Shown here: piece by piece, positions 1-64,000 of the stretch | Layout of the letters: each line of letters starts with the position of its first letter | How positions within the stretch are numbered: position 1 is the stretch's first letter | The notes under the pieces: generated by a model | Told to the model about the DNA's origin: nothing | What the model saw: only the letters and a program-made list of their open reading frames with translations | The model's database searches: none | Origin: Streptosporangium album | GTDB taxonomy: Bacteria > Actinomycetota > Actinomycetes > Streptosporangiales > Streptosporangiaceae | DNA: 64,000 bases | Assembly: GCF_014203795.1 (NCBI RefSeq) | Contig: NZ_JACHJU010000008.1 | Span: forward strand, 1-64,000 | Direction of reading: 5' to 3' | Translations under genes and position numbers: made by a program

Positions 1-2
1 TG

Positions 3-3000
3 CGCAACCGGCTCAACCCGGCGACAGGGCTGCGGTTGCCTGCCACGCTGGTGTTCGACTACCCGACGCCGACCGTGCTGGCCGAGTTCCTGCTGGCCGA
101 GCTGCTCGGCGAGGACGCGGACGTGACCATCCCCACGGCCGTGATCCCGGTGGCCGACGACCCGATCGTGATCGTGGGCATGGCCTGCCGCTATCCGGGC
201 GGGATCAGCTCTCCCGAGGATCTGTGGCGGCTCGTCACCGAGGGCGGGGACGCGATCTCCGCCTTCCCGACGACGCGCGGCTGGAGCCATGCCTCGTTCT
301 ATCCCGGCACGGAGGGCCGAGCCGTCAACTACGTGCAGGCGGGTGGCTTCCTGCACGAGGCAGGGGAGTTCGACCCCGAATTCTTCGGGATCTCGCCGCG
401 TGAGGCGCTGGCCATGGACCCGCAACAACGATTGCTGCTGGAGACCACCTGGGAGGCGATCGAGCGGACCGGGATCGACCCGACCTCGCTGCGCGGCAGC
501 CGCACCGGGGTGTTCGCCGGCGTGATGTACCACGACTACGCGGACAGCATGTCCTTCCCGCCCGAGGTGATGGGCTTCATGGCCACCGGAACCGCCGGTG
601 GGGTCGCGAGCGGCCGGCTGTCCTACACCCTGGGGCTGGAAGGCCCTGCGGTGACGGTGGACACCGCGTGCTCGTCGTCGCTGGTGGCGATGCACCTGGC
701 GGCGCAGGCGCTGCGCGGCGGCGACTGCTCGCTGGCGCTGGCCGGTGGCGTGACCGTGCTGGCGACCGCGAGGCCGTTCATCGACTTCGGGCAGGGCGGG
801 CTGGCCGCCGACGGCCGCTGCAAGTCCTACTCGAACGCGGCCGACGGCGCGGGCTGGTCCGAGGGCGTGGGCATGCTGGTGCTGGAGCGGCTGTCGGACG
901 CGCGGCGCAACGGGCACCGAGTCCTGGCGGCCGTGCGCGGGTCCGCGGTCAATCAGGACGGCGCGTCCAATGGTCTGACGGCGCCGAACGGTCCGTCTCA
1001 GCGGCGGTTGATCCGGCAGGCGCTGGCCAGTGCCAGGCTCACCCCCGCTGATGTGGACGCCGTCGAGGGGCACGGGACCGGAACCGTCCTGGGTGACCCG
1101 ATCGAGGCGCAGGCCCTGCTGGCTGCCTACGGTCAGGACCGTGATCGGCCGCTGCTACTGGGGTCGATCAAGTCGAACATCGGGCACACGCAGGCCGCCG
1201 CCGGCGTGGCCGGAGTGATCAAGATGGTCATGGCGATGCAGCATGGGGTTCTGCCCAGGACGCTGCATGTCGACGAGCCGTCGTCGCACGTCGACTGGAC
1301 CTCGGGAGCGGTACGCTTGCTGACCGAGCCGACGGAGTGGCCGCAGACCGGCCGTCCACGCCGGAGCGGTGTGTCGTCGTTCGGGATCAGCGGCACCAAT
1401 GCGCACGTGATCCTTGAGCACATCCAAGCTCCGGAGGCGGAAGCGTCGCCGATGCCGGGCGGTGCCGTGCCGGTGCTGGTGTCGGGCCGGTCGGCGGAGG
1501 CGTTGCGGGCACAGGCCGAGCGGCTCGCGTCGTACCTGGACGGCGAGCCCGGCCTGGGGCTGGGCGACGTGGCGTTCTCGCTGGCGACGACGCGGTCGGC
1601 GTTCGAGCACCGGGCGGCCGTGGTGGCCGCCGACCTCCAGGACGCGGTCACCGGCCTACGGGAGCTGGCCGAGGACCGGCCGGGCGCGGGAGTGCCGCGT
1701 GGACTGGCCGCGCCCGAGCCGAAGCTTGCGGTGCTGTTCACCGGTCAGGGCAGTCAGCGGGCCGGGATGGGCCGGGAGTTGTACGAGCGGTTCCCGGTGT
1801 TCGCGCGGGCTCTGGATGAGGTGATCGCCGAGTTCGACCCGACGCTGTTCACCGAGACGGAACTGCTGGACCAGACCGGACGGGCGCAGCCGGCGCTGTT
1901 CGCGCTGGAGACGGCGCTGTTCCGGCTCGTCGAGTCGTGGGGTGTACGGCCCGCGGCATTGGCCGGCCACTCCATCGGGGAGATCACGGCGGCCCATGTG
2001 GCCGGGGTGCTGTCCCTGAAGGACGCGTGCACGCTCGTGGCGGCGCGGGCGCGGTTGATGCAGGCGCTTCCCGCCGGTGGGGCGATGGTGGCGGTGCGGG
2101 CGTCCGAGGAGGAGATCGCCGGGCTGCCCTACGAGGTGTCGATCGCCGCGGTGAACGGCCCGTCGTCCACCGTGATCGCCGGTGGAGAAGGGCCGGTGCT
2201 GGAGGCGGCCGCTGCTCTGGAGGAGCGGGGTTTCATAACGAAGCGGTTGCGGGTGTCGCATGCTTTCCATTCGCCGCTGATGGACCCGATGCTGGAGGAG
2301 TTTCGGGTGGTCGCCGAGACGCTGACCTATGACCGGCCACGGATCCCGATCGTGTCCACACTCACTGGGGAGCTGTCTGAGCAGGTGTGCTCGCCGGACT
2401 ACTGGGTGGACCAGGTCCGCCGGGCCGTACGGTTCGCCGATGGGGTGCGGGCTCTGCACCGGCAGGGGATCACGGCCTACCTGGAGCTCGGCCCGGACGG
2501 GGTGCTGACCGCGATGGCTCAGGACACCCTGGACGACGCGGATCCGGTGATGGTGCCGGTGCTGCGCAAGGATCGGGACGAGCAGAGCGCGGTCATGGCC
2601 GCGCTGGCGAGGCTGCACGTGCACGGGGTGCCGGTGGACTGGAAGGCGGCGCTTCACGGCTTCCGCCGGGTCGAGTTGCCGACGTACGCGTTCCAGCACC
2701 GGCGTTTCTGGCCTGAATCGGCAGGCCCGCGGGTGGGGAACATGGCCGCCACCGGGCTGGCGGCGGCCGGGCATCCGCTGCTCGGCGCCACGGTCGGGCT
2801 GGCCGATTCGGATGAAGTGGTGCTGACCGGGCGTATTTCGCTGGAGTCGCACCCGTGGCTGGCCGATCATGCGGTGGCCGGAACGGTGATCTTCCCGGGC
2901 ACCGGCTTCCTGGAGCTCGCCATCAGGGCGGGTGACCAGGTCGGCTGCGACCTGGTCGAGGAGCTGGTGCTCGCCGCTCCGCTGGTTCTCGGTGAGGACG

Positions 3001-6000
3001 CCGCGGTGGCGATCCAGATCTCGGTGAGTGCGCCGCAGGAGACCGGGCGCCGCAGCCTGAGCATCCACACCGGTGACGGCACAGCCTGGGTACGGCACGC
3101 CACCGGCACGCTCGCTCCCGACGGCAGGACCCCGGCGCCGTTCGACACCGCGGTCTGGCCCCCGCACGGCGCGGCCCCGATCGAGCTCGACGGCCTCTAC
3201 GAGGAGCTGACCACCCGAGGCCTGGACTACGGTCCGGTGTTTCAGGGCCTGCGGTCGGCCTGGCGCGGCACGGGCGGCGAAGTCTTCGCCGAGGCCGCCC
3301 TGCCCGAGGCGGCTGCGTCAACCGCCGGCTCATACGGCCTGCACCCGGCCCTGCTCGACGCCGCGCTGCACACGGTCACGTTCGCCGGGCTGCAAGGTGA
3401 GGGCGGCATGCTGCCGTTCTCGTGGGGTGAGGTGTGCCTGCACGCGGGCGGCGCCGCCCTGCTGCGTATCCGGCTGACGAAGGCGGGCGACGACTCGGTC
3501 GAGCTCACGGCGGTAGACCTGTCCGGAGAGCCCGTGCTGTCGGCCCGCTCGCTCACCCTACGACCCTTCACTCCCGACCAGGTCAGCGGCCGGGAGGTGG
3601 AACGGGACTCGCTGTTCGGCCTGGACTGGACTCAGATGCAGGAGACGGAGCCACGCTTGACCGCGGTCGAACTGACCGGAGACCTCGACCCGGTCCCGGA
3701 CGTGGTCACGGTCACCATCGGTTCGGCCGACCAGGAAAGCACGCTGGAGTCGACGCACGAACTGGTCGCGCGAGTCCTGGGCCTGCTGCAGACGTGGCTG
3801 GCCGATGAGCGATTCGAGGCTTCCCGTCTGGTGTTCGTCACCCGGGACGCCGTCGAGGCGCGGGAAGGCGACGCGGTCACCGATCTGGCGGCTGCGGCGG
3901 TGTGGGGTCTGGTGCGGTCGGCTCAGTCGGAGAATCCTGGCCGGTTCGTGCTGGTGGACGTCGACGTACAGGAGTTCACGCTGCCGGCGCTGGACGAGCC
4001 GCAGATGGCGCTGCGCGACGGTGACGTGTGGGTTCCCCGCTTGGCGCGGGTGACGCAGGCCGAGAGCCGGACCTGGGCTCCTGAAGGCACGGTGCTGATC
4101 ACGGGTGGGACCGGTGGGCTGGGTGCGCAGTTCGCGCGCCACGTGGTGGCCGAGCGCGGGGTACGGCATGTGCTGCTGGCCAGCCGGAGAGGGCTGGACG
4201 CTCCGGGTGCGGTGGAGCTGCGGGCCGAGCTGATCGCGCACGGGGCCGACGTCACGGTCGTGGCGTGTGACCTGGCCGATCGGGATGCGGTGGCGGAGCT
4301 GCTGACGCAGGTGGACGCCGCGCACCCGCTGACCGCGGTGATCCACACGGCGGGCGTGCTGGATGACGGGACGGTCGCCTCTTTGACGCCGGAGCGGTTG
4401 GCTTCGGTGCTGCGACCCAAGGCCGATGCGGCCTGGCATCTGCACGAGCTGACCCGGGATCTGGACCTGGCGGAGTTCGTGCTGTTCTCGTCGCTTGCCG
4501 GGGTGATGGGCAACGCGGGACAGGGCAACTACGCCGCCGCCAACGTCTTCCTGGACGCGCTGGCCCAGTATCGGCGGGCGGCGGGTCTGCCCGCGTTGTC
4601 GCTGGCGTGGGGCGCCTGGACCCAGGAGGTCGGGCTGACCGGCACGCTGAGCGATGCGGAGATGGCGCGGCTCGCGCGTGCGGGGATGCCTCCGCTGTCG
4701 GTGGAGCAGGGCCTGGCGCTGTTCGAGGCCGCCACCCGAGTGCCGCGGCCTGTGGTGATCCCGGTCCGGCTGGAGCCGGCGGCGCTGCGCGCACGCGCTG
4801 CCGTACCGGCGTTGCTTCGTGGTCTGGTGCGGGGCATCCGGCGGTCGGCGGTATCCGGTTCGCTGGTGGCCGCGACGTTGCTGCAGCGGCTGGCTCCGCT
4901 CGAAGCGGACCGGCGCACCGAGCTCCTGATGGATCTGGTGCGCACCGAGGCGGCCGCAGCGCTGGGCTACGCCTCCCCGGAGATGGTGGGGGTGCGGCGG
5001 GAGTTTCGCGAGCTGGGCTTCGACTCGCTCATCGCGGTGGAGTTCCGCAACCGCCTCAACTCGGTGACAGGGCTGCGGTTGCCGGCCACGCTGGTGTTCG
5101 ACTACCCGACACCGGCCGTGCTGGTGGACTTCCTGCTGGCCGAGCTGCTCGGGGAGGACGTCGGCGTGACCGTCCCCGTGCCTGCGGTCCCGGTGGCCGA
5201 CGACCCCGTCGTGATCGTGGGCATGGCGTGCCGCTTCCCCGGTGGGGTCACCTCACCGGATGAGCTGTGGCGACTGCTGTCAGAAGGCGGCGACGGGATC
5301 GGTGAGTTCCCGTCGGACCGGGGCTGGGACCTGGGTGCTCTGTACAACCCGGATAGGGAGAGCCGGGGGACCAGCTACGCCCGCGAGGGAGGCTTCCTGG
5401 AGAGCGCCACGCAGTTCGATCCCGGATTCTTCGGGATCTCGCCGCGTGAGGCGCTGGCGATGGACCCGCAGCAGCGGTTGCTGCTGGAGGCGTCGTGGGA
5501 GGCGATCGAGCGGTCCGGAACGGACCCGGTGTCACTGCGCGGGAGCCGTACCGGTGTCTTCGCCGGAATCTTCTACCACGACTACGGCATGAGCGCCCAG
5601 TTCCCGCCCGAGGCGATGGGCTTCGTCGGCACAGGCACCGCCGGAAGCGTCGCGACCGGCCGCATCTCCTACACCCTGGGCCTGGAGGGGCCTGCGGTGA
5701 CGGTGGACACCGCGTGCTCGTCGTCGCTGGTGGCGCTGCATCTGGCGGCGCAGGCACTGCGGTCGGGTGAGTGCGACCTGGCGCTGGCGGGCGGCGCGAC
5801 CGTCATGGCGACGCCGGGGGCGTTCATCGAGTTCAGCACCCAGGGCGGGCTCTCACCCGATGGCCGGTGCAAGGCGTACGCGGACGCGGCCGACGGGGTG
5901 AGCTGGTCCGAGGGGGTGGGCATGCTGGTGCTGGAGCGCCTCTCCGACGCCCAGCGCAACGGCCATGAGGTGCTCGCGATCGTGCGCGGCTCCGCGATCA

Positions 6001-9000
6001 ACCAGGACGGCGCGTCCAACGGCCTGACCGCGCCGAACGGGCCGTCGCAGCAGCGGGTGATCCGGCAGGCGCTGGCCGGTGCCGGACTGACCACCGCCGA
6101 GGTGGACGCGGTCGAAGGGCACGGGACCGGGACCACGTTGGGTGACCCGATCGAGGCGCAGGCGCTGCTTGCCACGTATGGTCAGGATCGGGAGCGTTCT
6201 CTGTTGCTCGGTTCGGTGAAGTCGAACATCGGCCACACGCAGGCCGCAGCCGGCGTCGCTGGTGTGATCAAGATGGTCATGGCGATGCGGCACGGGGTGC
6301 TGCCCAGAACACTCCATGTCGACGCGCCGTCCTCGCACGTGGACTGGTCGGCCGGTGCGGTGGAGGTGCTGGACGAGGCCACCGAATGGCCGGAGACCGG
6401 CCGTCCGCGCCGCGCGGGTGTGTCGTCGTTCGGCCTCAGCGGCACCAACGCCCACGTGATCCTGGAGCAGGGTCCGCAGGTTGTGGCGTCTTCTGGTACG
6501 GCCGGCGGTGTGGTGCCGTGGGTGGTGTCGGGAAAGACCGAGGAGGCGTTGCGCGCACAGGCGAGCCGTCTGATGTCGCACCTCGCCAACCGTGATGAGC
6601 TGGCACCGGTCGACACGGCGTTCTCGCTGGCCACGACGCGGTCGGTGTTCGAGCACCGTGCGGTGGTGATTGGCGGGGAGCTGCTGGCCGGTCTGGGTGC
6701 GGTCGCGGCCGGTGAGCCCAGGGCCGGGGTCGTGCGGGGTGTGGCCGACGTCGATGGGAAGTCGGTGTGGGTGTTCCCTGGTCAAGGGGCGCAGTGGGTG
6801 GGGATGGGTCGGCGGCTGCTGGAGGAGTCGCCGGTGTTCGCGGGGCGGATGGCGGAGTGTGCGGCGGCTCTTGAGCCGTTCGTGAACTGGTCGTTGCTGG
6901 AAGTGATCCGCGGGGGCGACTTGGACAGGGTGGATGTGGTCCAGCCGGTGTCGTGGGCGGTGATGGTGTCGCTGGCGGCGGTGTGGGAATCGCTCGGCCT
7001 GCACCCCGATGCGGTGGTTGGGCATTCGCAGGGTGAGATCGCCGCAGCCGTGGTGGCGGGCGGTCTGTCGCTGTCCGATGGGGCTCGGGTGGTGGCCTTG
7101 CGGAGCCGTCTGATCGGGGAGCGGCTGGCCGGGCTGGGGGCGATGGCGTCGGTGGCGCTGCCGGTGGAGCAGGTGGAGGAGCGGCTCGCGGCCTGGGGTG
7201 GCCGGGTGTCGGTCGCGGCGGTCAACGGCCCCACATCTGTGGTCGTGGCGGGTGAGGTTGGGGCCGTTGAGGAGTTGCTCGGGCAGCTCGATGGGGTGCG
7301 GGTGCGGCGGATCGCGGTGGATTACGCCTCGCATTCGGCGCAGGTGGACCAGATTCGGGAAGAGCTGGCTCAGGTGCTGGCGGAGGTGTCGCCGCGGCGG
7401 GTGCGGGTGCCGATGCTCTCGACGGTGACCGGCGGGTGGCTGGAAGGCCCGGAGCTTGATGCCGCCTATTGGTGTGAGAACCTGCGCCGCACGGTGGGTT
7501 TTGCTCCGGCGGTGGGGCAGTTGCTGCAGCAGCGGCATCGGGTGTTCGTCGAGGTGAGTCCGCATCCGGTGCTGACGGTCGGCATCGGGGAGTGCGTGGA
7601 CGAGGCCGGTGTGGAGGCTGTGATCGCGGGCACGCTGCGCCGCGACGACGGCGGCCTGGACCGGATGCTGACCTCGGCGGCCGAACTGTTCGTCCGCGGA
7701 GCCGAGGTGAACTGGCAGAGTGTGCTGGCCGGTGGGCGCCGGGTGGATCTGCCCACCTACGCCTTCCAGCACCGGCGCTACTGGCCAGAGCCCGGCGGCG
7801 TCTTCGCCCGGCGCGCGGCCGACCCGCTGGACGCGGAGTTCTGGGCCAGCATCGAGCGCGAGGACTTCGGAACCCTGGCAGCCAGGCTGGACGTCGAGGA
7901 GGACACGCTCAGCGAGGTCCTCCCGGCACTGACGTCGTGGCGCCGGACCCGGCGCGAGGCCTCCGTCGCCGACTCCTGGCGATACCGCGTCACCTGGAAG
8001 CCGCTGACCAGCCTTCCCGCCACGGTCGTGCCAGGCTCCTGGCTGATCGTCGTCCCCGAGGAGCTGGAAGGCGACCCCTGGGTGGAGGCCGTGGTCCAGA
8101 TCTTCGAGGCGGCCGTACGGTTGGACGTATCCGAGCCGGACCGGGCCGCGCTCGCCGACCAAGTGCGCGAGCGCCTCGGCTCGCAGACGGCACCCGCTGG
8201 AGTGGTGTCGCTCCTGGCACTGGGTGAGGCCGCCGAGACAGGTGTCACGGACGCGTCGGCGCTCACGATGACGCTGTTGCAGGCGCTCGGTGATGCCGGT
8301 GTCGACGCGCCGTTGTGGTGCCTCACGATGGGCGCCGTCTCGATCGGCCAGTCCGACATGGAGCCGAGCCCGGCCCAGGCAGGCGTCTGGGGTCTCGGCC
8401 GGGTGGCAGCCCTGGAGCACCCGCACAGATGGGGTGGCTTGATCGACCTTCCCCAGACGCTGGACGAGCAGGCGTTGACCTGGCTGGCGGGCATCCTCAC
8501 CGTCCCGGACTCCGAGGATCAGGTGGCGATCCGCTCGACCGGGGCGTACGGCCGCAGGCTGGCCCATGCCCCGTACCAGGGTGCCGACGCCACGCCGGCA
8601 CCGGGTGGCACGGTCCTGATCACCGGTGGTACGGGCGCGCTCGGCGCCCACGTGGCCAGGTCGCTGGCCGCCCGGGGCGTCGACCGGCTCGTGCTGACCA
8701 GCAGGCGAGGGATGGACGCCGACGGAGCCGCCGAGCTGTGCGACGAGCTGACCGGCCTGGGCGCCCAGGCGTCCGTCGTGGCCTGCGACGCGGCCGACGC
8801 GGATGCCCTCGCCACCGTCCTGGCCGACCACCAGCCGACCGGGGTGGTCCACGCCGCCGGCATCGGCCCGGCGAACACCCTGGACCGGCTGGACACCGCC
8901 GAGCTGGCCGAGGTGATGCGGGCCAAGGTCGTCGGCGCGCTGAATCTCGACGCGCTGCTGGCCGACCGCGAGCTCGACTTCTTCGTCCTGTTCTCCTCGA

Positions 9001-10502
9001 TCGCCGGGACCTGGGGCAGCGGCGGCCAGGCGGCCTACGCCGCCGCCAACGCCGCCCTCGACGCGCTGGCCGGCCAGCGGCGGGCACGGGGACTGGTCGC
9101 GACCTCGGTGGCCTGGGGTGCTTGGGCCGGCGACGGCATGGTCGCCGACGACGGGGTCCAGGACTATCTGGCCAGGCGCGGCATCCGTGCCATGGAGCCA
9201 GGAGCCGCGGTGACCGCGCTGTGGCGGGCGGTCACGCACCAGGACGCGACCGTGGCGGTCGCGGACATCGCCTGGGAGCAGTTCGGCGCGACGTTCACGG
9301 CCGTACGGCACAGCGCCCTGCTCGGCGACCTGCCCGAGGTCCGGAGCCTCAGGCAGGCCCCTCAGGCGACGGAGACGTTCCTGGAGCGGCTGCGTGACCT
9401 CGGCGAGGAGCAGCAGCTCGAAACCTTGCGGAAGCTGGTGCGGCAGCATGTGGCCGTGGTCCTGGGCCACAGCGACGCATCGGCTGTCGATGTCGGCCGT
9501 GACTTCGCCGAGCTGGGCTTCGACTCGCTCATCACGACGGAACTGCGCAACAGCCTCGTCAAGGTGCTCCGGCTGGAGTTCTCGCCGGTGGTGGTCTTCG
9601 ACAACAACAACGTGGCCGGCCTCGCCAGGTGGCTGCGGGAGGAACTGTTCAAGCGGCCGGGCGGTCAGAGCCGTGCCAGCGACGACGGCGTCAGCACATT
9701 GTTCCGCGAAGCCGTCCGCTCCGGCAAGGTGACGGAGGCGTTCAACCTGCTCCACGCGGTGGCGCAGGTCCGGCCCAAGAGCGACGATCTCTCACACGTG
9801 CCCCGGCCGGTGACGCTGGCAGAGGGGCCGGGAGGGCCTCGCCTGATCTGCGTGAGCTCCTCCACCGTCGGAGCGGGCGTCCACCAGTACGCCCGGCTGG
9901 CCGCGCGGTTCCGCGGGGTCAGGCACGTCTCGGCGGTTCCCCTGCTCGGTTACGCGCCCGGCGAGAGCCTGCCCGCCACCGGCGACACGGCTCTCGCGAT
10001 CCTCACGGAGAGCATCCTGCGGGCCGCGGCGGGCGAGCCGTACGTGCTGGTCGGTCACTCGGCCGGTGGCAACCTCGCCCACGACGCGGCCGGGGTCCTG
10101 CAGCATGCGGAGAACCCGCCGGTGGCACTGGTCATGATGGACTCGTTCGACGCGCGCACGGTCGGGGACTCGCACGCTCTGACCGGCCAGGTCATGGCAC
10201 AGTTGCTGCTGACAGAGGCGGCGCTCGGCGACTTCACGAGCAATGAGCTGTCCGCGATGGCCCACTGGCACGCCATCGCCTCCGGCCTGAAGGCGGGAGA
10301 CATGACGGTGCCGGTGCTGTTCATGCAGTGCACGGAGCCCTTCGCCCCGGCCGAACCCGGGGCGGACTACTGGCGATCGACGCCGTTCGACCCCTCGCAC
10401 GCCGTGCGGACCGTGGCGGCGAACCACTTCTCGATGCTCACCGACCAAGTCGGGGAAACGGCGCGGATCATCGAGGACTGGCTCAGGGGATCTCGCGGTT
10501 GA
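3..10502 (+). CDS. Terminal modular type I PKS (5' end outside window): ACP / KS-AT-DH-KR-ACP / KS-AT-KR-ACP-TE
   Basis: Last polyketide synthase of the assembly line. The reading frame is open from the first bases, which encode the end of an ACP, so the gene starts left of the window. Two full modules follow, then a thioesterase that ends the protein. The first AT has GHSIGE and HAFH motifs (2259-2270), indicating malonyl-CoA. The second has GHSQGE and YASH (7323-7334), indicating methylmalonyl-CoA. The thioesterase has GHSAGG at 10053-10070 and a catalytic-type His in ANHFSM near 10425, so this protein should release the chain, by cyclisation or hydrolysis. Its 3' end overlaps the convergent ABC permease gene by 20 bp. 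The product must come after the megasynthase that starts at 17453, with other PKS proteins in between that are not in this window. Confidence 0.95.
156..5150 (+). other. PKS module (penultimate): KS-AT(malonyl)-DH-KR-ACP
   Basis: KS about 156-1420, with the active-site Cys in TACSSS at 669-671, HGTGT, and NIGHT. AT about 1725-2650 (Ser in GHSIGE at 1971; HAFH). DH about 2770-3560, with catalytic His at 2868 in the H-x3-G-x4-P motif and Asp in [12 protein letters not shown] about 4087-4640, with GGTGGLG, LDD (B-type), FSS and GQGNY. ACP about 4900-5130, with LGFDSL. No ER lies between DH and KR. Predicted output: malonyl extension reduced to a trans-type enoyl unit. Confidence 0.9.
5199..9650 (+). 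other. PKS module (last): KS-AT(methylmalonyl)-KR(A-type)-ACP
   Basis: KS about 5199-6467 with TACSSS. AT about 6766-7780 with GHSQGE and YASH. KR about 8605-9150: the LDD motif is absent (IGPANT instead) and a Trp lies eight residues before the catalytic Tyr ([10 protein letters not shown]), the A-type fingerprint. The residue three before the Tyr is Gln, not His, which fits A1 (no epimerisation). ACP about 9420-9650 with LGFDSL. There is no DH, so the product is an alpha-methyl-beta-hydroxy thioester, next to the TE. Confidence 0.87.
9830..10499 (+). other. Type I thioesterase domain
   Basis: Alpha/beta-hydrolase domain at the C-terminus of the terminal PKS. The nucleophile Ser is in GHSAGG (codon at 10059) and the proposed catalytic His is in AANHFSML (about 10425). 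It offloads the finished polyketide. The beta-hydroxyl made by the adjacent module is not the usual ring nucleophile, so a more distal hydroxyl or water would attack; which one cannot be read from sequence. Confidence 0.9.
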
Positions 10503-11250
10503 AGGTCCGGGTGCCCCACCAGAGCGACAACCCGGTCATCGCCAGAAGTACGGCACCGCCGATGACGACGGGCTGGAAGGCGTAGTGAACGTTGAAGGCC
10601 GCCCGCGATAGGTCCGCGACCCAGGTCAACGGGTTGAAGCGCGACAGGATGTACAGCCACTCGGGAGCCAGATCGCGCGTGATGGGCACCAGGATGCCGG
10701 AAAGGAGCGACAGCGGTAGCAGGCATGAGCTGATCACCGCGGTGAAGGTCGGCTCGCGCCTGGCCAGCAGGGCCAGCGTGATCGAGCAGGCGGTGAGCAT
10801 GAGGGTGATCAGCGCTCCGACAGCCAGGGCGAGCACGATGCCGACGACGGTGATCCGCAGGTCGAAGAGCAGCCAGGCCACCACGAACACCAGCAGGCTC
10901 TGCACCGCTGTCTGGAGCACGTACACCACGACCTTGCCGAGCAGCAGAGCCGTACGGCTGGCCGGGGTGACCCTCATGCGCTCCAGCACCCCACTGCGCA
11001 GGTCGTTCAGCAGCCGGTACCCGCTGAACGCGCTGCTCATGAGCACCAGGTAGATCGTGATGGACGGCGTCAGAACCATCCAGGCGTCTTCGACCGGCAG
11101 ACTCGGCGAGTTCTTCAGCGCTCCGGCCATCAGCGGGGTGAAGAGCAGCAGCCAGGCGATGGGCTGCGCGAGATCCAGGGCCAGGCCGGTCAGGGACCGG
11201 CTCACGAGGCGCAGTTCGCTCCTGACGATCAACGCTGTGTCGCGGATCAT
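10483..11250 (-). CDS. ABC-2 type transporter permease (DrrB-like)
   Basis: A 255-residue integral membrane protein with about six hydrophobic segments (for example around residues 27-45, 100-150, 175-195 and 225-245) and the ABC-2 family layout of drug exporters. It starts three bases after the ATPase gene stops, so the two form an operon and probably a half-and-half exporter for the polyketide (self-protection or secretion). The 3' end overlaps the convergent PKS gene by 20 bp (10483-10502), with no room for a terminator. Substrate is inferred only from position in the cluster. Confidence 0.88.
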
Positions 11251-11253
11251 GGG

Positions 11254-12219
11254 TCACATCCCTGTGGAGTTGGCGTCGTCACGGAAACTGCGGCCGGTCA
11301 GCAGGAGGAAGATGTCGTCGAGGGTCGGCTGAACGACCTGGATCGACATCGTGGGGATCTGCGCGAAGTCCAGGGCGCGGATCAGGTGGGGGAGCATGAC
11401 ATCCGCCTTCGGCACCTGGAACCGCACGCTGTCACCGACGACGAAGAGGTTGCTCGCGTCGGCGAGGCGCTCGGTGACGGCGACCGCGGAGGGGATCAGC
11501 TCGATCGGCACCGTGATCTCGACCCGGTGCCCGGCCACCTTCGCCTTGAGCGCCTCCGGGGTGCCCTCCGCGATGATCCGCCCGTGGTCGATGATGATCA
11601 CCCGGTCGGAGAAGGCGTCGGCCTCTTCGAGGTAGTGCGTCGTGACGAACACCGTGGTGCCCAGTTCGGAGCGCAACCTGTGGACGCGCCTCCACAGGGC
11701 CGCCCTGCTCTGCGGGTCCAGCCCGGTCGTCGGCTCGTCGAGGAAGACGACGGGAGGCGAGTGGACGAGCCCGAGGGCGATGTCCAGGCGGCGGCGCTGG
11801 CCGCCCGAGAGCGTCTTGACGAGCCGTTTGCGCAGCTCGGTCAGGTCGAGCTGCTCCATCACCTCGCCGGCGCGGCGCCGAGCCTCAGCCCTGGACATCC
11901 CGTAGAGCTGCCCCTGCAGCTCGATCTCCTCGTGAACCCGGTGCTCGCCGTTGGTCCCGCCGCCCTGGGCGACGTAGCCGATGCGCCTGCGGACGCCCGC
12001 CGGATCGGCCAGGAGGTCGTGGCCGGCTACCGTCGCGGTGCCGGCGGTCGGCCTGATCAGCGTCGTGAGCATCCGGAAGGACGTGGTCTTACCCGCTCCG
12101 TTGGGGCCCAGCAAGGTGACACCCTCACCCGCCGGCACATCGATGTCGACGCCCTTGACCGCGTCGATCCGCTGACCGCCGGACTTGAAACTCCGCGCCA
12201 GTCCACGGGTCGTGATCAT
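11254..12219 (-). CDS. ABC transporter ATP-binding protein (DrrA-like)
   Basis: ATPase partner of the adjacent permease, about 321 residues. Walker A GPNGAGKT at residues 38-45, Q-loop in YVAQGG near 85, signature LSGGQ at 138-142, Walker B VVFLDEP at 157-163, and a switch His in VTTHYLEE. The C-terminal 80 residues are the extra domain usual in DrrA-type daunorubicin-resistance ATPases. I chose the ATG at 12219 because an AGAAAGG ribosome-binding site precedes it and similarity starts at MITTRGL. An upstream in-frame start at 12345 would add 42 residues of non-conserved sequence covering the promoter region. First gene of the export operon, divergent from the TEII-P450 operon. Confidence 0.9.
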   Translation of the reverse strand: MITTRGLARSFKSGGQRIDAVKGVDIDVPAGEGVTLLGPNGAGKTTSFRMLTTLIRPTAGTATVAGHDLLADPAGVRRRIGYVAQGGGTNGEHRVHEEIELQGQLYGMSRAEARRRAGEVMEQLDLTELRKRLVKTLSGGQRRRLDIALGLVHSPPVVFLDEPTTGLDPQSRAALWRRVHRLRSELGTTVFVTTHYLEEADAFSDRVIIIDHGRIIAEGTPEALKAKVAGHRVEITVPIELIPSAVAVTERLADASNLFVVGDSVRFQVPKADVMLPHLIRALDFAQIPTMSIQVVQPTLDDIFLLLTGRSFRDDANSTGM

Positions 12220-12368
12220 GGCTCCGCCTTTCTCCGCAGATGGCAAGCGGAATGACCCTAGACAGCGCGGAGCCGGGAAATCCCCGGAGTTTCTAGTGAT
12301 TTCGCGAGTCGTGGCCGGGTTTAACTGGTCCGGGCGGGTATTCATCGCGATGAAGGGACCAACGGATC
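12220..12368. promoter_or_regulatory. Divergent promoter region between exporter and TEII-P450 operons
   Basis: A 149-bp gap between two divergent start codons, so promoters in both directions must lie here or just inside the genes. It contains the 17-bp motif at 12293-12309 that recurs upstream of the megasynthase. An AAGGGA ribosome-binding site serves the GTG at 12369. I cannot assign -10/-35 boxes with confidence. Confidence 0.6.
12293..12309 (+). promoter_or_regulatory. Candidate operator, copy 1 (CTAGTGATTTCGCGAGT)
   Basis: Seventeen bases that match 16 of 17 positions with the inverted copy at 17292-17308. Both lie in divergent intergenic regions of the same cluster. The core is an imperfect dyad, GTGA-tt-TCGC. 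A pathway regulator is the simplest explanation, but no cluster-specific regulator gene is visible in the window. Confidence 0.5.
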
Positions 12369-13121
12369 GTGACTATCGCGGACGACGTAAGCACCCTGTG
12401 GATCCGTCGATATCATCCGGCGACGAGAGCGGGCACGCGCCTGGTGTGCTTCCCGCACGCGGGCGGATCCGCCACCTTCTTCCACCCGGTCTCGGCCACG
12501 TTCTCACCGAAGGCCGATGTGGTGGCCCTGCAGTATCCCGGGCGGCAGGACCGGCTGCGAGAGCCGTGCGTCAACGACATCGGCACGCTGGCGGATCGGA
12601 TCGTCGACGAGCTCGTCAGGCTGCCGGAGCGGCCGACGGTCTTCTTCGGACACAGCATGGGGGCGGTAATCGGCTTCGAGGTGGCCTGCCGCCTCGAAGA
12701 CAAGGGCGTCAACGCGCCCCACACCCTGATCGCCTCGGGACGCCGCGGGCCGTCCACCCTGCGGGACGAGGCGGTGCACCGGCGCGACGACGACGGCATC
12801 ATCGCCGAGCTGAAGCTGCTGAACGGCACGGAGGCCGGAGTACTCGGCGACGAGGAGATCCTCCGGATGGCGCTGCCCGCGCTCCGGGGTGACTACGAGG
12901 CGATCGAGACCTACCGCGGCGATCCTGAACAACGCCTGCGTGCCGCGATCACCGTGCTGACCGGTGACGCCGACACGAAGACGACGGTCGATGAGGCGCG
13001 GGCCTGGAGCCGGCATACGGAAGGGCGCTTCCGCATCAAGGTGTTCCCCGGCGGACACTTCTTCCTCATCCCGCACAAGCAGGCGATGAACAGGGAGATC
13101 GCCCTGGAACTCGGGGTGTGA
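12369..13121 (+). CDS. Type II (editing) thioesterase
   Basis: A 250-residue stand-alone thioesterase that clears aberrant or stalled acyl groups from PKS carrier domains. Visible motifs: FPHAGG near residues 28-33, nucleophile Ser96 in GHSMG, an Asp in LTGDAD, and catalytic His230 in PGGHFFL. The length is normal for the family. The start is GTG, preceded by AAGGGA about 10 bases upstream. The stop overlaps the P450 start codon by four bases, so the two are translationally coupled. It serves the PKS in trans and is distinct from the release domain on the terminal PKS. Confidence 0.93.
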   Translation: MTIADDVSTLWIRRYHPATRAGTRLVCFPHAGGSATFFHPVSATFSPKADVVALQYPGRQDRLREPCVNDIGTLADRIVDELVRLPERPTVFFGHSMGAVIGFEVACRLEDKGVNAPHTLIASGRRGPSTLRDEAVHRRDDDGIIAELKLLNGTEAGVLGDEEILRMALPALRGDYEAIETYRGDPEQRLRAAITVLTGDADTKTTVDEARAWSRHTEGRFRIKVFPGGHFFLIPHKQAMNREIALELGV

Positions 13122-14302
13122 CGATGAACGACGTCGGCCTGCCCGTCCTGGGAGCGCGAGGGTGCCTGGGCCGGCTGAACCCGCTGATCCGCCAGGTACG
13201 CGACAACGGCCCCGTCAGCCGGGTGCGTACCGTCACCGGCGACGAGGCGTGGCTGGTGACCCGGCATGCCGAACTCAAGCAGTTGCTCATGGACAGCCGC
13301 CTCGGGAACACCCACCCCGATCCGCAGAACAGGCCGCGGTATCTGGACAACGTGCTGCTGGACCTGCTGGTGTCCGACCAGGATCCGGCGGCGGCGCGCC
13401 AGTTCCACCTCGACTTCCGGGCGCAGCTCACGCCGCACTTCTCCGCCGCACGCATGTCCGGCCTGCGGGCGCGCGTCGGCGCCGTGGTCGACGAGCTCCT
13501 CGGCGACGTCCTCGCCGAGCCGTCGCCGGTGGACATGCACAACGCGTTCTCGCTGCCGCTCTCCTACCAGATCCTGTGCGACCTGATCGGCATCGCCGAC
13601 AGGGACGAGTACATGGCGGTGCTCCATCCGGCCGGCAACGTCGGGGCCGAATCGGACAGCGTGGGAGGGCTCTACGACTATCTGGTACGGCTGGCAGGGC
13701 GCAAGCGCGAGCAGCCGGGCGACGACCTGGCCTCGGCGCTGTGCGCGGCGGGACACCCCGACGAGACCGTCGCCCTGCTTCTGGTCGCCGTGACCATGTC
13801 GTACCTGGTCACCCCGCACGGCATCAGCGCGGCGATCGGGCTGTTCGCGATGAACCCCGGCCAGCACAAGCTGGTGGCCGACGATCCGCGGCTGCTGCCC
13901 GGCGCCGTGGAGGAGACGCTGCGGCTGAGCAAGTTCAGCGAATCCATGGTGCCGCGGTACGCCAACGCCGACATCGACATCGCCGGGGTCACGATCCGCG
14001 CCGGTGACCTCGTGCTGTGCGACCACGGCTCCGTCGGGTTCGACGACCGGGTCTTCAGCGATCCTGAACGCTTCGATGTCACCCGCGCCCCCAACCCCCA
14101 CCTGGTGTTCAGCCACGGGATCACCTACTGTATCGGCGCCCCGCTGGCTCGGCTGGAGATCCACGAGGTGCTGGCCAGGCTCCTGCCCCGGCTGCCCGTC
14201 ATGCGACTGGCGATCCCGGTCGACGAGATCCAGCTCTACGGCGACCTGGGTGAGGGGCAACTCGGCGGCGGCATCGCCCATCTGCCGATCGCCTGGGACT
14301 GA
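13118..14302 (+). CDS. Cytochrome P450 with atypical I-helix
   Basis: A 394-residue soluble bacterial P450, presumably oxidising the polyketide after or during assembly. Heme-binding Cys338 is in FSHGITYCIG and the ExxR pair in VEETLR. The K-helix-to-meander stretch and the C-terminal APLARLE segment are normal. The I-helix aligns as TMSYLVTPHGISAA where the family has AGHETT, so the usual Gly, acid and Thr appear to be replaced; a Thr is one position away. The heme motif has Tyr in place of the common His before Cys. These changes suggest substrate-assisted oxygen activation or a non-hydroxylating reaction. Cotranscribed with the type II thioesterase and followed by a strong terminator. Ferredoxin and reductase are not in the window. 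Confidence 0.9.
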   Translation: MTMNDVGLPVLGARGCLGRLNPLIRQVRDNGPVSRVRTVTGDEAWLVTRHAELKQLLMDSRLGNTHPDPQNRPRYLDNVLLDLLVSDQDPAAARQFHLDFRAQLTPHFSAARMSGLRARVGAVVDELLGDVLAEPSPVDMHNAFSLPLSYQILCDLIGIADRDEYMAVLHPAGNVGAESDSVGGLYDYLVRLAGRKREQPGDDLASALCAAGHPDETVALLLVAVTMSYLVTPHGISAAIGLFAMNPGQHKLVADDPRLLPGAVEETLRLSKFSESMVPRYANADIDIAGVTIRAGDLVLCDHGSVGFDDRVFSDPERFDVTRAPNPHLVFSHGITYCIGAPLARLEIHEVLARLLPRLPVMRLAIPVDEIQLYGDLGEGQLGGGIAHLPIAWD

Positions 14303-14305
14303 AAA

Positions 14306-14344
14306 GGGGCCGGTCTTCGCTCGGAAGCGGCGAAGACCGGCCCC
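14306..14344. terminator. Bidirectional intrinsic-type terminator
   Basis: Perfect 15-bp inverted repeat (arms 14306-14320 and 14330-14344) around a 9-base loop, in the 53-bp gap between the convergent P450 and oxygenase genes. On the plus strand it is preceded by AAAA and followed by ATTT, so on the minus strand the stem is followed by TTTT. Very GC-rich stem. Confidence 0.85.
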
Positions 14345-14355
14345 ATTTCCCTGCC

Positions 14356-16113
14356 TCAGGATCCGGGAGGTACGAACTCCGTGTAGATCTCACGCGCTGA
14401 CTGCTGCCTGTCCTCCTGGGCGGATCGAAGGTCTGTGATCACGTACATGCGCTGCAGCCATCGATCCATTCCGTCGTATCGGGCCGTGAACGGAGCTCGG
14501 CCGTGTACCGCCCGCCGGTTGTCGACCACGAGCAGATCGCCCTCATCGAGATACGCGTACTTGAGGTGCTTCTCCGCGGCCTCCCTGGCGTCCCGCAGGG
14601 CTGTCCTCGCCTTCTCGTTCAGCCCTTCCATGAGGTCGGGATCGAAAATCATCAGCGGATCCCACGGATCGCCCGACAGCACGGGCAGCACCGGGCCGTT
14701 GCCCTTGCACTCGTCGCTGTTGCCGAACGAATAGTCGATGCCCGTCCGGAAATCCGCCGCGAACAGGGCGGCACGGGATCTCGGCGGCAGCTCGCCCAGC
14801 AGCATGCGGGTGCCGGAGACGAGAGTGGCCGCCTGCTTGTGGTGGTCGGGACGGATGCAGTAAAGCAGCAGGTAATCGGGCAGATAGGGGTGGAACGCGG
14901 TCTCCGTGTGCAGGTCCAAAAGGATCGTCGAGCTCTCCGAGGAGAGCCTTTCCGCATTGCCCGGCGTCGGGCACATGTTCTGGAACAGCTCCCCGTCCTT
15001 CTCCTGTGCGTAGGAGATCGGCTCTCCCAGAGCGCACCCCAGCACGGCGAGCCACAGTTCGCTGGCGAAAGTCCTCTTCTCCATCGACCGCCATGAGCTC
15101 GGCGGCGTGAGAGGCGTCTTCGGGTCCGGCGGCAGCCCGCGGATCAGGAGGGCGCCGAAATCGTTCGAGCGCCGGCGGAAGTCGATGATCGCGTTCCTGA
15201 CGGAGCGGGGCAGCTCGTGATAGATCAACTCCGCGTGGGTGAGGAACTCCTCCGGCTGCGCGTAGGGGTCGATGTCGAGCTTGGCCAGTGCCTCGGCCAG
15301 CCGGGGCACGTCACGCACGTCGACGACCGGCGCCCCCTCGATCTCCGTGAGGCGAGTCGGCGAGGTGGCCCGGGTGATGCCGGGGCTTCCCGCCGCCATG
15401 GCCTGCTCGACGGCATCCGCCTGGACGGCGGCGCCGTTCCCCGCCAACCACGAGAGCGTGCCGGCGAAGAGCCGGGCGTTGTCGTCGCAGCCCCAGAAGG
15501 GGAGGGCGAAGAGGTCGGAGTCACCGATCACCGCCACCCTGCCACGGCCGTGTTCGGCGACGGCGACGACGGTCTGTCCGTCTGGGCCGGACAGCAGGGG
15601 TACGGCGGCCGCCTCGAAGGTGTCGAGGGCGCTTCCGCCCCAGACGAGCACCTTCTCGACGCCCTCCAGGATCGGGTGCGGCCGAATCGGGGCGCAGGTG
15701 ACCCTGCGGGTGCTCAGGCGGTGGTCCGTGACCTGGATTCCGAACGGTTTCAGGAGGCCGTTGAGGTCGGCCGACGGGTGCCTGCCCGGTTCGTCGCCGA
15801 GGATGAGTGCCGCTCCGCCCTCGGATATCCACTCCCGGAACAGCTCGATCTCCGCTCCCGTGAACTCCTCGCGCGGGTGGGCGATGATGAGGACGTCGCA
15901 GGCCGGCAGAGTCTCCTGGCGCCACGACCGCGTGATGGCGTTCGCCGTGCTCCCGAACATGGCCAGCGTGAGGTCGGCCAGGTGCCCGTAGTAGGCCTGA
16001 TCCGGATTCTCCCGAGCCAGTTCCGCAGCACGTGCGGCGTCGATCGTCCAGCGTTCGCCGTGGGCCTCGTCGTATGCGAATGTGGGCACTCCGCGTCCCT
16101 TTCCGTAGGTCAT
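14356..16113 (-). CDS. Two-domain protein: N-terminal GATase/GIFT-like domain fused to clavaminate-synthase-like Fe(II)/2OG oxygenase
   Basis: A 585-residue protein. Residues about 320-580 match the clavaminate synthase/asparagine-oxygenase branch of the TauD superfamily. The iron ligands are probably His402 and Glu404 (HTETAFHPY) and His537 (DNRRAVHGR), with Arg545 or Arg551 for 2-oxoglutarate. Residues about 10-230 are a separate alpha/beta domain (AYDEAHGERW start, CDVLIIAHP, ISEGGAALILGDEPG, VAVIGDSD) resembling GIFT/DUF4350-type class I amidotransferase-like folds, without an obvious catalytic Cys. A single-domain oxygenase would be about 330 residues. The ATG overlaps the aminotransferase stop by four bases, indicating coupling. 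This oxygenase branch usually hydroxylates amino acids or their derivatives, so it may act on an aminated substrate made by the neighbour. The substrate is unknown. Confidence 0.8.
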   Translation of the reverse strand: MTYGKGRGVPTFAYDEAHGERWTIDAARAAELARENPDQAYYGHLADLTLAMFGSTANAITRSWRQETLPACDVLIIAHPREEFTGAEIELFREWISEGGAALILGDEPGRHPSADLNGLLKPFGIQVTDHRLSTRRVTCAPIRPHPILEGVEKVLVWGGSALDTFEAAAVPLLSGPDGQTVVAVAEHGRGRVAVIGDSDLFALPFWGCDDNARLFAGTLSWLAGNGAAVQADAVEQAMAAGSPGITRATSPTRLTEIEGAPVVDVRDVPRLAEALAKLDIDPYAQPEEFLTHAELIYHELPRSVRNAIIDFRRRSNDFGALLIRGLPPDPKTPLTPPSSWRSMEKRTFASELWLAVLGCALGEPISYAQEKDGELFQNMCPTPGNAERLSSESSTILLDLHTETAFHPYLPDYLLLYCIRPDHHKQAATLVSGTRMLLGELPPRSRAALFAADFRTGIDYSFGNSDECKGNGPVLPVLSGDPWDPLMIFDPDLMEGLNEKARTALRDAREAAEKHLKYAYLDEGDLLVVDNRRAVHGRAPFTARYDGMDRWLQRMYVITDLRSAQEDRQQSAREIYTEFVPPGS

Positions 16114-17192
16114 ATCCGGGTACGCAGCGTCGCCCGACCGTCCGCGTAGAACTCGCGGATCTTGCCGATCACGAAGTCCTGGTCCGATTCGGACAGCGCC
16201 GGGTCGGTGGGAAGATAGAGGCCATCGGCCGCGTAGCGGGCGGCGTTCAGCGACGTCCAGCCGGGGTCGAAGTACATCGGCTGGCGGCTCATGGGCTGGA
16301 AGAACACTCGGGTCTCGATGCCCGAGTCCGCCAGGAACTCCCGCAGCTCCTCCCGCCGCTCCGCCCGGATGTCGTACATCCACAGGACGTCGCGCGGCGG
16401 CATGAGGGTGATCCCGTCTATGCCGTCGAGCCCCTGGTCGTAGTGGCTCTCGATGCGCTTGCGGATATCGAGGATCTCCTCGATCCGCTCCAGTTGGGCC
16501 AGGGCGACCGCAGCCTGCATATTCGTCATGCGGAAGTTGTAGGCCAGTTTCTTGTGGATGAAGTTGTGTTCCTTGGTGAAGGCCATGCCGCGCAGGTGGG
16601 TCATCTGCCGGGCCAGCCGCTCGCTGTCGGTGACGCAGACGCCGCCCTCGCCGGCAGTGATGATCTTGTTGGCGTACAGCGAGAAGCACGCCACGTCGCC
16701 GACCGGGCGCACGCCGATCGCCTCCGCGGAGTCCTCGACCACGCGCAGGTTGTACTCGTAGGCCACGTTCATGATCGCGTCCATGTCGCACCGCCGGCCG
16801 TAGACGTGCACCGGCATGATGGCCTTGGTCCGCGGCGTGATCTTCTCCTCGATCAGCGACACGTCGATGTTGAGGTCGTCGGCGCAGTCCACGAACACCG
16901 GCACCGCACCCGTGTAGCTGACCGCCCAGGCCGTGGCGACCATGGTGAACTCCGGCACCAGGACCTCGTCGCCTGGGCCGACTCCCAGGGCGCGCAGCGC
17001 GAGGGTGAGCGCGGTCGTGCCGGAGGAGCACGCGACGCCGTACGAGAAGCCGTTGTACTGAGCGAACTCCTCCTCGAATCGTCCGACGAAAGGGCCCTGC
17101 GAGGATATCCAGCCGGAATCGACGGCCTCGTTGAGGTACTGCAGTTCCCGTCCGGTGAGGTACGGCTTCGACACGTGATATTTGAACGCCAT
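16110..17192 (-). CDS. DegT/DnrJ/EryC1/StrS-family PLP aminotransferase (perosamine synthetase-like)
   Basis: A 360-residue pyridoxal-phosphate enzyme. The Schiff-base Lys is Lys176 in YANKIITAGEGG, Asp154 in VEDSAEAIG contacts the pyridine nitrogen, and the phosphate-binding segment is SSGTTAL near 56-62. The family aminates keto-sugars, most often nucleotide-4-keto-6-deoxyhexoses, and this sequence most resembles perosamine-type 4-aminotransferases. No glycosyltransferase or nucleotide-sugar gene is seen here, so it may aminate the polyketide or work with genes outside the window. I chose ATG 17192 because GAGGGA lies five bases upstream; a GTG at 17204 is an alternative. First gene of a two-gene operon, divergent from the megasynthase. 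Confidence 0.88.
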   Translation of the reverse strand: MAFKYHVSKPYLTGRELQYLNEAVDSGWISSQGPFVGRFEEEFAQYNGFSYGVACSSGTTALTLALRALGVGPGDEVLVPEFTMVATAWAVSYTGAVPVFVDCADDLNIDVSLIEEKITPRTKAIMPVHVYGRRCDMDAIMNVAYEYNLRVVEDSAEAIGVRPVGDVACFSLYANKIITAGEGGVCVTDSERLARQMTHLRGMAFTKEHNFIHKKLAYNFRMTNMQAAVALAQLERIEEILDIRKRIESHYDQGLDGIDGITLMPPRDVLWMYDIRAERREELREFLADSGIETRVFFQPMSRQPMYFDPGWTSLNAARYAADGLYLPTDPALSESDQDFVIGKIREFYADGRATLRTRI

Positions 17193-17452
17193 TGTTTCCC
17201 TCACTCATAAGCCGTTCGGCTCGTCGGCACAGGGCGGGAAAGGATGCGCGCCGAACAGGCGCCGGGGCACGTATAGAAGAACCCGGACGGCACTCGTGAA
17301 ATCACTAGGAATCCAGGTCACCGACTCCGCGGCGCCGGACTACTAGTGAAACGCGCAGCGGGTGCTCGGCATAGTTTGTCGCGGCTGGGAGCGGGAGCCG
17401 CGCTATTCCCGTTTCCGCCTGGTGGCACGACAACGGCATTGGGGAGCGGCGC
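17193..17452. promoter_or_regulatory. Divergent promoter region upstream of the PKS megasynthase and aminotransferase
   Basis: A 260-bp gap between divergent genes. It contains the inverted second copy of the shared 17-bp motif (17292-17308) and a partial third copy in plus orientation (CTAGTGAAACGCG at 17343-17355). GGGGAG at 17441-17446 is the ribosome-binding site for the GTG at 17453. No convincing small gene was found. Confidence 0.6.
17292..17308 (-). promoter_or_regulatory. Candidate operator, copy 2
   Basis: Reads CTAGTGATTTCACGAGT on the minus strand, one mismatch from 12293-12309. The core GTGA-aa-TCAC is a perfect dyad with a two-base spacer. Position: 145 bp upstream of the megasynthase start and about 100 bp upstream of the aminotransferase start. 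Confidence 0.5.
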
Positions 17453-20400
17453 GTGAATCGGTCCGAGTTCACGAGTGACGACGCCATCGCGATCGTCGGA
17501 GTGTCCTGCCGGCTGCCCTCCGCGCCGGGACCGGCCGAGTTCTGGCGGTTGCTGCACGACGGCGTCAGCGCCGTGTCCACCGTGCCGCCCGGCCGCTGGG
17601 ACGCGGGCCAGGAGCCCGGACCCAGCGCATACGGCGCGTTCCTGGACGAGGTCGACCGGTTCGACGCCGCCTTCTTCGGGATCTCGCCCCGCGAGGCCCG
17701 CGCAATGGATCCCCAGCAGCGGCTGACGCTGGAACTCAGCTGGGAGGCCCTGGAGAACGCGCGCATCGCGCCCACCCGGGTCCGTGATGCCGACGTCGGC
17801 GTGTTCATCGGCGTGATGGCCGACGACTACGCCCTGCTGAGCCGCCAGGCCGGTACGGCGGGCATCGGCCGTCACTCGCTCACGGGCGTCAACCGCGGCA
17901 TCATCGCCAACCGCGTCTCGCACTTTCTCGCTCTGACCGGCCCGAGCGTGGCGGTGGACACCGGCCAGTCGTCGTCGCTGGTGGCGGTGCACCTGGCCTG
18001 CGAGAGCATCCGCAGCGGCGAGTCCAGCATGGCCCTCGCCGGCGGGGTCCAGCTCAACCTGGCCGTGGAAGGCGCCATGGCGCCCGCGGAGCTCGGCGCA
18101 CTCTCTCCCGACGGCAGGTGCTTCACCTTCGACGAGCGGGCCAACGGGTACGTCCGCGGCGAGGGCGGCGCCGTCGTGCTGCTCAAGCCGTTGTCGCGGG
18201 CCGTCGCGGACGGCGACCACGTCTACTGCGTCATCGCGGGCAGCGCGGTCAACAACGACGGCCCCGGCGACACGCTCACCACACCGAGCGCCCTTGCCCA
18301 GGAGCGCGTGCTGAGGTCGGCGTGCGGGCGCGCCGGCGTGGATCCGGCGAGCGTCGGTTACGTGGAGCTGCACGGAACCGGCACCAAGGTGGGCGACCCC
18401 ACGGAGGCCGCTGCCCTCGGCGCGGTCTACGGCGCGGAACGACCCCTGTGGGTGGGGTCGGCCAAGACCAACGTCGGCCACCTGGAGGGTGCCGCCGGGA
18501 TCGTCGGCCTGCTCAAGACCGTGCTGGCCGTCGAGCAGCGGGTGCTGCCGCCGAGCCTCAACTTCGAGCGGCCGAACCCCGCGATCCGCTTCGACGAGTG
18601 GAACCTGCGGGTGGTGCGGTCGGCGATGCCGTGGCCGGCCGGTGAGGGTGCCCCGATCGTGGCGGGCGTCTCGTCCTTCGGGCTCGGCGGTACCAACTGC
18701 CACGTCGTGCTGACCTCCGCTCCGGCGCCTGTTGCCGGGACCGCGTCCGCTGCACGCGAGAGTGGGTATTGGACGCTGTCCGGCCACACCGAGAGCGCGC
18801 TGCGAGCCCAGGCGGCCCGGCTGGCGAGCCACATCAGGGAACGCGCGGACCTGTCGATCGCCGACGTGGCCTTCTCACTGGCGACGACCCGGGCGGGCCT
18901 GCGTCATCGGGCGGTCGTCGTCGGGGACAGACGCGAGCAGCTGCTGCGCGGGCTCGACGCCTTGTCGGAGGGGCGCTCGGCACGCGGGGTGGTGCGCGGC
19001 GGGGAACGTCCCGGCGATCAGGTGTTCGTCTTCCCCGGCCAGGGATCGCAGTGGGCCGGGATGGGGGTGGAGCTGCTCGACTCGGCGCCGGTGTTCGCGG
19101 CCGCCATGGCGGAGTGCGAGGCGGCGCTGGCACCCTTCGTCGACTGGTCGCTGACGAGCGTCGTCCGCGGTGAACCCGGCAGCCCGCCCAGGGAACGCGC
19201 CGACGTGATCCAGCCCGTGCTGTGGGCGATCATGGTCTCGCTGGCGGCGTTGTGGCGGTCGTACGGCGTGTGGCCCGCCGCGGTCGTGGGGCACTCCCAG
19301 GGGGAGGTCGCCGCCGCATGCGTTGCGGGCGCGCTGTCACTCGAGGATGGGGCCCGGATCGTGACCGCCAGGTCCCGGCTGGTCACCGAGGTGCTCGCCG
19401 GCGCCGGCGGCATGGTCTCCGTGGGACTGCCCGCGGATGTCGTGAACGAGCGGCTGGCCCGCTGGGAGGGCCGGCTGTCCGTTGCGGTCGTCAACGGCCC
19501 GTCCTCCGTCGTCGTCTCGGGTGACGACGAGGCGCTGGCCGAGATGATGGCCGAACTGGCGGGCACGGCGCAGGTGCGGCGGATCAAGGTCGACTACGCC
19601 TCGCACTGTTCCATGGTCGAGCGGATCGAGGACCTGCTGGCGCCGATGCTGGCATCGATCCGGCCTCGCGGCTCGGAGATCCCCTTCTACTCGACGGTGA
19701 CCGGCGCGCTCCTGGACACGGCGGAGCTCGACGGTGATTACTGGTACCGCAACCTGCGCCGGCCGGTCGACTTCCAGGGCACGGTCGCGCGGATGCTGGC
19801 CGATGGGTTCGGCGTGTTCGTCGAGGTGAGCCCGCATCCGGTGCTGACCGGGAGCATCCAGGAAAGCGCGCAGGCCGCCGGGCGTCCGGCGGTGGCCGTC
19901 TGCACCAGTCGGAGGAACGCCGCCGGGATCTCCCGTGTGGTCACCTCTCTGGCCGAACTCCATGTCAACGGGGTGGAGGTCGGCTGGGAGAGGGTCGTTC
20001 CCGCCGCATCCCGGGTCGAGCTGCCGACATACGCGTTCCAGCGGGAGCGGTACCGGCTCGAAGAGCCCCGGCGCACGGAAGTGGGCTCGGCCGTTCTCAC
20101 CCCCGTTGTCGCGGGGCTCACTATGAGCCCGCAGGCGGTGGGCGACGGAAGGAGCGGTCCTGGCGACGATCTGCTCGCGGTGGTCCGTGACGCGTGCGCG
20201 ACCGTCCTCGGAACGGACGATCCCGACGCGGTCGAGCTCGGCCTGCCCTTCAAGGAGCTCGGTTTCGACTCCGCGATGCTCGTCGAGCTCACGACCAGGC
20301 TCAACGCGGCCGCCGGGCTGACGCTGACCGCGAACACCCTCTTCGACCACCCCACCCCGGCGAGACTCGCCGCCTTCCTGCGCTCCACACCCGGATCCCC

Positions 20401-21022
20401 GGAACCGGTGGAGTCCACTCCCACGGCCGACGAGCCCATCGCGATCATCGGGATGGCCTGCCGCTACCCCGGCGGGATCGACTCACCGGAAAGCCTGTGG
20501 CGGCTGGTCCACGCCGGGACGGACGCCGTGTCCACGATGCCATCCGACCGCGGCTGGCGGACCGCCGCCGTTCCCGGCGGCTTCCTCTACGATGCGGCCG
20601 ACTTCGACGCTGCGTTCTTCGGTATCTCGCCGCGTGAGGCGCTGGCGATGGACCCGCAGCAGCGGCTGGCGCTCGAAGTGTCCTGGGAGGCGGTGGAGCG
20701 GGCAGGAATCCTGCCTTCGACCCTGTACGGCACGCGGACCGGCGTCTACCTCGGCGCGATGGCGCAGGACTACGGCGCCCGGATGCACGAGGTGTCCGGC
20801 GACGCCGAGGGCTACACGCTGACCGGTACCTCGCCCAGCGTCCTGTCAGGCCGCGTCGCCTACACCCTGGGCCTGGAAGGTCCCGCGATCACGGTGGACA
20901 CCGCGTGCTCGTCGTCACTGGTCGGCATGCACCTGGCCGCGCAGGGACTGCGGTCGGGGGAGTGCTCGCTGGCGCTGGCGGGCGGTGTCACCGTCATGTC
21001 GACGCCCGGCATCTTCCTGTAG
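17453..21022 (+). CDS. PKS megasynthase, 5' part: loading module KSQ-AT-ACP and start of module 1 KS, ending at an in-frame TAG
   Basis: Start of the assembly line. GTG start with GGGGAG six bases upstream. Residues about 9-420 are a ketosynthase with Gln in place of the active-site Cys (VDTGQSSS, Gln codon 17966), a KSQ decarboxylase. The AT has GHSQGE and YASH, methylmalonyl type, so the starter is propionate. An ACP follows with LGFDSA. The next ketosynthase begins at about 20429 and is cut by TAG at 21020-21022, just after [13 protein letters not shown]. As a free 1189-residue product it would hold the Cys but not the catalytic His residues of that KS. The frame continues unchanged after the stop, so this is the first part of one very large gene. 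There is no N-terminal docking region, as expected for a loading protein. Confidence 0.9.
17477..20390 (+). other. PKS loading module: KSQ-AT(methylmalonyl)-ACP
   Basis: KSQ about 17477-18720 (Gln at 17966-17968; HGTGT and NVGHLE His residues kept). AT about 19018-20050 with YASH near 19597. ACP about 20165-20390. Established role of KSQ: decarboxylate the AT-loaded extender, here methylmalonyl, to give propionyl-ACP. Confidence 0.9.
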
Positions 21023-24000
21023 TTCGCCAAGCAGGGCGGCCTGTCCCCGGACGGGCGTTGTAAGGCGTTCTCCAACGCCGCCGACGGAACGGGATGGGCG
21101 GAGGGCGTCGGCGTCCTGCTCCTGGAACGGCTGTCGGACGCGCGCCGCCACGGGCACGAGGTGCTGGCCGTACTGCGTGGTTCCGCCGTCAACTCCGACG
21201 GGGCCTCCAACGGCCTGACCGCCCCCAGCGGCGCCTCCCAGAAGCGGGTGATCGGGCAGGCCCTGCGCAGCGCCGGCCTGACCCCGGCGGATGTGGACGT
21301 GGTCGAGGCGCACGGGACCGGCACCACCCTGGGCGATCCGATCGAGGCCCAGGCGGTGCTGGAGACGTACGGCCAGGACCGCGAGAGGCCGCTGCTGCTC
21401 GGGTCCATCAAGTCGAACATCGGTCACAGCCAGGCGGCCGCCGGTGTCGCGGGTGTGATCAAGATGGTGATGGCCATGCGGCAGGGGATCGTGCCGCGGA
21501 CGTTGCACGCCGGCGAGCGCACGTCCCGGGTCGACTGGTCGGCCGGCGCCGTGGAACTGGTGACCTCGCCGGTGGAATGGCCCGAGAGCGGTCGTCTGCG
21601 CCGGGCGGGTGTGTCGTCGTTCGGGATCGGCGGCACCAACGCGCACGTGATCATCGAGGACGTCCCGGCCCCTGAACCAGGGACGGCATCCGGCATGGTA
21701 CCGGCGGTTGTGCCGTGGGTGGTCTCCGCCAAGAGCGAGGCCGCGCTCGGCGCCCAGATCGAACGGCTGATGTCCTTCGAGACCGGGGCGGATCCGGCCG
21801 ATCTCGGATACTCGCTGCTGACGGCTCGCTCGGTATTCGCCCACCGGGCCGTCCTGCTGGCCACCGGCGACGGCGTGGTCGAGGCCGCACGTGGTGTGGC
21901 CGGTCCGCCCGGCGCGCTGGCGGTGCTGTTCGCGGGACAGGGTGCGCAGCGGATCGGGATGGGCCGCGACCTCGCCGCCCGGTTCCCGGTCTTCGCCCAC
22001 GCGCTCGACGACATTCTCACGCGGCTGCCCGAAGGCCTGAAGCAGGTGATGTACGGCGAGGATCCGGAGCTGTTGGACCGTACCGAGTTCGCCCAGCCGG
22101 CGCTCTTCGCGATCGAGGTCGCGCTCTTCCGCCTGATCGAGTCCTGGGGCGTGACGCCTGACCTGCTGCTGGGGCACTCGATCGGCGAGATCGCCGCCGC
22201 CCATGTGGCCGGTGTGCTCTCCCTGGCCGACGCCTGCACGCTGGTCGCGGCCCGTGGCCGCCTGATGCAGCGGCTGCCTGAGGGCGGGACGATGGTGTCC
22301 GTACAGGCCGGCGAGACTGAGGTCGAGCCGCTGCTGGAGAGCGGAGCCGTCATCGCCGCGGTGAACGGGCCGTCGTCCGTCGTGATCGCCGGGGACGAGG
22401 ACGCCGTCCTTGAGACCACCGCGCGCTTCGCCAAGTCCACCCGCCTGCGCGTGAGCCACGCTTTCCACTCGCCGCTGATGGAACCGATGCTCGCGGAGTT
22501 CAGGGAGATCGTCGAGGGGCTGATCTTCCACGAGCCGAGGACGCCGATCATCTCCACCGTGACCGGCGAGCCGGTCGACGCCGCGTACCTGTGCTCGCCG
22601 CAGTACTGGGTGGACCATGTCGTGCGTCCGGTGCGGTTCGCCGCGGCGGTGCGCGCCGCCGGAGCCGAGCTGTTCCTGGAGCTCGGTCCCGACGGCGGGC
22701 TCTCGGCCCTCGTCCATCAGAATCTCTCGGACGTCGCCGCCTTCCCGATCCTGCGCAGGGACCGAGGCGAGGAAGAGACTGCGCTCACCGCTGTCGCCCG
22801 GCTGCACGTGCACGGCGTGCCGGTGCGCTGGCAGGAACTGGTCCCGGCCGCGCGCCGCGTGGACCTGCCGACCTACGCCTTCCAGAGGGAGCGGTACTGG
22901 CCCAAGCTCTCGCAGGTCGCGGGCGACGTCACCGCCGCCGGGCTGGACCGGCCGCGTCACCCGCTGCTCGGCGCGGCCACGGAGTTGCCCGACACCGGCG
23001 GATTCCTGTTCACCGGCATGGTCTCGACCGCCGCGCATCCCTGGCTGGCCGATCATGTGGTGGCCGGTCAGGTGCTGCTCCCCGGCACGGCCTTCGTCGA
23101 ACTGGCGCTCGGGGCCGGTGACGAGGTCGGCTGCGGCCTGCTGGAGGAGCTCACGCTCACCTCCCCGCTCGTGCTGCCAGAGCGGGGAGGTGTCCAGGTG
23201 CGGGTGGCGCTCGGCGCCGACGCGGGCGGCAGCCGTACGGTCGGCGTGTACTCCCGTCCCGAGGGCGAGCCGGACGCGCCGTGGATCCAGCATGCCACCG
23301 GCGTGCTGTCGTCTGGTGTGCCGAGCGCCCAGGACGCCGGATGGTCCCACGCGGACGCCGTTCCGGTCGATCTCGACGGCTTCTACGAGCGGCGGGCGGA
23401 GGCGGGTTTCTCGTACGGCCCGGCGTTCCAGGGGGTGCGTGCCGCCTGGCGGACCGAGCGGGAGGTGTTCGCCGAGGTCGCCCTGCCGGAAGACGCCGAC
23501 GCCGGCTCCTACGGTCTGCATCCCGCGCTGCTCGATGCCGCGCTGCAGGTGGCATCCCTGGCCGGGCTCGACGAGGCTGGGCTGCTGCCGTTCGCCTGGA
23601 GCGGGGTGTCCCTGCACGCGTCCGGCGCGTCGGCGCTCCGGGTCCGGATGAGCTTGGCTGGTCAGGACACGATCACGCTGGTCGTGGCCGATGCGGGGGG
23701 CGTGGTCGCCTCGGTGCGCTCCCTCGCCTTCCGTGCGCCCAGCCGTACGGCACGCGCCGGCGGCGGGCCGCTGCTGCGGCTGGACTGGCAGCCCGCGGCG
23801 GCATCCGGGGAGCCTGCGGCCAGGCGGTGGTCGGTGCTCGGCCCGGACGAGTGGGGTCTGGCCGCTGCCCTGCGCGAGGCGGGGCACGCGGTGGAGACCG
23901 GTTCCGCTGCGGAGGTGACGCTCGTGCCGATGGCGATCCCCGCCGGGAACGACGTTCCGCTCGCCGTACGGTCGGCGACCTCGACGGTGCTGGCCCGGCT

Positions 24001-25320
24001 GCAGGAGGCAGGAAGCGGCGAGCGCATCGTCTTCGTGACCTCAGGGGCGATGGACACCGCGCCCGACCCGGTCGCGGCGGCGGTCTGGGGCCTCGTGCGT
24101 TCGGCGCAGGTGGAGAACCCGGGGCGGTTCGTCCTGCTGGACCTCGACCCCGATCACCTCGACGGCCGGACGCTGGCCGCGGCGCTCGACTCCGCGGAGC
24201 CGCAACTGGCGGTGCGCGACGGTCTGCTCAAGGTGCCGCGACTGATCAGAGCCGACGCCCCCGCTGCGGATGACGTCGCGACGACCTGGAGTGCCGATGG
24301 CACCGTGCTGGTCACCGGCGGCCTGAGCGGCCTCGGCGCGCTCGTCGCCCGCCACCTCGTCACCGAACACGGTGTACGCCACCTGACCTTGGCCGGTCGT
24401 CGCGGCCCGGACACCGAGGGCGCCGCTGACCTGGTGGCGGATCTGACCGACCTGGGCGCCGAGGTCATGGCCGTCACCTGCGACGTGTCCGACCGTGACG
24501 CCCTGGCCCGGCTGATCGCCGCGATCCCACCGGAGCACCCCCTCACCGGCGTGGTCCACGCCGCCGGAGTGATCGACGACGCCCCGGCCGAGACCCTGCC
24601 CCCGGAACGGATGGAAGCCGTACTCCGTCCCAAGGTGGACGGTGCCTGGCACCTGCACGAACTTACCCGCGACCTCGGCCTGACCGCGTTCGTGGTGTTC
24701 TCCTCGGTCTCCGCGATCCTCGGCAGCGGCGGCCAGGCGAGCTACACCGCCGCGAACGCCTTCCTCGACGCTCTCGTACGGCAGCGCGCCGCCCAGGGTC
24801 TGCCGGGCATGTCCATCGCGTGGGGTCCCTGGGCGCAGGACACGGGGATGACCAGCGCCCTCACCGACACGGACCTGCGCCGAATGGCCAGGTTCGGCCT
24901 GCGACCGCTCTCCGCAGATCAGGGACTCGCCTGGTTCGATGCCGCCCTGGTGAGCCCGGAACCGGTGCTGGTGGCAGCCCGGGTGGACCGGGCAGCGCTG
25001 CGGGCACAGCGCCGGGTCCCGGCGGTGTTGCGCGCGCTCGTCCCCGCGCCCATGCGCCAGGCGGCCGCCCCCGCTCCCAGCGAGTTCTCGGGAGAGGAAG
25101 CGTCCACGCTGGTGCTCGCGCAGGTGGCGGCCGTTCTGGGGCATGCCTCCGCGAACGCGATCTCGCCGGACCTGACCTTTCAGGACCTCGGCCTCGACTC
25201 CCTCACCTCGGTGGAGCTGCGCAATCGGCTGATCGAGGCAACAGGACTGCGCCTGCCCGCCACACTGGTGTTCGATCACCCGACCCCGGCGGCGGTGGCC
25301 CGCTTCATCCACGGCCGGTT
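20429..25320 (+). other. PKS module 1: KS(interrupted)-AT(malonyl)-DH-KR-ACP
   Basis: KS about 20429-21655: Cys at 20906-20908 before the TAG, HGTGT His at 21311 and NIGHS His at 21425 after it. AT about 21920-22890 with GHSIGE and HAFH. DH about 22950-23740 with His in [12 protein letters not shown] and Asp in [12 protein letters not shown] about 24297-24850 with GGLSGLG (slightly unusual), IDD (B-like), FSS and GQASY. ACP about 25100-25310 with LGLDSL. Predicted output: enoyl unit, if the KS is made intact. Confidence 0.85.
21020..21022 (+). other. In-frame TAG stop codon inside module 1 ketosynthase
   Basis: The codon between CTG and TTC in ATC-TTC-CTG-TAG-TTC-GCC-AAG. Other KS domains in this window have Asp, Glu or Gly here (FIDF, FIEF, FIGF), so GAG to TAG is a one-base change. 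Frame and family similarity are intact on both sides. Confidence 0.95.
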
Positions 25321-28300
25321 CGATGGCGTCGAGTCCGCGGCTCCCGTGCACGTCACGGCTCCTGTCACCGGAGACCCGATCGTCATCGTCGGCATGGCCT
25401 GCCGGTATCCGGGCGGCGTCACCTCACCGGAACAGCTCTGGGAGCTGGTCGCCGAGGGCAGGGACGCCATCTCCGGCTTCCCCGCCGACCGCGGTTGGGA
25501 ACTCCAGGACACCTCGTTCGCACGCGCAGGCGGATTCCTGTACGACGCGGCCGAATTCGACGCGCAGTTCTTCGGCATCTCACCCCGCGAGGCCCTCGCG
25601 ATCGACGCCCAGCAGCGGCTGCTGCTGGAGACCTCCTGGGAAGCCATCGAACGGGCGGGCATCGACCCGCTCTCCCTGAAGGGCAGCCCGACCGGTGTCT
25701 TCGCCGGGATGATGTACCACGACTACCCATCCACCGGGGACGTCGTCAACGGGACGACGGGCAGCATCACCTCCGGCCGTGTGTCGTACACGCTGGGCCT
25801 GGAGGGCCCGGCGGTGACCGTGGACACGGCGTGCTCGTCGTCGCTGGTGGCGCTGCATATGGCGGCCCAGGCGCTCCGCTCGGGGGAATGCTCGCTGGCG
25901 CTGGCGGGCGGTGTGACGGTGATGTCCACGCCGGACACCTTTGTCGGCTTCTCCCGCCAGGGCGGGCTGAGCTCTGACGGGCGATGCAAGGCGTTCTCCG
26001 ACAGCGCCGACGGCGTGGGCTGGTCGGAGGGCGTGGGCGTGCTCGTGCTGGAACGGCTGTCCGGCGCTCGGCGCAATGGTCACCAGGTGCTCGCGGTGGT
26101 CCGTGGCTCCGCGATCAACCAGGACGGCGCGTCCAACGGCCTGACGGCGCCGAACGGTCCGTCGCAGCAGCGGGTGATCCATCAGGCGCTGGCCGGTGCG
26201 GGACTGTCCCATACGGATGTCGACGTGGTCGAGGCCCATGGGACGGGGACCACCCTGGGCGACCCGATCGAGGCCCAGGCGCTGCTCGCCACCTACGGTC
26301 AGGACCGTGATCGTCCCCTGCTTCTGGGGTCCATCAAGTCGAACATCGGTCACACGCAGGCCGCTGCCGGTGTGGCCGGTGTGATCAAGATGGTCATGGC
26401 GATGCGCGAGGGTGTGGTGCCGCGCACGTTGCACGTGGACGCGCCGTCGTCGCACGTGGACTGGACCGAAGGCGCTGTCGAACTGGTGACGTCGCCGGTG
26501 GAGTGGCCGGAGGGCGATCGTCCGCGCCGCGCGGGCGTGTCGTCGTTCGGGATCAGCGGCACCAACGCCCACGTGATCATCGAGCAGGGGCCGTCGGTTG
26601 CCGCGGCTGAGGCCCCCGCGGGCGGGCCCGTCCCGTGGGTCGTGTCCGGCCGTACGGCAGGCGCGTTGCGAGCGCAGGCGGCGCGGTTGCTGTCGCACGT
26701 CGAGAGCTCGCCCGGCGTGGGATTGGCCGAGGTGGGACTGTCGCTGGCGACTGCTCGCTCGGCATTCGAACACCGCGCGGCCGTGGTGGGTGCTGATCGT
26801 GCGGAGATGGTGCTGGGGCTGGTCGCGCTGGCTGAGGACGGGCCGGCCGCGGGTGTGGTGACCGGATCGGCGGGAGGTCCGGCGAAGCTCGCGTTCCTGT
26901 TCACGGGCCAGGGGAGCCAGCGCGCGGGGATGGGCCGGGAGCTGTACGACCGCTTCCCGGTGTTCGCGGAGGCGATGGACGAGGTGAGTGCCGAGCTCGG
27001 CGCGTCGTTGTTCACCGAAACAGAGTTGCTGGATCAGACGGGGTGGGCGCAGCCGGCGTTGTTCGCGTTGGAGACGGCGCTGTTCCGGCTCGTCGAATCG
27101 TGGGGCGTGCGTCCGGATGTTCTGGCCGGGCACTCGATCGGGGAGATCACGGCAGCGCATGTGGCCGGGGTGCTGTCCCTGAAGGACGCGTGCACGTTGG
27201 TGGCGGCCCGGGCCCGGTTGATGCAGGCCCTTCCCCCTGGTGGGGCGATGGTGGCGGTGCAGGCCGGCGAGGAGGAGGTCGCCGGTCTGCTTTCCGGGCG
27301 TGAGGTGTCGGTCGCCGCGGTGAACGGCCCGGCCTCGACGGTGATCTCCGGGGTGGAGGACGCGGTGGTCGAGGTGGCCGCCGTTCTGGAGTCCCGCGGC
27401 GTACAGACCCGCCGGTTGCGGGTGTCGCACGCCTTCCACTCGCCGTTGATGGACCCGATGCTGAACGACTTCCGTGCCGTTGCGGAGACGCTGACCTACC
27501 ACCCGCCGCGGATCCCGATCGTGTCCACGCTGACCGGGCAGGTGGCCTCCGCGGAGGAGCTGTGCTCGCCGGACTACTGGGGGGACCAGGCCCGCCAGGC
27601 CGTACGGTTCGCCGACGCCGTTCGCGCCCTGCATGGTCTGGGCGTGCGGGCCTACCTGGAGCTCGGCCCCGATGGGGTGCTCACCGCGATGGCCGGAGAC
27701 ACGCTCGCCGACCCGGGCGCTTATGCGGTTCCGGCGCTGCGCAAGGGCCAGGACGAGCAGAAGACGATCATGACGGCGCTGGCCGGGCTGCACGTCCATG
27801 GGGTCCGGCTCGACTGGCATCCGGTGTTCCCCAGCACCAGGAAGGTGGAGTTGCCCACGTACGCCTTCCAGAAGGAGCGCTTCTGGCCGAGCGCCCGGCG
27901 CGGCGGGGACGCACGTGGGTTGGGGCTGGGATCGGTGCTCCACCCGCTACTCGGGGCAGTGGTGGCGTCGCCGGAGTCCGGTGGGGTGGTGCTGACCGGC
28001 CGGTTGTCGGCGTCGGCCCACCCGTGGATCGCCGATCACCGGATTCTGGGCCGGGTGCTGCTGCCCGGAACCGGGTTCGTCGAGCTGGTCGTCCGCGCGG
28101 GTGACGAGGTCGGCTGCGCGGTGGTCGAGGAACTGGCATTGCAGGCACCGCTGACCTTGCCCGACTCCGGTGGGGTTCAGGTCCAAGTGGTGGTCGACGG
28201 CGCCGACGAGTCCGGCAGGCGCGCGGTGCGCGTGTACTCGCGGGCGGACGAGCACGACGGCGGCGAATGGACGCTGCACGCGCAGGGTGTGCTCGTGGAG

Positions 28301-31300
28301 CGGGCGGCGGAGCCAGGCTTCGACCTCGTGCAGTGGCCGCCGGTGGGCGCGACCGAGCTCGACCTCGCGGGCGCCTACGAGCGGCTGGTCGAGGTCGGTT
28401 ACGGCTATGGACCCGCGTTCCGGGCCTTGCGTACGGCATGGCGCCGGGGAGAAGAGCTGTACGCCGAGGTCGTTCTGGATGAGCGGGCGGCTGCCGAGGC
28501 TGGACGGTTCGGGATGCACCCTGCCCTCTTGGACGCGGCGATGCACGTGTCGCTGTTCGACCCCTCCGGCGTTGCCGGTGGCGGGCGGGCGGTGCTGCCG
28601 TTCGTGTGGCGGCAGGTGGCCTTGCACGCGGCGGGTGCCTCGACGGTGCGCGTGCGGGTGCGGCATACAGGTGAGTACACGTTGACCTTGAACGTGGCCG
28701 ATGAGAACGGGCGTCCGGTGCTGTCGGCCGGGTCGATGGTGGGGCGTCCGGTGTCGGCGGAGCAGTTGGGCGGAGCGGGCGAGCGGTCCCTGTTCCGGGT
28801 GACGTGGAACCCGATCGAGCTGCCCGCTGCTGCCGACGAGGCCGGACCGGCTGAGCTGCTGGACTGCTCGGAGCGGCCCGCCGGTGACGTGCCGGACGTA
28901 GTGCGTTCCGTGGCCGGTGACGTACTGGAAGCGCTGCAGAGGTGGTTGGAGAGCTCGGCTTTGGGGCCCTTGGTGGTGGTGACCAGGGGTGCGGTGGCGG
29001 TTGGTCAGGGCGAGGGCGCCGATGTGGCGATCGCGCCGGTGTGGGGGTTGGTGCGCGCGGCGCAGGCCGAGCATCCGGGCCGGTTCGTGCTTCTGGACCT
29101 GGAGGAGGGACAGGACAGGGACGCGGCGGTGCGTACGGCCGTGGCAAGCGGTGAGCCGGAGCTCGCGGTGCGATCGGGGGCGTTCCTGGTGCCGCGGCTC
29201 GTCAGGATGGCCCAGCCCCGGGTCGGCGGTTCCGCCGCTGAGCCGTACCTGGACTCGACCGGGCAGCCTGGCGGCTTCATCGGGGCGGCCGCAGTGCCGT
29301 ACATCGGCTCACCGGAGGTGGCCGGGGGAACGGTGCTCGTGACGGGCGGTACCGGCGGGTTGGGGGCGTTGCTGGCTCGTCGCCTGGTGACCGATCACGG
29401 CGTGCGGTCGCTGCTGCTGGTGAGCCGGCGGGGACCGGCGGCCAAGGGGGCCAAGCGGCTGGTGGAGGAGCTGACCGCCCTCGGGGCCGAGGTCCGGGTG
29501 GTGGCCTGCGACGTCGCCGATCGGGAGTCACTGGCGCAGGTCGTGGGATCGGCGCCGCTGGTGGGCGTCGTCCATGCGGCGGGCGTGGCGGACAACGCGA
29601 TGGTGGAGTCGTTGTCTCCGGAACGGCTGGACGCGGTGCTGCGGCCGAAGGCGGACGCGGCATGGCACCTGCACGAGCTGACGCGAGATCTGCCGCTGGC
29701 GATGTTCGTCCTGGTGTCGTCGGCGGGTGGCCTGGTGCTGGCGGCGGGCCAGGGCAACTACGCGGCGGCCAATGTGTTCCTGGACGCGCTGGCGGCCCAT
29801 CGGCGGTCGTGCGGGCTGGTGGCGACGTCGCTGGCCTACGGGCTGTGGGATGTGGCCACCGGGATGAGCGCGGAGTTGTCCGATGCCGACCGTGATCGGC
29901 TGGCCCGGCTAGGACTGCCTGCGTTGTCCGCGGACGAGGGGAGGCGGCTGTTCGATCTGAGCCTGCGTGCGGACGAAGCGATGACGGTGCCGCTGCGGGT
30001 AGACGTTGAGGTACTGCGGAGCCGCGGCGAGCAGGTGCCTGCGTTGCTGCGAGGGCTGGTGCCCACGGCCAGGCGGGCGGTGCGCGCGGTCGCCGGCGGC
30101 GGCGATGAGGGTGGGTTCAGGCGGCGAGTGACCGGTCTGGACGAGGCCGAGCGCCATCGGGTGCTGGACGAGCTGGTACGACGGCATGTGGCGGCGGTGC
30201 TGGGGCACGCGTCCTTGGACGCGGTCGGTCCCGATCAGGCCTTCAGCAAGATGGGACTGGACTCACTGGCCGCGGTGGAACTCCGCAACCAACTGGCCGC
30301 CGCGACCGGGTTGTCGTTGCCGGCCACGATGGTCTTCGACTACCCGACGTCACGCAGCGTCGCGGATCTCCTGGCCGCTGAGCTCTCCGGGGCGGTGGAG
30401 TCCGAGCCGGTGGCGGAGCTGCCGGTGATGCGGTCGGTGGCGGATGATCCGGTCGTGATCGTGGGGATGGCGTGCCGGTATCCGGGTGGGGTGGTTTGTC
30501 CGGAGGATCTGTGGCGGTTGGTGATGGAGGGGACTGATGCGATCAGTGGGTTCCCGGTGAATCGGGGGTGGGATCTGGAGGGGATCTATGATCCGGATCC
30601 TGGTCGGGTGGGGACGTCGTATACGCGTCATGGTGGGTTTTTGCATGAGGCGGATGAGTTCGATGCGGGGTTCTTCGGGATTTCGCCGCGTGAGGCTTTG
30701 GCGGTTGATCCGCAGCAGCGGTTGTTGCTTGAGGTGTCGTGGGAGGCGGTGGAGCGGGCGGGGATCGAGCCGGGGTCGTTGCGCGGTAGCCGTACTGGCG
30801 TGTTCACCGGGGTGATGTACAACGACTACGGCCTGGCCTTGGGCAACGCGGCCGGTCGGCTGCACCAGGTCGCCGTCGGCGAGGTCGTCGAGGGGCTCGG
30901 CCAGCGTGACGCCGTCGAAGGCTACGAAGGCACCGGCACCGCACCGAGCGTGGCCTCCGGCCGGGTGTCGTACACGCTGGGGCTGGAGGGTCCGGCGGTG
31001 ACCGTGGACACCGCGTGCTCGTCGTCGCTGGTGGCGCTGCATCTGGCGGCGCAGGCGCTGCGCTCCGGAGACTGCTCGCTGGCGCTGGCGGGCGGAGCGA
31101 CCGTGATGTCCACGCCGAACACCTTCATCGGATTCGCGCGCCAGCGCGGGCTGTCCGTCGACGGCCGGTGCAAGTCGTTCTCCGACAGCGCCGACGGCGT
31201 GGGCTGGGCGGAGGGCGTCGGCGTGCTCGTCCTGGAACGGCTGTCGGACGCCCGGCGCAACGGCCACCAGGTGCTGGCCGTGCTGCGCGGCTCGGCGGTG

Positions 31301-34300
31301 AATCAGGACGGCGCGTCCAACGGCCTGACGGCGCCGAACGGTCCGTCGCAGCAGCGGGTGATCCGTCAGGCGCTGGCCGGCGCGGGGCTGTCGGCCTCGG
31401 ACGTCGATGTGGTCGAGGCACACGGGACGGGGACCCGGCTGGGCGATCCGATCGAGGCGCGTGCCCTGATGTCCACGTACGGCCAGAGCCGTACCGGTGA
31501 TCAGCCGTTGCTTCTCGGCTCCGTGAAGTCGAACATCGGTCACACGCAGGCCGCTGCCGGTGTGGCCGGTGTGATCAAGATGGTCATGGCGATGCGCGAG
31601 GGTGTGGTGCCGCGCACGTTGCACGTGGACGCGCCGTCGTCGCACGTGGACTGGACCGAAGGCGCCGTCGAACTGGTGACGTCGCCGGTGGAGTGGCCGG
31701 AGGGCGATCGTCCGCGCCGCGCGGGCGTGTCGTCGTTCGGGATCAGCGGCACCAACGCCCACGTGATCATCGAGCAGGGGCCGGTGGTCGCCGAAAGCAG
31801 GGTCGACGCCCGCGCGGAGGTGACTCGGGGCGTGGAGGCCGCCTCGGGTGCCGGGATTGCACCGGATGCGACCCTGGGGTCGCTGCCGGTGGTGGTGTCG
31901 GGTCGGACTGAGCAGGCGTTGCGGGCGCAGGCCGGGCGGCTGGCGTCCTTCGTGGGCGGCGAGTCGGGCGTGGGGCCGGCCGACGTCGCGTTCACGCTGG
32001 TGACGGCTCGATCGGCGTTCGAGCACCGGGCGGTGGTGGTCGCCGAGGACCGCGACGGTCTGCTGGGCGGGCTGAGAGCCCTGGCCGAGGATCGCCCCGG
32101 TGCCGGCGTGGTGCGCGGAGTGGCCGGCTCGGAGCCTCGGCTCGCGGTGCTGTTCACCGGTCAGGGAAGTCAGCGGGCGGGAATGGGCCGCGAACTGTAT
32201 GACCGCTTCCCGGTGTTCGCGCAGGCGTTGGACGAGGTGCTGGCCGAGTTCGACCCGTCGCTGCGGGAGGTGCTGTTCTCCGGGGCCGAACTGCTCGACC
32301 AGACCGGATGGGCGCAGCCGGCGCTCTTCGCCCTGGAGACGGCGCTGTTCAGGCTCGTCGAGGCGTGGGGTGTACGGCCGGGCGTGCTGGCGGGCCACTC
32401 GATCGGGGAGATCGCCGCGGCGCATGTGGCCGGAGTGTTGTCGTTGAAGGACGCGTGCACACTGGTGGCGGCGAGGGCGCGGTTGATGCAGGCGCTTCCC
32501 GCCGGTGGGGCGATGGTGGCGGTGCGGGCGTCCGAGGAGGAGGTCGCCGGACTGCTTTCCGAGGTGTCGATTGCTGCGGTGAACGGCCCGTCGTCCACCG
32601 TGATCGCCGGTGTTGAGAAGGCGGTGCTGGAGGCAGCTGCTGCTCTGGAGGCGCGGGGATTCAGAACACATCAGCTTCGGGTGTCGCATGCGTTCCATTC
32701 GCCGTTGATGGACCCGATGCTGGACGATTTCCGTGCCGTGGCCAGGAATCTCACCTACAACGCTCCGCGTATTCCGATCGTGTCCACGCTGACCGGGGAG
32801 CTGGCCACGGCTGAGCAGGTGTGCTCGCCTGACTACTGGGTGGACCAGGTTCGCCGGGCCGTACGGTTCGATGACGGTGTTCGTGCGCTGCACGCGCAGG
32901 GTGTGCGGGCCTATCTGGAGCTGGGGCCCGACGGGGTTCTCACGGCGATGGCCCGGGAAACCCTCGGCGCACTCGGCGACCAGGACGCGGTGCTGGTGCC
33001 GGTGCTGCGCAGGGACCGCGATGAGCAGCACACCGCGATGTCGGCGCTGGCCGAACTGCATGTCCATGGAGTGCGGCTCGATTGGCGTGCGGTGGTGCCG
33101 AGTGAGCGACCTGTGGAACTGCCCACGTACGCCTTCCAACGTCAGCGCTACTGGCCCGATGGCGCCGGCTCACGAGCGGGGGACGTGACGGCTGCGGGGT
33201 TGGCGGCTGCGGGCCATCCCCTACTCGGGGCTGCTGTTGGGCTGGCGGGGTTGGACAGCGTGCTACTGACCGGCCGGATCTCCTTCTCGTCGCATCCGTG
33301 GCTGGCAGATCACATGGTCGGCGGCACGGTGATCTTCCCCGGCACCGGGTTCCTGGAGTTGGCGATCCGAGCGGGTGATCAGGTCGGCTGTGACGTCGTC
33401 GAGGAGTTGACCTTGACGACCCCGCTGGTGCTGGGTGAGCGGGATGCGGTGGCCGTGCAGGTGTGGGTGGCGGCGCCGGATGAGTCGGGTCGTCGTGATC
33501 TGGGTGTCTACGGACGAGCGGCCGAGGCCGGCGACGAGGTGCCGTGGGTACGGTATGCCACCGGTGTGCTGGCGGTGGACGGCCAGGCCGGGAAGCGGTT
33601 CGACGCCGGAGCATGGCCGCCGCCGGGTGCGTCCGTGATCGACGTGGCTGGGATTTACGAGCGGCTGGCCGAAGAGGGGTTCCACTACGGGCCGGTGTTC
33701 CAGGGGCTGCGGGCGGCCTGGCGGGGTGCCGACGGTGAGGTGTTCGCCGAGGTCGTGCTGCCCGAGCAGGTTGCTGATGCGGCGATGTTCGGCGTGCATC
33801 CGGCACTGCTGGACGCGGTCCTGCACGTGCTGCCGTTCGCCGGGCTGGGGGGTTGGGGCCTGGATGGTGCGGGGGGTGGCCGGTTGCCGTTCTCGTGGGG
33901 TGGGGTGTGTCTGCGGGCGAGCGGGGCGTCCGTATTGCGGGTGCGGCTGGCCGGGACGGGTGTCGATTCGGTCGCGTTGACGGCGGTGGATGCCGCTGGT
34001 GAGCCGGTGTTGTCGGTGGGGTCGTTGGTGTTGCGTCCGTTCTCGCCGGACCAGCTCGCCGCTGCGGGTGGTCGGGTGTCGGAGCGGGATGGGCTGTTCC
34101 GGCTGGAGTGGAGCACGCTCGCCGACCTGCCTGCGGCGGATGTGACGGTGGCCGGTCTGGAGGGGCTGGGGCCGGATCTTGTGGAGGCGTGGCCGGTCGA
34201 GGTTCATCCGGATCTGTCGGCGCTGGCCTCGGCCGGGCCGGTTCCCGGTGCTGTGCTGGCCGGGGTGGCCGGGCAGGGGATGGATGCGGTGGCAGGTGCG

Positions 34301-37300
34301 CACGAGGTGGCCGCTTCGGCGCTCGGTCTGTTGCAGGAGTGGCTGGCCGATGAGCGGTTTGCGGCTTCGCGGCTGGTGTTCGTGACGCGCGGTGCGGTGG
34401 CGGCGGGCGAGGGTGAGGCGGTGGCGGATCTGGCCGCTGCGGCGGTGTGGGGGCTGGTGCGGTCGGCGCAGTCGGAGAATCCGGGCCGGTTCGTGCTTCT
34501 GGATGTGGGTTCGGGCGCGGGGCCGGCTGTGCTGGATGGGGGCGCGGGTCTGGGGCTGGAGACGCTGGCTGGGGTTCTGGCTTCGGGTGAGCCGCAGGTG
34601 GCGGTGCGGGCTGGGCAGGTTCGGGTGTTGCGGTTGGCGGTGCTGGGGTCGGGGGCGGGGTTGTTGCCGCCGTCGGGTGGGGTGGCGTGGCGGTTGGGCA
34701 GTCGGGCCAAGGGGAGTCTGGATGCGCTGGAGCTGCTGGAGTTCCCGCAGGCCGCTGCTCCGCTGACTGCTGGGCAGGTGCGGATTGAGGTCCATGCCGC
34801 GGGGGTGAACTTCCGGGATCTGCTGGATGGGCTGAATGCGCTGGGCTGGTTCCAGGACAAGGTCGGCTTGATGGGCGGCGAGGCGGCCGGGGTGGTCCTG
34901 GAGGTGGGTCCCGAGGTCGAGGACTTGGTGCCTGGGGATCGCGTGGTCGGACTGGTCGATGGGGGGTTCGGGCCTCTTGCGGTGACTGGCTCCAGCGTTC
35001 TGGCCAAGATCCCCGACGGGATGTCGTTTGAGGAGGCGGCGACGATCCCGGTGGTGTTCCTGACGGTCTTCTACGGGTTGATGGATCTGGCCGGGTTGCG
35101 GGCTGGTGAGTCGTTGCTGGTGCATGCCGGCACGGGCGGTGCGGGGATGGCGGCGATCCAACTGGCGCAGCGGCTGGGTGTGGAGGTGTTCGCCACGGCG
35201 AGTCCGGCCAAGTGGGACGTGCTGCGGTCGCTGGGTATCCCGGACGATCACATCGCCTCCTCGCGGGATCTGGACTTCGAGGAGAAGTTCCGCCGGGAGC
35301 GGGGGATCGACGTGGTCCTCAATTCGTTGACCGGGGATTTCGTCGATGCCTCGGCGCGGTTGTTGCGTCCGGGGGGCCGGTTCGTCGAGATGGGCAAGCT
35401 CGATATCCGTGACGCGGACCGGTTCCCGGGGTTGGTTTATCGCTGGTTCGATGTGCTGGATGCGGGCACCGATCGGCTGCGCGAGATCCTGATCGAGCTG
35501 ATGGGGTTGTTCGCGGCTGGTGAGTTGCGGCCGTTGCCGGTGACGGCGTGGGACGTGCGACGCGGCCGGGAGGCGTTCCGGTTCATGAGTCAGGCCAGGC
35601 ATACGGGCAAGATCGTGTTGACGATGCCGCGCCGGTGGGATCCGGATGGGACGGTGCTGATCACCGGCGGCACGGGTGGTCTGGGTGCTGAGGTGGCTCG
35701 GCACGTGGTGGCCGAGCACGGGGTGCGGCATCTGCTGCTGACCAGCCGGCGGGGACTCGACGCTCCTGGAGCGGCGGAGCTGCAGGCCGAGCTGATCGCT
35801 CACGGCGCAGACGTCGAGATCGCCGCCTGCGACATGGCCGACCGAGACCAGGTGGCGGCGCTGCTGTCCGGGCGTGCGCTGACCGTGGTGATTCACGCGG
35901 CGGGTGTGCTGGATGACGGCACGATCGCCTCACTGACACCGGAACGGCTGGACACCGTCCTGAGGCCGAAGGTCGATGCCGTCTGGCACCTGCACGAACT
36001 CACCCAGGGCATGGACCTCGCCGCGTTCGTGCTGTTCTCGTCAGTGGCGGGCACTTTCGGCGGGCCGGGACAGGGCAACTACGCGGCGGCAAACGCCTTC
36101 CTGGACGCGCTGGCCGAGCACCGGCGTGCGCTGGGCCTGGCCGGAGTGTCGGTTGCGTGGGGCGCCTGGGCGCAGGGTGCGGGAATGATGGGCACGCTGG
36201 GCCAGGCCGACATGCGGCGCATGGAACGTTCGGGGATCTCAGCTCTGACGATCGAGCAGGGTCTGGCGCTGTTCGACGTGGTTGCTTCGGTGGATGGGGC
36301 GATCGTGGTGGCGGCCCGGCTGGACGCGGCGGCAGTGGCGCGGGCCGGTGGCGAAGTGCCGCATCTGCTGCGTGGCCTGGTACGGGGAGCCCGCCGGTCG
36401 GCGGCCTCGGCCTTGACACCGGCCGGAGGTGAGACGCTGGGCGGGCGGCTGGCCGGTCTGAGCCGGGCGGATCGGATCCGACTGGTGGCGGATCTGGTCC
36501 GCGGGCAGGTGGCCGCGGTGCTGGGGCATGCCTCACCGGAGATGGTGGAGATGCGGCGTGAGTTCCGCGATCTGGGCTTCGACTCGCTCACCGCGGTGGA
36601 ACTGCGCAACCGGCTGAGCACGGTGACGGCGTTACGGCTTCCGGCCACGCTCGTGTTCGACTACCCGACCCCGACGGTGCTGGCGGACTTCCTGCTGGGC
36701 GAATTGGTCAGTGAGCAGGCCGACGCGGTCGCGCTGCCGCCTGAGGTACGTCTGGTGGAGGATGATCCGGTCGTGATCGTCTCGATGGCGTGTCGCTTCC
36801 CGGGCGGGGTCGACTCTCCCGAAGACCTGTGGCGTCTGGTGGCCGAGGGCGGGGACGCGATCGGGGGGTTCCCGACGACGCGCGGCTGGGACCTGGGGGC
36901 CGTCTACGACCCGGATCGGGAGAGTCGGGGGACCTCGTATGTGCGTGAGGGTGGGTTCCTGCATGGGGCGGGGGAGTTCGATCCGGGGTTCTTCGGGATC
37001 TCGCCGCGTGAGGCGTTGGCGATGGATCCGCAGCAGCGGCTTCTTCTGGAGGTGTCGTGGGAGGCGTTGGAGCGGGCGGGGATCGATCCGGTGTCGCTGC
37101 GCGGTAGTCGTACCGGGGTGTTCGCTGGGGTTATCTATCACGATTACGGGCCGAGTGTGGAGTTCCCGCTGGATGTGCGGGGTTTCGTGACGACCGGGAC
37201 CGCCGGGAGTGTCGCGACGGGGCGGATCGCCTACGCGTTGGGGTTGGAGGGCCCGGCGGTGACGGTGGACACGGCGTGTTCGTCGTCGCTGGTGGCGTTG

Positions 37301-40300
37301 CATCTGGCGGTGCAGGCGTTGCGGGGTGGGGAGTGTTCGCTGGCGTTGGCGGGTGGGGTGACGGTGATGGCGACGCCGGGGATGTTCATCGATTTCAGTG
37401 CTCAGGGTGGGTTGGCGGGTGATGGGCGGTGTAAGGCGTTCGCTGAGGGGGCGGATGGGACGAGCTGGTCGGAGGGGATCGGCCTGCTGGTGTTGGAGCG
37501 GTTGTCGGACGCGCGCCGTAACGGCCACAACGTTTTGGCGTTGGTGCGGGGGTCGGCGGTCAATCAGGATGGCGCGTCGAACGGGTTGACGGCGCCGAAT
37601 GGTCCGTCGCAGCAGCGGGTGATCCGGCAGGCGTTGGCCGCTGCGGGGTTGACGTCCGCTGGTGTGGATGTGGTGGAGGCGCACGGTACGGGTACGAGGT
37701 TGGGTGATCCGATCGAGGCTCAGGCGTTGCTGGCGACCTATGGTCAGGATCGGGAGCGGCCCGTGCTGCTGGGGTCGGTCAAGTCGAACATCGGTCACAC
37801 GCAGGCAGCTGCCGGCGTGGCGGGTGTGATCAAGATGGTCATGGCGATGCGGCACGGGCTGCTGCCCAGGACGCTTCATGTGGATGCGCCGTCTTCGCAC
37901 GTGGACTGGACGGTTGGCGCGGTCGAGTTGCTGACCGAGGCCAAGCCGTGGCCGCAGGTCGATCGGCCGTGGCGGGCGGGCGTGTCGTCGTTCGGCTTCA
38001 GTGGCACCAACGCCCACATGATCATCGAACAAGGTCAGGTACTCGCGGAGAAGCCAGACGCAGGCATAGCCCAGGACGGGGCGATGGCGTCGGATGCCGC
38101 GATGGTTCCCGTGCTGGTGTCGGGCAGATCGGCTGAGGCGTTGCGGGCACAGGCTGGGCGTTTGGCCTCCTCCCTGGATGGCGAGCATGGTCTGGGGCTG
38201 GCCGATACGGCGTTCTCGCTGGCCACGACGCGCTCGGCGTTCGAGCACCGGGCGGTGGTGGTCGCCGGGGATCGCGAAAGTGTGCTGGCTGGGCTGAATG
38301 CGCTCGCCGACGATCAGCCCAGTGGCGACGTGGTGCGTGGGGTGGCGAGCGCGGAGCCGCAGCTTGCCTTCCTGTTCACCGGCCAGGGGAGTCAGCGGGC
38401 GGGAATGGGGCGGGAGCTGTACGAGCGGTTCCCGGTGTTCGCGCAGGCGCTGGACACGGTGCTCTTCGAGCTGGACCCGCTGCTGGAAGGGGCGGCGCGG
38501 GAGGTGCTGTTCGCCGAGCCGGGCAGTGACGCCGCAGGACTGCTCGACCAGACATGGTGGGCGCAACCCACGTTGTTCGCGCTGGAGACTGCGCTGTTCC
38601 GGCTGGTGGAGTCGTGGGGCATCAAGCCTGACTATTTGGCAGGCCACTCGATCGGGGAGATCACGGCGGCTCACGTGGCCGGGGTTCTGTCCCTCAAGGA
38701 CGCGTGCACCCTTGTCGCAGCACGGGCCCGGTTGATGCAGGCGCTTCCCCCCGGGGGGGCGATGGTCGCGGTGCAGGCGGCTGAGAAGGAGGTCGCCGAC
38801 CTGCTCGCCGGGGGTGAAGTCTCGCTCGCCGCGGTGAACGGCCCGGCCTCCACGGTGATTTCCGGGGCGGAGGAAGCGGTGGTCGAGCTGGCCGCCATAT
38901 TGGAGTCCCGTGACGTACGGACGCGGCGGTTGCGGGTGTCCCATGCCTTCCACTCATCCCTGATGGACCCGATGCTGGAGGACTTCCGCGCGGTCGCCGA
39001 GACGCTCACCTACCACCCCCCGCGGATCCCGATCGTGTCCACCCTGACCGGGGAACTGGCCACGGCCGAGCAGGTGTGTTCGCCGGGCTACTGGGTGGAT
39101 CAGGTCCGCCAGGCTGTACGGTTCGACGACGGTGTTCGTGCGCTGCACGCGCAGGGTGTGCGGGCGTATCTGGAGCTCGGTCCCGACGGCGTGCTCACAG
39201 CGATGGCCCAGGAAACGTTCACCGACGCGGTGCTGGTGCCGGTGCTCCGCAGGGATCGCGGTGAGCAGCACGCGGTCCTGTCGGCGCTGGCCGAGCTGCA
39301 TGTGCATGGTGTACGGCTCGACTGGCAGGCCGTGTTCCCCGGCGCCCGCCGAGTGGAACTGCCCACGTATGCCTTCCAGCGGCGGTGGTTCTGGCCGGGT
39401 CCCGCAGGAGCGGGGGACGCCCGGGGGCTGGGTTTGACCGCTGCGAGCCATCCGCTGCTGGGCGCCGCCGTGGGGCTGGCCGACTCCGATGAGGCGTTGC
39501 TGACCGGCCGGATCTCCTTGGGATCGCACCCATGGCTGGCTGATCACGCGGTGGGTGGTGCCGTGGTGTTCCCCGGGACGGGGTTCCTGGAGCTGGCGAT
39601 CCGGGCGGGTGACCAGGTCGGGTGTGACGTGGTCGAGGAGCTGACCTTGACCGCGCCGCTGGTGCTGGGCAGAGACGAGGCTGTCACGGTTCAGGTGCGG
39701 GTGGGACCCGCTGACGAGTCGGGTCGCAGGGAACTGAGTGTTCATGCCAGGGCCGCTGAGGCGGGCGATCGTGATGGGTGGGTACTGCATGCCAGTGGTG
39801 TGCTGGCGAGCGGCGCGGGACACGATCAGGTACTCGGTGGCGCGGAGGTGTGGCCGCCTCGGGGCTCGTCTGTGATCGAGCTGGACGGGCTATACCAGCG
39901 GCTGGCCGAGATCGGGCTCGACTACGGGCCGGTGTTCCAGGGGTTGCGGGCGGCGTGGCGGGGTGCCGAAGGGGAGGTGTTCGCGGAGGTCGTCCTGCCC
40001 GAGCCGGCGGCTGACGCTGGTTCGTTCGGGGTGCATCCGGTGCTGCTGGACGCGGCGCTGCACGTGCTGCCCTTCGCCGGGCTGGGCGGTTACGAGGGCG
40101 TGCTGTTGCCGTTCTCGTGGAGGGGGGTGTGCCTGCACGCAGGTGGTGCGTCCGTCCTGCGGGTGAGGCTGGCCAGGGAGGGCGATGATTCGGTCTCGGT
40201 GAGCGCGGTGGACGCCTCCGGGGAGATGGTGCTCTCGGCGCGGTCGCTGGTGTTGCGGCCGTTCTCGGTTGACGACCTGCCGGTCGCCGGCAGTCATGAG

Positions 40301-43300
40301 TTGTTCCACCTGGAGTGGGCGACGTTGCACGAGCCGGCGTCCGGACCGTTGGGTGACGTGGCCGAGTTGAGGGCGGGTTCGGGCGCTGACCTTGCCGCGG
40401 GACTGGCCTCACTGGAGGTGGTGCCGGACGTGGTGACGGTCGCGGTCGGGTCGGACGGTCGCGGCGACACGGTGGGGGCGGTTCACGAGCTGGCCGCGCA
40501 GGTGCTGGGGCTGGTGCGGGCATGGCTGGCCGATGAACGGTGCCGCGGTTCCCGCCTGGTGTTCGTGACCAGCGGTGCCGTGGCGGTCGATGACAGCGAG
40601 AGCACGGTTGATCTGGCTGCTGCGGCGGCGTGGGGGCTGGTGCGAAGCGCGCAGACGGAGAATCCTGGCCAGTTCGTGCTGGTGGACGTTGTGGCCGGGC
40701 GTCCCGAAAGTGATCTGGATCTGTCGCCGGTAGGGGAGCCGCCCGTGCCGGGGACGCCGTTGGTGGCGCCCGAGGTGCTGGTCGCGGTGCTGGCGTCGGG
40801 TGAGCCGCAGGTGGCGGTGCGCGGCGGCGCGGTGACGGTTCCCCGCCTGGCGCGGGTGGTGACGGCCGGCGCCTCTGGCGCTCGTGCGTGGGACGCGGAG
40901 GGCACCGTGTTGATCACCGGTGGCACCGGTGGTCTGGGCGGGCTGCTGGCGCGGCATCTGGTGGCCGAGCAAGGGGTACGGCGTCTGCTGCTGGCCAGCC
41001 GCCGCGGAATGGACGCTCCAGGTGCGGTGGAGCTGCGGGCCGAGCTGATCGCGCATGGCGTCGAGGTCACCATCGCCGCCTGCGATGTGGCCGACCGGGG
41101 TCAGGTGGCCACGTTGCTCGCGCAGGTGGATCCCGGGCATCCACTCACGGCGGTCGTTCACACCGCTGGAGTGCTGGCCGACGGCACTATCCCGGTACTG
41201 CCGGCGGAGCGGCTGGCAGCCGTACTGAAGCCGAAGGCGGACGGAGCCTGGCACCTCCATGAGCTGACCCGCGACCTGGACCTGGCCGCGTTCGTGCTGT
41301 TCTCGTCGGTGGCGGGCACATTCGGTACGGCGGGGCAGGCCAACTACGCGGCCGCGAACGCCTTCCTGGACGCGCTAGCCGAGCATCGGCGTGCACTGGG
41401 CCTGGCCGGATCGTCACTCGCATGGGGTCCATGGGCGCAGGACGCCGGGATGACCGGTGGACTGGACGACGCCGAGCTTCGCCGCATGACGCGGGCCGGG
41501 ATGCCGCCGCTGACGGCCGAGCAGGGGTTGGCGCTGTTCGACGCGGCCGTTGCGGTGGGCCGTGCGGCGGTGGTGGCGGCCCGGTTCGATGACTCGGCGG
41601 CACGGGCGCAGGGCTCGGTGCCGCATCTGCTGCGGGGACTGGTGCGAGGAGTACGCCGGTCGGCGGCTTCGGCGCCGGTCGTTGACGGGGCGCTGGGCGG
41701 GCGGCTGGCCGGCATGGGGCGGGCTGATCAGGTTCGGTTCGTGATGGACCTGGTCCGGGGCCAGGTGGCTGCGGCGCTGGGACATGCCTCGCCGGAGCTG
41801 GTGGAGATGCGGTGGGAGTTCCGCGAGCTGGGCTTCGACTCTCTCACTTCGGTGGAGTTGCGTAACCGGTTGAGCACAGCGACCGGGTTGCGGCTGCCGG
41901 CGACGCTGGTGTTCGACTACCCGACGCCGGTACTGCTGGCGGACTTCCTACTAGCCGAACTGCTGGGCGAGCAGGCCGACACGGTGGTTCCCACCGTCGT
42001 AGCCCCGGTGTCGGATGATCCGGTCGTGATCGTGGGGATGGCGTGCCGGTATCCGGGTGGGGTGGTTTGTCCGGAGGATCTGTGGCGGTTGGTGATGGAG
42101 GGGACTGATGCGATCAGTGGGTTCCCGGTGAATCGGGGGTGGGATCTGGAGGGGATCTATGATCCGGATCCTGGTCGGGTGGGGACGTCATATACGCGTC
42201 ATGGTGGGTTTTTGCATGAGGCGGATGAGTTCGATGCGGGGTTCTTCGGGATTTCGCCGCGTGAGGCTTTGGCGGTTGATCCGCAGCAGCGGTTGTTGCT
42301 TGAGGTGTCGTGGGAGGCGGTGGAGCGGGCGGGGATCGAGCCGGGGTCGTTGCGCGGTAGCCGTACTGGCGTGTTCACCGGGGTGATGTACAACGACTAC
42401 AGCGTGCCCCTGGCCGCCGCTGCTCAAGGGCCTGACCAGAGCGAAGGGTATGAAGCCACCGGGACCGCGCTGAGCGTGGCCTCCGGCCGGGTGTCGTACA
42501 CGCTGGGGCTGGAGGGCCCGGCGGTGACCGTGGACACCGCGTGTTCGTCGTCGCTGGTGACGATGCATCTGGCGGCGCAGGCGCTGCGGTCGGGTGAGTG
42601 CTCGCTGGCGCTGGCCGGTGGCGTGACGGTCATGTCCACGCCGCAGACCTTCATAGGGTTTGCCCGGCAGCGCGGGCTGTCGGTGGACGGGCGGTGCAAG
42701 TCGTTCTCCGAAGCCGCCGACGGAGTGGGCTGGTCAGAGGGCGTCGGCGTGCTCGTACTGGAGCGGCTGTCGGACGCTCAGCGCAACGGCCACCAGGTGC
42801 TGGCCGTGCTGCGCGGGTCGGCGATCAACCAGGACGGCGCGTCGAACGGGTTGACGGCGCCGAATGGTCCGTCGCAGCAGCGGGTGATCGCTCAGGCGCT
42901 GGCCGGTGCGGGGCTTACCCCGGCTGACGTGGACGCGGTGGAAGGCCACGGGACCGGCACCACGTTGGGCGACCCCATCGAGGCTCAGGCGCTGCTGGCG
43001 ACCTACGGGCAGGATCGGGAGCGGCCGCTGTTGCTGGGGTCGATCAAGTCGAACATCGGTCACACGCAAGCTGCCGCGGGCGTCGCCGGTGTGATCAAGA
43101 TGGTCATGGCGATGCGGCACGGGGTGCTGCCCAGGACGGTGCACGTGGATACGCCGTCGTCTCACGTGGACTGGTCGGCCGGTGCGGTGGAGGTGCTGGC
43201 TGAGGCCACTGGCTGGCCGGAGACCGGGCGTCCGCGGCGGGCGGGTGTGTCGTCCTTCGGGATCAGTGGCACGAACGCGCACGTGATCATCGAGCAGGGG

Positions 43301-46300
43301 CCGCTACCGGGGCCGGTGACGGGTCAGGGGCCGGTGCAGGCGGCAGTGCCGGTGGTGGTGTCGGGCCGGACCGGGCAGGCGTTGCGGGCGCAGGCCGGGC
43401 GGCTGGCGTCCTTCGTGGGCGGCGAGTCGGGCGTGGGGCCGGCCGACGTCGCGTTCACGCTGGTGACAGCTCGATCGGCGTTCGAGCACCGGGCGGTGGT
43501 GGTCGCCGAGGACCGCGACGGTCTGCTGGGCGGGCTGAGAGCCCTGGCCGAGGATCGCCCCGGTGTCGGCGTGGTGCGCGGGCTGGCCGGCTCGGAGCCT
43601 CGGCTCGCGGTGCTGTTCACCGGTCAGGGGAGTCAGTGGGCGGGGATGGGGCGGGAGCTGTACGAGCGGTTCCCGGTGTTCGCGCAGGCGCTGGACTCGG
43701 TGGTCGCGGAGCTCGACCGTCATCTGGACGGTTCGGTTCGCGAGGTGATGTTCGCCGAGCCGGGCAGTGACGCTGCCGACCTGCTCGACCAGACGGGGTG
43801 GGCGCAGCCGGCGCTCTTTGCGCTGGAGACTGCGTTGTTCCGGCTGGTGGAGTCGTGGGGCATCAAGCCTGACTATTTGGCAGGCCACTCGATCGGGGAG
43901 ATCACGGCGGCGCATGTGGCCGGGGTGTTGTCGCTCAAGGATGCGTGCACGTTGGTGGCGGCGCGGGCGCGGTTGATGCAGGCGCTTCCCGCCGGTGGGG
44001 CGATGGTGGCGGTGCAGGTGTCGGAGGAGGAGGTCGCGAAGCTGCTGAGCGGGTCTGAGGTCTCGATCGCGGCGGTGAACGGTCCGGCCTCCATCGTGAT
44101 GTCCGGGGCCGAGCGGGCGGTGCTGGAGACGGCCGCCGTCTTGGAAGAGAGCGGACACAAGGTCCGGCGGTTGCGGGTGTCGCATGCCTTCCATTCGCCG
44201 TTGATGGACCCGATGCTGGAGGACTTCCGCGCGGTCGCCGAGACGCTGGCCTACAACCCGCCGGAGATCCCGATCGTCTCCACCCTGACCGGCGAGGTGG
44301 TCACGGCCGAGCTGCTGTGCTCGCCGGGCTACTGGGTGGACCAGGCTCGCGGTGCCGTACGGTTCGCCGACGGCCTCCGCACGCTGCACGCCCAGGGCGT
44401 ACGCGCCTACCTCGAACTGGGCCCTGACGGTGTGCTCACAGCGATGGCCCAGGAAACGTTCACCGACGCGGTGCTGGTGCCGGCGCTCCGCAGAGACCGT
44501 GGCGAGCAGCACACGATCATGTCGGCGCTGGCCGGACTGCACGTCCATGGCGTTCCGCTCAACTGGCAGGCACTGCTCCCAGGGGCCCGCCGCGTGGACC
44601 TGCCCACGTACCCCTTCCAGCGTCGTCGCTACTGGCCGAAGCCTTCGCCCACCCGCCCAGGAGATGTGACCGCCGCCGGTCTGGGAACCCCGGATCACCC
44701 CTTGCTGGGAGCCGCCGTCGAACTGGCCGACGGTGACGAAGTGATCTTCACAGGCAGGCTCTCGACCCGGTCCCACCCGTGGCTCTCCGACCACGCCGTG
44801 TCGGGCCAGGTGGTGGTTCCCGCGACCGTCTTCCTCGAACTGGCGATCCGGGCCGGCGACGAGGTCGGCTGTGCCAGAGTGGAGGACCTGACTCTCGCCG
44901 CCCCGCTGACCCTGTCAGACCAAGGCGTCCAGGTGCAGGTACGAGTGGGCGGACCGGATGCGAACGGTCGCCGGCCGCTGAGCGTCCACGCGCGGCAGGA
45001 AGACGAGAAGGACCGCCCCTGGGTACGGCACGCCGCCGGCCACCTGGCGGTGGAACTCACCACGATGCCACCCTTCGACACCACGGTATGGCCGCCGGCA
45101 GGAGCGGAGCCGGTCTCGCTGGAGGGCTTCTACGAGGAGCGGACGGCCAACGGGTTCGACTACGGACCCTCGTTCCGAGGCTTGACCGCGGTGTGGCGGC
45201 ACGGCGCCGACATGATCGCCGACGTCGCCCTGCCCGAGGAGACCGCTCACGAGGCAGGGTCGTACGGTATGCATCCCGCGTTGCTCGACGCGGTGCTGCA
45301 CCTGTGCCTGCTGCTCGACCGGAGCGAGGCGGCCGGCCGCAAGGTGCCGTTCGCCTGGGAGGGCGTGTCCTTGGCCACGGCGGGCGCGTCGGCCGTCCGG
45401 GTACGGATGTCTTGGGCAGGGCCGGACACGATGTCGATCGCCATCTCCGGCGCCGGAGGCCCCGTGGCCTCGATCGAGTCGCTGAGCCTGAGAATCCTTG
45501 CGGAAGAGGAGACCACCGGCCCGCGCTTGATCGGAAAGGACTCCCTGTTCCGGCTGGACTGGGTCCCGCTGGCCGTACAGCAACCGGGGATGGACGACGA
45601 GAAGTCCGTAGAAATCAGGTCAAGTGCTGACCTGCGGTCGCTCGAAGAGGTACCGCGCACGGTGCTGGTCACCGTGACGGGAACCGATGATGTGCCTGCG
45701 GCCGCGCACAGCCTGGCGTCGAACGCGCTGGACCTGGTCCGATCCTGGCTCGCCGACGAGCGGTTCGAAGACTCGCGGCTGGCGTTCATCACCCGGGACG
45801 CGCTGGACGGCGGCGACCTGGCGGCCGCGACCGTCTGGGGCCTCGTCCGAGCAGCCCAGGCAGAGCACCCCGGCCGGTTCGCCCTGATCGACCTCGATCA
45901 GGAAGCCGACCTCGAGAACGTGGCGTCGGCTCTGGCCGCAGGCGAGCCGCAAGTCAAGGTCAGGAGCGGTGCCGTGCTGGCAGGTCGCCTGGCCAGGGTC
46001 TCCCCGCCCGCCGAGCTAACGGACCTGGCCTGGGACCCCGAGGGGACAGTACTGATCACCGGCGGCACCGGAGGCCTGGGCGGCACGCTGGCCCGCCACC
46101 TCGTGACCAGGCACGGCATCAGGCACCTGATGCTGGTGAGCCGTAGTGGCGACAGAGCCGAGGGCGCCCGCGAGCTGGTGGCAGCGCTCCCCGGCGCCGA
46201 GGTGACTGTCGTGGCCTGCGATCTGGCGGATCGAGCCGCCGTCGCGGACCTGCTGGCCAAGGTCCCGGCCGAACACCCGCTGACCGCGGTGGTCCACGCC

Positions 46301-49300
46301 GCGGGCGTCCTGGACGACGGCCTGATAGACACCCTGACGCCGGAGAGCCTGGAGAAGGTGTTCCGTCCCAAGGTGGACGCGGCCTGGCACCTGCACGAGC
46401 TGACCCATGACCTGTCGGCGTTCGTCCTCTTCTCGTCAGTGGCAGGGACGTTCGGTACGGCAGGGCAGGCCAACTACGCCGCGGCCAACACCTTCTTGGA
46501 CGCGCTCACCCAGCGCCGCCGGGCGGAAGGCCTGCCGGGCCTCTCACTCGGGTGGGGCCCGTGGGCCCAGAACGGCGGTATGACCGGCGCCCTGAGCCAG
46601 GCCGAGATGGACAGGCTCGCCAGGCGCGGCATGCTCCCGCTCGCTCCTGAGCACGGCCTGGCCCTGTTCGACGCCACGGTCACGGGCGACGAACCGGCCC
46701 TGGTGCCCGCCCGCCTGAACCTGGCTGCGTTCCGCACGGACATCCCGCCCCTGCTCCGAGGGCTGATCAGGCCGACAGCCGGGCAGCGAGCGCCTGCCGT
46801 ACCGAATGATCGCCTCGCACAGCTAGGGGCGGATGCACGGCGGGCCGCCCTGCTCGAACTGGTCCGTACCGAGATCGCCCTGGTCCTCGGCCACGCGGAC
46901 GGCGCCGCGATCGAGCCGCTGAGCAGCTTCCAGAGCATGGGCTTCGACTCGCTGACCGCCGTCGAGGTCAGGAACCGGCTAACCGGCGTCACCGGGTTGC
47001 GCCTGCCGGTCACCCTGGTGTTCGACTACCCGAACGTCACGGCGCTGACGGAACTGCTGCTCGCCGAGTTGTACGGCGAGGCGCCCGCCCAGGAGACGGT
47101 GACGGTCATGCCCACCGATGACGATCCCGTGGTGATCGTGTCGATGGCGTGCCGCTACCCGGGCGGAGTGACCTCCCCCGAGGACCTGTGGCAGCTGGTC
47201 GTGGACGGCGGCGACGCGATCTCGGCGTTCCCGGACTCCCGAGGCTGGGATCTGGACGCGCTGTACGACCCCGGCCGCGAGCACCGCGGCACCAGCTACG
47301 TCCGCCAGGGCGGGTTCATGCATGATGCGGGCGCGTTCGATGCCGCCTTCTTCGGCATCTCGCCTCGCGAGGCGCTCGCGATGGACCCGCAGCAGCGGCT
47401 CCTGCTCGAAGTGTCGTGGGAGGCGATCGAGCGGGCAGGGATGGACCCGCTCTCCCTGCGCGGCAGCCACACAGGCGTGTTCGCCGGGATGATGTACCAC
47501 GACTACGCCACGAGTGCGGAGTTCCCGCCGGACGTGATGACCTTCATGGGCACCGGTACGGCAGGCAGCGTCATGTCGGGACGTCTGTCCTACACGCTCG
47601 GCCTGGAAGGCCCGGCGGTCACCGTGGACACCGCGTGCTCCTCCTCGCTGGTGGCGTTGCATCTCGCGGCGCAGGCGCTGCGAAGCGGTGAATGCTCGCT
47701 CGCCCTGGCAGGCGGGGTCACCGTGATGGCCACCCCGGGAGCGTTCGTCGACTTCAGTGCCCAGGGCGGGCTGGCCGGTGACGGCCGGTGCAAGTCCTTC
47801 TCCGAGGCGGCCGACGGGGTCGGCTGGTCAGAGGGCGTCGGCATGCTGGTGCTGGAACGGCTGTCGGACGCGCGGCGAAACGGTCACCGGGTGCTGGCCG
47901 TCGTCCGCGGGTCGGCGGTGAACCAGGACGGCGCCTCCAACGGGCTGACCGCCCCGAACGGGCTGTCGCAGCAGCGGGTGATCCGCCAGGCGCTGGCCTC
48001 CGCCGGGCTCGCCCCGGCGGACGTGGACGCGGTGGACGGACACGGGACAGGGACGAGACTGGGTGACCCGATCGAGGCCCAGGCACTGCTGGCCACGTAC
48101 GGGCACGACCGGGAGCAGCCGCTGCTGCTGGGCTCGATCAAGTCGAACCTCGGCCACACCCAGGCCGCCGCGGGCGTCGCCGGTGTGATCAAGATGCTCA
48201 TGGCCATGCGTCACGGCCTGCTGCCGAGAACCGTGCACGTGGACGCGCCCACGTCGCATGTTGACTGGGACCAGGGCGCGGTGCGACTCCTCACCGAGGA
48301 CCACCCGTGGCCGGAGACCGGGCGGCCACGGCGAGCCGCGGTGTCGTCGTTCGGCATCAGCGGCACCAACGCCCACGTGATCATCGAGCGGTCCCCGGAG
48401 CCGGTCGAGGCGGTGCGGGAGCCGCTGACGGGAACGGTGCCCGTGCTGGTGTCGGGGAAGAGCCCTGACGCGCTGCCCGCACAGGCGGCGGCCCTGCTGT
48501 CGCGGGTCCAGGCCGACCCGGACGTTTCGCTCGCGGATCTGGGCTTCTCGCTGGCCACGACCCGTTCGACGTTCGAGCATCGGGCCGTGCTGCTGGCCGG
48601 TGACCGGGACGAGCTGATGTCCGGCCTGGCGGGCCTGGCGGGCGGACAGGCCGCACCCCGGGTGCTCCACGGACGTGGCACGCGGCAGGGCAGACTCGCG
48701 CTGCTGTTCACCGGGCAGGGTGCTCAGCGGGCCGGAATGGGCCGTGAGTTGTACGAGCGCTTCCCGGCGTTCGCCGACGCCTTCGACGCCGTGCTCGCCC
48801 ACCTGGAGCATCCGCTCCGTGAGGTGATGTTCGGCGACGGTGACCTGCTGGACCAGACTGCGTACACCCAGCCGGCGATGTTCGCGCTGGAGGTGGCGCT
48901 GTTCCGCCTGGTGGAGTCCTGGGGCATCAAACCGGACGTCCTGGCCGGGCACTCGATCGGCGAGATCGCGGCCGCGCACGTGGCGGGCGTGCTGTCGCTG
49001 GAGGACGCGTGCCGGCTGGTGGAGGCACGTGGCCGCCTGATGCAGGCGCTGCCGCCTGGTGGCGCGATGCTGGCCGTACAGGCTTCTGAACAGGATGTTC
49101 TGCCGCTCCTGGATGGGCACGAGGTTTCGCTCGCCGCGGTGAACGGTCCCGCCTCTGTGGTGATCGCCGGTGCCGAGGCGGCGGTCGGCCGGATCGCCGC
49201 GCTGCTGGAAGCGGACGGGCGCAGGACGACCCGGCTGAAGGTGAGCCACGCGTTCCACTCGCCGCTCATGGAACCGATGCTGGCCGGCTTCCGCCGGGTC

Positions 49301-52300
49301 GCCGAGGGCATGACCTTCTCGCCGCCGCGGATCCCGATGGTGTCGAGTGTGACCGGCGGACTCGCCACGGACGAGCTGTGCTCGCCGGACTACTGGGTGG
49401 AGCAGGTGCGGCGCCCGGTCAGGTTCGCCGATGCGGTGGAGGAGTTGCACCGGCAAGGAATCACCGCCTACCTCGAACTGGGACCCGACGCCGTGCTGAC
49501 CGCGATGGCCGAGGACATCGTCACGGCCGAGCTGGTCTCGGCGCTGCGCAGGGACCGCGACGAGCAGACCGCGATCATGACGGCGGTGGCCGCGCTGCAC
49601 GCGAGTGGGGTCACAGTGGACTGGCCGGCGGTGTTCGGGACCGCGTTCGCCGCCGCTCGCCGGGTGGACCTGCCGACGTACGCCTTCCGGCGCCAGTGGT
49701 TCTGGCCGAGCGGACGGCGCATCGGCGACGTCCGTGATCTCGGGCTGACAGCGGCGGCGCACCCGCTGCTGGGCGCCGCCACGACACTGGCCGGATCGGA
49801 CGGTCTCGTGCTCACCGGCCGGCTCTCGCCGCGGTCGCAGCCGTGGCTCGCCGACCACGTCATCGGCGGCACCGTGGTGTTCCCCGGCACCGGCCTGCTG
49901 GAGCTCGCCATCCGGGCGGGTGATCAGGCCGGGTGCGACCGGGTGGAGGAGCTCACCCTGGCCGAACCGCTCGTGCTCGGCGAGGGCGAGGCGGTGGCCG
50001 TCCAGGTGTCGGTAGGCGCGCCGGACGCGTCGGGTCACCGCGACCTGGGCATCTACGCCCGGCCCGCCGACGACGAGCCGTGGACGCTGCATGCGAGCGG
50101 CGTGCTCTCGCACGGCGATCACGTGACCGGGGGCGGGGTCGAGGCGTTCGAGGTGTGGCCGCCCCGTGGCGCGTCGCCCGTCGAGCTGGGCGGCCTCTAC
50201 GACCGGTTCGCCGAGGGCGGGTTCGGCTACGGACCGGTGTTCCAGGGGCTGCGCACGGCCTGGCGGCGCGACGGCGAGGTGTTCGCCGAGGTCACCCTGC
50301 CTGACGACGCGGGCGCGTACGGGATGCACCCGGCGCTGCTGGACGCCGCCCTGCACGCGGTGCCCTTCCTGGAATCGGTGGAGCCCGAGGCAGGGCGCGT
50401 GCCGTTCGCCTGGGGCGGGGTGAGCCTGCACGCCGCGGGTGCGACGACGCTGCGCGTACGCGTGACCAGAACCGGCGAGGACTCCGTGTCGATGATCGCG
50501 GTGGACCCGGAGGGTGCCGCCGTGCTCGCCGCCGAGTCGCTGGTCACGCGTACGGCACCGCCGGCCGGTGATCGGCGGTCGACACGGGATGCGCTGTACC
50601 GGCTGGAGTGGACACCTTTGCCCCGGGTGGCGGGCGCCGCCGCTGGGCCGTACGTGGAGATCCTGACCGGGGACCTCGCCACAGTGGAGAGCCCGGATGC
50701 GGTGGCCGTGGTCGTGGGCTCGTCCTCCCGCACCGATGTCATTGCCGCGACGCGCGAGGCCACCACCCGGGTCCTGGGGCTCCTGCAGCAACGGCTCGCG
50801 GGCGACACCTCGCTCATCGTGGTGACGAGTGGCGCGGTCGCGGTCCTGGACGACGACCACGTGACCGACCTGCCGGGGTCCGCGGTGTGGGGCCTGGTCC
50901 GCGCCGCGCAGGCCGAGAACCCCGGCCGCTTCGTGCTCGTCGATCTCGATACCCGGCAGGAGCCGTCCAGCGCGCTGCTTTCGGCCGTTCTGGCCTGCGG
51001 CGAGCCGCAGATCGCGGTGCGCGACGGGGTCCTGAGCGCGGCGCGCCTGGTGCCTGCCGCGCCGGAACAGGACACCGTACGCCGGTGGGACCCCGAGGGC
51101 ACGGTGCTGATCACTGGTGGCACAGGCGGTCTCGGCGCCGAGGTGGCCCGCCATCTGGTGCGGAAGCACGAGGTACGGCACCTACTGCTGGCCGGCCGCC
51201 GGGGGCCGGACGCACCGGGCGCACCCGCACTGCGGGCCGAGCTGGCGGCCTGTGGGGCGGAGGTCACCGTCGCCGCGTGCGACGTCTCAGACCGCGACGC
51301 GCTCACCGCCCTCCTGGCCACCGTCCCCGCCGAGCGCCCGCTGACCGCGGTGGTCCACGCGGCAGGCGTGCTGGACGACGCGACGATCACCTCCCTCACA
51401 CCCGAGCGGCTGGACACCGTGCTGTGGCCCAAGGCGGGCGCCGCCTGGCACCTGCACGAGCTCACCCGGGACATGGATCTGGCCGCGTTCGTGCAGTTCT
51501 CATCGATGGCAGGCCTGGCAGGCGGCGCGGGGCAGGGCAATTACGCCGCCGCCAACGCCTTCCTCGACGGCCTGGCCCACCACCGGCGGGCCGCCGGACT
51601 GCCCGCTCAGTCCCTGGCCTGGGGCCCCTGGGCAAGGGATATCGGGATGACCAGTGGACTCGACGAGCCCGACCGGAGGCGGATGGAGCGCGCGGGCATC
51701 CGCCCGCTCTCGGTGGAGCAGGGGCTGGAGCTGTTCGACGCCGCCCGCGCCATCGACCGTCCGGTGCTGGCACCGGTCCGGCTCGATCTGCGTCCGCGCG
51801 AGGCTGCGCCGCCGCTGCTGCGAGGCCTCATGCCCACCAGACGTCGTACGGCCACAGGCCGGCAGGAGGAGCCGGACACCCTGGTCCGCAGACTGACCTC
51901 GTTGAGCACCGCGGAGCGTGCCGACGCGCTGGTGAATCTCGTACGGGCCGAGGTGGCCGGCGTGCTCGGGCACGCCGGAGCCGACACCGTCGAATCCGGC
52001 CGCGCCTTCATGGAGCTGGGTTTCGACTCCCTCACCGCTGTCGAGCTACGCAACAAGCTGAACGGCGCCACCGGGCTGCGCCTGCCGGTCTCCCTGGTGT
52101 TCGACCACCCCACGCCGCTCGCCCTCGCCGGCCATCTGCTCGACCGCCTCGGCCTGAGTGAGCAGGCCGGGTCCGCGGCGCTTCTGTCCGAACTCGCGAA
52201 ACTGGAGAGGGCTTTCACCGAGCTGGCCGTCGACAAGGACGTGCACAAGCAGGTCGTGGCACGTCTGGACATCCTGAGGACCAAATGGGCGGCACTGGTG

Positions 52301-52390
52301 CACGATTCCGGTGACGCGGACCTCGACCTCGACGCGGTCACGGACAGCGAGATGTTCGACATTCTCGACAACGAACTCGGCCTGTCGTGA
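21161..52390 (+). CDS. PKS megasynthase, 3' part: rest of module 1 through module 6 and C-terminal docking region
   Basis: Continuation of the frame that starts at 17453. It is open from 21023; 21161 (GTG) is only the first possible start after the TAG and has no convincing ribosome-binding site, and it lies in the middle of a KS. From here it encodes 10,409 residues: the end of KS1, then five complete modules (2-6). Every AT has GHSIGE plus HAFH, so all six extensions are malonyl. Modules 1, 2, 4, 5 and 6 are DH-KR; module 3 is DH-ER-KR. The last 70 residues form a helical docking region ending [15 protein letters not shown], so the chain passes to another PKS protein. Reconstructed with the 5' part, the protein would be about 11,645 residues. 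Predicted chain on the last ACP: pentadeca-2,4,6,10,12-pentaenoyl. Confidence 0.88.
25373..30370 (+). other. PKS module 2: KS-AT(malonyl)-DH-KR-ACP
   Basis: KS about 25373-26585, TACSSS. AT about 26885-27870, HAFH. DH about 27935-28760, His in [12 protein letters not shown] and Asp in [12 protein letters not shown] about 29326-29850: GGTGGLG, VSS, GQGNY intact, but the LDD motif reads ADN; no Trp before the Tyr, so it still resembles a B-type enzyme. ACP about 30150-30370 with MGLDSL. Predicted enoyl unit. Confidence 0.87.
26336..26593 (+). repeat. Direct repeat, copy in module 2 KS C-terminal part
   Basis: 258 bp nearly identical to 31526-31783 in module 3 (one difference seen, GCT/GCC near 26477). 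Covers NIGHT through [10 protein letters not shown]. Confidence 0.85.
30441..30829 (+). repeat. Long direct repeat, copy in module 3 KS
   Basis: 389 bp identical to 42012-42400 except for one base (30619 G versus 42190 A). Covers the first third of the KS. Codons here are richer in T and G third positions than in the surrounding KS. Confidence 0.9.
31526..31783 (+). repeat. Direct repeat, copy in module 3 KS C-terminal part
   Basis: Partner of 26336-26593, 5,190 bp downstream of it. Confidence 0.85.
31912..32166 (+). repeat. Direct repeat, copy in module 3 KS-AT linker
   Basis: 255 bp nearly identical to 43375-43629 in module 5, with about four differences. Covers the linker and the first residues of the AT. 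Confidence 0.85.
36761..41970 (+). other. PKS module 4: KS-AT(malonyl)-DH-KR-ACP
   Basis: KS about 36761-38030, TACSSS, starting [18 protein letters not shown] about 38370-39380, [12 protein letters not shown] about 39440-40270, His in [12 protein letters not shown], Asp in [12 protein letters not shown] about 40900-41450, with LAD in place of LDD (the key second Asp kept), FSS, GQANY. ACP about 41740-41960. Predicted enoyl unit. Confidence 0.88.
42012..42400 (+). repeat. Long direct repeat, copy in module 5 KS
   Basis: Partner of 30441-30829, 11,571 bp away; one mismatch in 389 bp. The repeat ends abruptly just after VMYNDY, where the two KS sequences diverge in length and composition. Confidence 0.9.
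42014..47080 (+). other. PKS module 5: KS-AT(malonyl)-DH-KR-ACP
   Basis: KS about 42014-43300, TACSSS. AT about 43600-44620, HAFH. DH about 44690-45500, His in [12 protein letters not shown], Asp in [12 protein letters not shown] about 46040-46590, LDD, FSS, GQANY. ACP about 46850-47070 with MGFDSL. Predicted enoyl unit. Confidence 0.88.
43375..43629 (+). repeat. Direct repeat, copy in module 5 KS-AT linker
   Basis: Partner of 31912-32166, 11,463 bp away. Confidence 0.85.
47123..52387 (+). other. PKS module 6: KS-AT(malonyl)-DH-KR-ACP plus C-terminal docking region
   Basis: KS about 47123-48385, TACSSS. AT about 48700-49690, HAFH. DH about 49755-50560: the conserved HPWLADH reads QPWLADH, but the catalytic His ([12 protein letters not shown]) is kept. 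KR about 51095-51650, LDD, FSS, GQGNY. ACP about 51930-52140 with LGFDSL. From about 52180 a helical stretch ([13 protein letters not shown]) and an acidic tail form the docking element. Confidence 0.88.
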
Positions 52391-52412
52391 GGTAAGGGGA
52401 GCGGGCCACATC

Positions 52413-52511
52413 ATGAAGGCACGAAAATTGACGGAGTTCTCCGGCCGCTGGCTGGTGCGTCGGGGCCTGGTGATGACGGCCATCGCTGTCGCCGCCTCCG
52501 CATCGTATTAG
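52413..52511 (+). CDS. Possible 32-residue peptide with a hydrophobic C-terminus
   Basis: ATG 22 bases after the PKS stop, preceded by AAGGGGA about 12 bases upstream. Sequence: a basic N-terminus (MKARKLTEFSGRW) then a short hydrophobic stretch (LVMTAIAVAASASY). It looks like the start of a signal peptide that stops early. It could be a relic of an exported protein or chance. No family recognised. Confidence 0.25.
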   Translation: MKARKLTEFSGRWLVRRGLVMTAIAVAASASY

Positions 52512-52524
52512 CTCACAAAATCGG

Positions 52525-52554
52525 GTATAAACACACGTAAAACACCATTGAAAC
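52525..52554. promoter_or_regulatory. Candidate DeoR operator upstream of the first deoR-type gene
   Basis: Three AAAC boxes on the plus strand at 52529, 52540 and 52551, exactly 11 bp apart, ending 17 bp before the ATG. The second DeoR gene has a similar array of boxes. Confidence 0.4.
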
Positions 52555-52571
52555 GGTGGTGAATCCACACC

Positions 52572-53335
52572 ATGTACGCCGAGGAACGACAGCAGGACAT
52601 CCTGTGCGCGGCACGGGCCGCCGGTCGGGTGGACGTCGTGACGCTCGCGGAGCAGTACGGCGTGACGACGGAGACGATCCGCCGGGACCTGACGGCTCTG
52701 GAGCGCGCCGGTGTCCTGCGGCGCGTGCACGGCGGTGCGATCCCGGTCGAACGGCTCGGTTTCGAACCCGCCCTCTCCGCGCGAGACGAGGTCATGACGG
52801 TGGAGAAGGAACGCATCGCCAAGGCGGCGCTGGCCGAACTGCCGCAGGACGGCGCGATCATCATCGACGCAGGTTCGACCATGAGCCGCCTGGTCCAGTT
52901 CCTGCCACCGGACCGCGAACTCACCGTCGTCGTCAACTCCCCGCCGCTCGCGTCCGCCCTCGCGACCCGTCCTGCGCTCACAGTCCTGATGCTGGGCGGC
53001 AGGGTCAGAGGCCGCACGCTCGCGACGGTCGAGGACTGGGCGCTTCAGCAACTCTCGCAGTTGCATGTGGACGTGGCCTTCATGGCAACGAACGGCTGCT
53101 CGGTAGCGAAGGGGCTGACCACGCCCGACCCGGCGGAGGCGGCCGTCAAACGGGCGATGATCGCCTGTGCGCAGAGGTCCGTGCTGCTAGCTGACCATAC
53201 GAAGTTCGCCGGGAGCTATCTGGCCCGTTTCGCCACGCTGTCGGAGATCGACATGATCATCACGGATATGGAGATCAGCCCGGACCTCGCCGCCACCCTG
53301 GCCGCCTCAGGCCCGGAGATCGTCAGAGCATGACT
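52572..53335 (+). CDS. DeoR/GlpR-family transcriptional regulator (copy 1)
   Basis: A 253-residue repressor-type regulator. Residues 1-57 are the DeoR winged helix (VVTLAEQYGVTTETIRRDLTALERAGVLRRVHGGA). Residues 75-235 are the sugar-phosphate sensor domain (IIDAGST, LMLGGRVR, FMATNGCS, ADHTKF). It is closely related along its whole length to the regulator at 59330-60093, so the two are recent paralogues. It lies alone between the PKS and the PTS operon and converges on the enzyme I gene. By family it should bind its own promoter and respond to a phosphorylated sugar. A role in the polyketide cluster is possible but not shown. Confidence 0.88.
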
Positions 53336-53336
53336 G

Positions 53337-53718
53337 CCCAAGGTATGGCGAGCAGCAGGGTGAGAGCGCGTTCCCTCGAAACGCATGGACATGACCGGGA
53401 GTCGGGCATCAGGTCTGGAGGGTTGTCCAGGACTCCACAGTCGCTTCGGCGATGATTTCTATGCGGCGGCCATATGCCAGATGCCCATCAGGCACGAAGC
53501 TACCGTCCTTCCACCTGCCAAGCTCACATCTATGCCGCATCGGCGGTGAAGGTGGCCTGCGCTTCGAGAAGATCTCCGAGGTACGCGGCAGCTACCGGGT
53601 GCGGGTGACCGACACCGGGCCGAGCCGGGTCGGGTCCGCCTCGCTCATGGCCGGCCATTTCAACACCGACTGCGGAGGCCCCTGGAACACCCGGGCATCT
53701 CGCGCGCCAGGCAGCGGC
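53337..53718. other. Gap between convergent DeoR and enzyme I genes; no clear gene
   Basis: 382 bp. A plus-strand frame at 53452-53781 (109 residues) runs through it and into the enzyme I gene, but it has no recognisable family and an odd composition. The part reading LRFEKISEVRGSYRVRVTDT looks protein-like and may be a remnant. No terminator hairpin that I would defend. Confidence 0.3.
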
Positions 53719-55326
53719 TCACCGTCCTGCGGCGTCCGGTCCAAGAAGGTCCGCCGGCTGCGGGACAAGGAGCTGGTCTGACAGCACACCGTCGGCCGCG
53801 GCACGGCACTGGTCGAGCGTGACCCCGGCCAGGGACTCCCGTACGGCGGGCACGCTCGTGGCGGACATCGACAGGCTGGTGACGCCGAGCCCGACCAGAA
53901 CGGGAGCCAGCCGGGGGTCCCCAGCCGCCTCACCGCAGACGCCGACCGGCTTGCCCGCCTCCAGCCCGGCCCGCGCGCACGCGCCGACCAGCCGTAGCAA
54001 CGCCGGCTGCCAGGGGTCGAGCAAATCGGCCAGCCTGGCATGCTGCCGGTCGGCGGCGAAGGTGTACTGGGACAGGTCATTGGTGCCGATGCTGAGGAAG
54101 TCGACGTGTTCGAGCAGCTCGCGCGCCATCAGGGCGGCAGCGGGCACCTCGATCATCACGCCGGCACGCGTCACCCCGCGTTCCCTGGCCCGCGAGGCGA
54201 ACGCGGCGGCTTCCTGCCAGGTGGTGACCATCGGCGCCATGACCCAGACTTCCGCCGACGGGTGCGCGGCAGCGGCGCGGACGATGGCGTCGAGCTGGGT
54301 GTCCAGGACCTGGGGCAGCACCCGGTCCACGCGGAGCCCGCGGATGCCGAGCGCCGGATTCTCCTCCTCGGCCAGGCCCAGGAAGGGAAGCGGCTTGTCG
54401 GTGCCCGCGTCGAGGGTGCGGACGACGACCTTGCCGCCGCGCGAGAAGACCGCGGCGTAGGCCGCCTCCTGCTCCTCCAGGCTGGGTGCGGTGCGCCGGT
54501 CGAGGAAGAGGAACTCGGTGCGGAAGAGCCCCACGCCCTCCTCGCCGACCGGGTCCGCAGCCGAGCCGATGTTGCTCATCAGCGGCACCGCGTGCCCGTC
54601 AGCAGTACGGCCGGGGCCACGGCTGGCGAGCAGTCGTGCCCTGGTGGCCAGGAAGGCGTCGCGGATCTCGGTGACCTCGCCTTCCGTGACGCCCTGCCGT
54701 ACGGACCCGAGAGAGCCGTCGACGGCGACCAGCTCTCCGTCTGCGAGTACTTCGGCGGTCGGGCAGGCGACGACGGCGGGGATGCCGCGGGCCCTGGCCA
54801 GGATGGCGGTGTGGCTGGTCGGTCCGCCGCGCTGGGTGACGATGGCCAGCACGGAGGAGTCCAGCGTGGCGGTGTCGGCGGGTGACAGGTCGTCGGCGAC
54901 CAGGACGTACGGGTGGCCGGGCTCGGGCAGTCCTGGCATGGGCTGTCCGAGTGCCGCGGCGACGGCCCGGTTGCGCAGGTCCTCCAGGTCGGCGGCCCGT
55001 TCTGCGAAGTAGCCGCCGAGTTCGAGCATGGCCTTCTCATGGGCGGAGAAGGCCCGGTCGAGAGCGCGGGCGGCGTCCAGGCCATCGGCGGTCAGCCGCT
55101 CGGCCTCCTCCAGCAACTGAGGGTCCTCGACCATCATGATCTGGGCTTCGAGGATCTCCGCGGCTTCGCCGACCGCTCGGCTGCGGAGCTGAAATGCCAC
55201 TGCAGAAAGCGCCTCCGAGACGTTCAGCACCGAGGAACCGGTGAGTGCGGGAGGCCCGGCCATCCGGGCCACGGGTCCGGCGATCAGGCCGGGGCTCACC
55301 CCGATACCGGTCAGCGGCTCACTCAT
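53719..55326 (-). CDS. ptsI: PTS enzyme I (phosphoenolpyruvate-protein phosphotransferase)
   Basis: Takes phosphate from PEP and passes it to HPr; cytoplasmic. 535 residues, a little short for the family (about 560-575). Phosphorylated His172 in GGPTSHTAILARA. PEP-site motifs GLFRTEFLF, the GTNDLSQYTFA segment and Cys in VCGEAAGD are present. I chose the ATG at 55326 (MSEPLTGIGVSPG) because similarity begins there; it overlaps the HPr stop by eight bases. Last gene of the PTS operon. Having its own general PTS enzymes makes the operon self-contained. Confidence 0.95.
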   Translation of the reverse strand: MSEPLTGIGVSPGLIAGPVARMAGPPALTGSSVLNVSEALSAVAFQLRSRAVGEAAEILEAQIMMVEDPQLLEEAERLTADGLDAARALDRAFSAHEKAMLELGGYFAERAADLEDLRNRAVAAALGQPMPGLPEPGHPYVLVADDLSPADTATLDSSVLAIVTQRGGPTSHTAILARARGIPAVVACPTAEVLADGELVAVDGSLGSVRQGVTEGEVTEIRDAFLATRARLLASRGPGRTADGHAVPLMSNIGSAADPVGEEGVGLFRTEFLFLDRRTAPSLEEQEAAYAAVFSRGGKVVVRTLDAGTDKPLPFLGLAEEENPALGIRGLRVDRVLPQVLDTQLDAIVRAAAAHPSAEVWVMAPMVTTWQEAAAFASRARERGVTRAGVMIEVPAAALMARELLEHVDFLSIGTNDLSQYTFAADRQHARLADLLDPWQPALLRLVGACARAGLEAGKPVGVCGEAAGDPRLAPVLVGLGVTSLSMSATSVPAVRESLAGVTLDQCRAAADGVLSDQLLVPQPADLLGPDAAGR

Positions 55327-55576
55327 CGTCGAGATCCTTGGACAGCAACTCAGCCAGGATGTCGAGAGCATCGGATGAGTCGGAGCTCAGCGTCACCAGC
55401 GTGCCCTGGGTCGCGCCGAGCGACAGCACGCCGAGCATGCTGGTCGCGGGTACGCTCTTGGAGCCGACCCCGATGCGCACCGGCACCCCGAGCCGCTGCG
55501 CCTCCTGGACGAAGATCTTCGCGGGGCGGGCGTGCAGGCCGCTGCTGGAAGCCACGGCGACGGTCAGTTCAGGCAT
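55319..55576 (-). CDS. ptsH: PTS phosphocarrier protein HPr
   Basis: An 85-residue phosphocarrier between enzyme I and EIIA. His15 in SSGLHARPA is the phosphorylation site, and Ser46 in ATSMLGVLSLG is at the regulatory-serine position known from Firmicutes, though whether it is used in actinomycetes is uncertain. Overlaps the dehydrogenase gene upstream by eight bases and enzyme I downstream by eight bases. Confidence 0.95.
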   Translation of the reverse strand: MPELTVAVASSSGLHARPAKIFVQEAQRLGVPVRIGVGSKSVPATSMLGVLSLGATQGTLVTLSSDSSDALDILAELLSKDLDDE

Positions 55577-56579
55577 GGGAGCTCCCGGGTTCGATGGTGA
55601 CCTTGATGGCCGCTCCGCGGGCGACCAGGTCGATCGCGTCCAGGACGCGGTCGAGGGGCAGCCGGTGGGTGATGAGGTCCGCGACGGGCACCGCTCCTGA
55701 GGAGATCAGCTCCAGCGCGGCGGCGTTGTGCGCAGGGGAGGAACCGTTGGCGCCGACGATGGTCAGCTCGCGGTAGTGCACTAGGTTGGAGTCGATCGAG
55801 GCGATCGGGTTGTCCTTGGCCAGACCGCCGAAGAAGCTGATGCGTCCCTGGCGGGCGGCCATACGGACAGCGGACTCCTGGGCGGCGCCCGAGGCCGCCG
55901 CGGTGATCACCACGTCGGCGCCGCGTCCACCGGTGAGCTTCAGCACCTGCTCCTCGACGTCGCTGTCGATGGCGGCGTCCGGGTGGACCAGGTCAGAGGC
56001 CATGGCGAGCCGGGTCGGGTTGACGTCGACCAGGAAGACCCGCGCCGCGCCGCGTGCCCGCGCCAGGCGTACGTGAAGGCAGCCGATCGGACCTGCGCCC
56101 ATGACCACCACGTCGTCGCCCTCGCCGACCCTGGCCAGCCCCTGGCCGTTGAGCACGCAGGCCAGGGGCTCGGCCACGGACGCCTCGGCGAAGGAGACGT
56201 TGTCGGGGATGCGGTTGACGCCGTTGACGGCCACGACCTTGTCGGGGATCGCCATGTACTCGGCGAAGCCACCGTCGTAGTGGTAGCCCATCGACTCCTG
56301 ATTCGGGCAGACCGTCATGCGGCCGCGCATGCACTCGGCGCACACGCCACACGGGATCGCGGCGATCACCTGGACCCGCTCGCCGGTGCCCACGACCTCA
56401 CCGGCGATCTCGTGACCCATCACGCGCGGAGGCCTGATGTGATGGTGCCCGTGCCGGTAGATCTTGTTGTCGGTGCCGCAGGTGGAGCAGTTGACCACCT
56501 GGATGACCAGGTCGCCCTCCGGCATCGGGGCATCTTCGATGCGGATGTCCCCAGGGGCATGGAAACGGGCGACCTTCAC
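55569..56579 (-). CDS. Zinc-dependent MDR alcohol/polyol dehydrogenase
   Basis: A 336-residue medium-chain dehydrogenase of the sorbitol/threonine/galactitol-phosphate dehydrogenase type. Catalytic zinc ligands Cys34 (CSTCGTDN) and His56-Glu57 (GHE); structural zinc Cys77, 80, 83 and 91; nucleotide-binding VVVMGAGPIG. Inside a hexitol-type PTS operon it most likely oxidises the imported hexitol phosphate to a ketose phosphate, as GatD does for galactitol-1-phosphate. A role on free polyol cannot be excluded. GTG start overlapping the EIIA stop by four bases. Confidence 0.88.
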   Translation of the reverse strand: MKVARFHAPGDIRIEDAPMPEGDLVIQVVNCSTCGTDNKIYRHGHHHIRPPRVMGHEIAGEVVGTGERVQVIAAIPCGVCAECMRGRMTVCPNQESMGYHYDGGFAEYMAIPDKVVAVNGVNRIPDNVSFAEASVAEPLACVLNGQGLARVGEGDDVVVMGAGPIGCLHVRLARARGAARVFLVDVNPTRLAMASDLVHPDAAIDSDVEEQVLKLTGGRGADVVITAAASGAAQESAVRMAARQGRISFFGGLAKDNPIASIDSNLVHYRELTIVGANGSSPAHNAAALELISSGAVPVADLITHRLPLDRVLDAIDLVARGAAIKVTIEPGSSHA

Positions 56580-56992
56580 GACAGCTCCTTCAGAATGGTC
56601 TTGACGTCCTGCGCCTCGCGCAGCGTCCTGGCCCGGTCGGGATCGAGCAGGATCTCGGCCAGCTCGGCGAGCAAGGCGACATGCCCGTCGCCGAGGGCGG
56701 CGATGCCGACGCAGAGCACGACCCTGTCGCCGTCCCAGTCGACGCCGTCAGGGAAACGCACGACGCAGATCGCGTCACGCCTGATGTGCTCGCGCGAGAC
56801 GCCGTGCGGGATGGCCACGCCCTCGCCCACGTACGTGGAGATTGAATGCTCGCGATCGAGCATGGCCTGGATGTACGGCTCGGCCACCGCTCCGGTGGCC
56901 ACCAGGAGACGACCGCACTTCTCGATCGCCTCCTCCCGCGAGGCCGCACTCTCGTTGAGGAGTACGGCACGCGGCTCCAACACCTCACGCAC
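56576..56992 (-). CDS. PTS EIIA, mannitol/fructose family
   Basis: A 138-residue EIIA that passes phosphate from HPr to EIIB. The active His is His63 in GVAIPHG. The start is not certain: I chose GTG 56992 (VREVLEPRAVLL), where family similarity begins. GTG 57004 is possible but sits in the apparent GAAGGG ribosome-binding site. The 5' end lies inside the 3' end of the EIIB gene. Confidence 0.9.
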   Translation of the reverse strand: MREVLEPRAVLLNESAASREEAIEKCGRLLVATGAVAEPYIQAMLDREHSISTYVGEGVAIPHGVSREHIRRDAICVVRFPDGVDWDGDRVVLCVGIAALGDGHVALLAELAEILLDPDRARTLREAQDVKTILKELS

Positions 56993-57293
56993 CGACCGTT
57001 CCACCCTTCTTGATGGTGTCGACGAGCTTGGTGACGGCGGGATCCCCGAGGAAGATCTGGAAGGAGATGACGACCTTGCCAGGCGCAATGGCACGGGCGC
57101 GCTCGGCCAGTCCAGCGTGGGTGACGACCACGTCGGCGTCCGCGGGGATCTCGTTGACGGGGGTGTGAGCCACCTCGACGCCGGTGCCCTTAAGCTGCTT
57201 GCGCAGCGTGCTGGCGAGCATGACGCTGCTGCCCATGCCGGCGTCGCAGGCGACAATGAGTTTGTGGATGTCCTTGCTCTCGATGGTGCTCAC
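56985..57293 (-). CDS. PTS EIIB, mannitol type
   Basis: A 102-residue EIIB. The phosphocysteine is Cys16 in IVACDAGMGSS, the motif of mannitol-family EIIB domains. Overlaps the EIIC gene by four bases at its start and the EIIA gene at its end. In E. coli MtlA this domain is fused to EIIC; here it is a separate protein. Confidence 0.92.
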   Translation of the reverse strand: MSTIESKDIHKLIVACDAGMGSSVMLASTLRKQLKGTGVEVAHTPVNEIPADADVVVTHAGLAERARAIAPGKVVISFQIFLGDPAVTKLVDTIKKGGTVGA

Positions 57294-58393
57294 TTGGCCT
57301 CCTCGGGCTGAGGCTCGGGTTCCTCAGCCTTCTCGTTCCTGCCGAATCCGAGCAGCACGGACGCGACGGCGAAGGTCACCGCTGCGGCGATGAGGATGCC
57401 GAGCAGCATGCCGAACCAGCCGCCCTTGGGCGTGACGGCGAGGTAGGCGAAGATGCTGCCGGGCGAGGGGGTGGCAACCAGGCCGGAGCCGGTGACCAGG
57501 AAGGTCGCGATGCCTGCGGCACCGCCCGCGATCATCGCCAGGATCAGGCGCGGCTTCATCAGGACGTACGGGAAGTAGATCTCGTGGATGCCACCGAAGA
57601 AGTGGATGATGATCGCGGCGGGGGTGCTGGGACGCAGGGCGCGCGGGCCGAAGAAGAAGAACGCCAGCAGCAGGCCGAGGCCGGGGCCGGGGTTCGACTC
57701 GATCATGAACAGGATCGACTTGGTCTCGGCCGCGGCCTCGGCGACACCGAGCGGGCCGAGCACGCCGTGGTTGATGGCGTTGTTCAGGAACAGCACCTTG
57801 GCGGGCTCGACCAGGATCGAGGCCAGCGGCAGCAGGCCGGTCTCGACCAGCCAGGCCACTCCGTCACCGGCGACCCGGGTCAGCGCCGCGACCACCGGGC
57901 CGATGCCCAGCAGGCCGGCGACAGCCATGGCGCCCGCCACGATGCCGGCGGTGAAGTTGTCGACCAGCATCTCGAAGCCGGCCTTGGTACGGTCCTGGAC
58001 GAGGCCGTCGACGAGCTTGATGACGTAGGCGGCGAGCGGGCCGATGATCATCGCGCCGAGGAACATCGGGGTGGTGCCCTCGGGTGTCGTGGCGCCGACC
58101 ACGACACCCATCGTGGCGACCGCGCCGACGACCGCGCCGCGCTGGCCATGGACCATGCGGCCGCCGGTGTAGCCGATCAGGACGGGCAGCAGGATGCTGA
58201 TCATCGGGCCGACGAGCTTGGCGAGCGTCTCGTTCGGCAGCCATCCGGTGGGGATGAACAGCGCGGTGACGAGGCCCCAGGCGATGAACGCGCCGATGTT
58301 CGGCATGATCATGCCCGCTAAGTAGCCGCCGATGCGCTGGATGGTGGCTTTCACCCCGGTTCCTATAACCGGGGGGGTGTAGGTGTCAACCAT
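57290..58393 (-). CDS. PTS EIIC permease, mannitol type
   Basis: A 367-residue membrane permease that moves the hexitol across the membrane as EIIB phosphorylates it. Motifs typical of MtlA EIIC: MPNIGAFIAWG near residues 30-40, LFIPTGWLPNE, NNAINHG, PGPGLGLLLA and GGIHEIYFPYVLM. A charged tail (EKAEEPEPQPEEAK) replaces the fused B domain. ATG with GAGGAG eight bases upstream, 12 bp after the PfkB gene. Mannitol is the best guess for substrate; related hexitols are possible. Confidence 0.92.
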   Translation of the reverse strand: MVDTYTPPVIGTGVKATIQRIGGYLAGMIMPNIGAFIAWGLVTALFIPTGWLPNETLAKLVGPMISILLPVLIGYTGGRMVHGQRGAVVGAVATMGVVVGATTPEGTTPMFLGAMIIGPLAAYVIKLVDGLVQDRTKAGFEMLVDNFTAGIVAGAMAVAGLLGIGPVVAALTRVAGDGVAWLVETGLLPLASILVEPAKVLFLNNAINHGVLGPLGVAEAAAETKSILFMIESNPGPGLGLLLAFFFFGPRALRPSTPAAIIIHFFGGIHEIYFPYVLMKPRLILAMIAGGAAGIATFLVTGSGLVATPSPGSIFAYLAVTPKGGWFGMLLGILIAAAVTFAVASVLLGFGRNEKAEEPEPQPEEAK

Positions 58394-58405
58394 GGGTGTG
58401 CTCCT

Positions 58406-59335
58406 CTAGCAAAGGGGGTGGAGAGGATCGGGGGGTCGGATGGTGACGGTGTCGTGGTTGATGTGTTCCGGGCCGGGCATGCGGCTGCCGGGGAGTGCGA
58501 CCGCTGCCGCGCCCCAGGCCAGGCCAGCGGCCAGGGCCTCGGGTCCGTGTGCGCCGGCCGACAGGAAGCCGGCGAGCAGCGCGTCCCCCGCGCCGACCGA
58601 GCTGCGGGGTTCCGCGCGGGCGTTGCCGTACCAAATGCCGTCATGCTGGAGCAGGAGCGCACCGTCGGCACCGAGGCTGGCCAGGACGGTGCGCGCCCCC
58701 GAGGCGCGCATCTTCTCGGCCGCTTCGATGACATCGCCCAGGCAGGCCAGGCGCATCCCGGTGACCTCGGCCAGCTCCTCCCGGTTGGGCTTGACCAGGT
58801 CGGGGCCGGCTTTCAGGGCGGTCTGCAGCGCCGGGCCGCTGGTGTCGACCGCGACGCGCAGCCCTGAGGCGGCGAACGCGCGGCACATCGACGGGTAGAC
58901 CTTGGCGGGCATGTCGAGTGGCAGGCTGCCGGACAGGACCACCCAGTCGGCCACGTGCGCGGCGCCCAGGACAGCCTGCGCGACCAGGGCGAGTTCGGAG
59001 CCGTCCAGCGGGGTGCCTGGTTCGTTGATCTTGGTGGTGGTGCCGTCGGGCTCGGCGAGGGTGATGTTGGAGCGGGTGCGGCCCTGGATCGAGACCGTGG
59101 CCATGTCCAGGCCCTCGGCGGTCAACAGGGCGATGAGCTGCTCGCCTTCGCTTCCCCCGTACGGCACGACGGCGCACGAGGCGATGCCGTTGGCCAGGAG
59201 CGCACGGGAGACGTTGACGCCCTTGCCCCCGGGATCCAGCCTGGCGGCGGCGGCCCTGATGAGGGCGCCGCGCTCAAGCTTGCCGATCTCGACGGTCCTG
59301 TCGAGGCTCGGGTTGAGGGTGACGGTGAGGATCAC
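58406..59335 (-). CDS. PfkB-family phosphofructokinase (1-phosphofructokinase-like)
   Basis: A 309-residue sugar-phosphate kinase. PfkB signatures: GGKGVNVSRAL at residues 36-46 and SSVGAGDALLAGFL near 245-255 with the catalytic Asp. Closest in layout to FruK (fructose-1-phosphate to fructose-1,6-bisphosphate), but LacC-type tagatose-6-phosphate kinases share these motifs. With a dehydrogenase in the same operon, a ketose-6-phosphate substrate is also plausible. GTG start overlapping the regulator stop by four bases. Confidence 0.88.
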   Translation of the reverse strand: MILTVTLNPSLDRTVEIGKLERGALIRAAAARLDPGGKGVNVSRALLANGIASCAVVPYGGSEGEQLIALLTAEGLDMATVSIQGRTRSNITLAEPDGTTTKINEPGTPLDGSELALVAQAVLGAAHVADWVVLSGSLPLDMPAKVYPSMCRAFAASGLRVAVDTSGPALQTALKAGPDLVKPNREELAEVTGMRLACLGDVIEAAEKMRASGARTVLASLGADGALLLQHDGIWYGNARAEPRSSVGAGDALLAGFLSAGAHGPEALAAGLAWGAAAVALPGSRMPGPEHINHDTVTIRPPDPLHPLC

Positions 59336-60093
59336 GCGCGGATCACCTCGGGTCCGGCGGCGGCCAGCCGAGCGGCCAGCGCGGGGTCGATGCCGGTGTC
59401 GGTGACGATGACGTCGATCTGCGCGAGCGTCCCGAATCTGGCCAGGTAGGTGCCAGTGAACTTGGTGTGGTCGGCGAGTAGCACGCTGCGCTCCGACGCC
59501 TCGATCATGGCCCGCTTGATGGCCGCCTCCGCCGGGTCGGGCGTGGTCAGCCCGTGCTCGACCGAGCAGCCGTTGGTCGCGATGAACGCGACGTCGGCGT
59601 GCAGGTGCCGCAGTGGTTGCAGGGCCAGGTCGTCGACCGAGGCGAGCGTCCTGCCGCGTACCCTGCCGCCGAGCATGATGACCGTCAGGTTCGGCCGCAT
59701 CGCCAGCGCGGTGGCCAGTGGCGGGGAGTTGACGATCACCGTGAGCTCGCGGTCAGCGGGGAGCACGTGGACCAGGCGGCCGGTGGTGGTGCCGGCATCG
59801 ATGATCACCGAGCCGTCGTCGGGGAACTCGGCGAGCGCGGCCTTCGCGATGCGTTCCTTCTCGCCGGTCATGACCTCGTCGCGGGCAGCCAGGCCTGGCT
59901 CGAAGCCGAGACGTTCGACCGGGATCGCTCCGCCGTGGACGCGGCGCAGGACTCCGGCTCGCTCCAGCACCGTCAGGTCTCGCCTGATGGTCTCTGTGGT
60001 CACTTCCAGCTCTTCCGCCAGCCGTACGACGTCGACACGTCCGGCTTCGCGGGCTCGTCGGAGGATCTCCTGCTGCCGTTCCTCGGCGTACAT
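59332..60093 (-). CDS. DeoR/GlpR-family transcriptional regulator (copy 2), first gene of the PTS operon
   Basis: 253 residues, same length as the copy at 52572 and closely similar throughout, including the RRVHGGAIPVERLGFEP segment. HTH in VVRLAEELEVTTETIRRDL; sensor domain with IIDAGTT, IMLGGRVR, FIATNGCS and ADHTKF. Being the first gene of the operon, it is probably autoregulated and released by a phosphorylated sugar. The promoter has AAAC boxes at helical spacing. Confidence 0.92.
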   Translation of the reverse strand: MYAEERQQEILRRAREAGRVDVVRLAEELEVTTETIRRDLTVLERAGVLRRVHGGAIPVERLGFEPGLAARDEVMTGEKERIAKAALAEFPDDGSVIIDAGTTTGRLVHVLPADRELTVIVNSPPLATALAMRPNLTVIMLGGRVRGRTLASVDDLALQPLRHLHADVAFIATNGCSVEHGLTTPDPAEAAIKRAMIEASERSVLLADHTKFTGTYLARFGTLAQIDVIVTDTGIDPALAARLAAAGPEVIRA

Positions 60094-60096
60094 GAT

Positions 60097-60135
60097 GTTT
60101 GTTTACCGCCGTTTCGTTTGGTTTACCCTTTGTTT
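60097..60135. promoter_or_regulatory. Candidate DeoR operator of the PTS operon
   Basis: On the minus strand six AAAC boxes (plus-strand GTTT at 60097, 60101, 60111, 60116, 60121 and 60132). Four of them are 10-11 bp apart, ending just upstream of the ATG. Same box and spacing as upstream of the other DeoR gene. Confidence 0.5.
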
Positions 60136-60553
60136 AGACCAGATTTTAGTGGTGGTCAAGGGTATGCGGAAGCCAGGAGCACGTTCTAGGGAAACTGCTA
60201 GACCGTCGCCGAGCAGGGGGCGAGGAAGCGGGTGCTGATCCACTGGATGGCCGACCAGGGGCAGCGACACTCGCCGAATCCGCCGTAGACCTGTACGCCT
60301 TTCACCGGAAGATTGCACGTGGGTCCTGTCGATAGAAGCTCATGACCTCGCCGTCCCTCGCGCTTCCCTCGTTTACTCCGCAGTCGAGCAGACTCTGAGA
60401 GCCTGCCGACAAAGGATTTGGCCGCTGAGGCCGGGGCCAGGGATGCCCTGGTCGAGGCCATCTTCGAGTGATACGCCCGCGAACAGGAGCGGGCTCCTGA
60501 TAGCTGAGGTGTTGTCTACGCAACTCGGCGGCCAGGAGCCCGTGGTTGGCGGA
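60136..60553. other. Region without an identifiable gene
   Basis: About 420 bp left of the resolvase fragment. Short frames on both strands have no recognisable similarity. The composition is less biased than in the flanking genes, consistent with decayed or mobile-element DNA. Confidence 0.4.
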
Positions 60554-60709
60554 TCACCGGGTGCCTGCTTGCAGTTCGGCCGGGCGGCGGGCGGCGCGCA
60601 GCTCGCGCAGGTTGGGGATGTGGTTGTAGAGGGGGTCCAGCCAAGGTGAGCCCAAAAGCCGCAATACAAGATCAACAACGTTGTGGCTCAGGCACGGACC
60701 TGTGTGACG
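60554..60709 (-). pseudogene. Possible C-terminal gene fragment downstream of the resolvase
   Basis: A minus-strand frame in a different phase from the resolvase reads LSPWLDPLYNHIPNLREL-like sequence (exactly GSPWLDPLYNHIPNLREL) and ends at 60554. It looks protein-like but has no start of its own and no family that I recognise. Possibly a gene end left by the mobile element. Confidence 0.2.
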
Positions 60710-61261
60710 TCAGGCCTTGGCGAGGTGGCGGTAGATGGTGGGGCGGGTGACGCCGAACTCGTCGGCGATCCGCTGGACGGTGTAGTCGCCGGAGTCGTAC
60801 ATCTCCCGGGCGAGGCGGACCTGGCGGGGGCCGAGCTTGGGTTTTTGTCCGCCGGTACGGCCCCGGGCGCGGGCGGCCTCCAGCCCGTCCATCGTGCGCT
60901 CCGACATCAGGGCGTGCTCGAACTCGGCGATCGCTCCGAGGATCTGGAAGAACATCCGGCCGACGGCGGTGGAGGTGTCGATGCCCTGGTCGAGGACGAC
61001 GAGGCCGACCCCGCGGGCCTGGAGCTCCTTCGACAGCTCGATGAGGTTTTCCAGGGAGCGGCCGAGCCGGTCGAGTTTGGCGACCACGAGCTGGTCGCCC
61101 TCGCGTGCGACGAGGAGGGCCTTGTCGAGCTCGGGCCGGCGGGCGAGCTTCCCGGATGCCTTGTCGGTGAAGACCTGCTCGCAGCCGGCCGCACGCAGGG
61201 CGTCCTGCTGAGCTTCCGGATGCTGATCCCGGGTCGATACGCGCGCCACCCCGATTCTCAT
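60710..61261 (-). CDS. Serine recombinase, resolvase (Tn3/Hin type)
   Basis: A 183-residue small serine recombinase. Catalytic Ser9 in ARVSTRDQ; conserved Arg region in KLDRLGRS; the DNA-binding HTH is at about 145-180 (YTVQRIADEFGVTRPTIYRHL). In Tn3-family elements it resolves cointegrates at res, which normally lies just upstream of the gene; a 28-bp palindrome is found exactly there. A Tn3-type transposase on the same strand 2.1 kb away supports a resolvase rather than an invertase. Confidence 0.9.
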   Translation of the reverse strand: MRIGVARVSTRDQHPEAQQDALRAAGCEQVFTDKASGKLARRPELDKALLVAREGDQLVVAKLDRLGRSLENLIELSKELQARGVGLVVLDQGIDTSTAVGRMFFQILGAIAEFEHALMSERTMDGLEAARARGRTGGQKPKLGPRQVRLAREMYDSGDYTVQRIADEFGVTRPTIYRHLAKA

Positions 61262-61269
61262 GATCGAAG

Positions 61270-61323
61270 TGTAACGCGAAAGGGGTTACGCGTTACATAG
61301 GCGCGTACGCGGCATGCGTTACA
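61270..61323. other. Candidate res site of the resolvase
   Basis: Perfect 9-bp inverted repeat TGTAACGCG (61270-61278) / CGCGTTACA (61289-61297) spanning 28 bp, the length of Tn3 res subsite I, starting 9 bp upstream of the resolvase ATG. A further half-site TGCGTTACA lies at 61315-61323. Confidence 0.6.
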
Positions 61324-61543
61324 GAGGCGACCTGCGGGAACGCCATGTTGATCTTTGTGTAAAGCGAACGATCGTTTCCGTACTTGACGGCCCGTGACAC
61401 GAGTCCGAGGCATGGCCTCGAAGCAGGGACCGAGACCGACGTCGCGCGGCATGACCATCGGGCAAGCCCGGCAGACCGCCGTGACCCGGTATCACACCTA
61501 CCCGGCGAGAAGAGCGCCGCTTGGAGCTCGATAGCGGTGATGG
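61324..61543. other. Intergenic region between res site and surface-protein gene
   Basis: 220 bp, no convincing gene. A palindrome AACGATCGTT lies at 61367-61376 and may be an outer part of res or a regulator site. Confidence 0.35.
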
Positions 61544-62500
61544 TCAGGTTGGCAGCTGCGGTTCCCGCCGTTGGAGGGTGAATCGGGAGGCCATGAAGCG
61601 CCACATGAAGAACAGGGCGGCGATCGCCGCGGTGAGCCCGCCGACTGGATAGAGGGGAAAGCGGACGACGGTGGCCTCCAGCACGTGGGGAGGGAGACCT
61701 TTCTGAGGGATCGCTACCTTGATGTGGCAGATGCACGCCAGCGGCGGGTCGGCCCACTGCGTTGTCACGGTGCGGGTGGAGCCGCGAAGGACGGTGAAGT
61801 CGGGAAAGGCGATTTTGCGGCCGTCTGCCTCGGCGACGAGATTGTGATCGGGGCCGAAGAAGTCATGGTGAACGGTGCCGGTGTCTTTCACGACCGCGGT
61901 AAGGGTGATCGGGCCGCCGGCGCTGAATCCTGAGGTGCCCAGCTCGGTCAGGGTGACCGAGTCGACCGCGGATCCGGGCACCGTGACAAGCAGGGGCACA
62001 GCGACCCCTCGGTTGATCTGCACATGTTCGTGTTGCTCTTGCGAGGGCACCAGGGACAACAGCGCGACGTAGTGCTCTCCGGGTTCGGGCTGGGCAGGCA
62101 TCGTGAGGCGGACCCTCACCTGCCGAACGGCGCCCGGATCGAGGCGGAAGTGGCGGGGAGTCATGCTCACCCAGTGCGCGGCGGAATACGGCGCGGTGGG
62201 CGGGTAGGTCAGCGATCCGTCGGGATGCTGCTCCAACGACGTCGCGGTCACGTCGACATCTGCTGTGATCCGCCCGGTGTTGACGACCTGGAAATGCTGG
62301 GTGCTGATGCTCTGGTGGGGGGACATGACCAGCCGTGTGGGGCTGACCTTGAGGGAGAACTCCGGGGCGGCCGGCGTGGGCGGCGGTGGGACCGTCAGTG
62401 CCAGGGCGGCGGGATTGGAGGTGGTAAGCAGCCAGGCGGTGCTCACCACCAGGGCAGCGACACGGCAGCACCGAATAGTGACCATTCCTTGTGCACGCAC
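61544..62500 (-). CDS. Exported membrane-anchored protein resembling DUF916 / WxL-interacting proteins
   Basis: About 318 residues. N-terminal signal peptide (hydrophobic VAALVVSTAWLL, then a Pro-rich stretch), then two beta-sandwich-like domains (SPTRLVMSPHQSISTQHFQVVNTG, RVRLTMPAQPEPGEHYVALLSLVP with a conserved-looking chaperone-like pattern), and one transmembrane helix near residues 280-300 followed by basic residues. DUF916-type proteins sit at the cell surface and pair with small WxL-like partners; the next gene upstream encodes such a candidate. GTG 62500 or ATG 62485 may be the start. Assignment by pattern only. Confidence 0.6.
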   Translation of the reverse strand: MRAQGMVTIRCCRVAALVVSTAWLLTTSNPAALALTVPPPPTPAAPEFSLKVSPTRLVMSPHQSISTQHFQVVNTGRITADVDVTATSLEQHPDGSLTYPPTAPYSAAHWVSMTPRHFRLDPGAVRQVRVRLTMPAQPEPGEHYVALLSLVPSQEQHEHVQINRGVAVPLLVTVPGSAVDSVTLTELGTSGFSAGGPITLTAVVKDTGTVHHDFFGPDHNLVAEADGRKIAFPDFTVLRGSTRTVTTQWADPPLACICHIKVAIPQKGLPPHVLEATVVRFPLYPVGGLTAAIAALFFMWRFMASRFTLQRREPQLPT

Positions 62501-62512
62501 GGGTCAGGTGGC

Positions 62513-63061
62513 CTACAGCGTCGCGGCGATGTAGTCGAGGGTGGTGCGGTAGGTGTCTGGTTGTACGGCCGGGATGTTGACCATGTAGTCGTTGCTGAGG
62601 TTGTCTCCGCCCGGCGCGGACGGCGTGTGCTGGGTGTGGACATTCACCGCGGTGGTGTCAGACATCTGGAAGAACAGTGGTCCGCTGCCGGTCTCCCGCA
62701 CATAGAGGTTGCCGATGGGAATGGTGTCGGAGTTTCCGGCCGAGCCGGTCAGCGTCGGTGTGGTCGCTTGCACCGTGACCTGGTAGCCGGCGGGGTTGTT
62801 CGTCGTCACAGTCATCGTGACCGCGCCGTTCAGGGTCGCAGTGGTGCCGGGGTCGCCTGTCAGGGTGAATGAGCCGGTCAGGTCGGACAGCGTGATAGAT
62901 CCCGTTACCGAGACATTCGCGGTCGTACTGCCGGTGGAGGTATCAGCACGCGCGGGAACGGGGCCGACCGTGGCAAGCCCGAGGCCGACGACTGCCACGA
63001 GAACCCCGAGCAGCGGAGTCCGCCGCGATGACAAGGCCATACGGCCTGAACTGCTGTCCAC
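62513..63061 (-). CDS. Small secreted beta-rich surface protein (WxL-like)
   Basis: About 182 residues. Signal peptide with a hydrophobic core (LLGVLVAVVGLGLATVG) and a PARA-DT cleavage site near residue 39. The mature part is Thr-, Ser- and Gly-rich beta structure (ANVSVTGSITLSDLTGSFTL, TVTTNNPAGYQVTVQA) without Cys. It lies 12 bp upstream of the DUF916-like gene on the same strand, so the two probably form an operon and a surface complex. Start either GTG 63061 or ATG 63040. No enzymatic motif. Confidence 0.6.
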   Translation of the reverse strand: MDSSSGRMALSSRRTPLLGVLVAVVGLGLATVGPVPARADTSTGSTTANVSVTGSITLSDLTGSFTLTGDPGTTATLNGAVTMTVTTNNPAGYQVTVQATTPTLTGSAGNSDTIPIGNLYVRETGSGPLFFQMSDTTAVNVHTQHTPSAPGGDNLSNDYMVNIPAVQPDTYRTTLDYIAATL

Positions 63062-63386
63062 AGAGAGCCCCCGAAAACGATCTCAGTGTTTGGTGACGAT
63101 GCCCCGGATGGTTGCGGGGCCTTTGACTGGGGGGTTCCCGGTCGGCCGGGCGACGTTTCCGTTGTAGCAGGCTGGGGCGATCTTGTAACTGCGACATGCC
63201 GATCACCGTCACGGTCCTGCGATCGGGGTTTGTGAACCCGTGGCCACGAAGACTCGACAGGGGCACCTCCTTCTGGCGCTCATCGTCTGCGCGTGGTGAA
63301 ACCACTGCCGCCTGAGGCGCCCTTCAGATCACAGTTGCCATCCGGCCGCAGAGAGCCGGCGACCTGCCGATAGCACCCGGCCGGCA
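63062..63386. other. Intergenic region between transposase and surface-protein genes
   Basis: 325 bp with no convincing gene; presumably holds the promoter of the surface-protein pair. A weak 6-bp hairpin (63101-63120) is present. Confidence 0.4.
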
Positions 63387-64000
63387 TCACGCGGCTTGCT
63401 CGGTGTCGGCTTCGTCGAGCTTGGTGAAGTCGACGTCCAGGTGGGGTTCATACGCCTCGGGCTCGGCATCGAGTTCGTGTGTGGCGTACTGGCCGAATCG
63501 GTTGATCGACTCCGTCAGGTACGGGGAGACCTGGGCCAGGTCCTCGGGCTCGATGATCCAGCCCTCCGCCTGCAGCTGGCGCACCACCTCGGCGATGTCC
63601 AGGGTGTTATGGAAGATCACCGCGTTGGTGAGCAGGGAGTTGAACTTCAGCGTCTTCTCCTGCTCGACGGGGTCGTTGTCGGCGATCACCCCGCGGTTGC
63701 CGAAGCGCAGCCATTCGGAAAAGCCGTTGTAGGCCTCGACCTTGTTGGTGGCCGCGGTGACCCGGCGGCGCATCGCCGGATCCGACAGGTAACGCAGTAG
63801 CTGCACCGTGCGGATCACCCGGCCCACCTCGCGGAAGGCGGTGTAGTGGGCGTTGCGCTTGGAGCCGGAGCGAAGCCGTCGCAGCAGCAGCGTGGAGGAG
63901 ATAGCGCCCTCGCGCACCGAGACCGCCACCCGCATCAGGTCCTCGAAGTGGTTTTCGATCAGGTCCCAGTCGATGACGTTGGCGCCCGGCTCGCCGAACA
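63387..64000 (-). CDS. Tn3-family transposase, C-terminal part (5' end outside window)
   Basis: The frame runs unbroken to the window edge (FGEPGANVIDWDLIENHFEDLM before residue M at 63935). It contains the strongly conserved Tn3 transposase C-terminal block: LRRLRSGSKRNAHYTAFRELG-like, TAATNKVEAYNGFSEWLRFG, and IADNDPVEQEKTLKFNSLLTNAVIFHN. The Glu in NKVEAYN is at the position of the last acidic catalytic residue of the DDE set, to my reading. The C-terminus ends normally, so this end of the gene looks intact. The usual length is near 990 residues, so most lies to the right. Confidence 0.93.
   Translation of the reverse strand, partial: FGEPGANVIDWDLIENHFEDLMRVAVSVREGAISSTLLLRRLRSGSKRNAHYTAFREVGRVIRTVQLLRYLSDPAMRRRVTAATNKVEAYNGFSEWLRFGNRGVIADNDPVEQEKTLKFNSLLTNAVIFHNTLDIAEVVRQLQAEGWIIEPEDLAQVSPYLTESINRFGQYATHELDAEPEAYEPHLDVDFTKLDEADTEQAA

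What the first reader, a model, noticed from the sequence alone, without database searches (positions are those of the whole stretch)
21020..21022. A single in-frame TAG splits an otherwise intact megasynthase gene inside a ketosynthase
Frame, codon usage and KS similarity are continuous from 17453 to 52390 except for this codon. It sits where other KS domains here have Asp, Glu or Gly, so GAG to TAG is one base. The Cys of this KS is upstream and both catalytic His residues are downstream, so neither half could make a working KS alone. The downstream half has no credible start: the first possible one is GTG 21161, without a ribosome-binding site. Either the pathway is dead at module 1, the base is an assembly error, or the stop is read through.
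Basis: seen in the sequence. Interest (0 to 1): 0.8.

Follow-up and report, generated by a model that had tools for sequence, protein, structure and literature searches.

The report
Fresh stop codon in polyketide gene
A very large antibiotic-type assembly-line gene carries one out-of-place stop codon that four intact relatives lack, so the pathway is most likely recently broken (or the base was misread), with no sign that the stop is part of a normal mechanism.

Summary
TAG at 21020-21022 is the only stop in a frame from GTG 17453 to 52390 (KSQ loading module plus six extension modules). It lies in the KS of module 1, between the catalytic Cys and both His. The four orthologues found (one same-genus, three Acrocarpospora) have GAG there and stay open; in 59 other aligned KS domains the codon begins with G. 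Sequence on both sides is constrained like intact PKS genes, and no second stop occurs in 11,644 sense codons, so the stop, if real, is very young. A scan of 1.78 Mb (20%) of the assembly at 72% sensitivity found one other interior stop, a TAG in a gene that is also truncated, so true gene decay does occur here. Read-through lacks support: no CUA anticodon among 62 tRNA matches, no PylS above cut-off, intact release factor 1, TAG ending 179 of 803 long ORFs, ordinary RNA folding, stop not conserved. Re-initiation could not restore the KS. Best reading: a recent lineage-specific nonsense mutation disabling the assembly line at module 1. A single-base consensus error is the main rival and cannot be excluded without reads.

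The parts
21020..21022 (+). in-frame TAG, codon 1190, inside the ketosynthase of module 1
   Evidence: orthologues have GAG
17453..21022 (+). translated 5' part: KSQ-AT-ACP loading module plus the first ~180 residues of the KS1 region (1189 aa); GTG start with GGAG upstream
21023..52390 (+). open frame after the stop: rest of KS1, remainder of module 1 and modules 2-6; the last ~70 residues look like a docking tail by eye
   Evidence: first 3659 residues scanned; motifs over the whole
20432..21142 (+). KS1 N-terminal domain (PF00109), the only one of 39 PF00109 matches in the genome with a stop inside
20906..20908 (+). catalytic Cys codon of KS1 (upstream of the stop)
   Evidence: motif positions
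21311..21427 (+). span holding the two catalytic His codons of KS1 (HGTGT, NIGH), downstream of the stop
   Evidence: motif positions
21161..21163 (+). first in-frame start codon (GTG) after the stop, no Shine-Dalgarno match
17480..18202 (+). KSQ of the loading module (Gln in place of Cys: DTGQSSS)
3..10502 (+). PKS ORF of the same cluster without internal stop, two modules ending in a thioesterase; open at the contig start
10483..12345 (-). two-gene ABC transporter (ABC2_membrane, ABC_tran/DrrA-like); this stretch is conserved beside the cluster in three Acrocarpospora
14356..17208 (-). 950-aa ORF with GIFT/DUF4350-like and TauD domains, upstream of and divergent from the PKS gene

Best explanation
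A recent, lineage-specific GAG to TAG nonsense mutation has cut the first gene of a giant modular type I polyketide synthase. Ribosomes end at codon 1190 with release factor 1 and release a 1189-residue fragment (KSQ-AT-ACP plus the first part of KS1). The remaining 31 kb of message is not translated, so modules 1-6 are missing and no full-length polyketide can be made. Shown here: the stop, its absence from four orthologues, the otherwise open gene, and the lack of decay. Inferred: that the base is real, that termination is efficient, and that the product is lost.
For: All four orthologues found have GAG and an open frame (59 of 341 family genomes stayed unscored). dN/dS between window and the same-genus orthologue is 0.27 before the stop (1185 codons), 0.22 after it (3719 codons) and 0.31 in the C-terminal tail (2244 codons); a gene without stops in the same cluster gives 0.285 (9254 codons). 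Against Acrocarpospora it is 0.28-0.31 for residues 1-1009, 0.17-0.24 for 1010-1189 and 0.33-0.35 for 1191-1880; pairs of the intact orthologues give 0.325-0.442 for the last stretch. Zero further stops in 11,644 sense codons bounds the neutral age at d below about 0.0036-0.0039. Genuine gene decay exists in this genome: the only other interior stop in the lesion scan, C1:4141231 TAG, stands where three homologues have TGG, in a gene whose C-terminal end is also missing. TAG is the likeliest nonsense outcome in this ORF (1755 of 2495 possible single-change stops). RF1 is intact; TAG ends 179 of 803 long ORFs.
Against: No reads, transcripts, proteins or metabolites were available. A very young nonsense mutation leaves the same trace as a single wrong consensus base, so absence of decay does not favour one over the other. 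In residues 1436-1880 dN/dS against Acrocarpospora is 0.37-0.41, slightly above the intact pairs (0.29-0.39); homology weakens at the end of that stretch, so I do not read it as decay. The tools hold one genome per species, so no second strain could be checked.
Confidence: 0.62

Rival explanations
1. The T is a single-base consensus error in the assembly; the strain carries a sense codon (GAG as in relatives) and the synthase is intact.
For: The gene is open and constrained in every other respect and the orthologues found have GAG. The contig set breaks inside PKS repeats (window starts at base 1 of contig C8; about 3 kb seems to be missing between C4 and C8 by synteny), so assembly here was difficult. 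In Mycobacterium smegmatis 28 of 73 resequenced interrupted genes were sequencing errors (PMC1852416, abstract and one results section read), although those were not miscalls.
Against: In 1.78 Mb at 72% sensitivity only one other interior stop was seen, in a gene that is also truncated and so need not be an error. The other PKS genes show open frames of up to 9269 codons without internal stops in their KS. The site is not a homopolymer, and the nearest other DNA in the assembly is 78% identical, so a collapsed repeat is an unlikely donor of the T.
Confidence: 0.3
2. The TAG is read through, by a suppressor tRNA or by leaky termination, so that some full-length 1.2 MDa synthase is made.
For: The frame after the stop is still constrained, which would also be expected of a read-through gene. 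One own-genome tRNA-like gene with an 8-nt anticodon loop (CTCTTAGA, C2:441856-441928) could in one register present UUA, which could read UAG by wobble; this is untested. A second interior TAG exists at C1:4141231.
Against: The stop is absent from the four orthologues found. None of 62 tRNA-family matches has a CUA anticodon; a very divergent tRNA could be missed. PylS is only a sub-cut-off match (21.5 of 178 bits); RF1 is intact. TAG ends 179 of 803 long ORFs, so general suppression would be costly. The second interior TAG replaces Trp, not Glu, and lies in a truncated gene. Folding around the stop is ordinary (z -0.10 and -0.98). The base after the stop is U, reported to reduce read-through in E. 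coli, though the paper finds the effect mainly for UAA (PMC5289835, abstract and start of the introduction read).
Confidence: 0.05
3. The gene has become two working genes: the 1189-aa loading protein and a separately started downstream synthase.
For: The 1189-aa piece holds a complete KSQ-AT-ACP loading module. PKS gene borders do vary between relatives: the first open frame ends after module 1 in Acrocarpospora.
Against: The cut lies inside KS1, between Cys and His. The first in-frame start, GTG 21161, has no Shine-Dalgarno match, and every later start lacks the Cys half. The sequence at the cut still aligns with the intact KS of relatives, with no linker.
Confidence: 0.02

Closest known systems
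Saccharopolyspora erythraea Px: nonsense (Q86*) and frameshift mutations in its pfa polyketide cluster (PMC3359211, passages read)
   Same: point loss-of-function mutations in a PKS cluster of an actinomycete
   Different: found in an industrially improved strain by comparison with NRRL 2338; the nonsense there is in a small ACP gene, not inside a KS of a megasynthase, and the cluster carries several mutations
Streptomyces venezuelae ATCC 21113 cmlI one-base deletion (PMC7357120, passages read)
   Same: a one-base lesion in one strain silences a biosynthetic cluster that relatives keep
   Different: frameshift in a tailoring gene; confirmed by Sanger sequencing and by production tests
Interrupted coding sequences of Mycobacterium smegmatis (PMC1852416, abstract and one results section read)
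   Same: apparently broken actinobacterial genes for which mutation and sequencing error must be separated
   Different: the paper reports no miscalls among its 28 errors, because of the program used
Orthologous KSQ-type PKS genes in a same-genus genome (G312) and three Acrocarpospora species (L039-L041)
   Same: same loading module and module 1, 80-84% DNA identity in the main blocks, the ABC-transporter stretch also conserved in Acrocarpospora
   Different: GAG in place of TAG; gene borders downstream of module 1 differ

Membership tests
nonsense pseudogene (recently broken gene) | premature in-frame stop absent from orthologues | tested here: met
   the four orthologues found have GAG and open frames
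nonsense pseudogene (recently broken gene) | loss of an essential part of the protein | tested here: met
   cut between catalytic Cys and His of KS1; about 90% of the protein lies after the stop
nonsense pseudogene (recently broken gene) | stop present in the organism's DNA, not a consensus error | not testable with these tools
   no reads available; the lesion scan shows such stops are rare in this assembly
nonsense pseudogene (recently broken gene) | further decay or relaxed selection | tested here: not met
   no second stop; dN/dS not clearly changed. Expected to be absent if the stop is recent
stop-codon read-through or recoded gene | stop conserved in orthologues | tested here: not met
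stop-codon read-through or recoded gene | decoding machinery for UAG (CUA-anticodon tRNA or pyrrolysine system) | tested here: not met
   one 8-nt-loop tRNA-like gene of unknown decoding remains
stop-codon read-through or recoded gene | structured RNA signal next to the stop | tested here: not met
   z -0.10 and -0.98
KSQ-loading modular type I PKS | KSQ-AT-ACP loading module followed by KS-AT-(DH)-(ER)-KR-ACP modules | tested here: met
   DTGQSSS in the first KS, seven ACP motifs, six DTACSSS KS (KS1 interrupted by the TAG)

The most novel reading that the evidence does not exclude
The TAG is real and is partly decoded, so that a 1.2 MDa polyketide synthase is made at low level by amber read-through, perhaps with the 8-nt-loop tRNA-like gene of the same genome as decoder.
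Probability: 0.03. Interest if true: 0.75.

Novelty: new member of a known kind. Interest (0 to 1): 0.2.

Why it matters
It shows that an apparently complete giant PKS cluster may be silent for a trivial reason, which matters for anyone mining this genome: product prediction or expression of the cluster would fail as sequenced, while the orthologous genes in the same-genus genome and in Acrocarpospora are open. If the base is an error, automated annotation will wrongly split one gene into two. If read-through were shown, it would be a surprising way to make a megasynthase, but nothing here points to that.

Tried and rejected
Amber suppression: all 62 tRNA-family matches of the own genome were covered, 61 by ARAGORN and one by eye; none has a CUA anticodon. 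Pyrrolysine: only a sub-cut-off match. RNA read-through structure: ordinary folding. Collapsed-repeat misassembly as donor of the T: nearest other DNA is 78% identical. Split-gene reading: cut inside the KS, no plausible start. Long-dead pseudogene: no decay.

Lesion scan: one search flagged 32 stops. I read the other 31 in translation by eye, ten and 21, without a database check except where named. Thirty look like gene ends followed by a new start, or like non-coding or antisense frames. One, C1:4141231 TAG, is a real interior stop: homologues in G303, G311 and G308 have TGG there, and the own gene lacks the last ~120 residues that they have (no Pfam family). I left the odds as they were, since a second, clearly decayed gene helps the mutation reading slightly and a second TAG helps read-through slightly.

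Analyses that failed and were replaced: codon-only lesion scan (missed the TAG itself); hexamer scan with too strict thresholds (printed nothing, ten candidates, sensitivity 543 of 3273), replaced; a first codon alignment that went wrong after about residue 1280, replaced; a translation in the wrong frame. The KS-position count aligned 29 of the 30 type I PKS KS of own contigs C4, C6, C8 and C10 (C10:15049 was missed by the motif) and 31 KS of the fetched G312 stretch, where the motif also missed some. In one search, 74 of 341 family genomes were not scored, the 15 same-genus genomes among them; one search repeated the search for the genus (16 genomes), so 59 stayed unscored. A further G312 hit of 80% (C1:7361712) was not examined. 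KS rows shown all read 'none' for internal stops, but those lists are cut to the best rows, so they give no full base rate. Absence of frameshifts in other PKS genes was judged from open-frame lengths only; no frameshift scan was run.

Literature: in the listings of searches I saw no title or abstract start that reports read-through or recoding inside a modular PKS; full texts were not checked beyond the passages named.

Full report
What was checked. The window is bases 1-64000 of contig C8 of a 9,022,456-bp, 14-contig genome. TAG at 21020-21022 is codon 1190 of the frame that starts at GTG 17453 (GGAG with a 6-base spacing). Apart from this codon the frame is open to 52390. By motifs it encodes KSQ-AT-ACP followed by six extension modules, with seven ACPs and six Cys-type KS. 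The stop falls in the KS of module 1, after the Cys (20906-20908) and before both His (21311 and 21425). Of 39 PF00109 matches in the genome it is the only one with an internal stop.

Orthologues. A protein scan of GTDB contigs found three Acrocarpospora genes at 78-80% amino-acid identity over the best segments. Searches of the family and genus found the same three at 84% DNA identity and a further orthologue in the single-contig same-genus genome G312 (83% and 80% in two blocks). All four have GAG at the homologous codon and the frame is open (3108-3123 codons in Acrocarpospora, 7228 in G312). Of 341 family genomes, 59 stayed unscored. Across 59 other aligned KS (28 own, 31 of G312) the codon always begins with G: Asp 23, Glu 18, Gly 14, Ala 4.

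Is the gene decaying? Against G312, dN/dS is 0.27 for residues 1-1189, 0.22 for 1191-4930 and 0.31 for the C-terminal tail; a gene without stops on contig C4 of the same cluster gives 0.285. Against Acrocarpospora, values are 0.28-0.31 for the loading module, 0.17-0.24 for KS1 before the stop and 0.33-0.35 for 1191-1880; pairs of the intact orthologues give 0.325-0.442 there. In the sub-stretch 1436-1880 the window pairs (0.37-0.41) are slightly above the intact pairs (0.29-0.39). About 2.2-2.4% of single-base changes in this ORF would create a stop, so zero further stops in 11,644 sense codons bounds the neutral age of the lesion at about 0.0036-0.0039 substitutions per site, against pairwise dS of roughly 0.23-0.54 by segment. 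The lesion is thus either very young or not real. These tests cannot separate the two.

Assembly quality and other lesions. I scanned 1,784,126 bp of the same assembly (about 20%) for stops flanked by coding sequence in the same frame. Sensitivity at simulated positions was 2358 of 3273. Thirty-two sites were flagged, and all were looked at in translation. Thirty look like ordinary gene ends or non-coding frames. Besides the window's TAG, one is a real interior stop: C1:4141231 TAG, where homologues in three same-genus genomes have TGG; the own gene also lacks its C-terminal end, so it is a decayed gene. TAG is the likeliest nonsense outcome for this codon usage (1755 of 2495 single-change stops in the PKS ORF), so two TAGs are no surprise. 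Interior stops are thus rare here but do occur as real decay. The other PKS genes are open over up to 9269 codons. That the assembly used long reads is a guess from its contiguity.

Read-through. RF00005 gives 62 matches; ARAGORN assigns ordinary anticodons to 60 of them. One, C2:432020, is a 3' tRNA fragment like tRNA-Met. The other, C2:441856, has an 8-nt anticodon loop CTCTTAGA. No CUA anticodon was found. PylS is below cut-off, RF1 is intact. Of 803 long ORFs 179 end in TAG, 38 of them followed by T as here. RNA folding near the stop is ordinary. With the stop absent from the orthologues found, programmed read-through has no support.

Re-initiation. The first in-frame start is GTG 21161 without a Shine-Dalgarno match; GTG 21356 (GAGG, spacing 8) is the best placed of the early ones. 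Any such product lacks the Cys half of KS1.

Cluster context. C4 (reverse) and C8 line up with PKS genes spanning about 194 kb in G312 (6485708-6679680), with about 3 kb apparently missing between them; this rests on best matches among similar modules. The two ends of the window's 11,645-codon ORF correspond to two G312 frames (7228 and 4998 codons), and co-linearity with Acrocarpospora stops near 23092 in module 1. So PKS recombination has altered this gene downstream, but not at the stop.

Conclusion. Most likely a recent nonsense mutation that stops the assembly line at module 1 (0.62); next, a consensus base error (0.30); read-through (0.05) and a functional split (0.02) are unlikely. Broken biosynthetic genes are a known kind: nonsense and frameshift mutations in the pfa cluster of S. 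erythraea Px (PMC3359211, passages) and a one-base deletion in cmlI of S. venezuelae ATCC 21113 (PMC7357120, passages) are precedents.

Noticed in passing
own genome C2:441850-441928 (-), loci L127, L255; homologues L256 (G305), L257 (G306): A tRNA-like gene with an 8-nt anticodon loop (CTCTTAGA). Close homologues in two same-genus genomes have nearly the same body but different loops (CTCGTCATT, CTCTTTCT, CTCGGGA). In G305 and G306 it follows a 450-493 aa gene (60% identical to each other) without a family above cut-off in Pfam or NCBIfam; the own genome has a 236-aa copy that matches in separate blocks, as if internally deleted.
   Followed up: partly
own genome C1:4141231 (-), loci L219:383-1645, L281: A second in-frame TAG, where homologues in G303, G311 and G308 have TGG, in a gene that also lacks its C-terminal ~120 residues: a decayed gene with no Pfam family.
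   Followed up: yes
own genome C2:421889-432096 (L164, L127): A tRNA-Met gene followed at about 5.4 and 10.1 kb by copies of its 3' half, which looks like tandem integrative elements with duplicated attachment sites.
   Followed up: no
window 1 and own contig C4:1: Contigs C4 (reverse) and C8 appear to be one PKS cluster broken by a gap of about 3 kb, by synteny with G312 C1:6480001-6680000.
   Followed up: partly
window 17453-52390: The ends of this one 11,645-codon PKS ORF correspond to two frames in G312 (7228 and 4998 codons), and in Acrocarpospora the first frame ends after module 1; synteny with Acrocarpospora stops near 23092.
   Followed up: partly
window 14356-17208 (-): A 950-aa ORF combines a GIFT/DUF4350-like region with a TauD dioxygenase domain, an unexpected pairing next to the PKS gene.
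   Followed up: no
window 12911-14281 (-): A 456-aa ORF with no Pfam family at E 0.001, between the ABC transporter and the TauD ORF.
   Followed up: no
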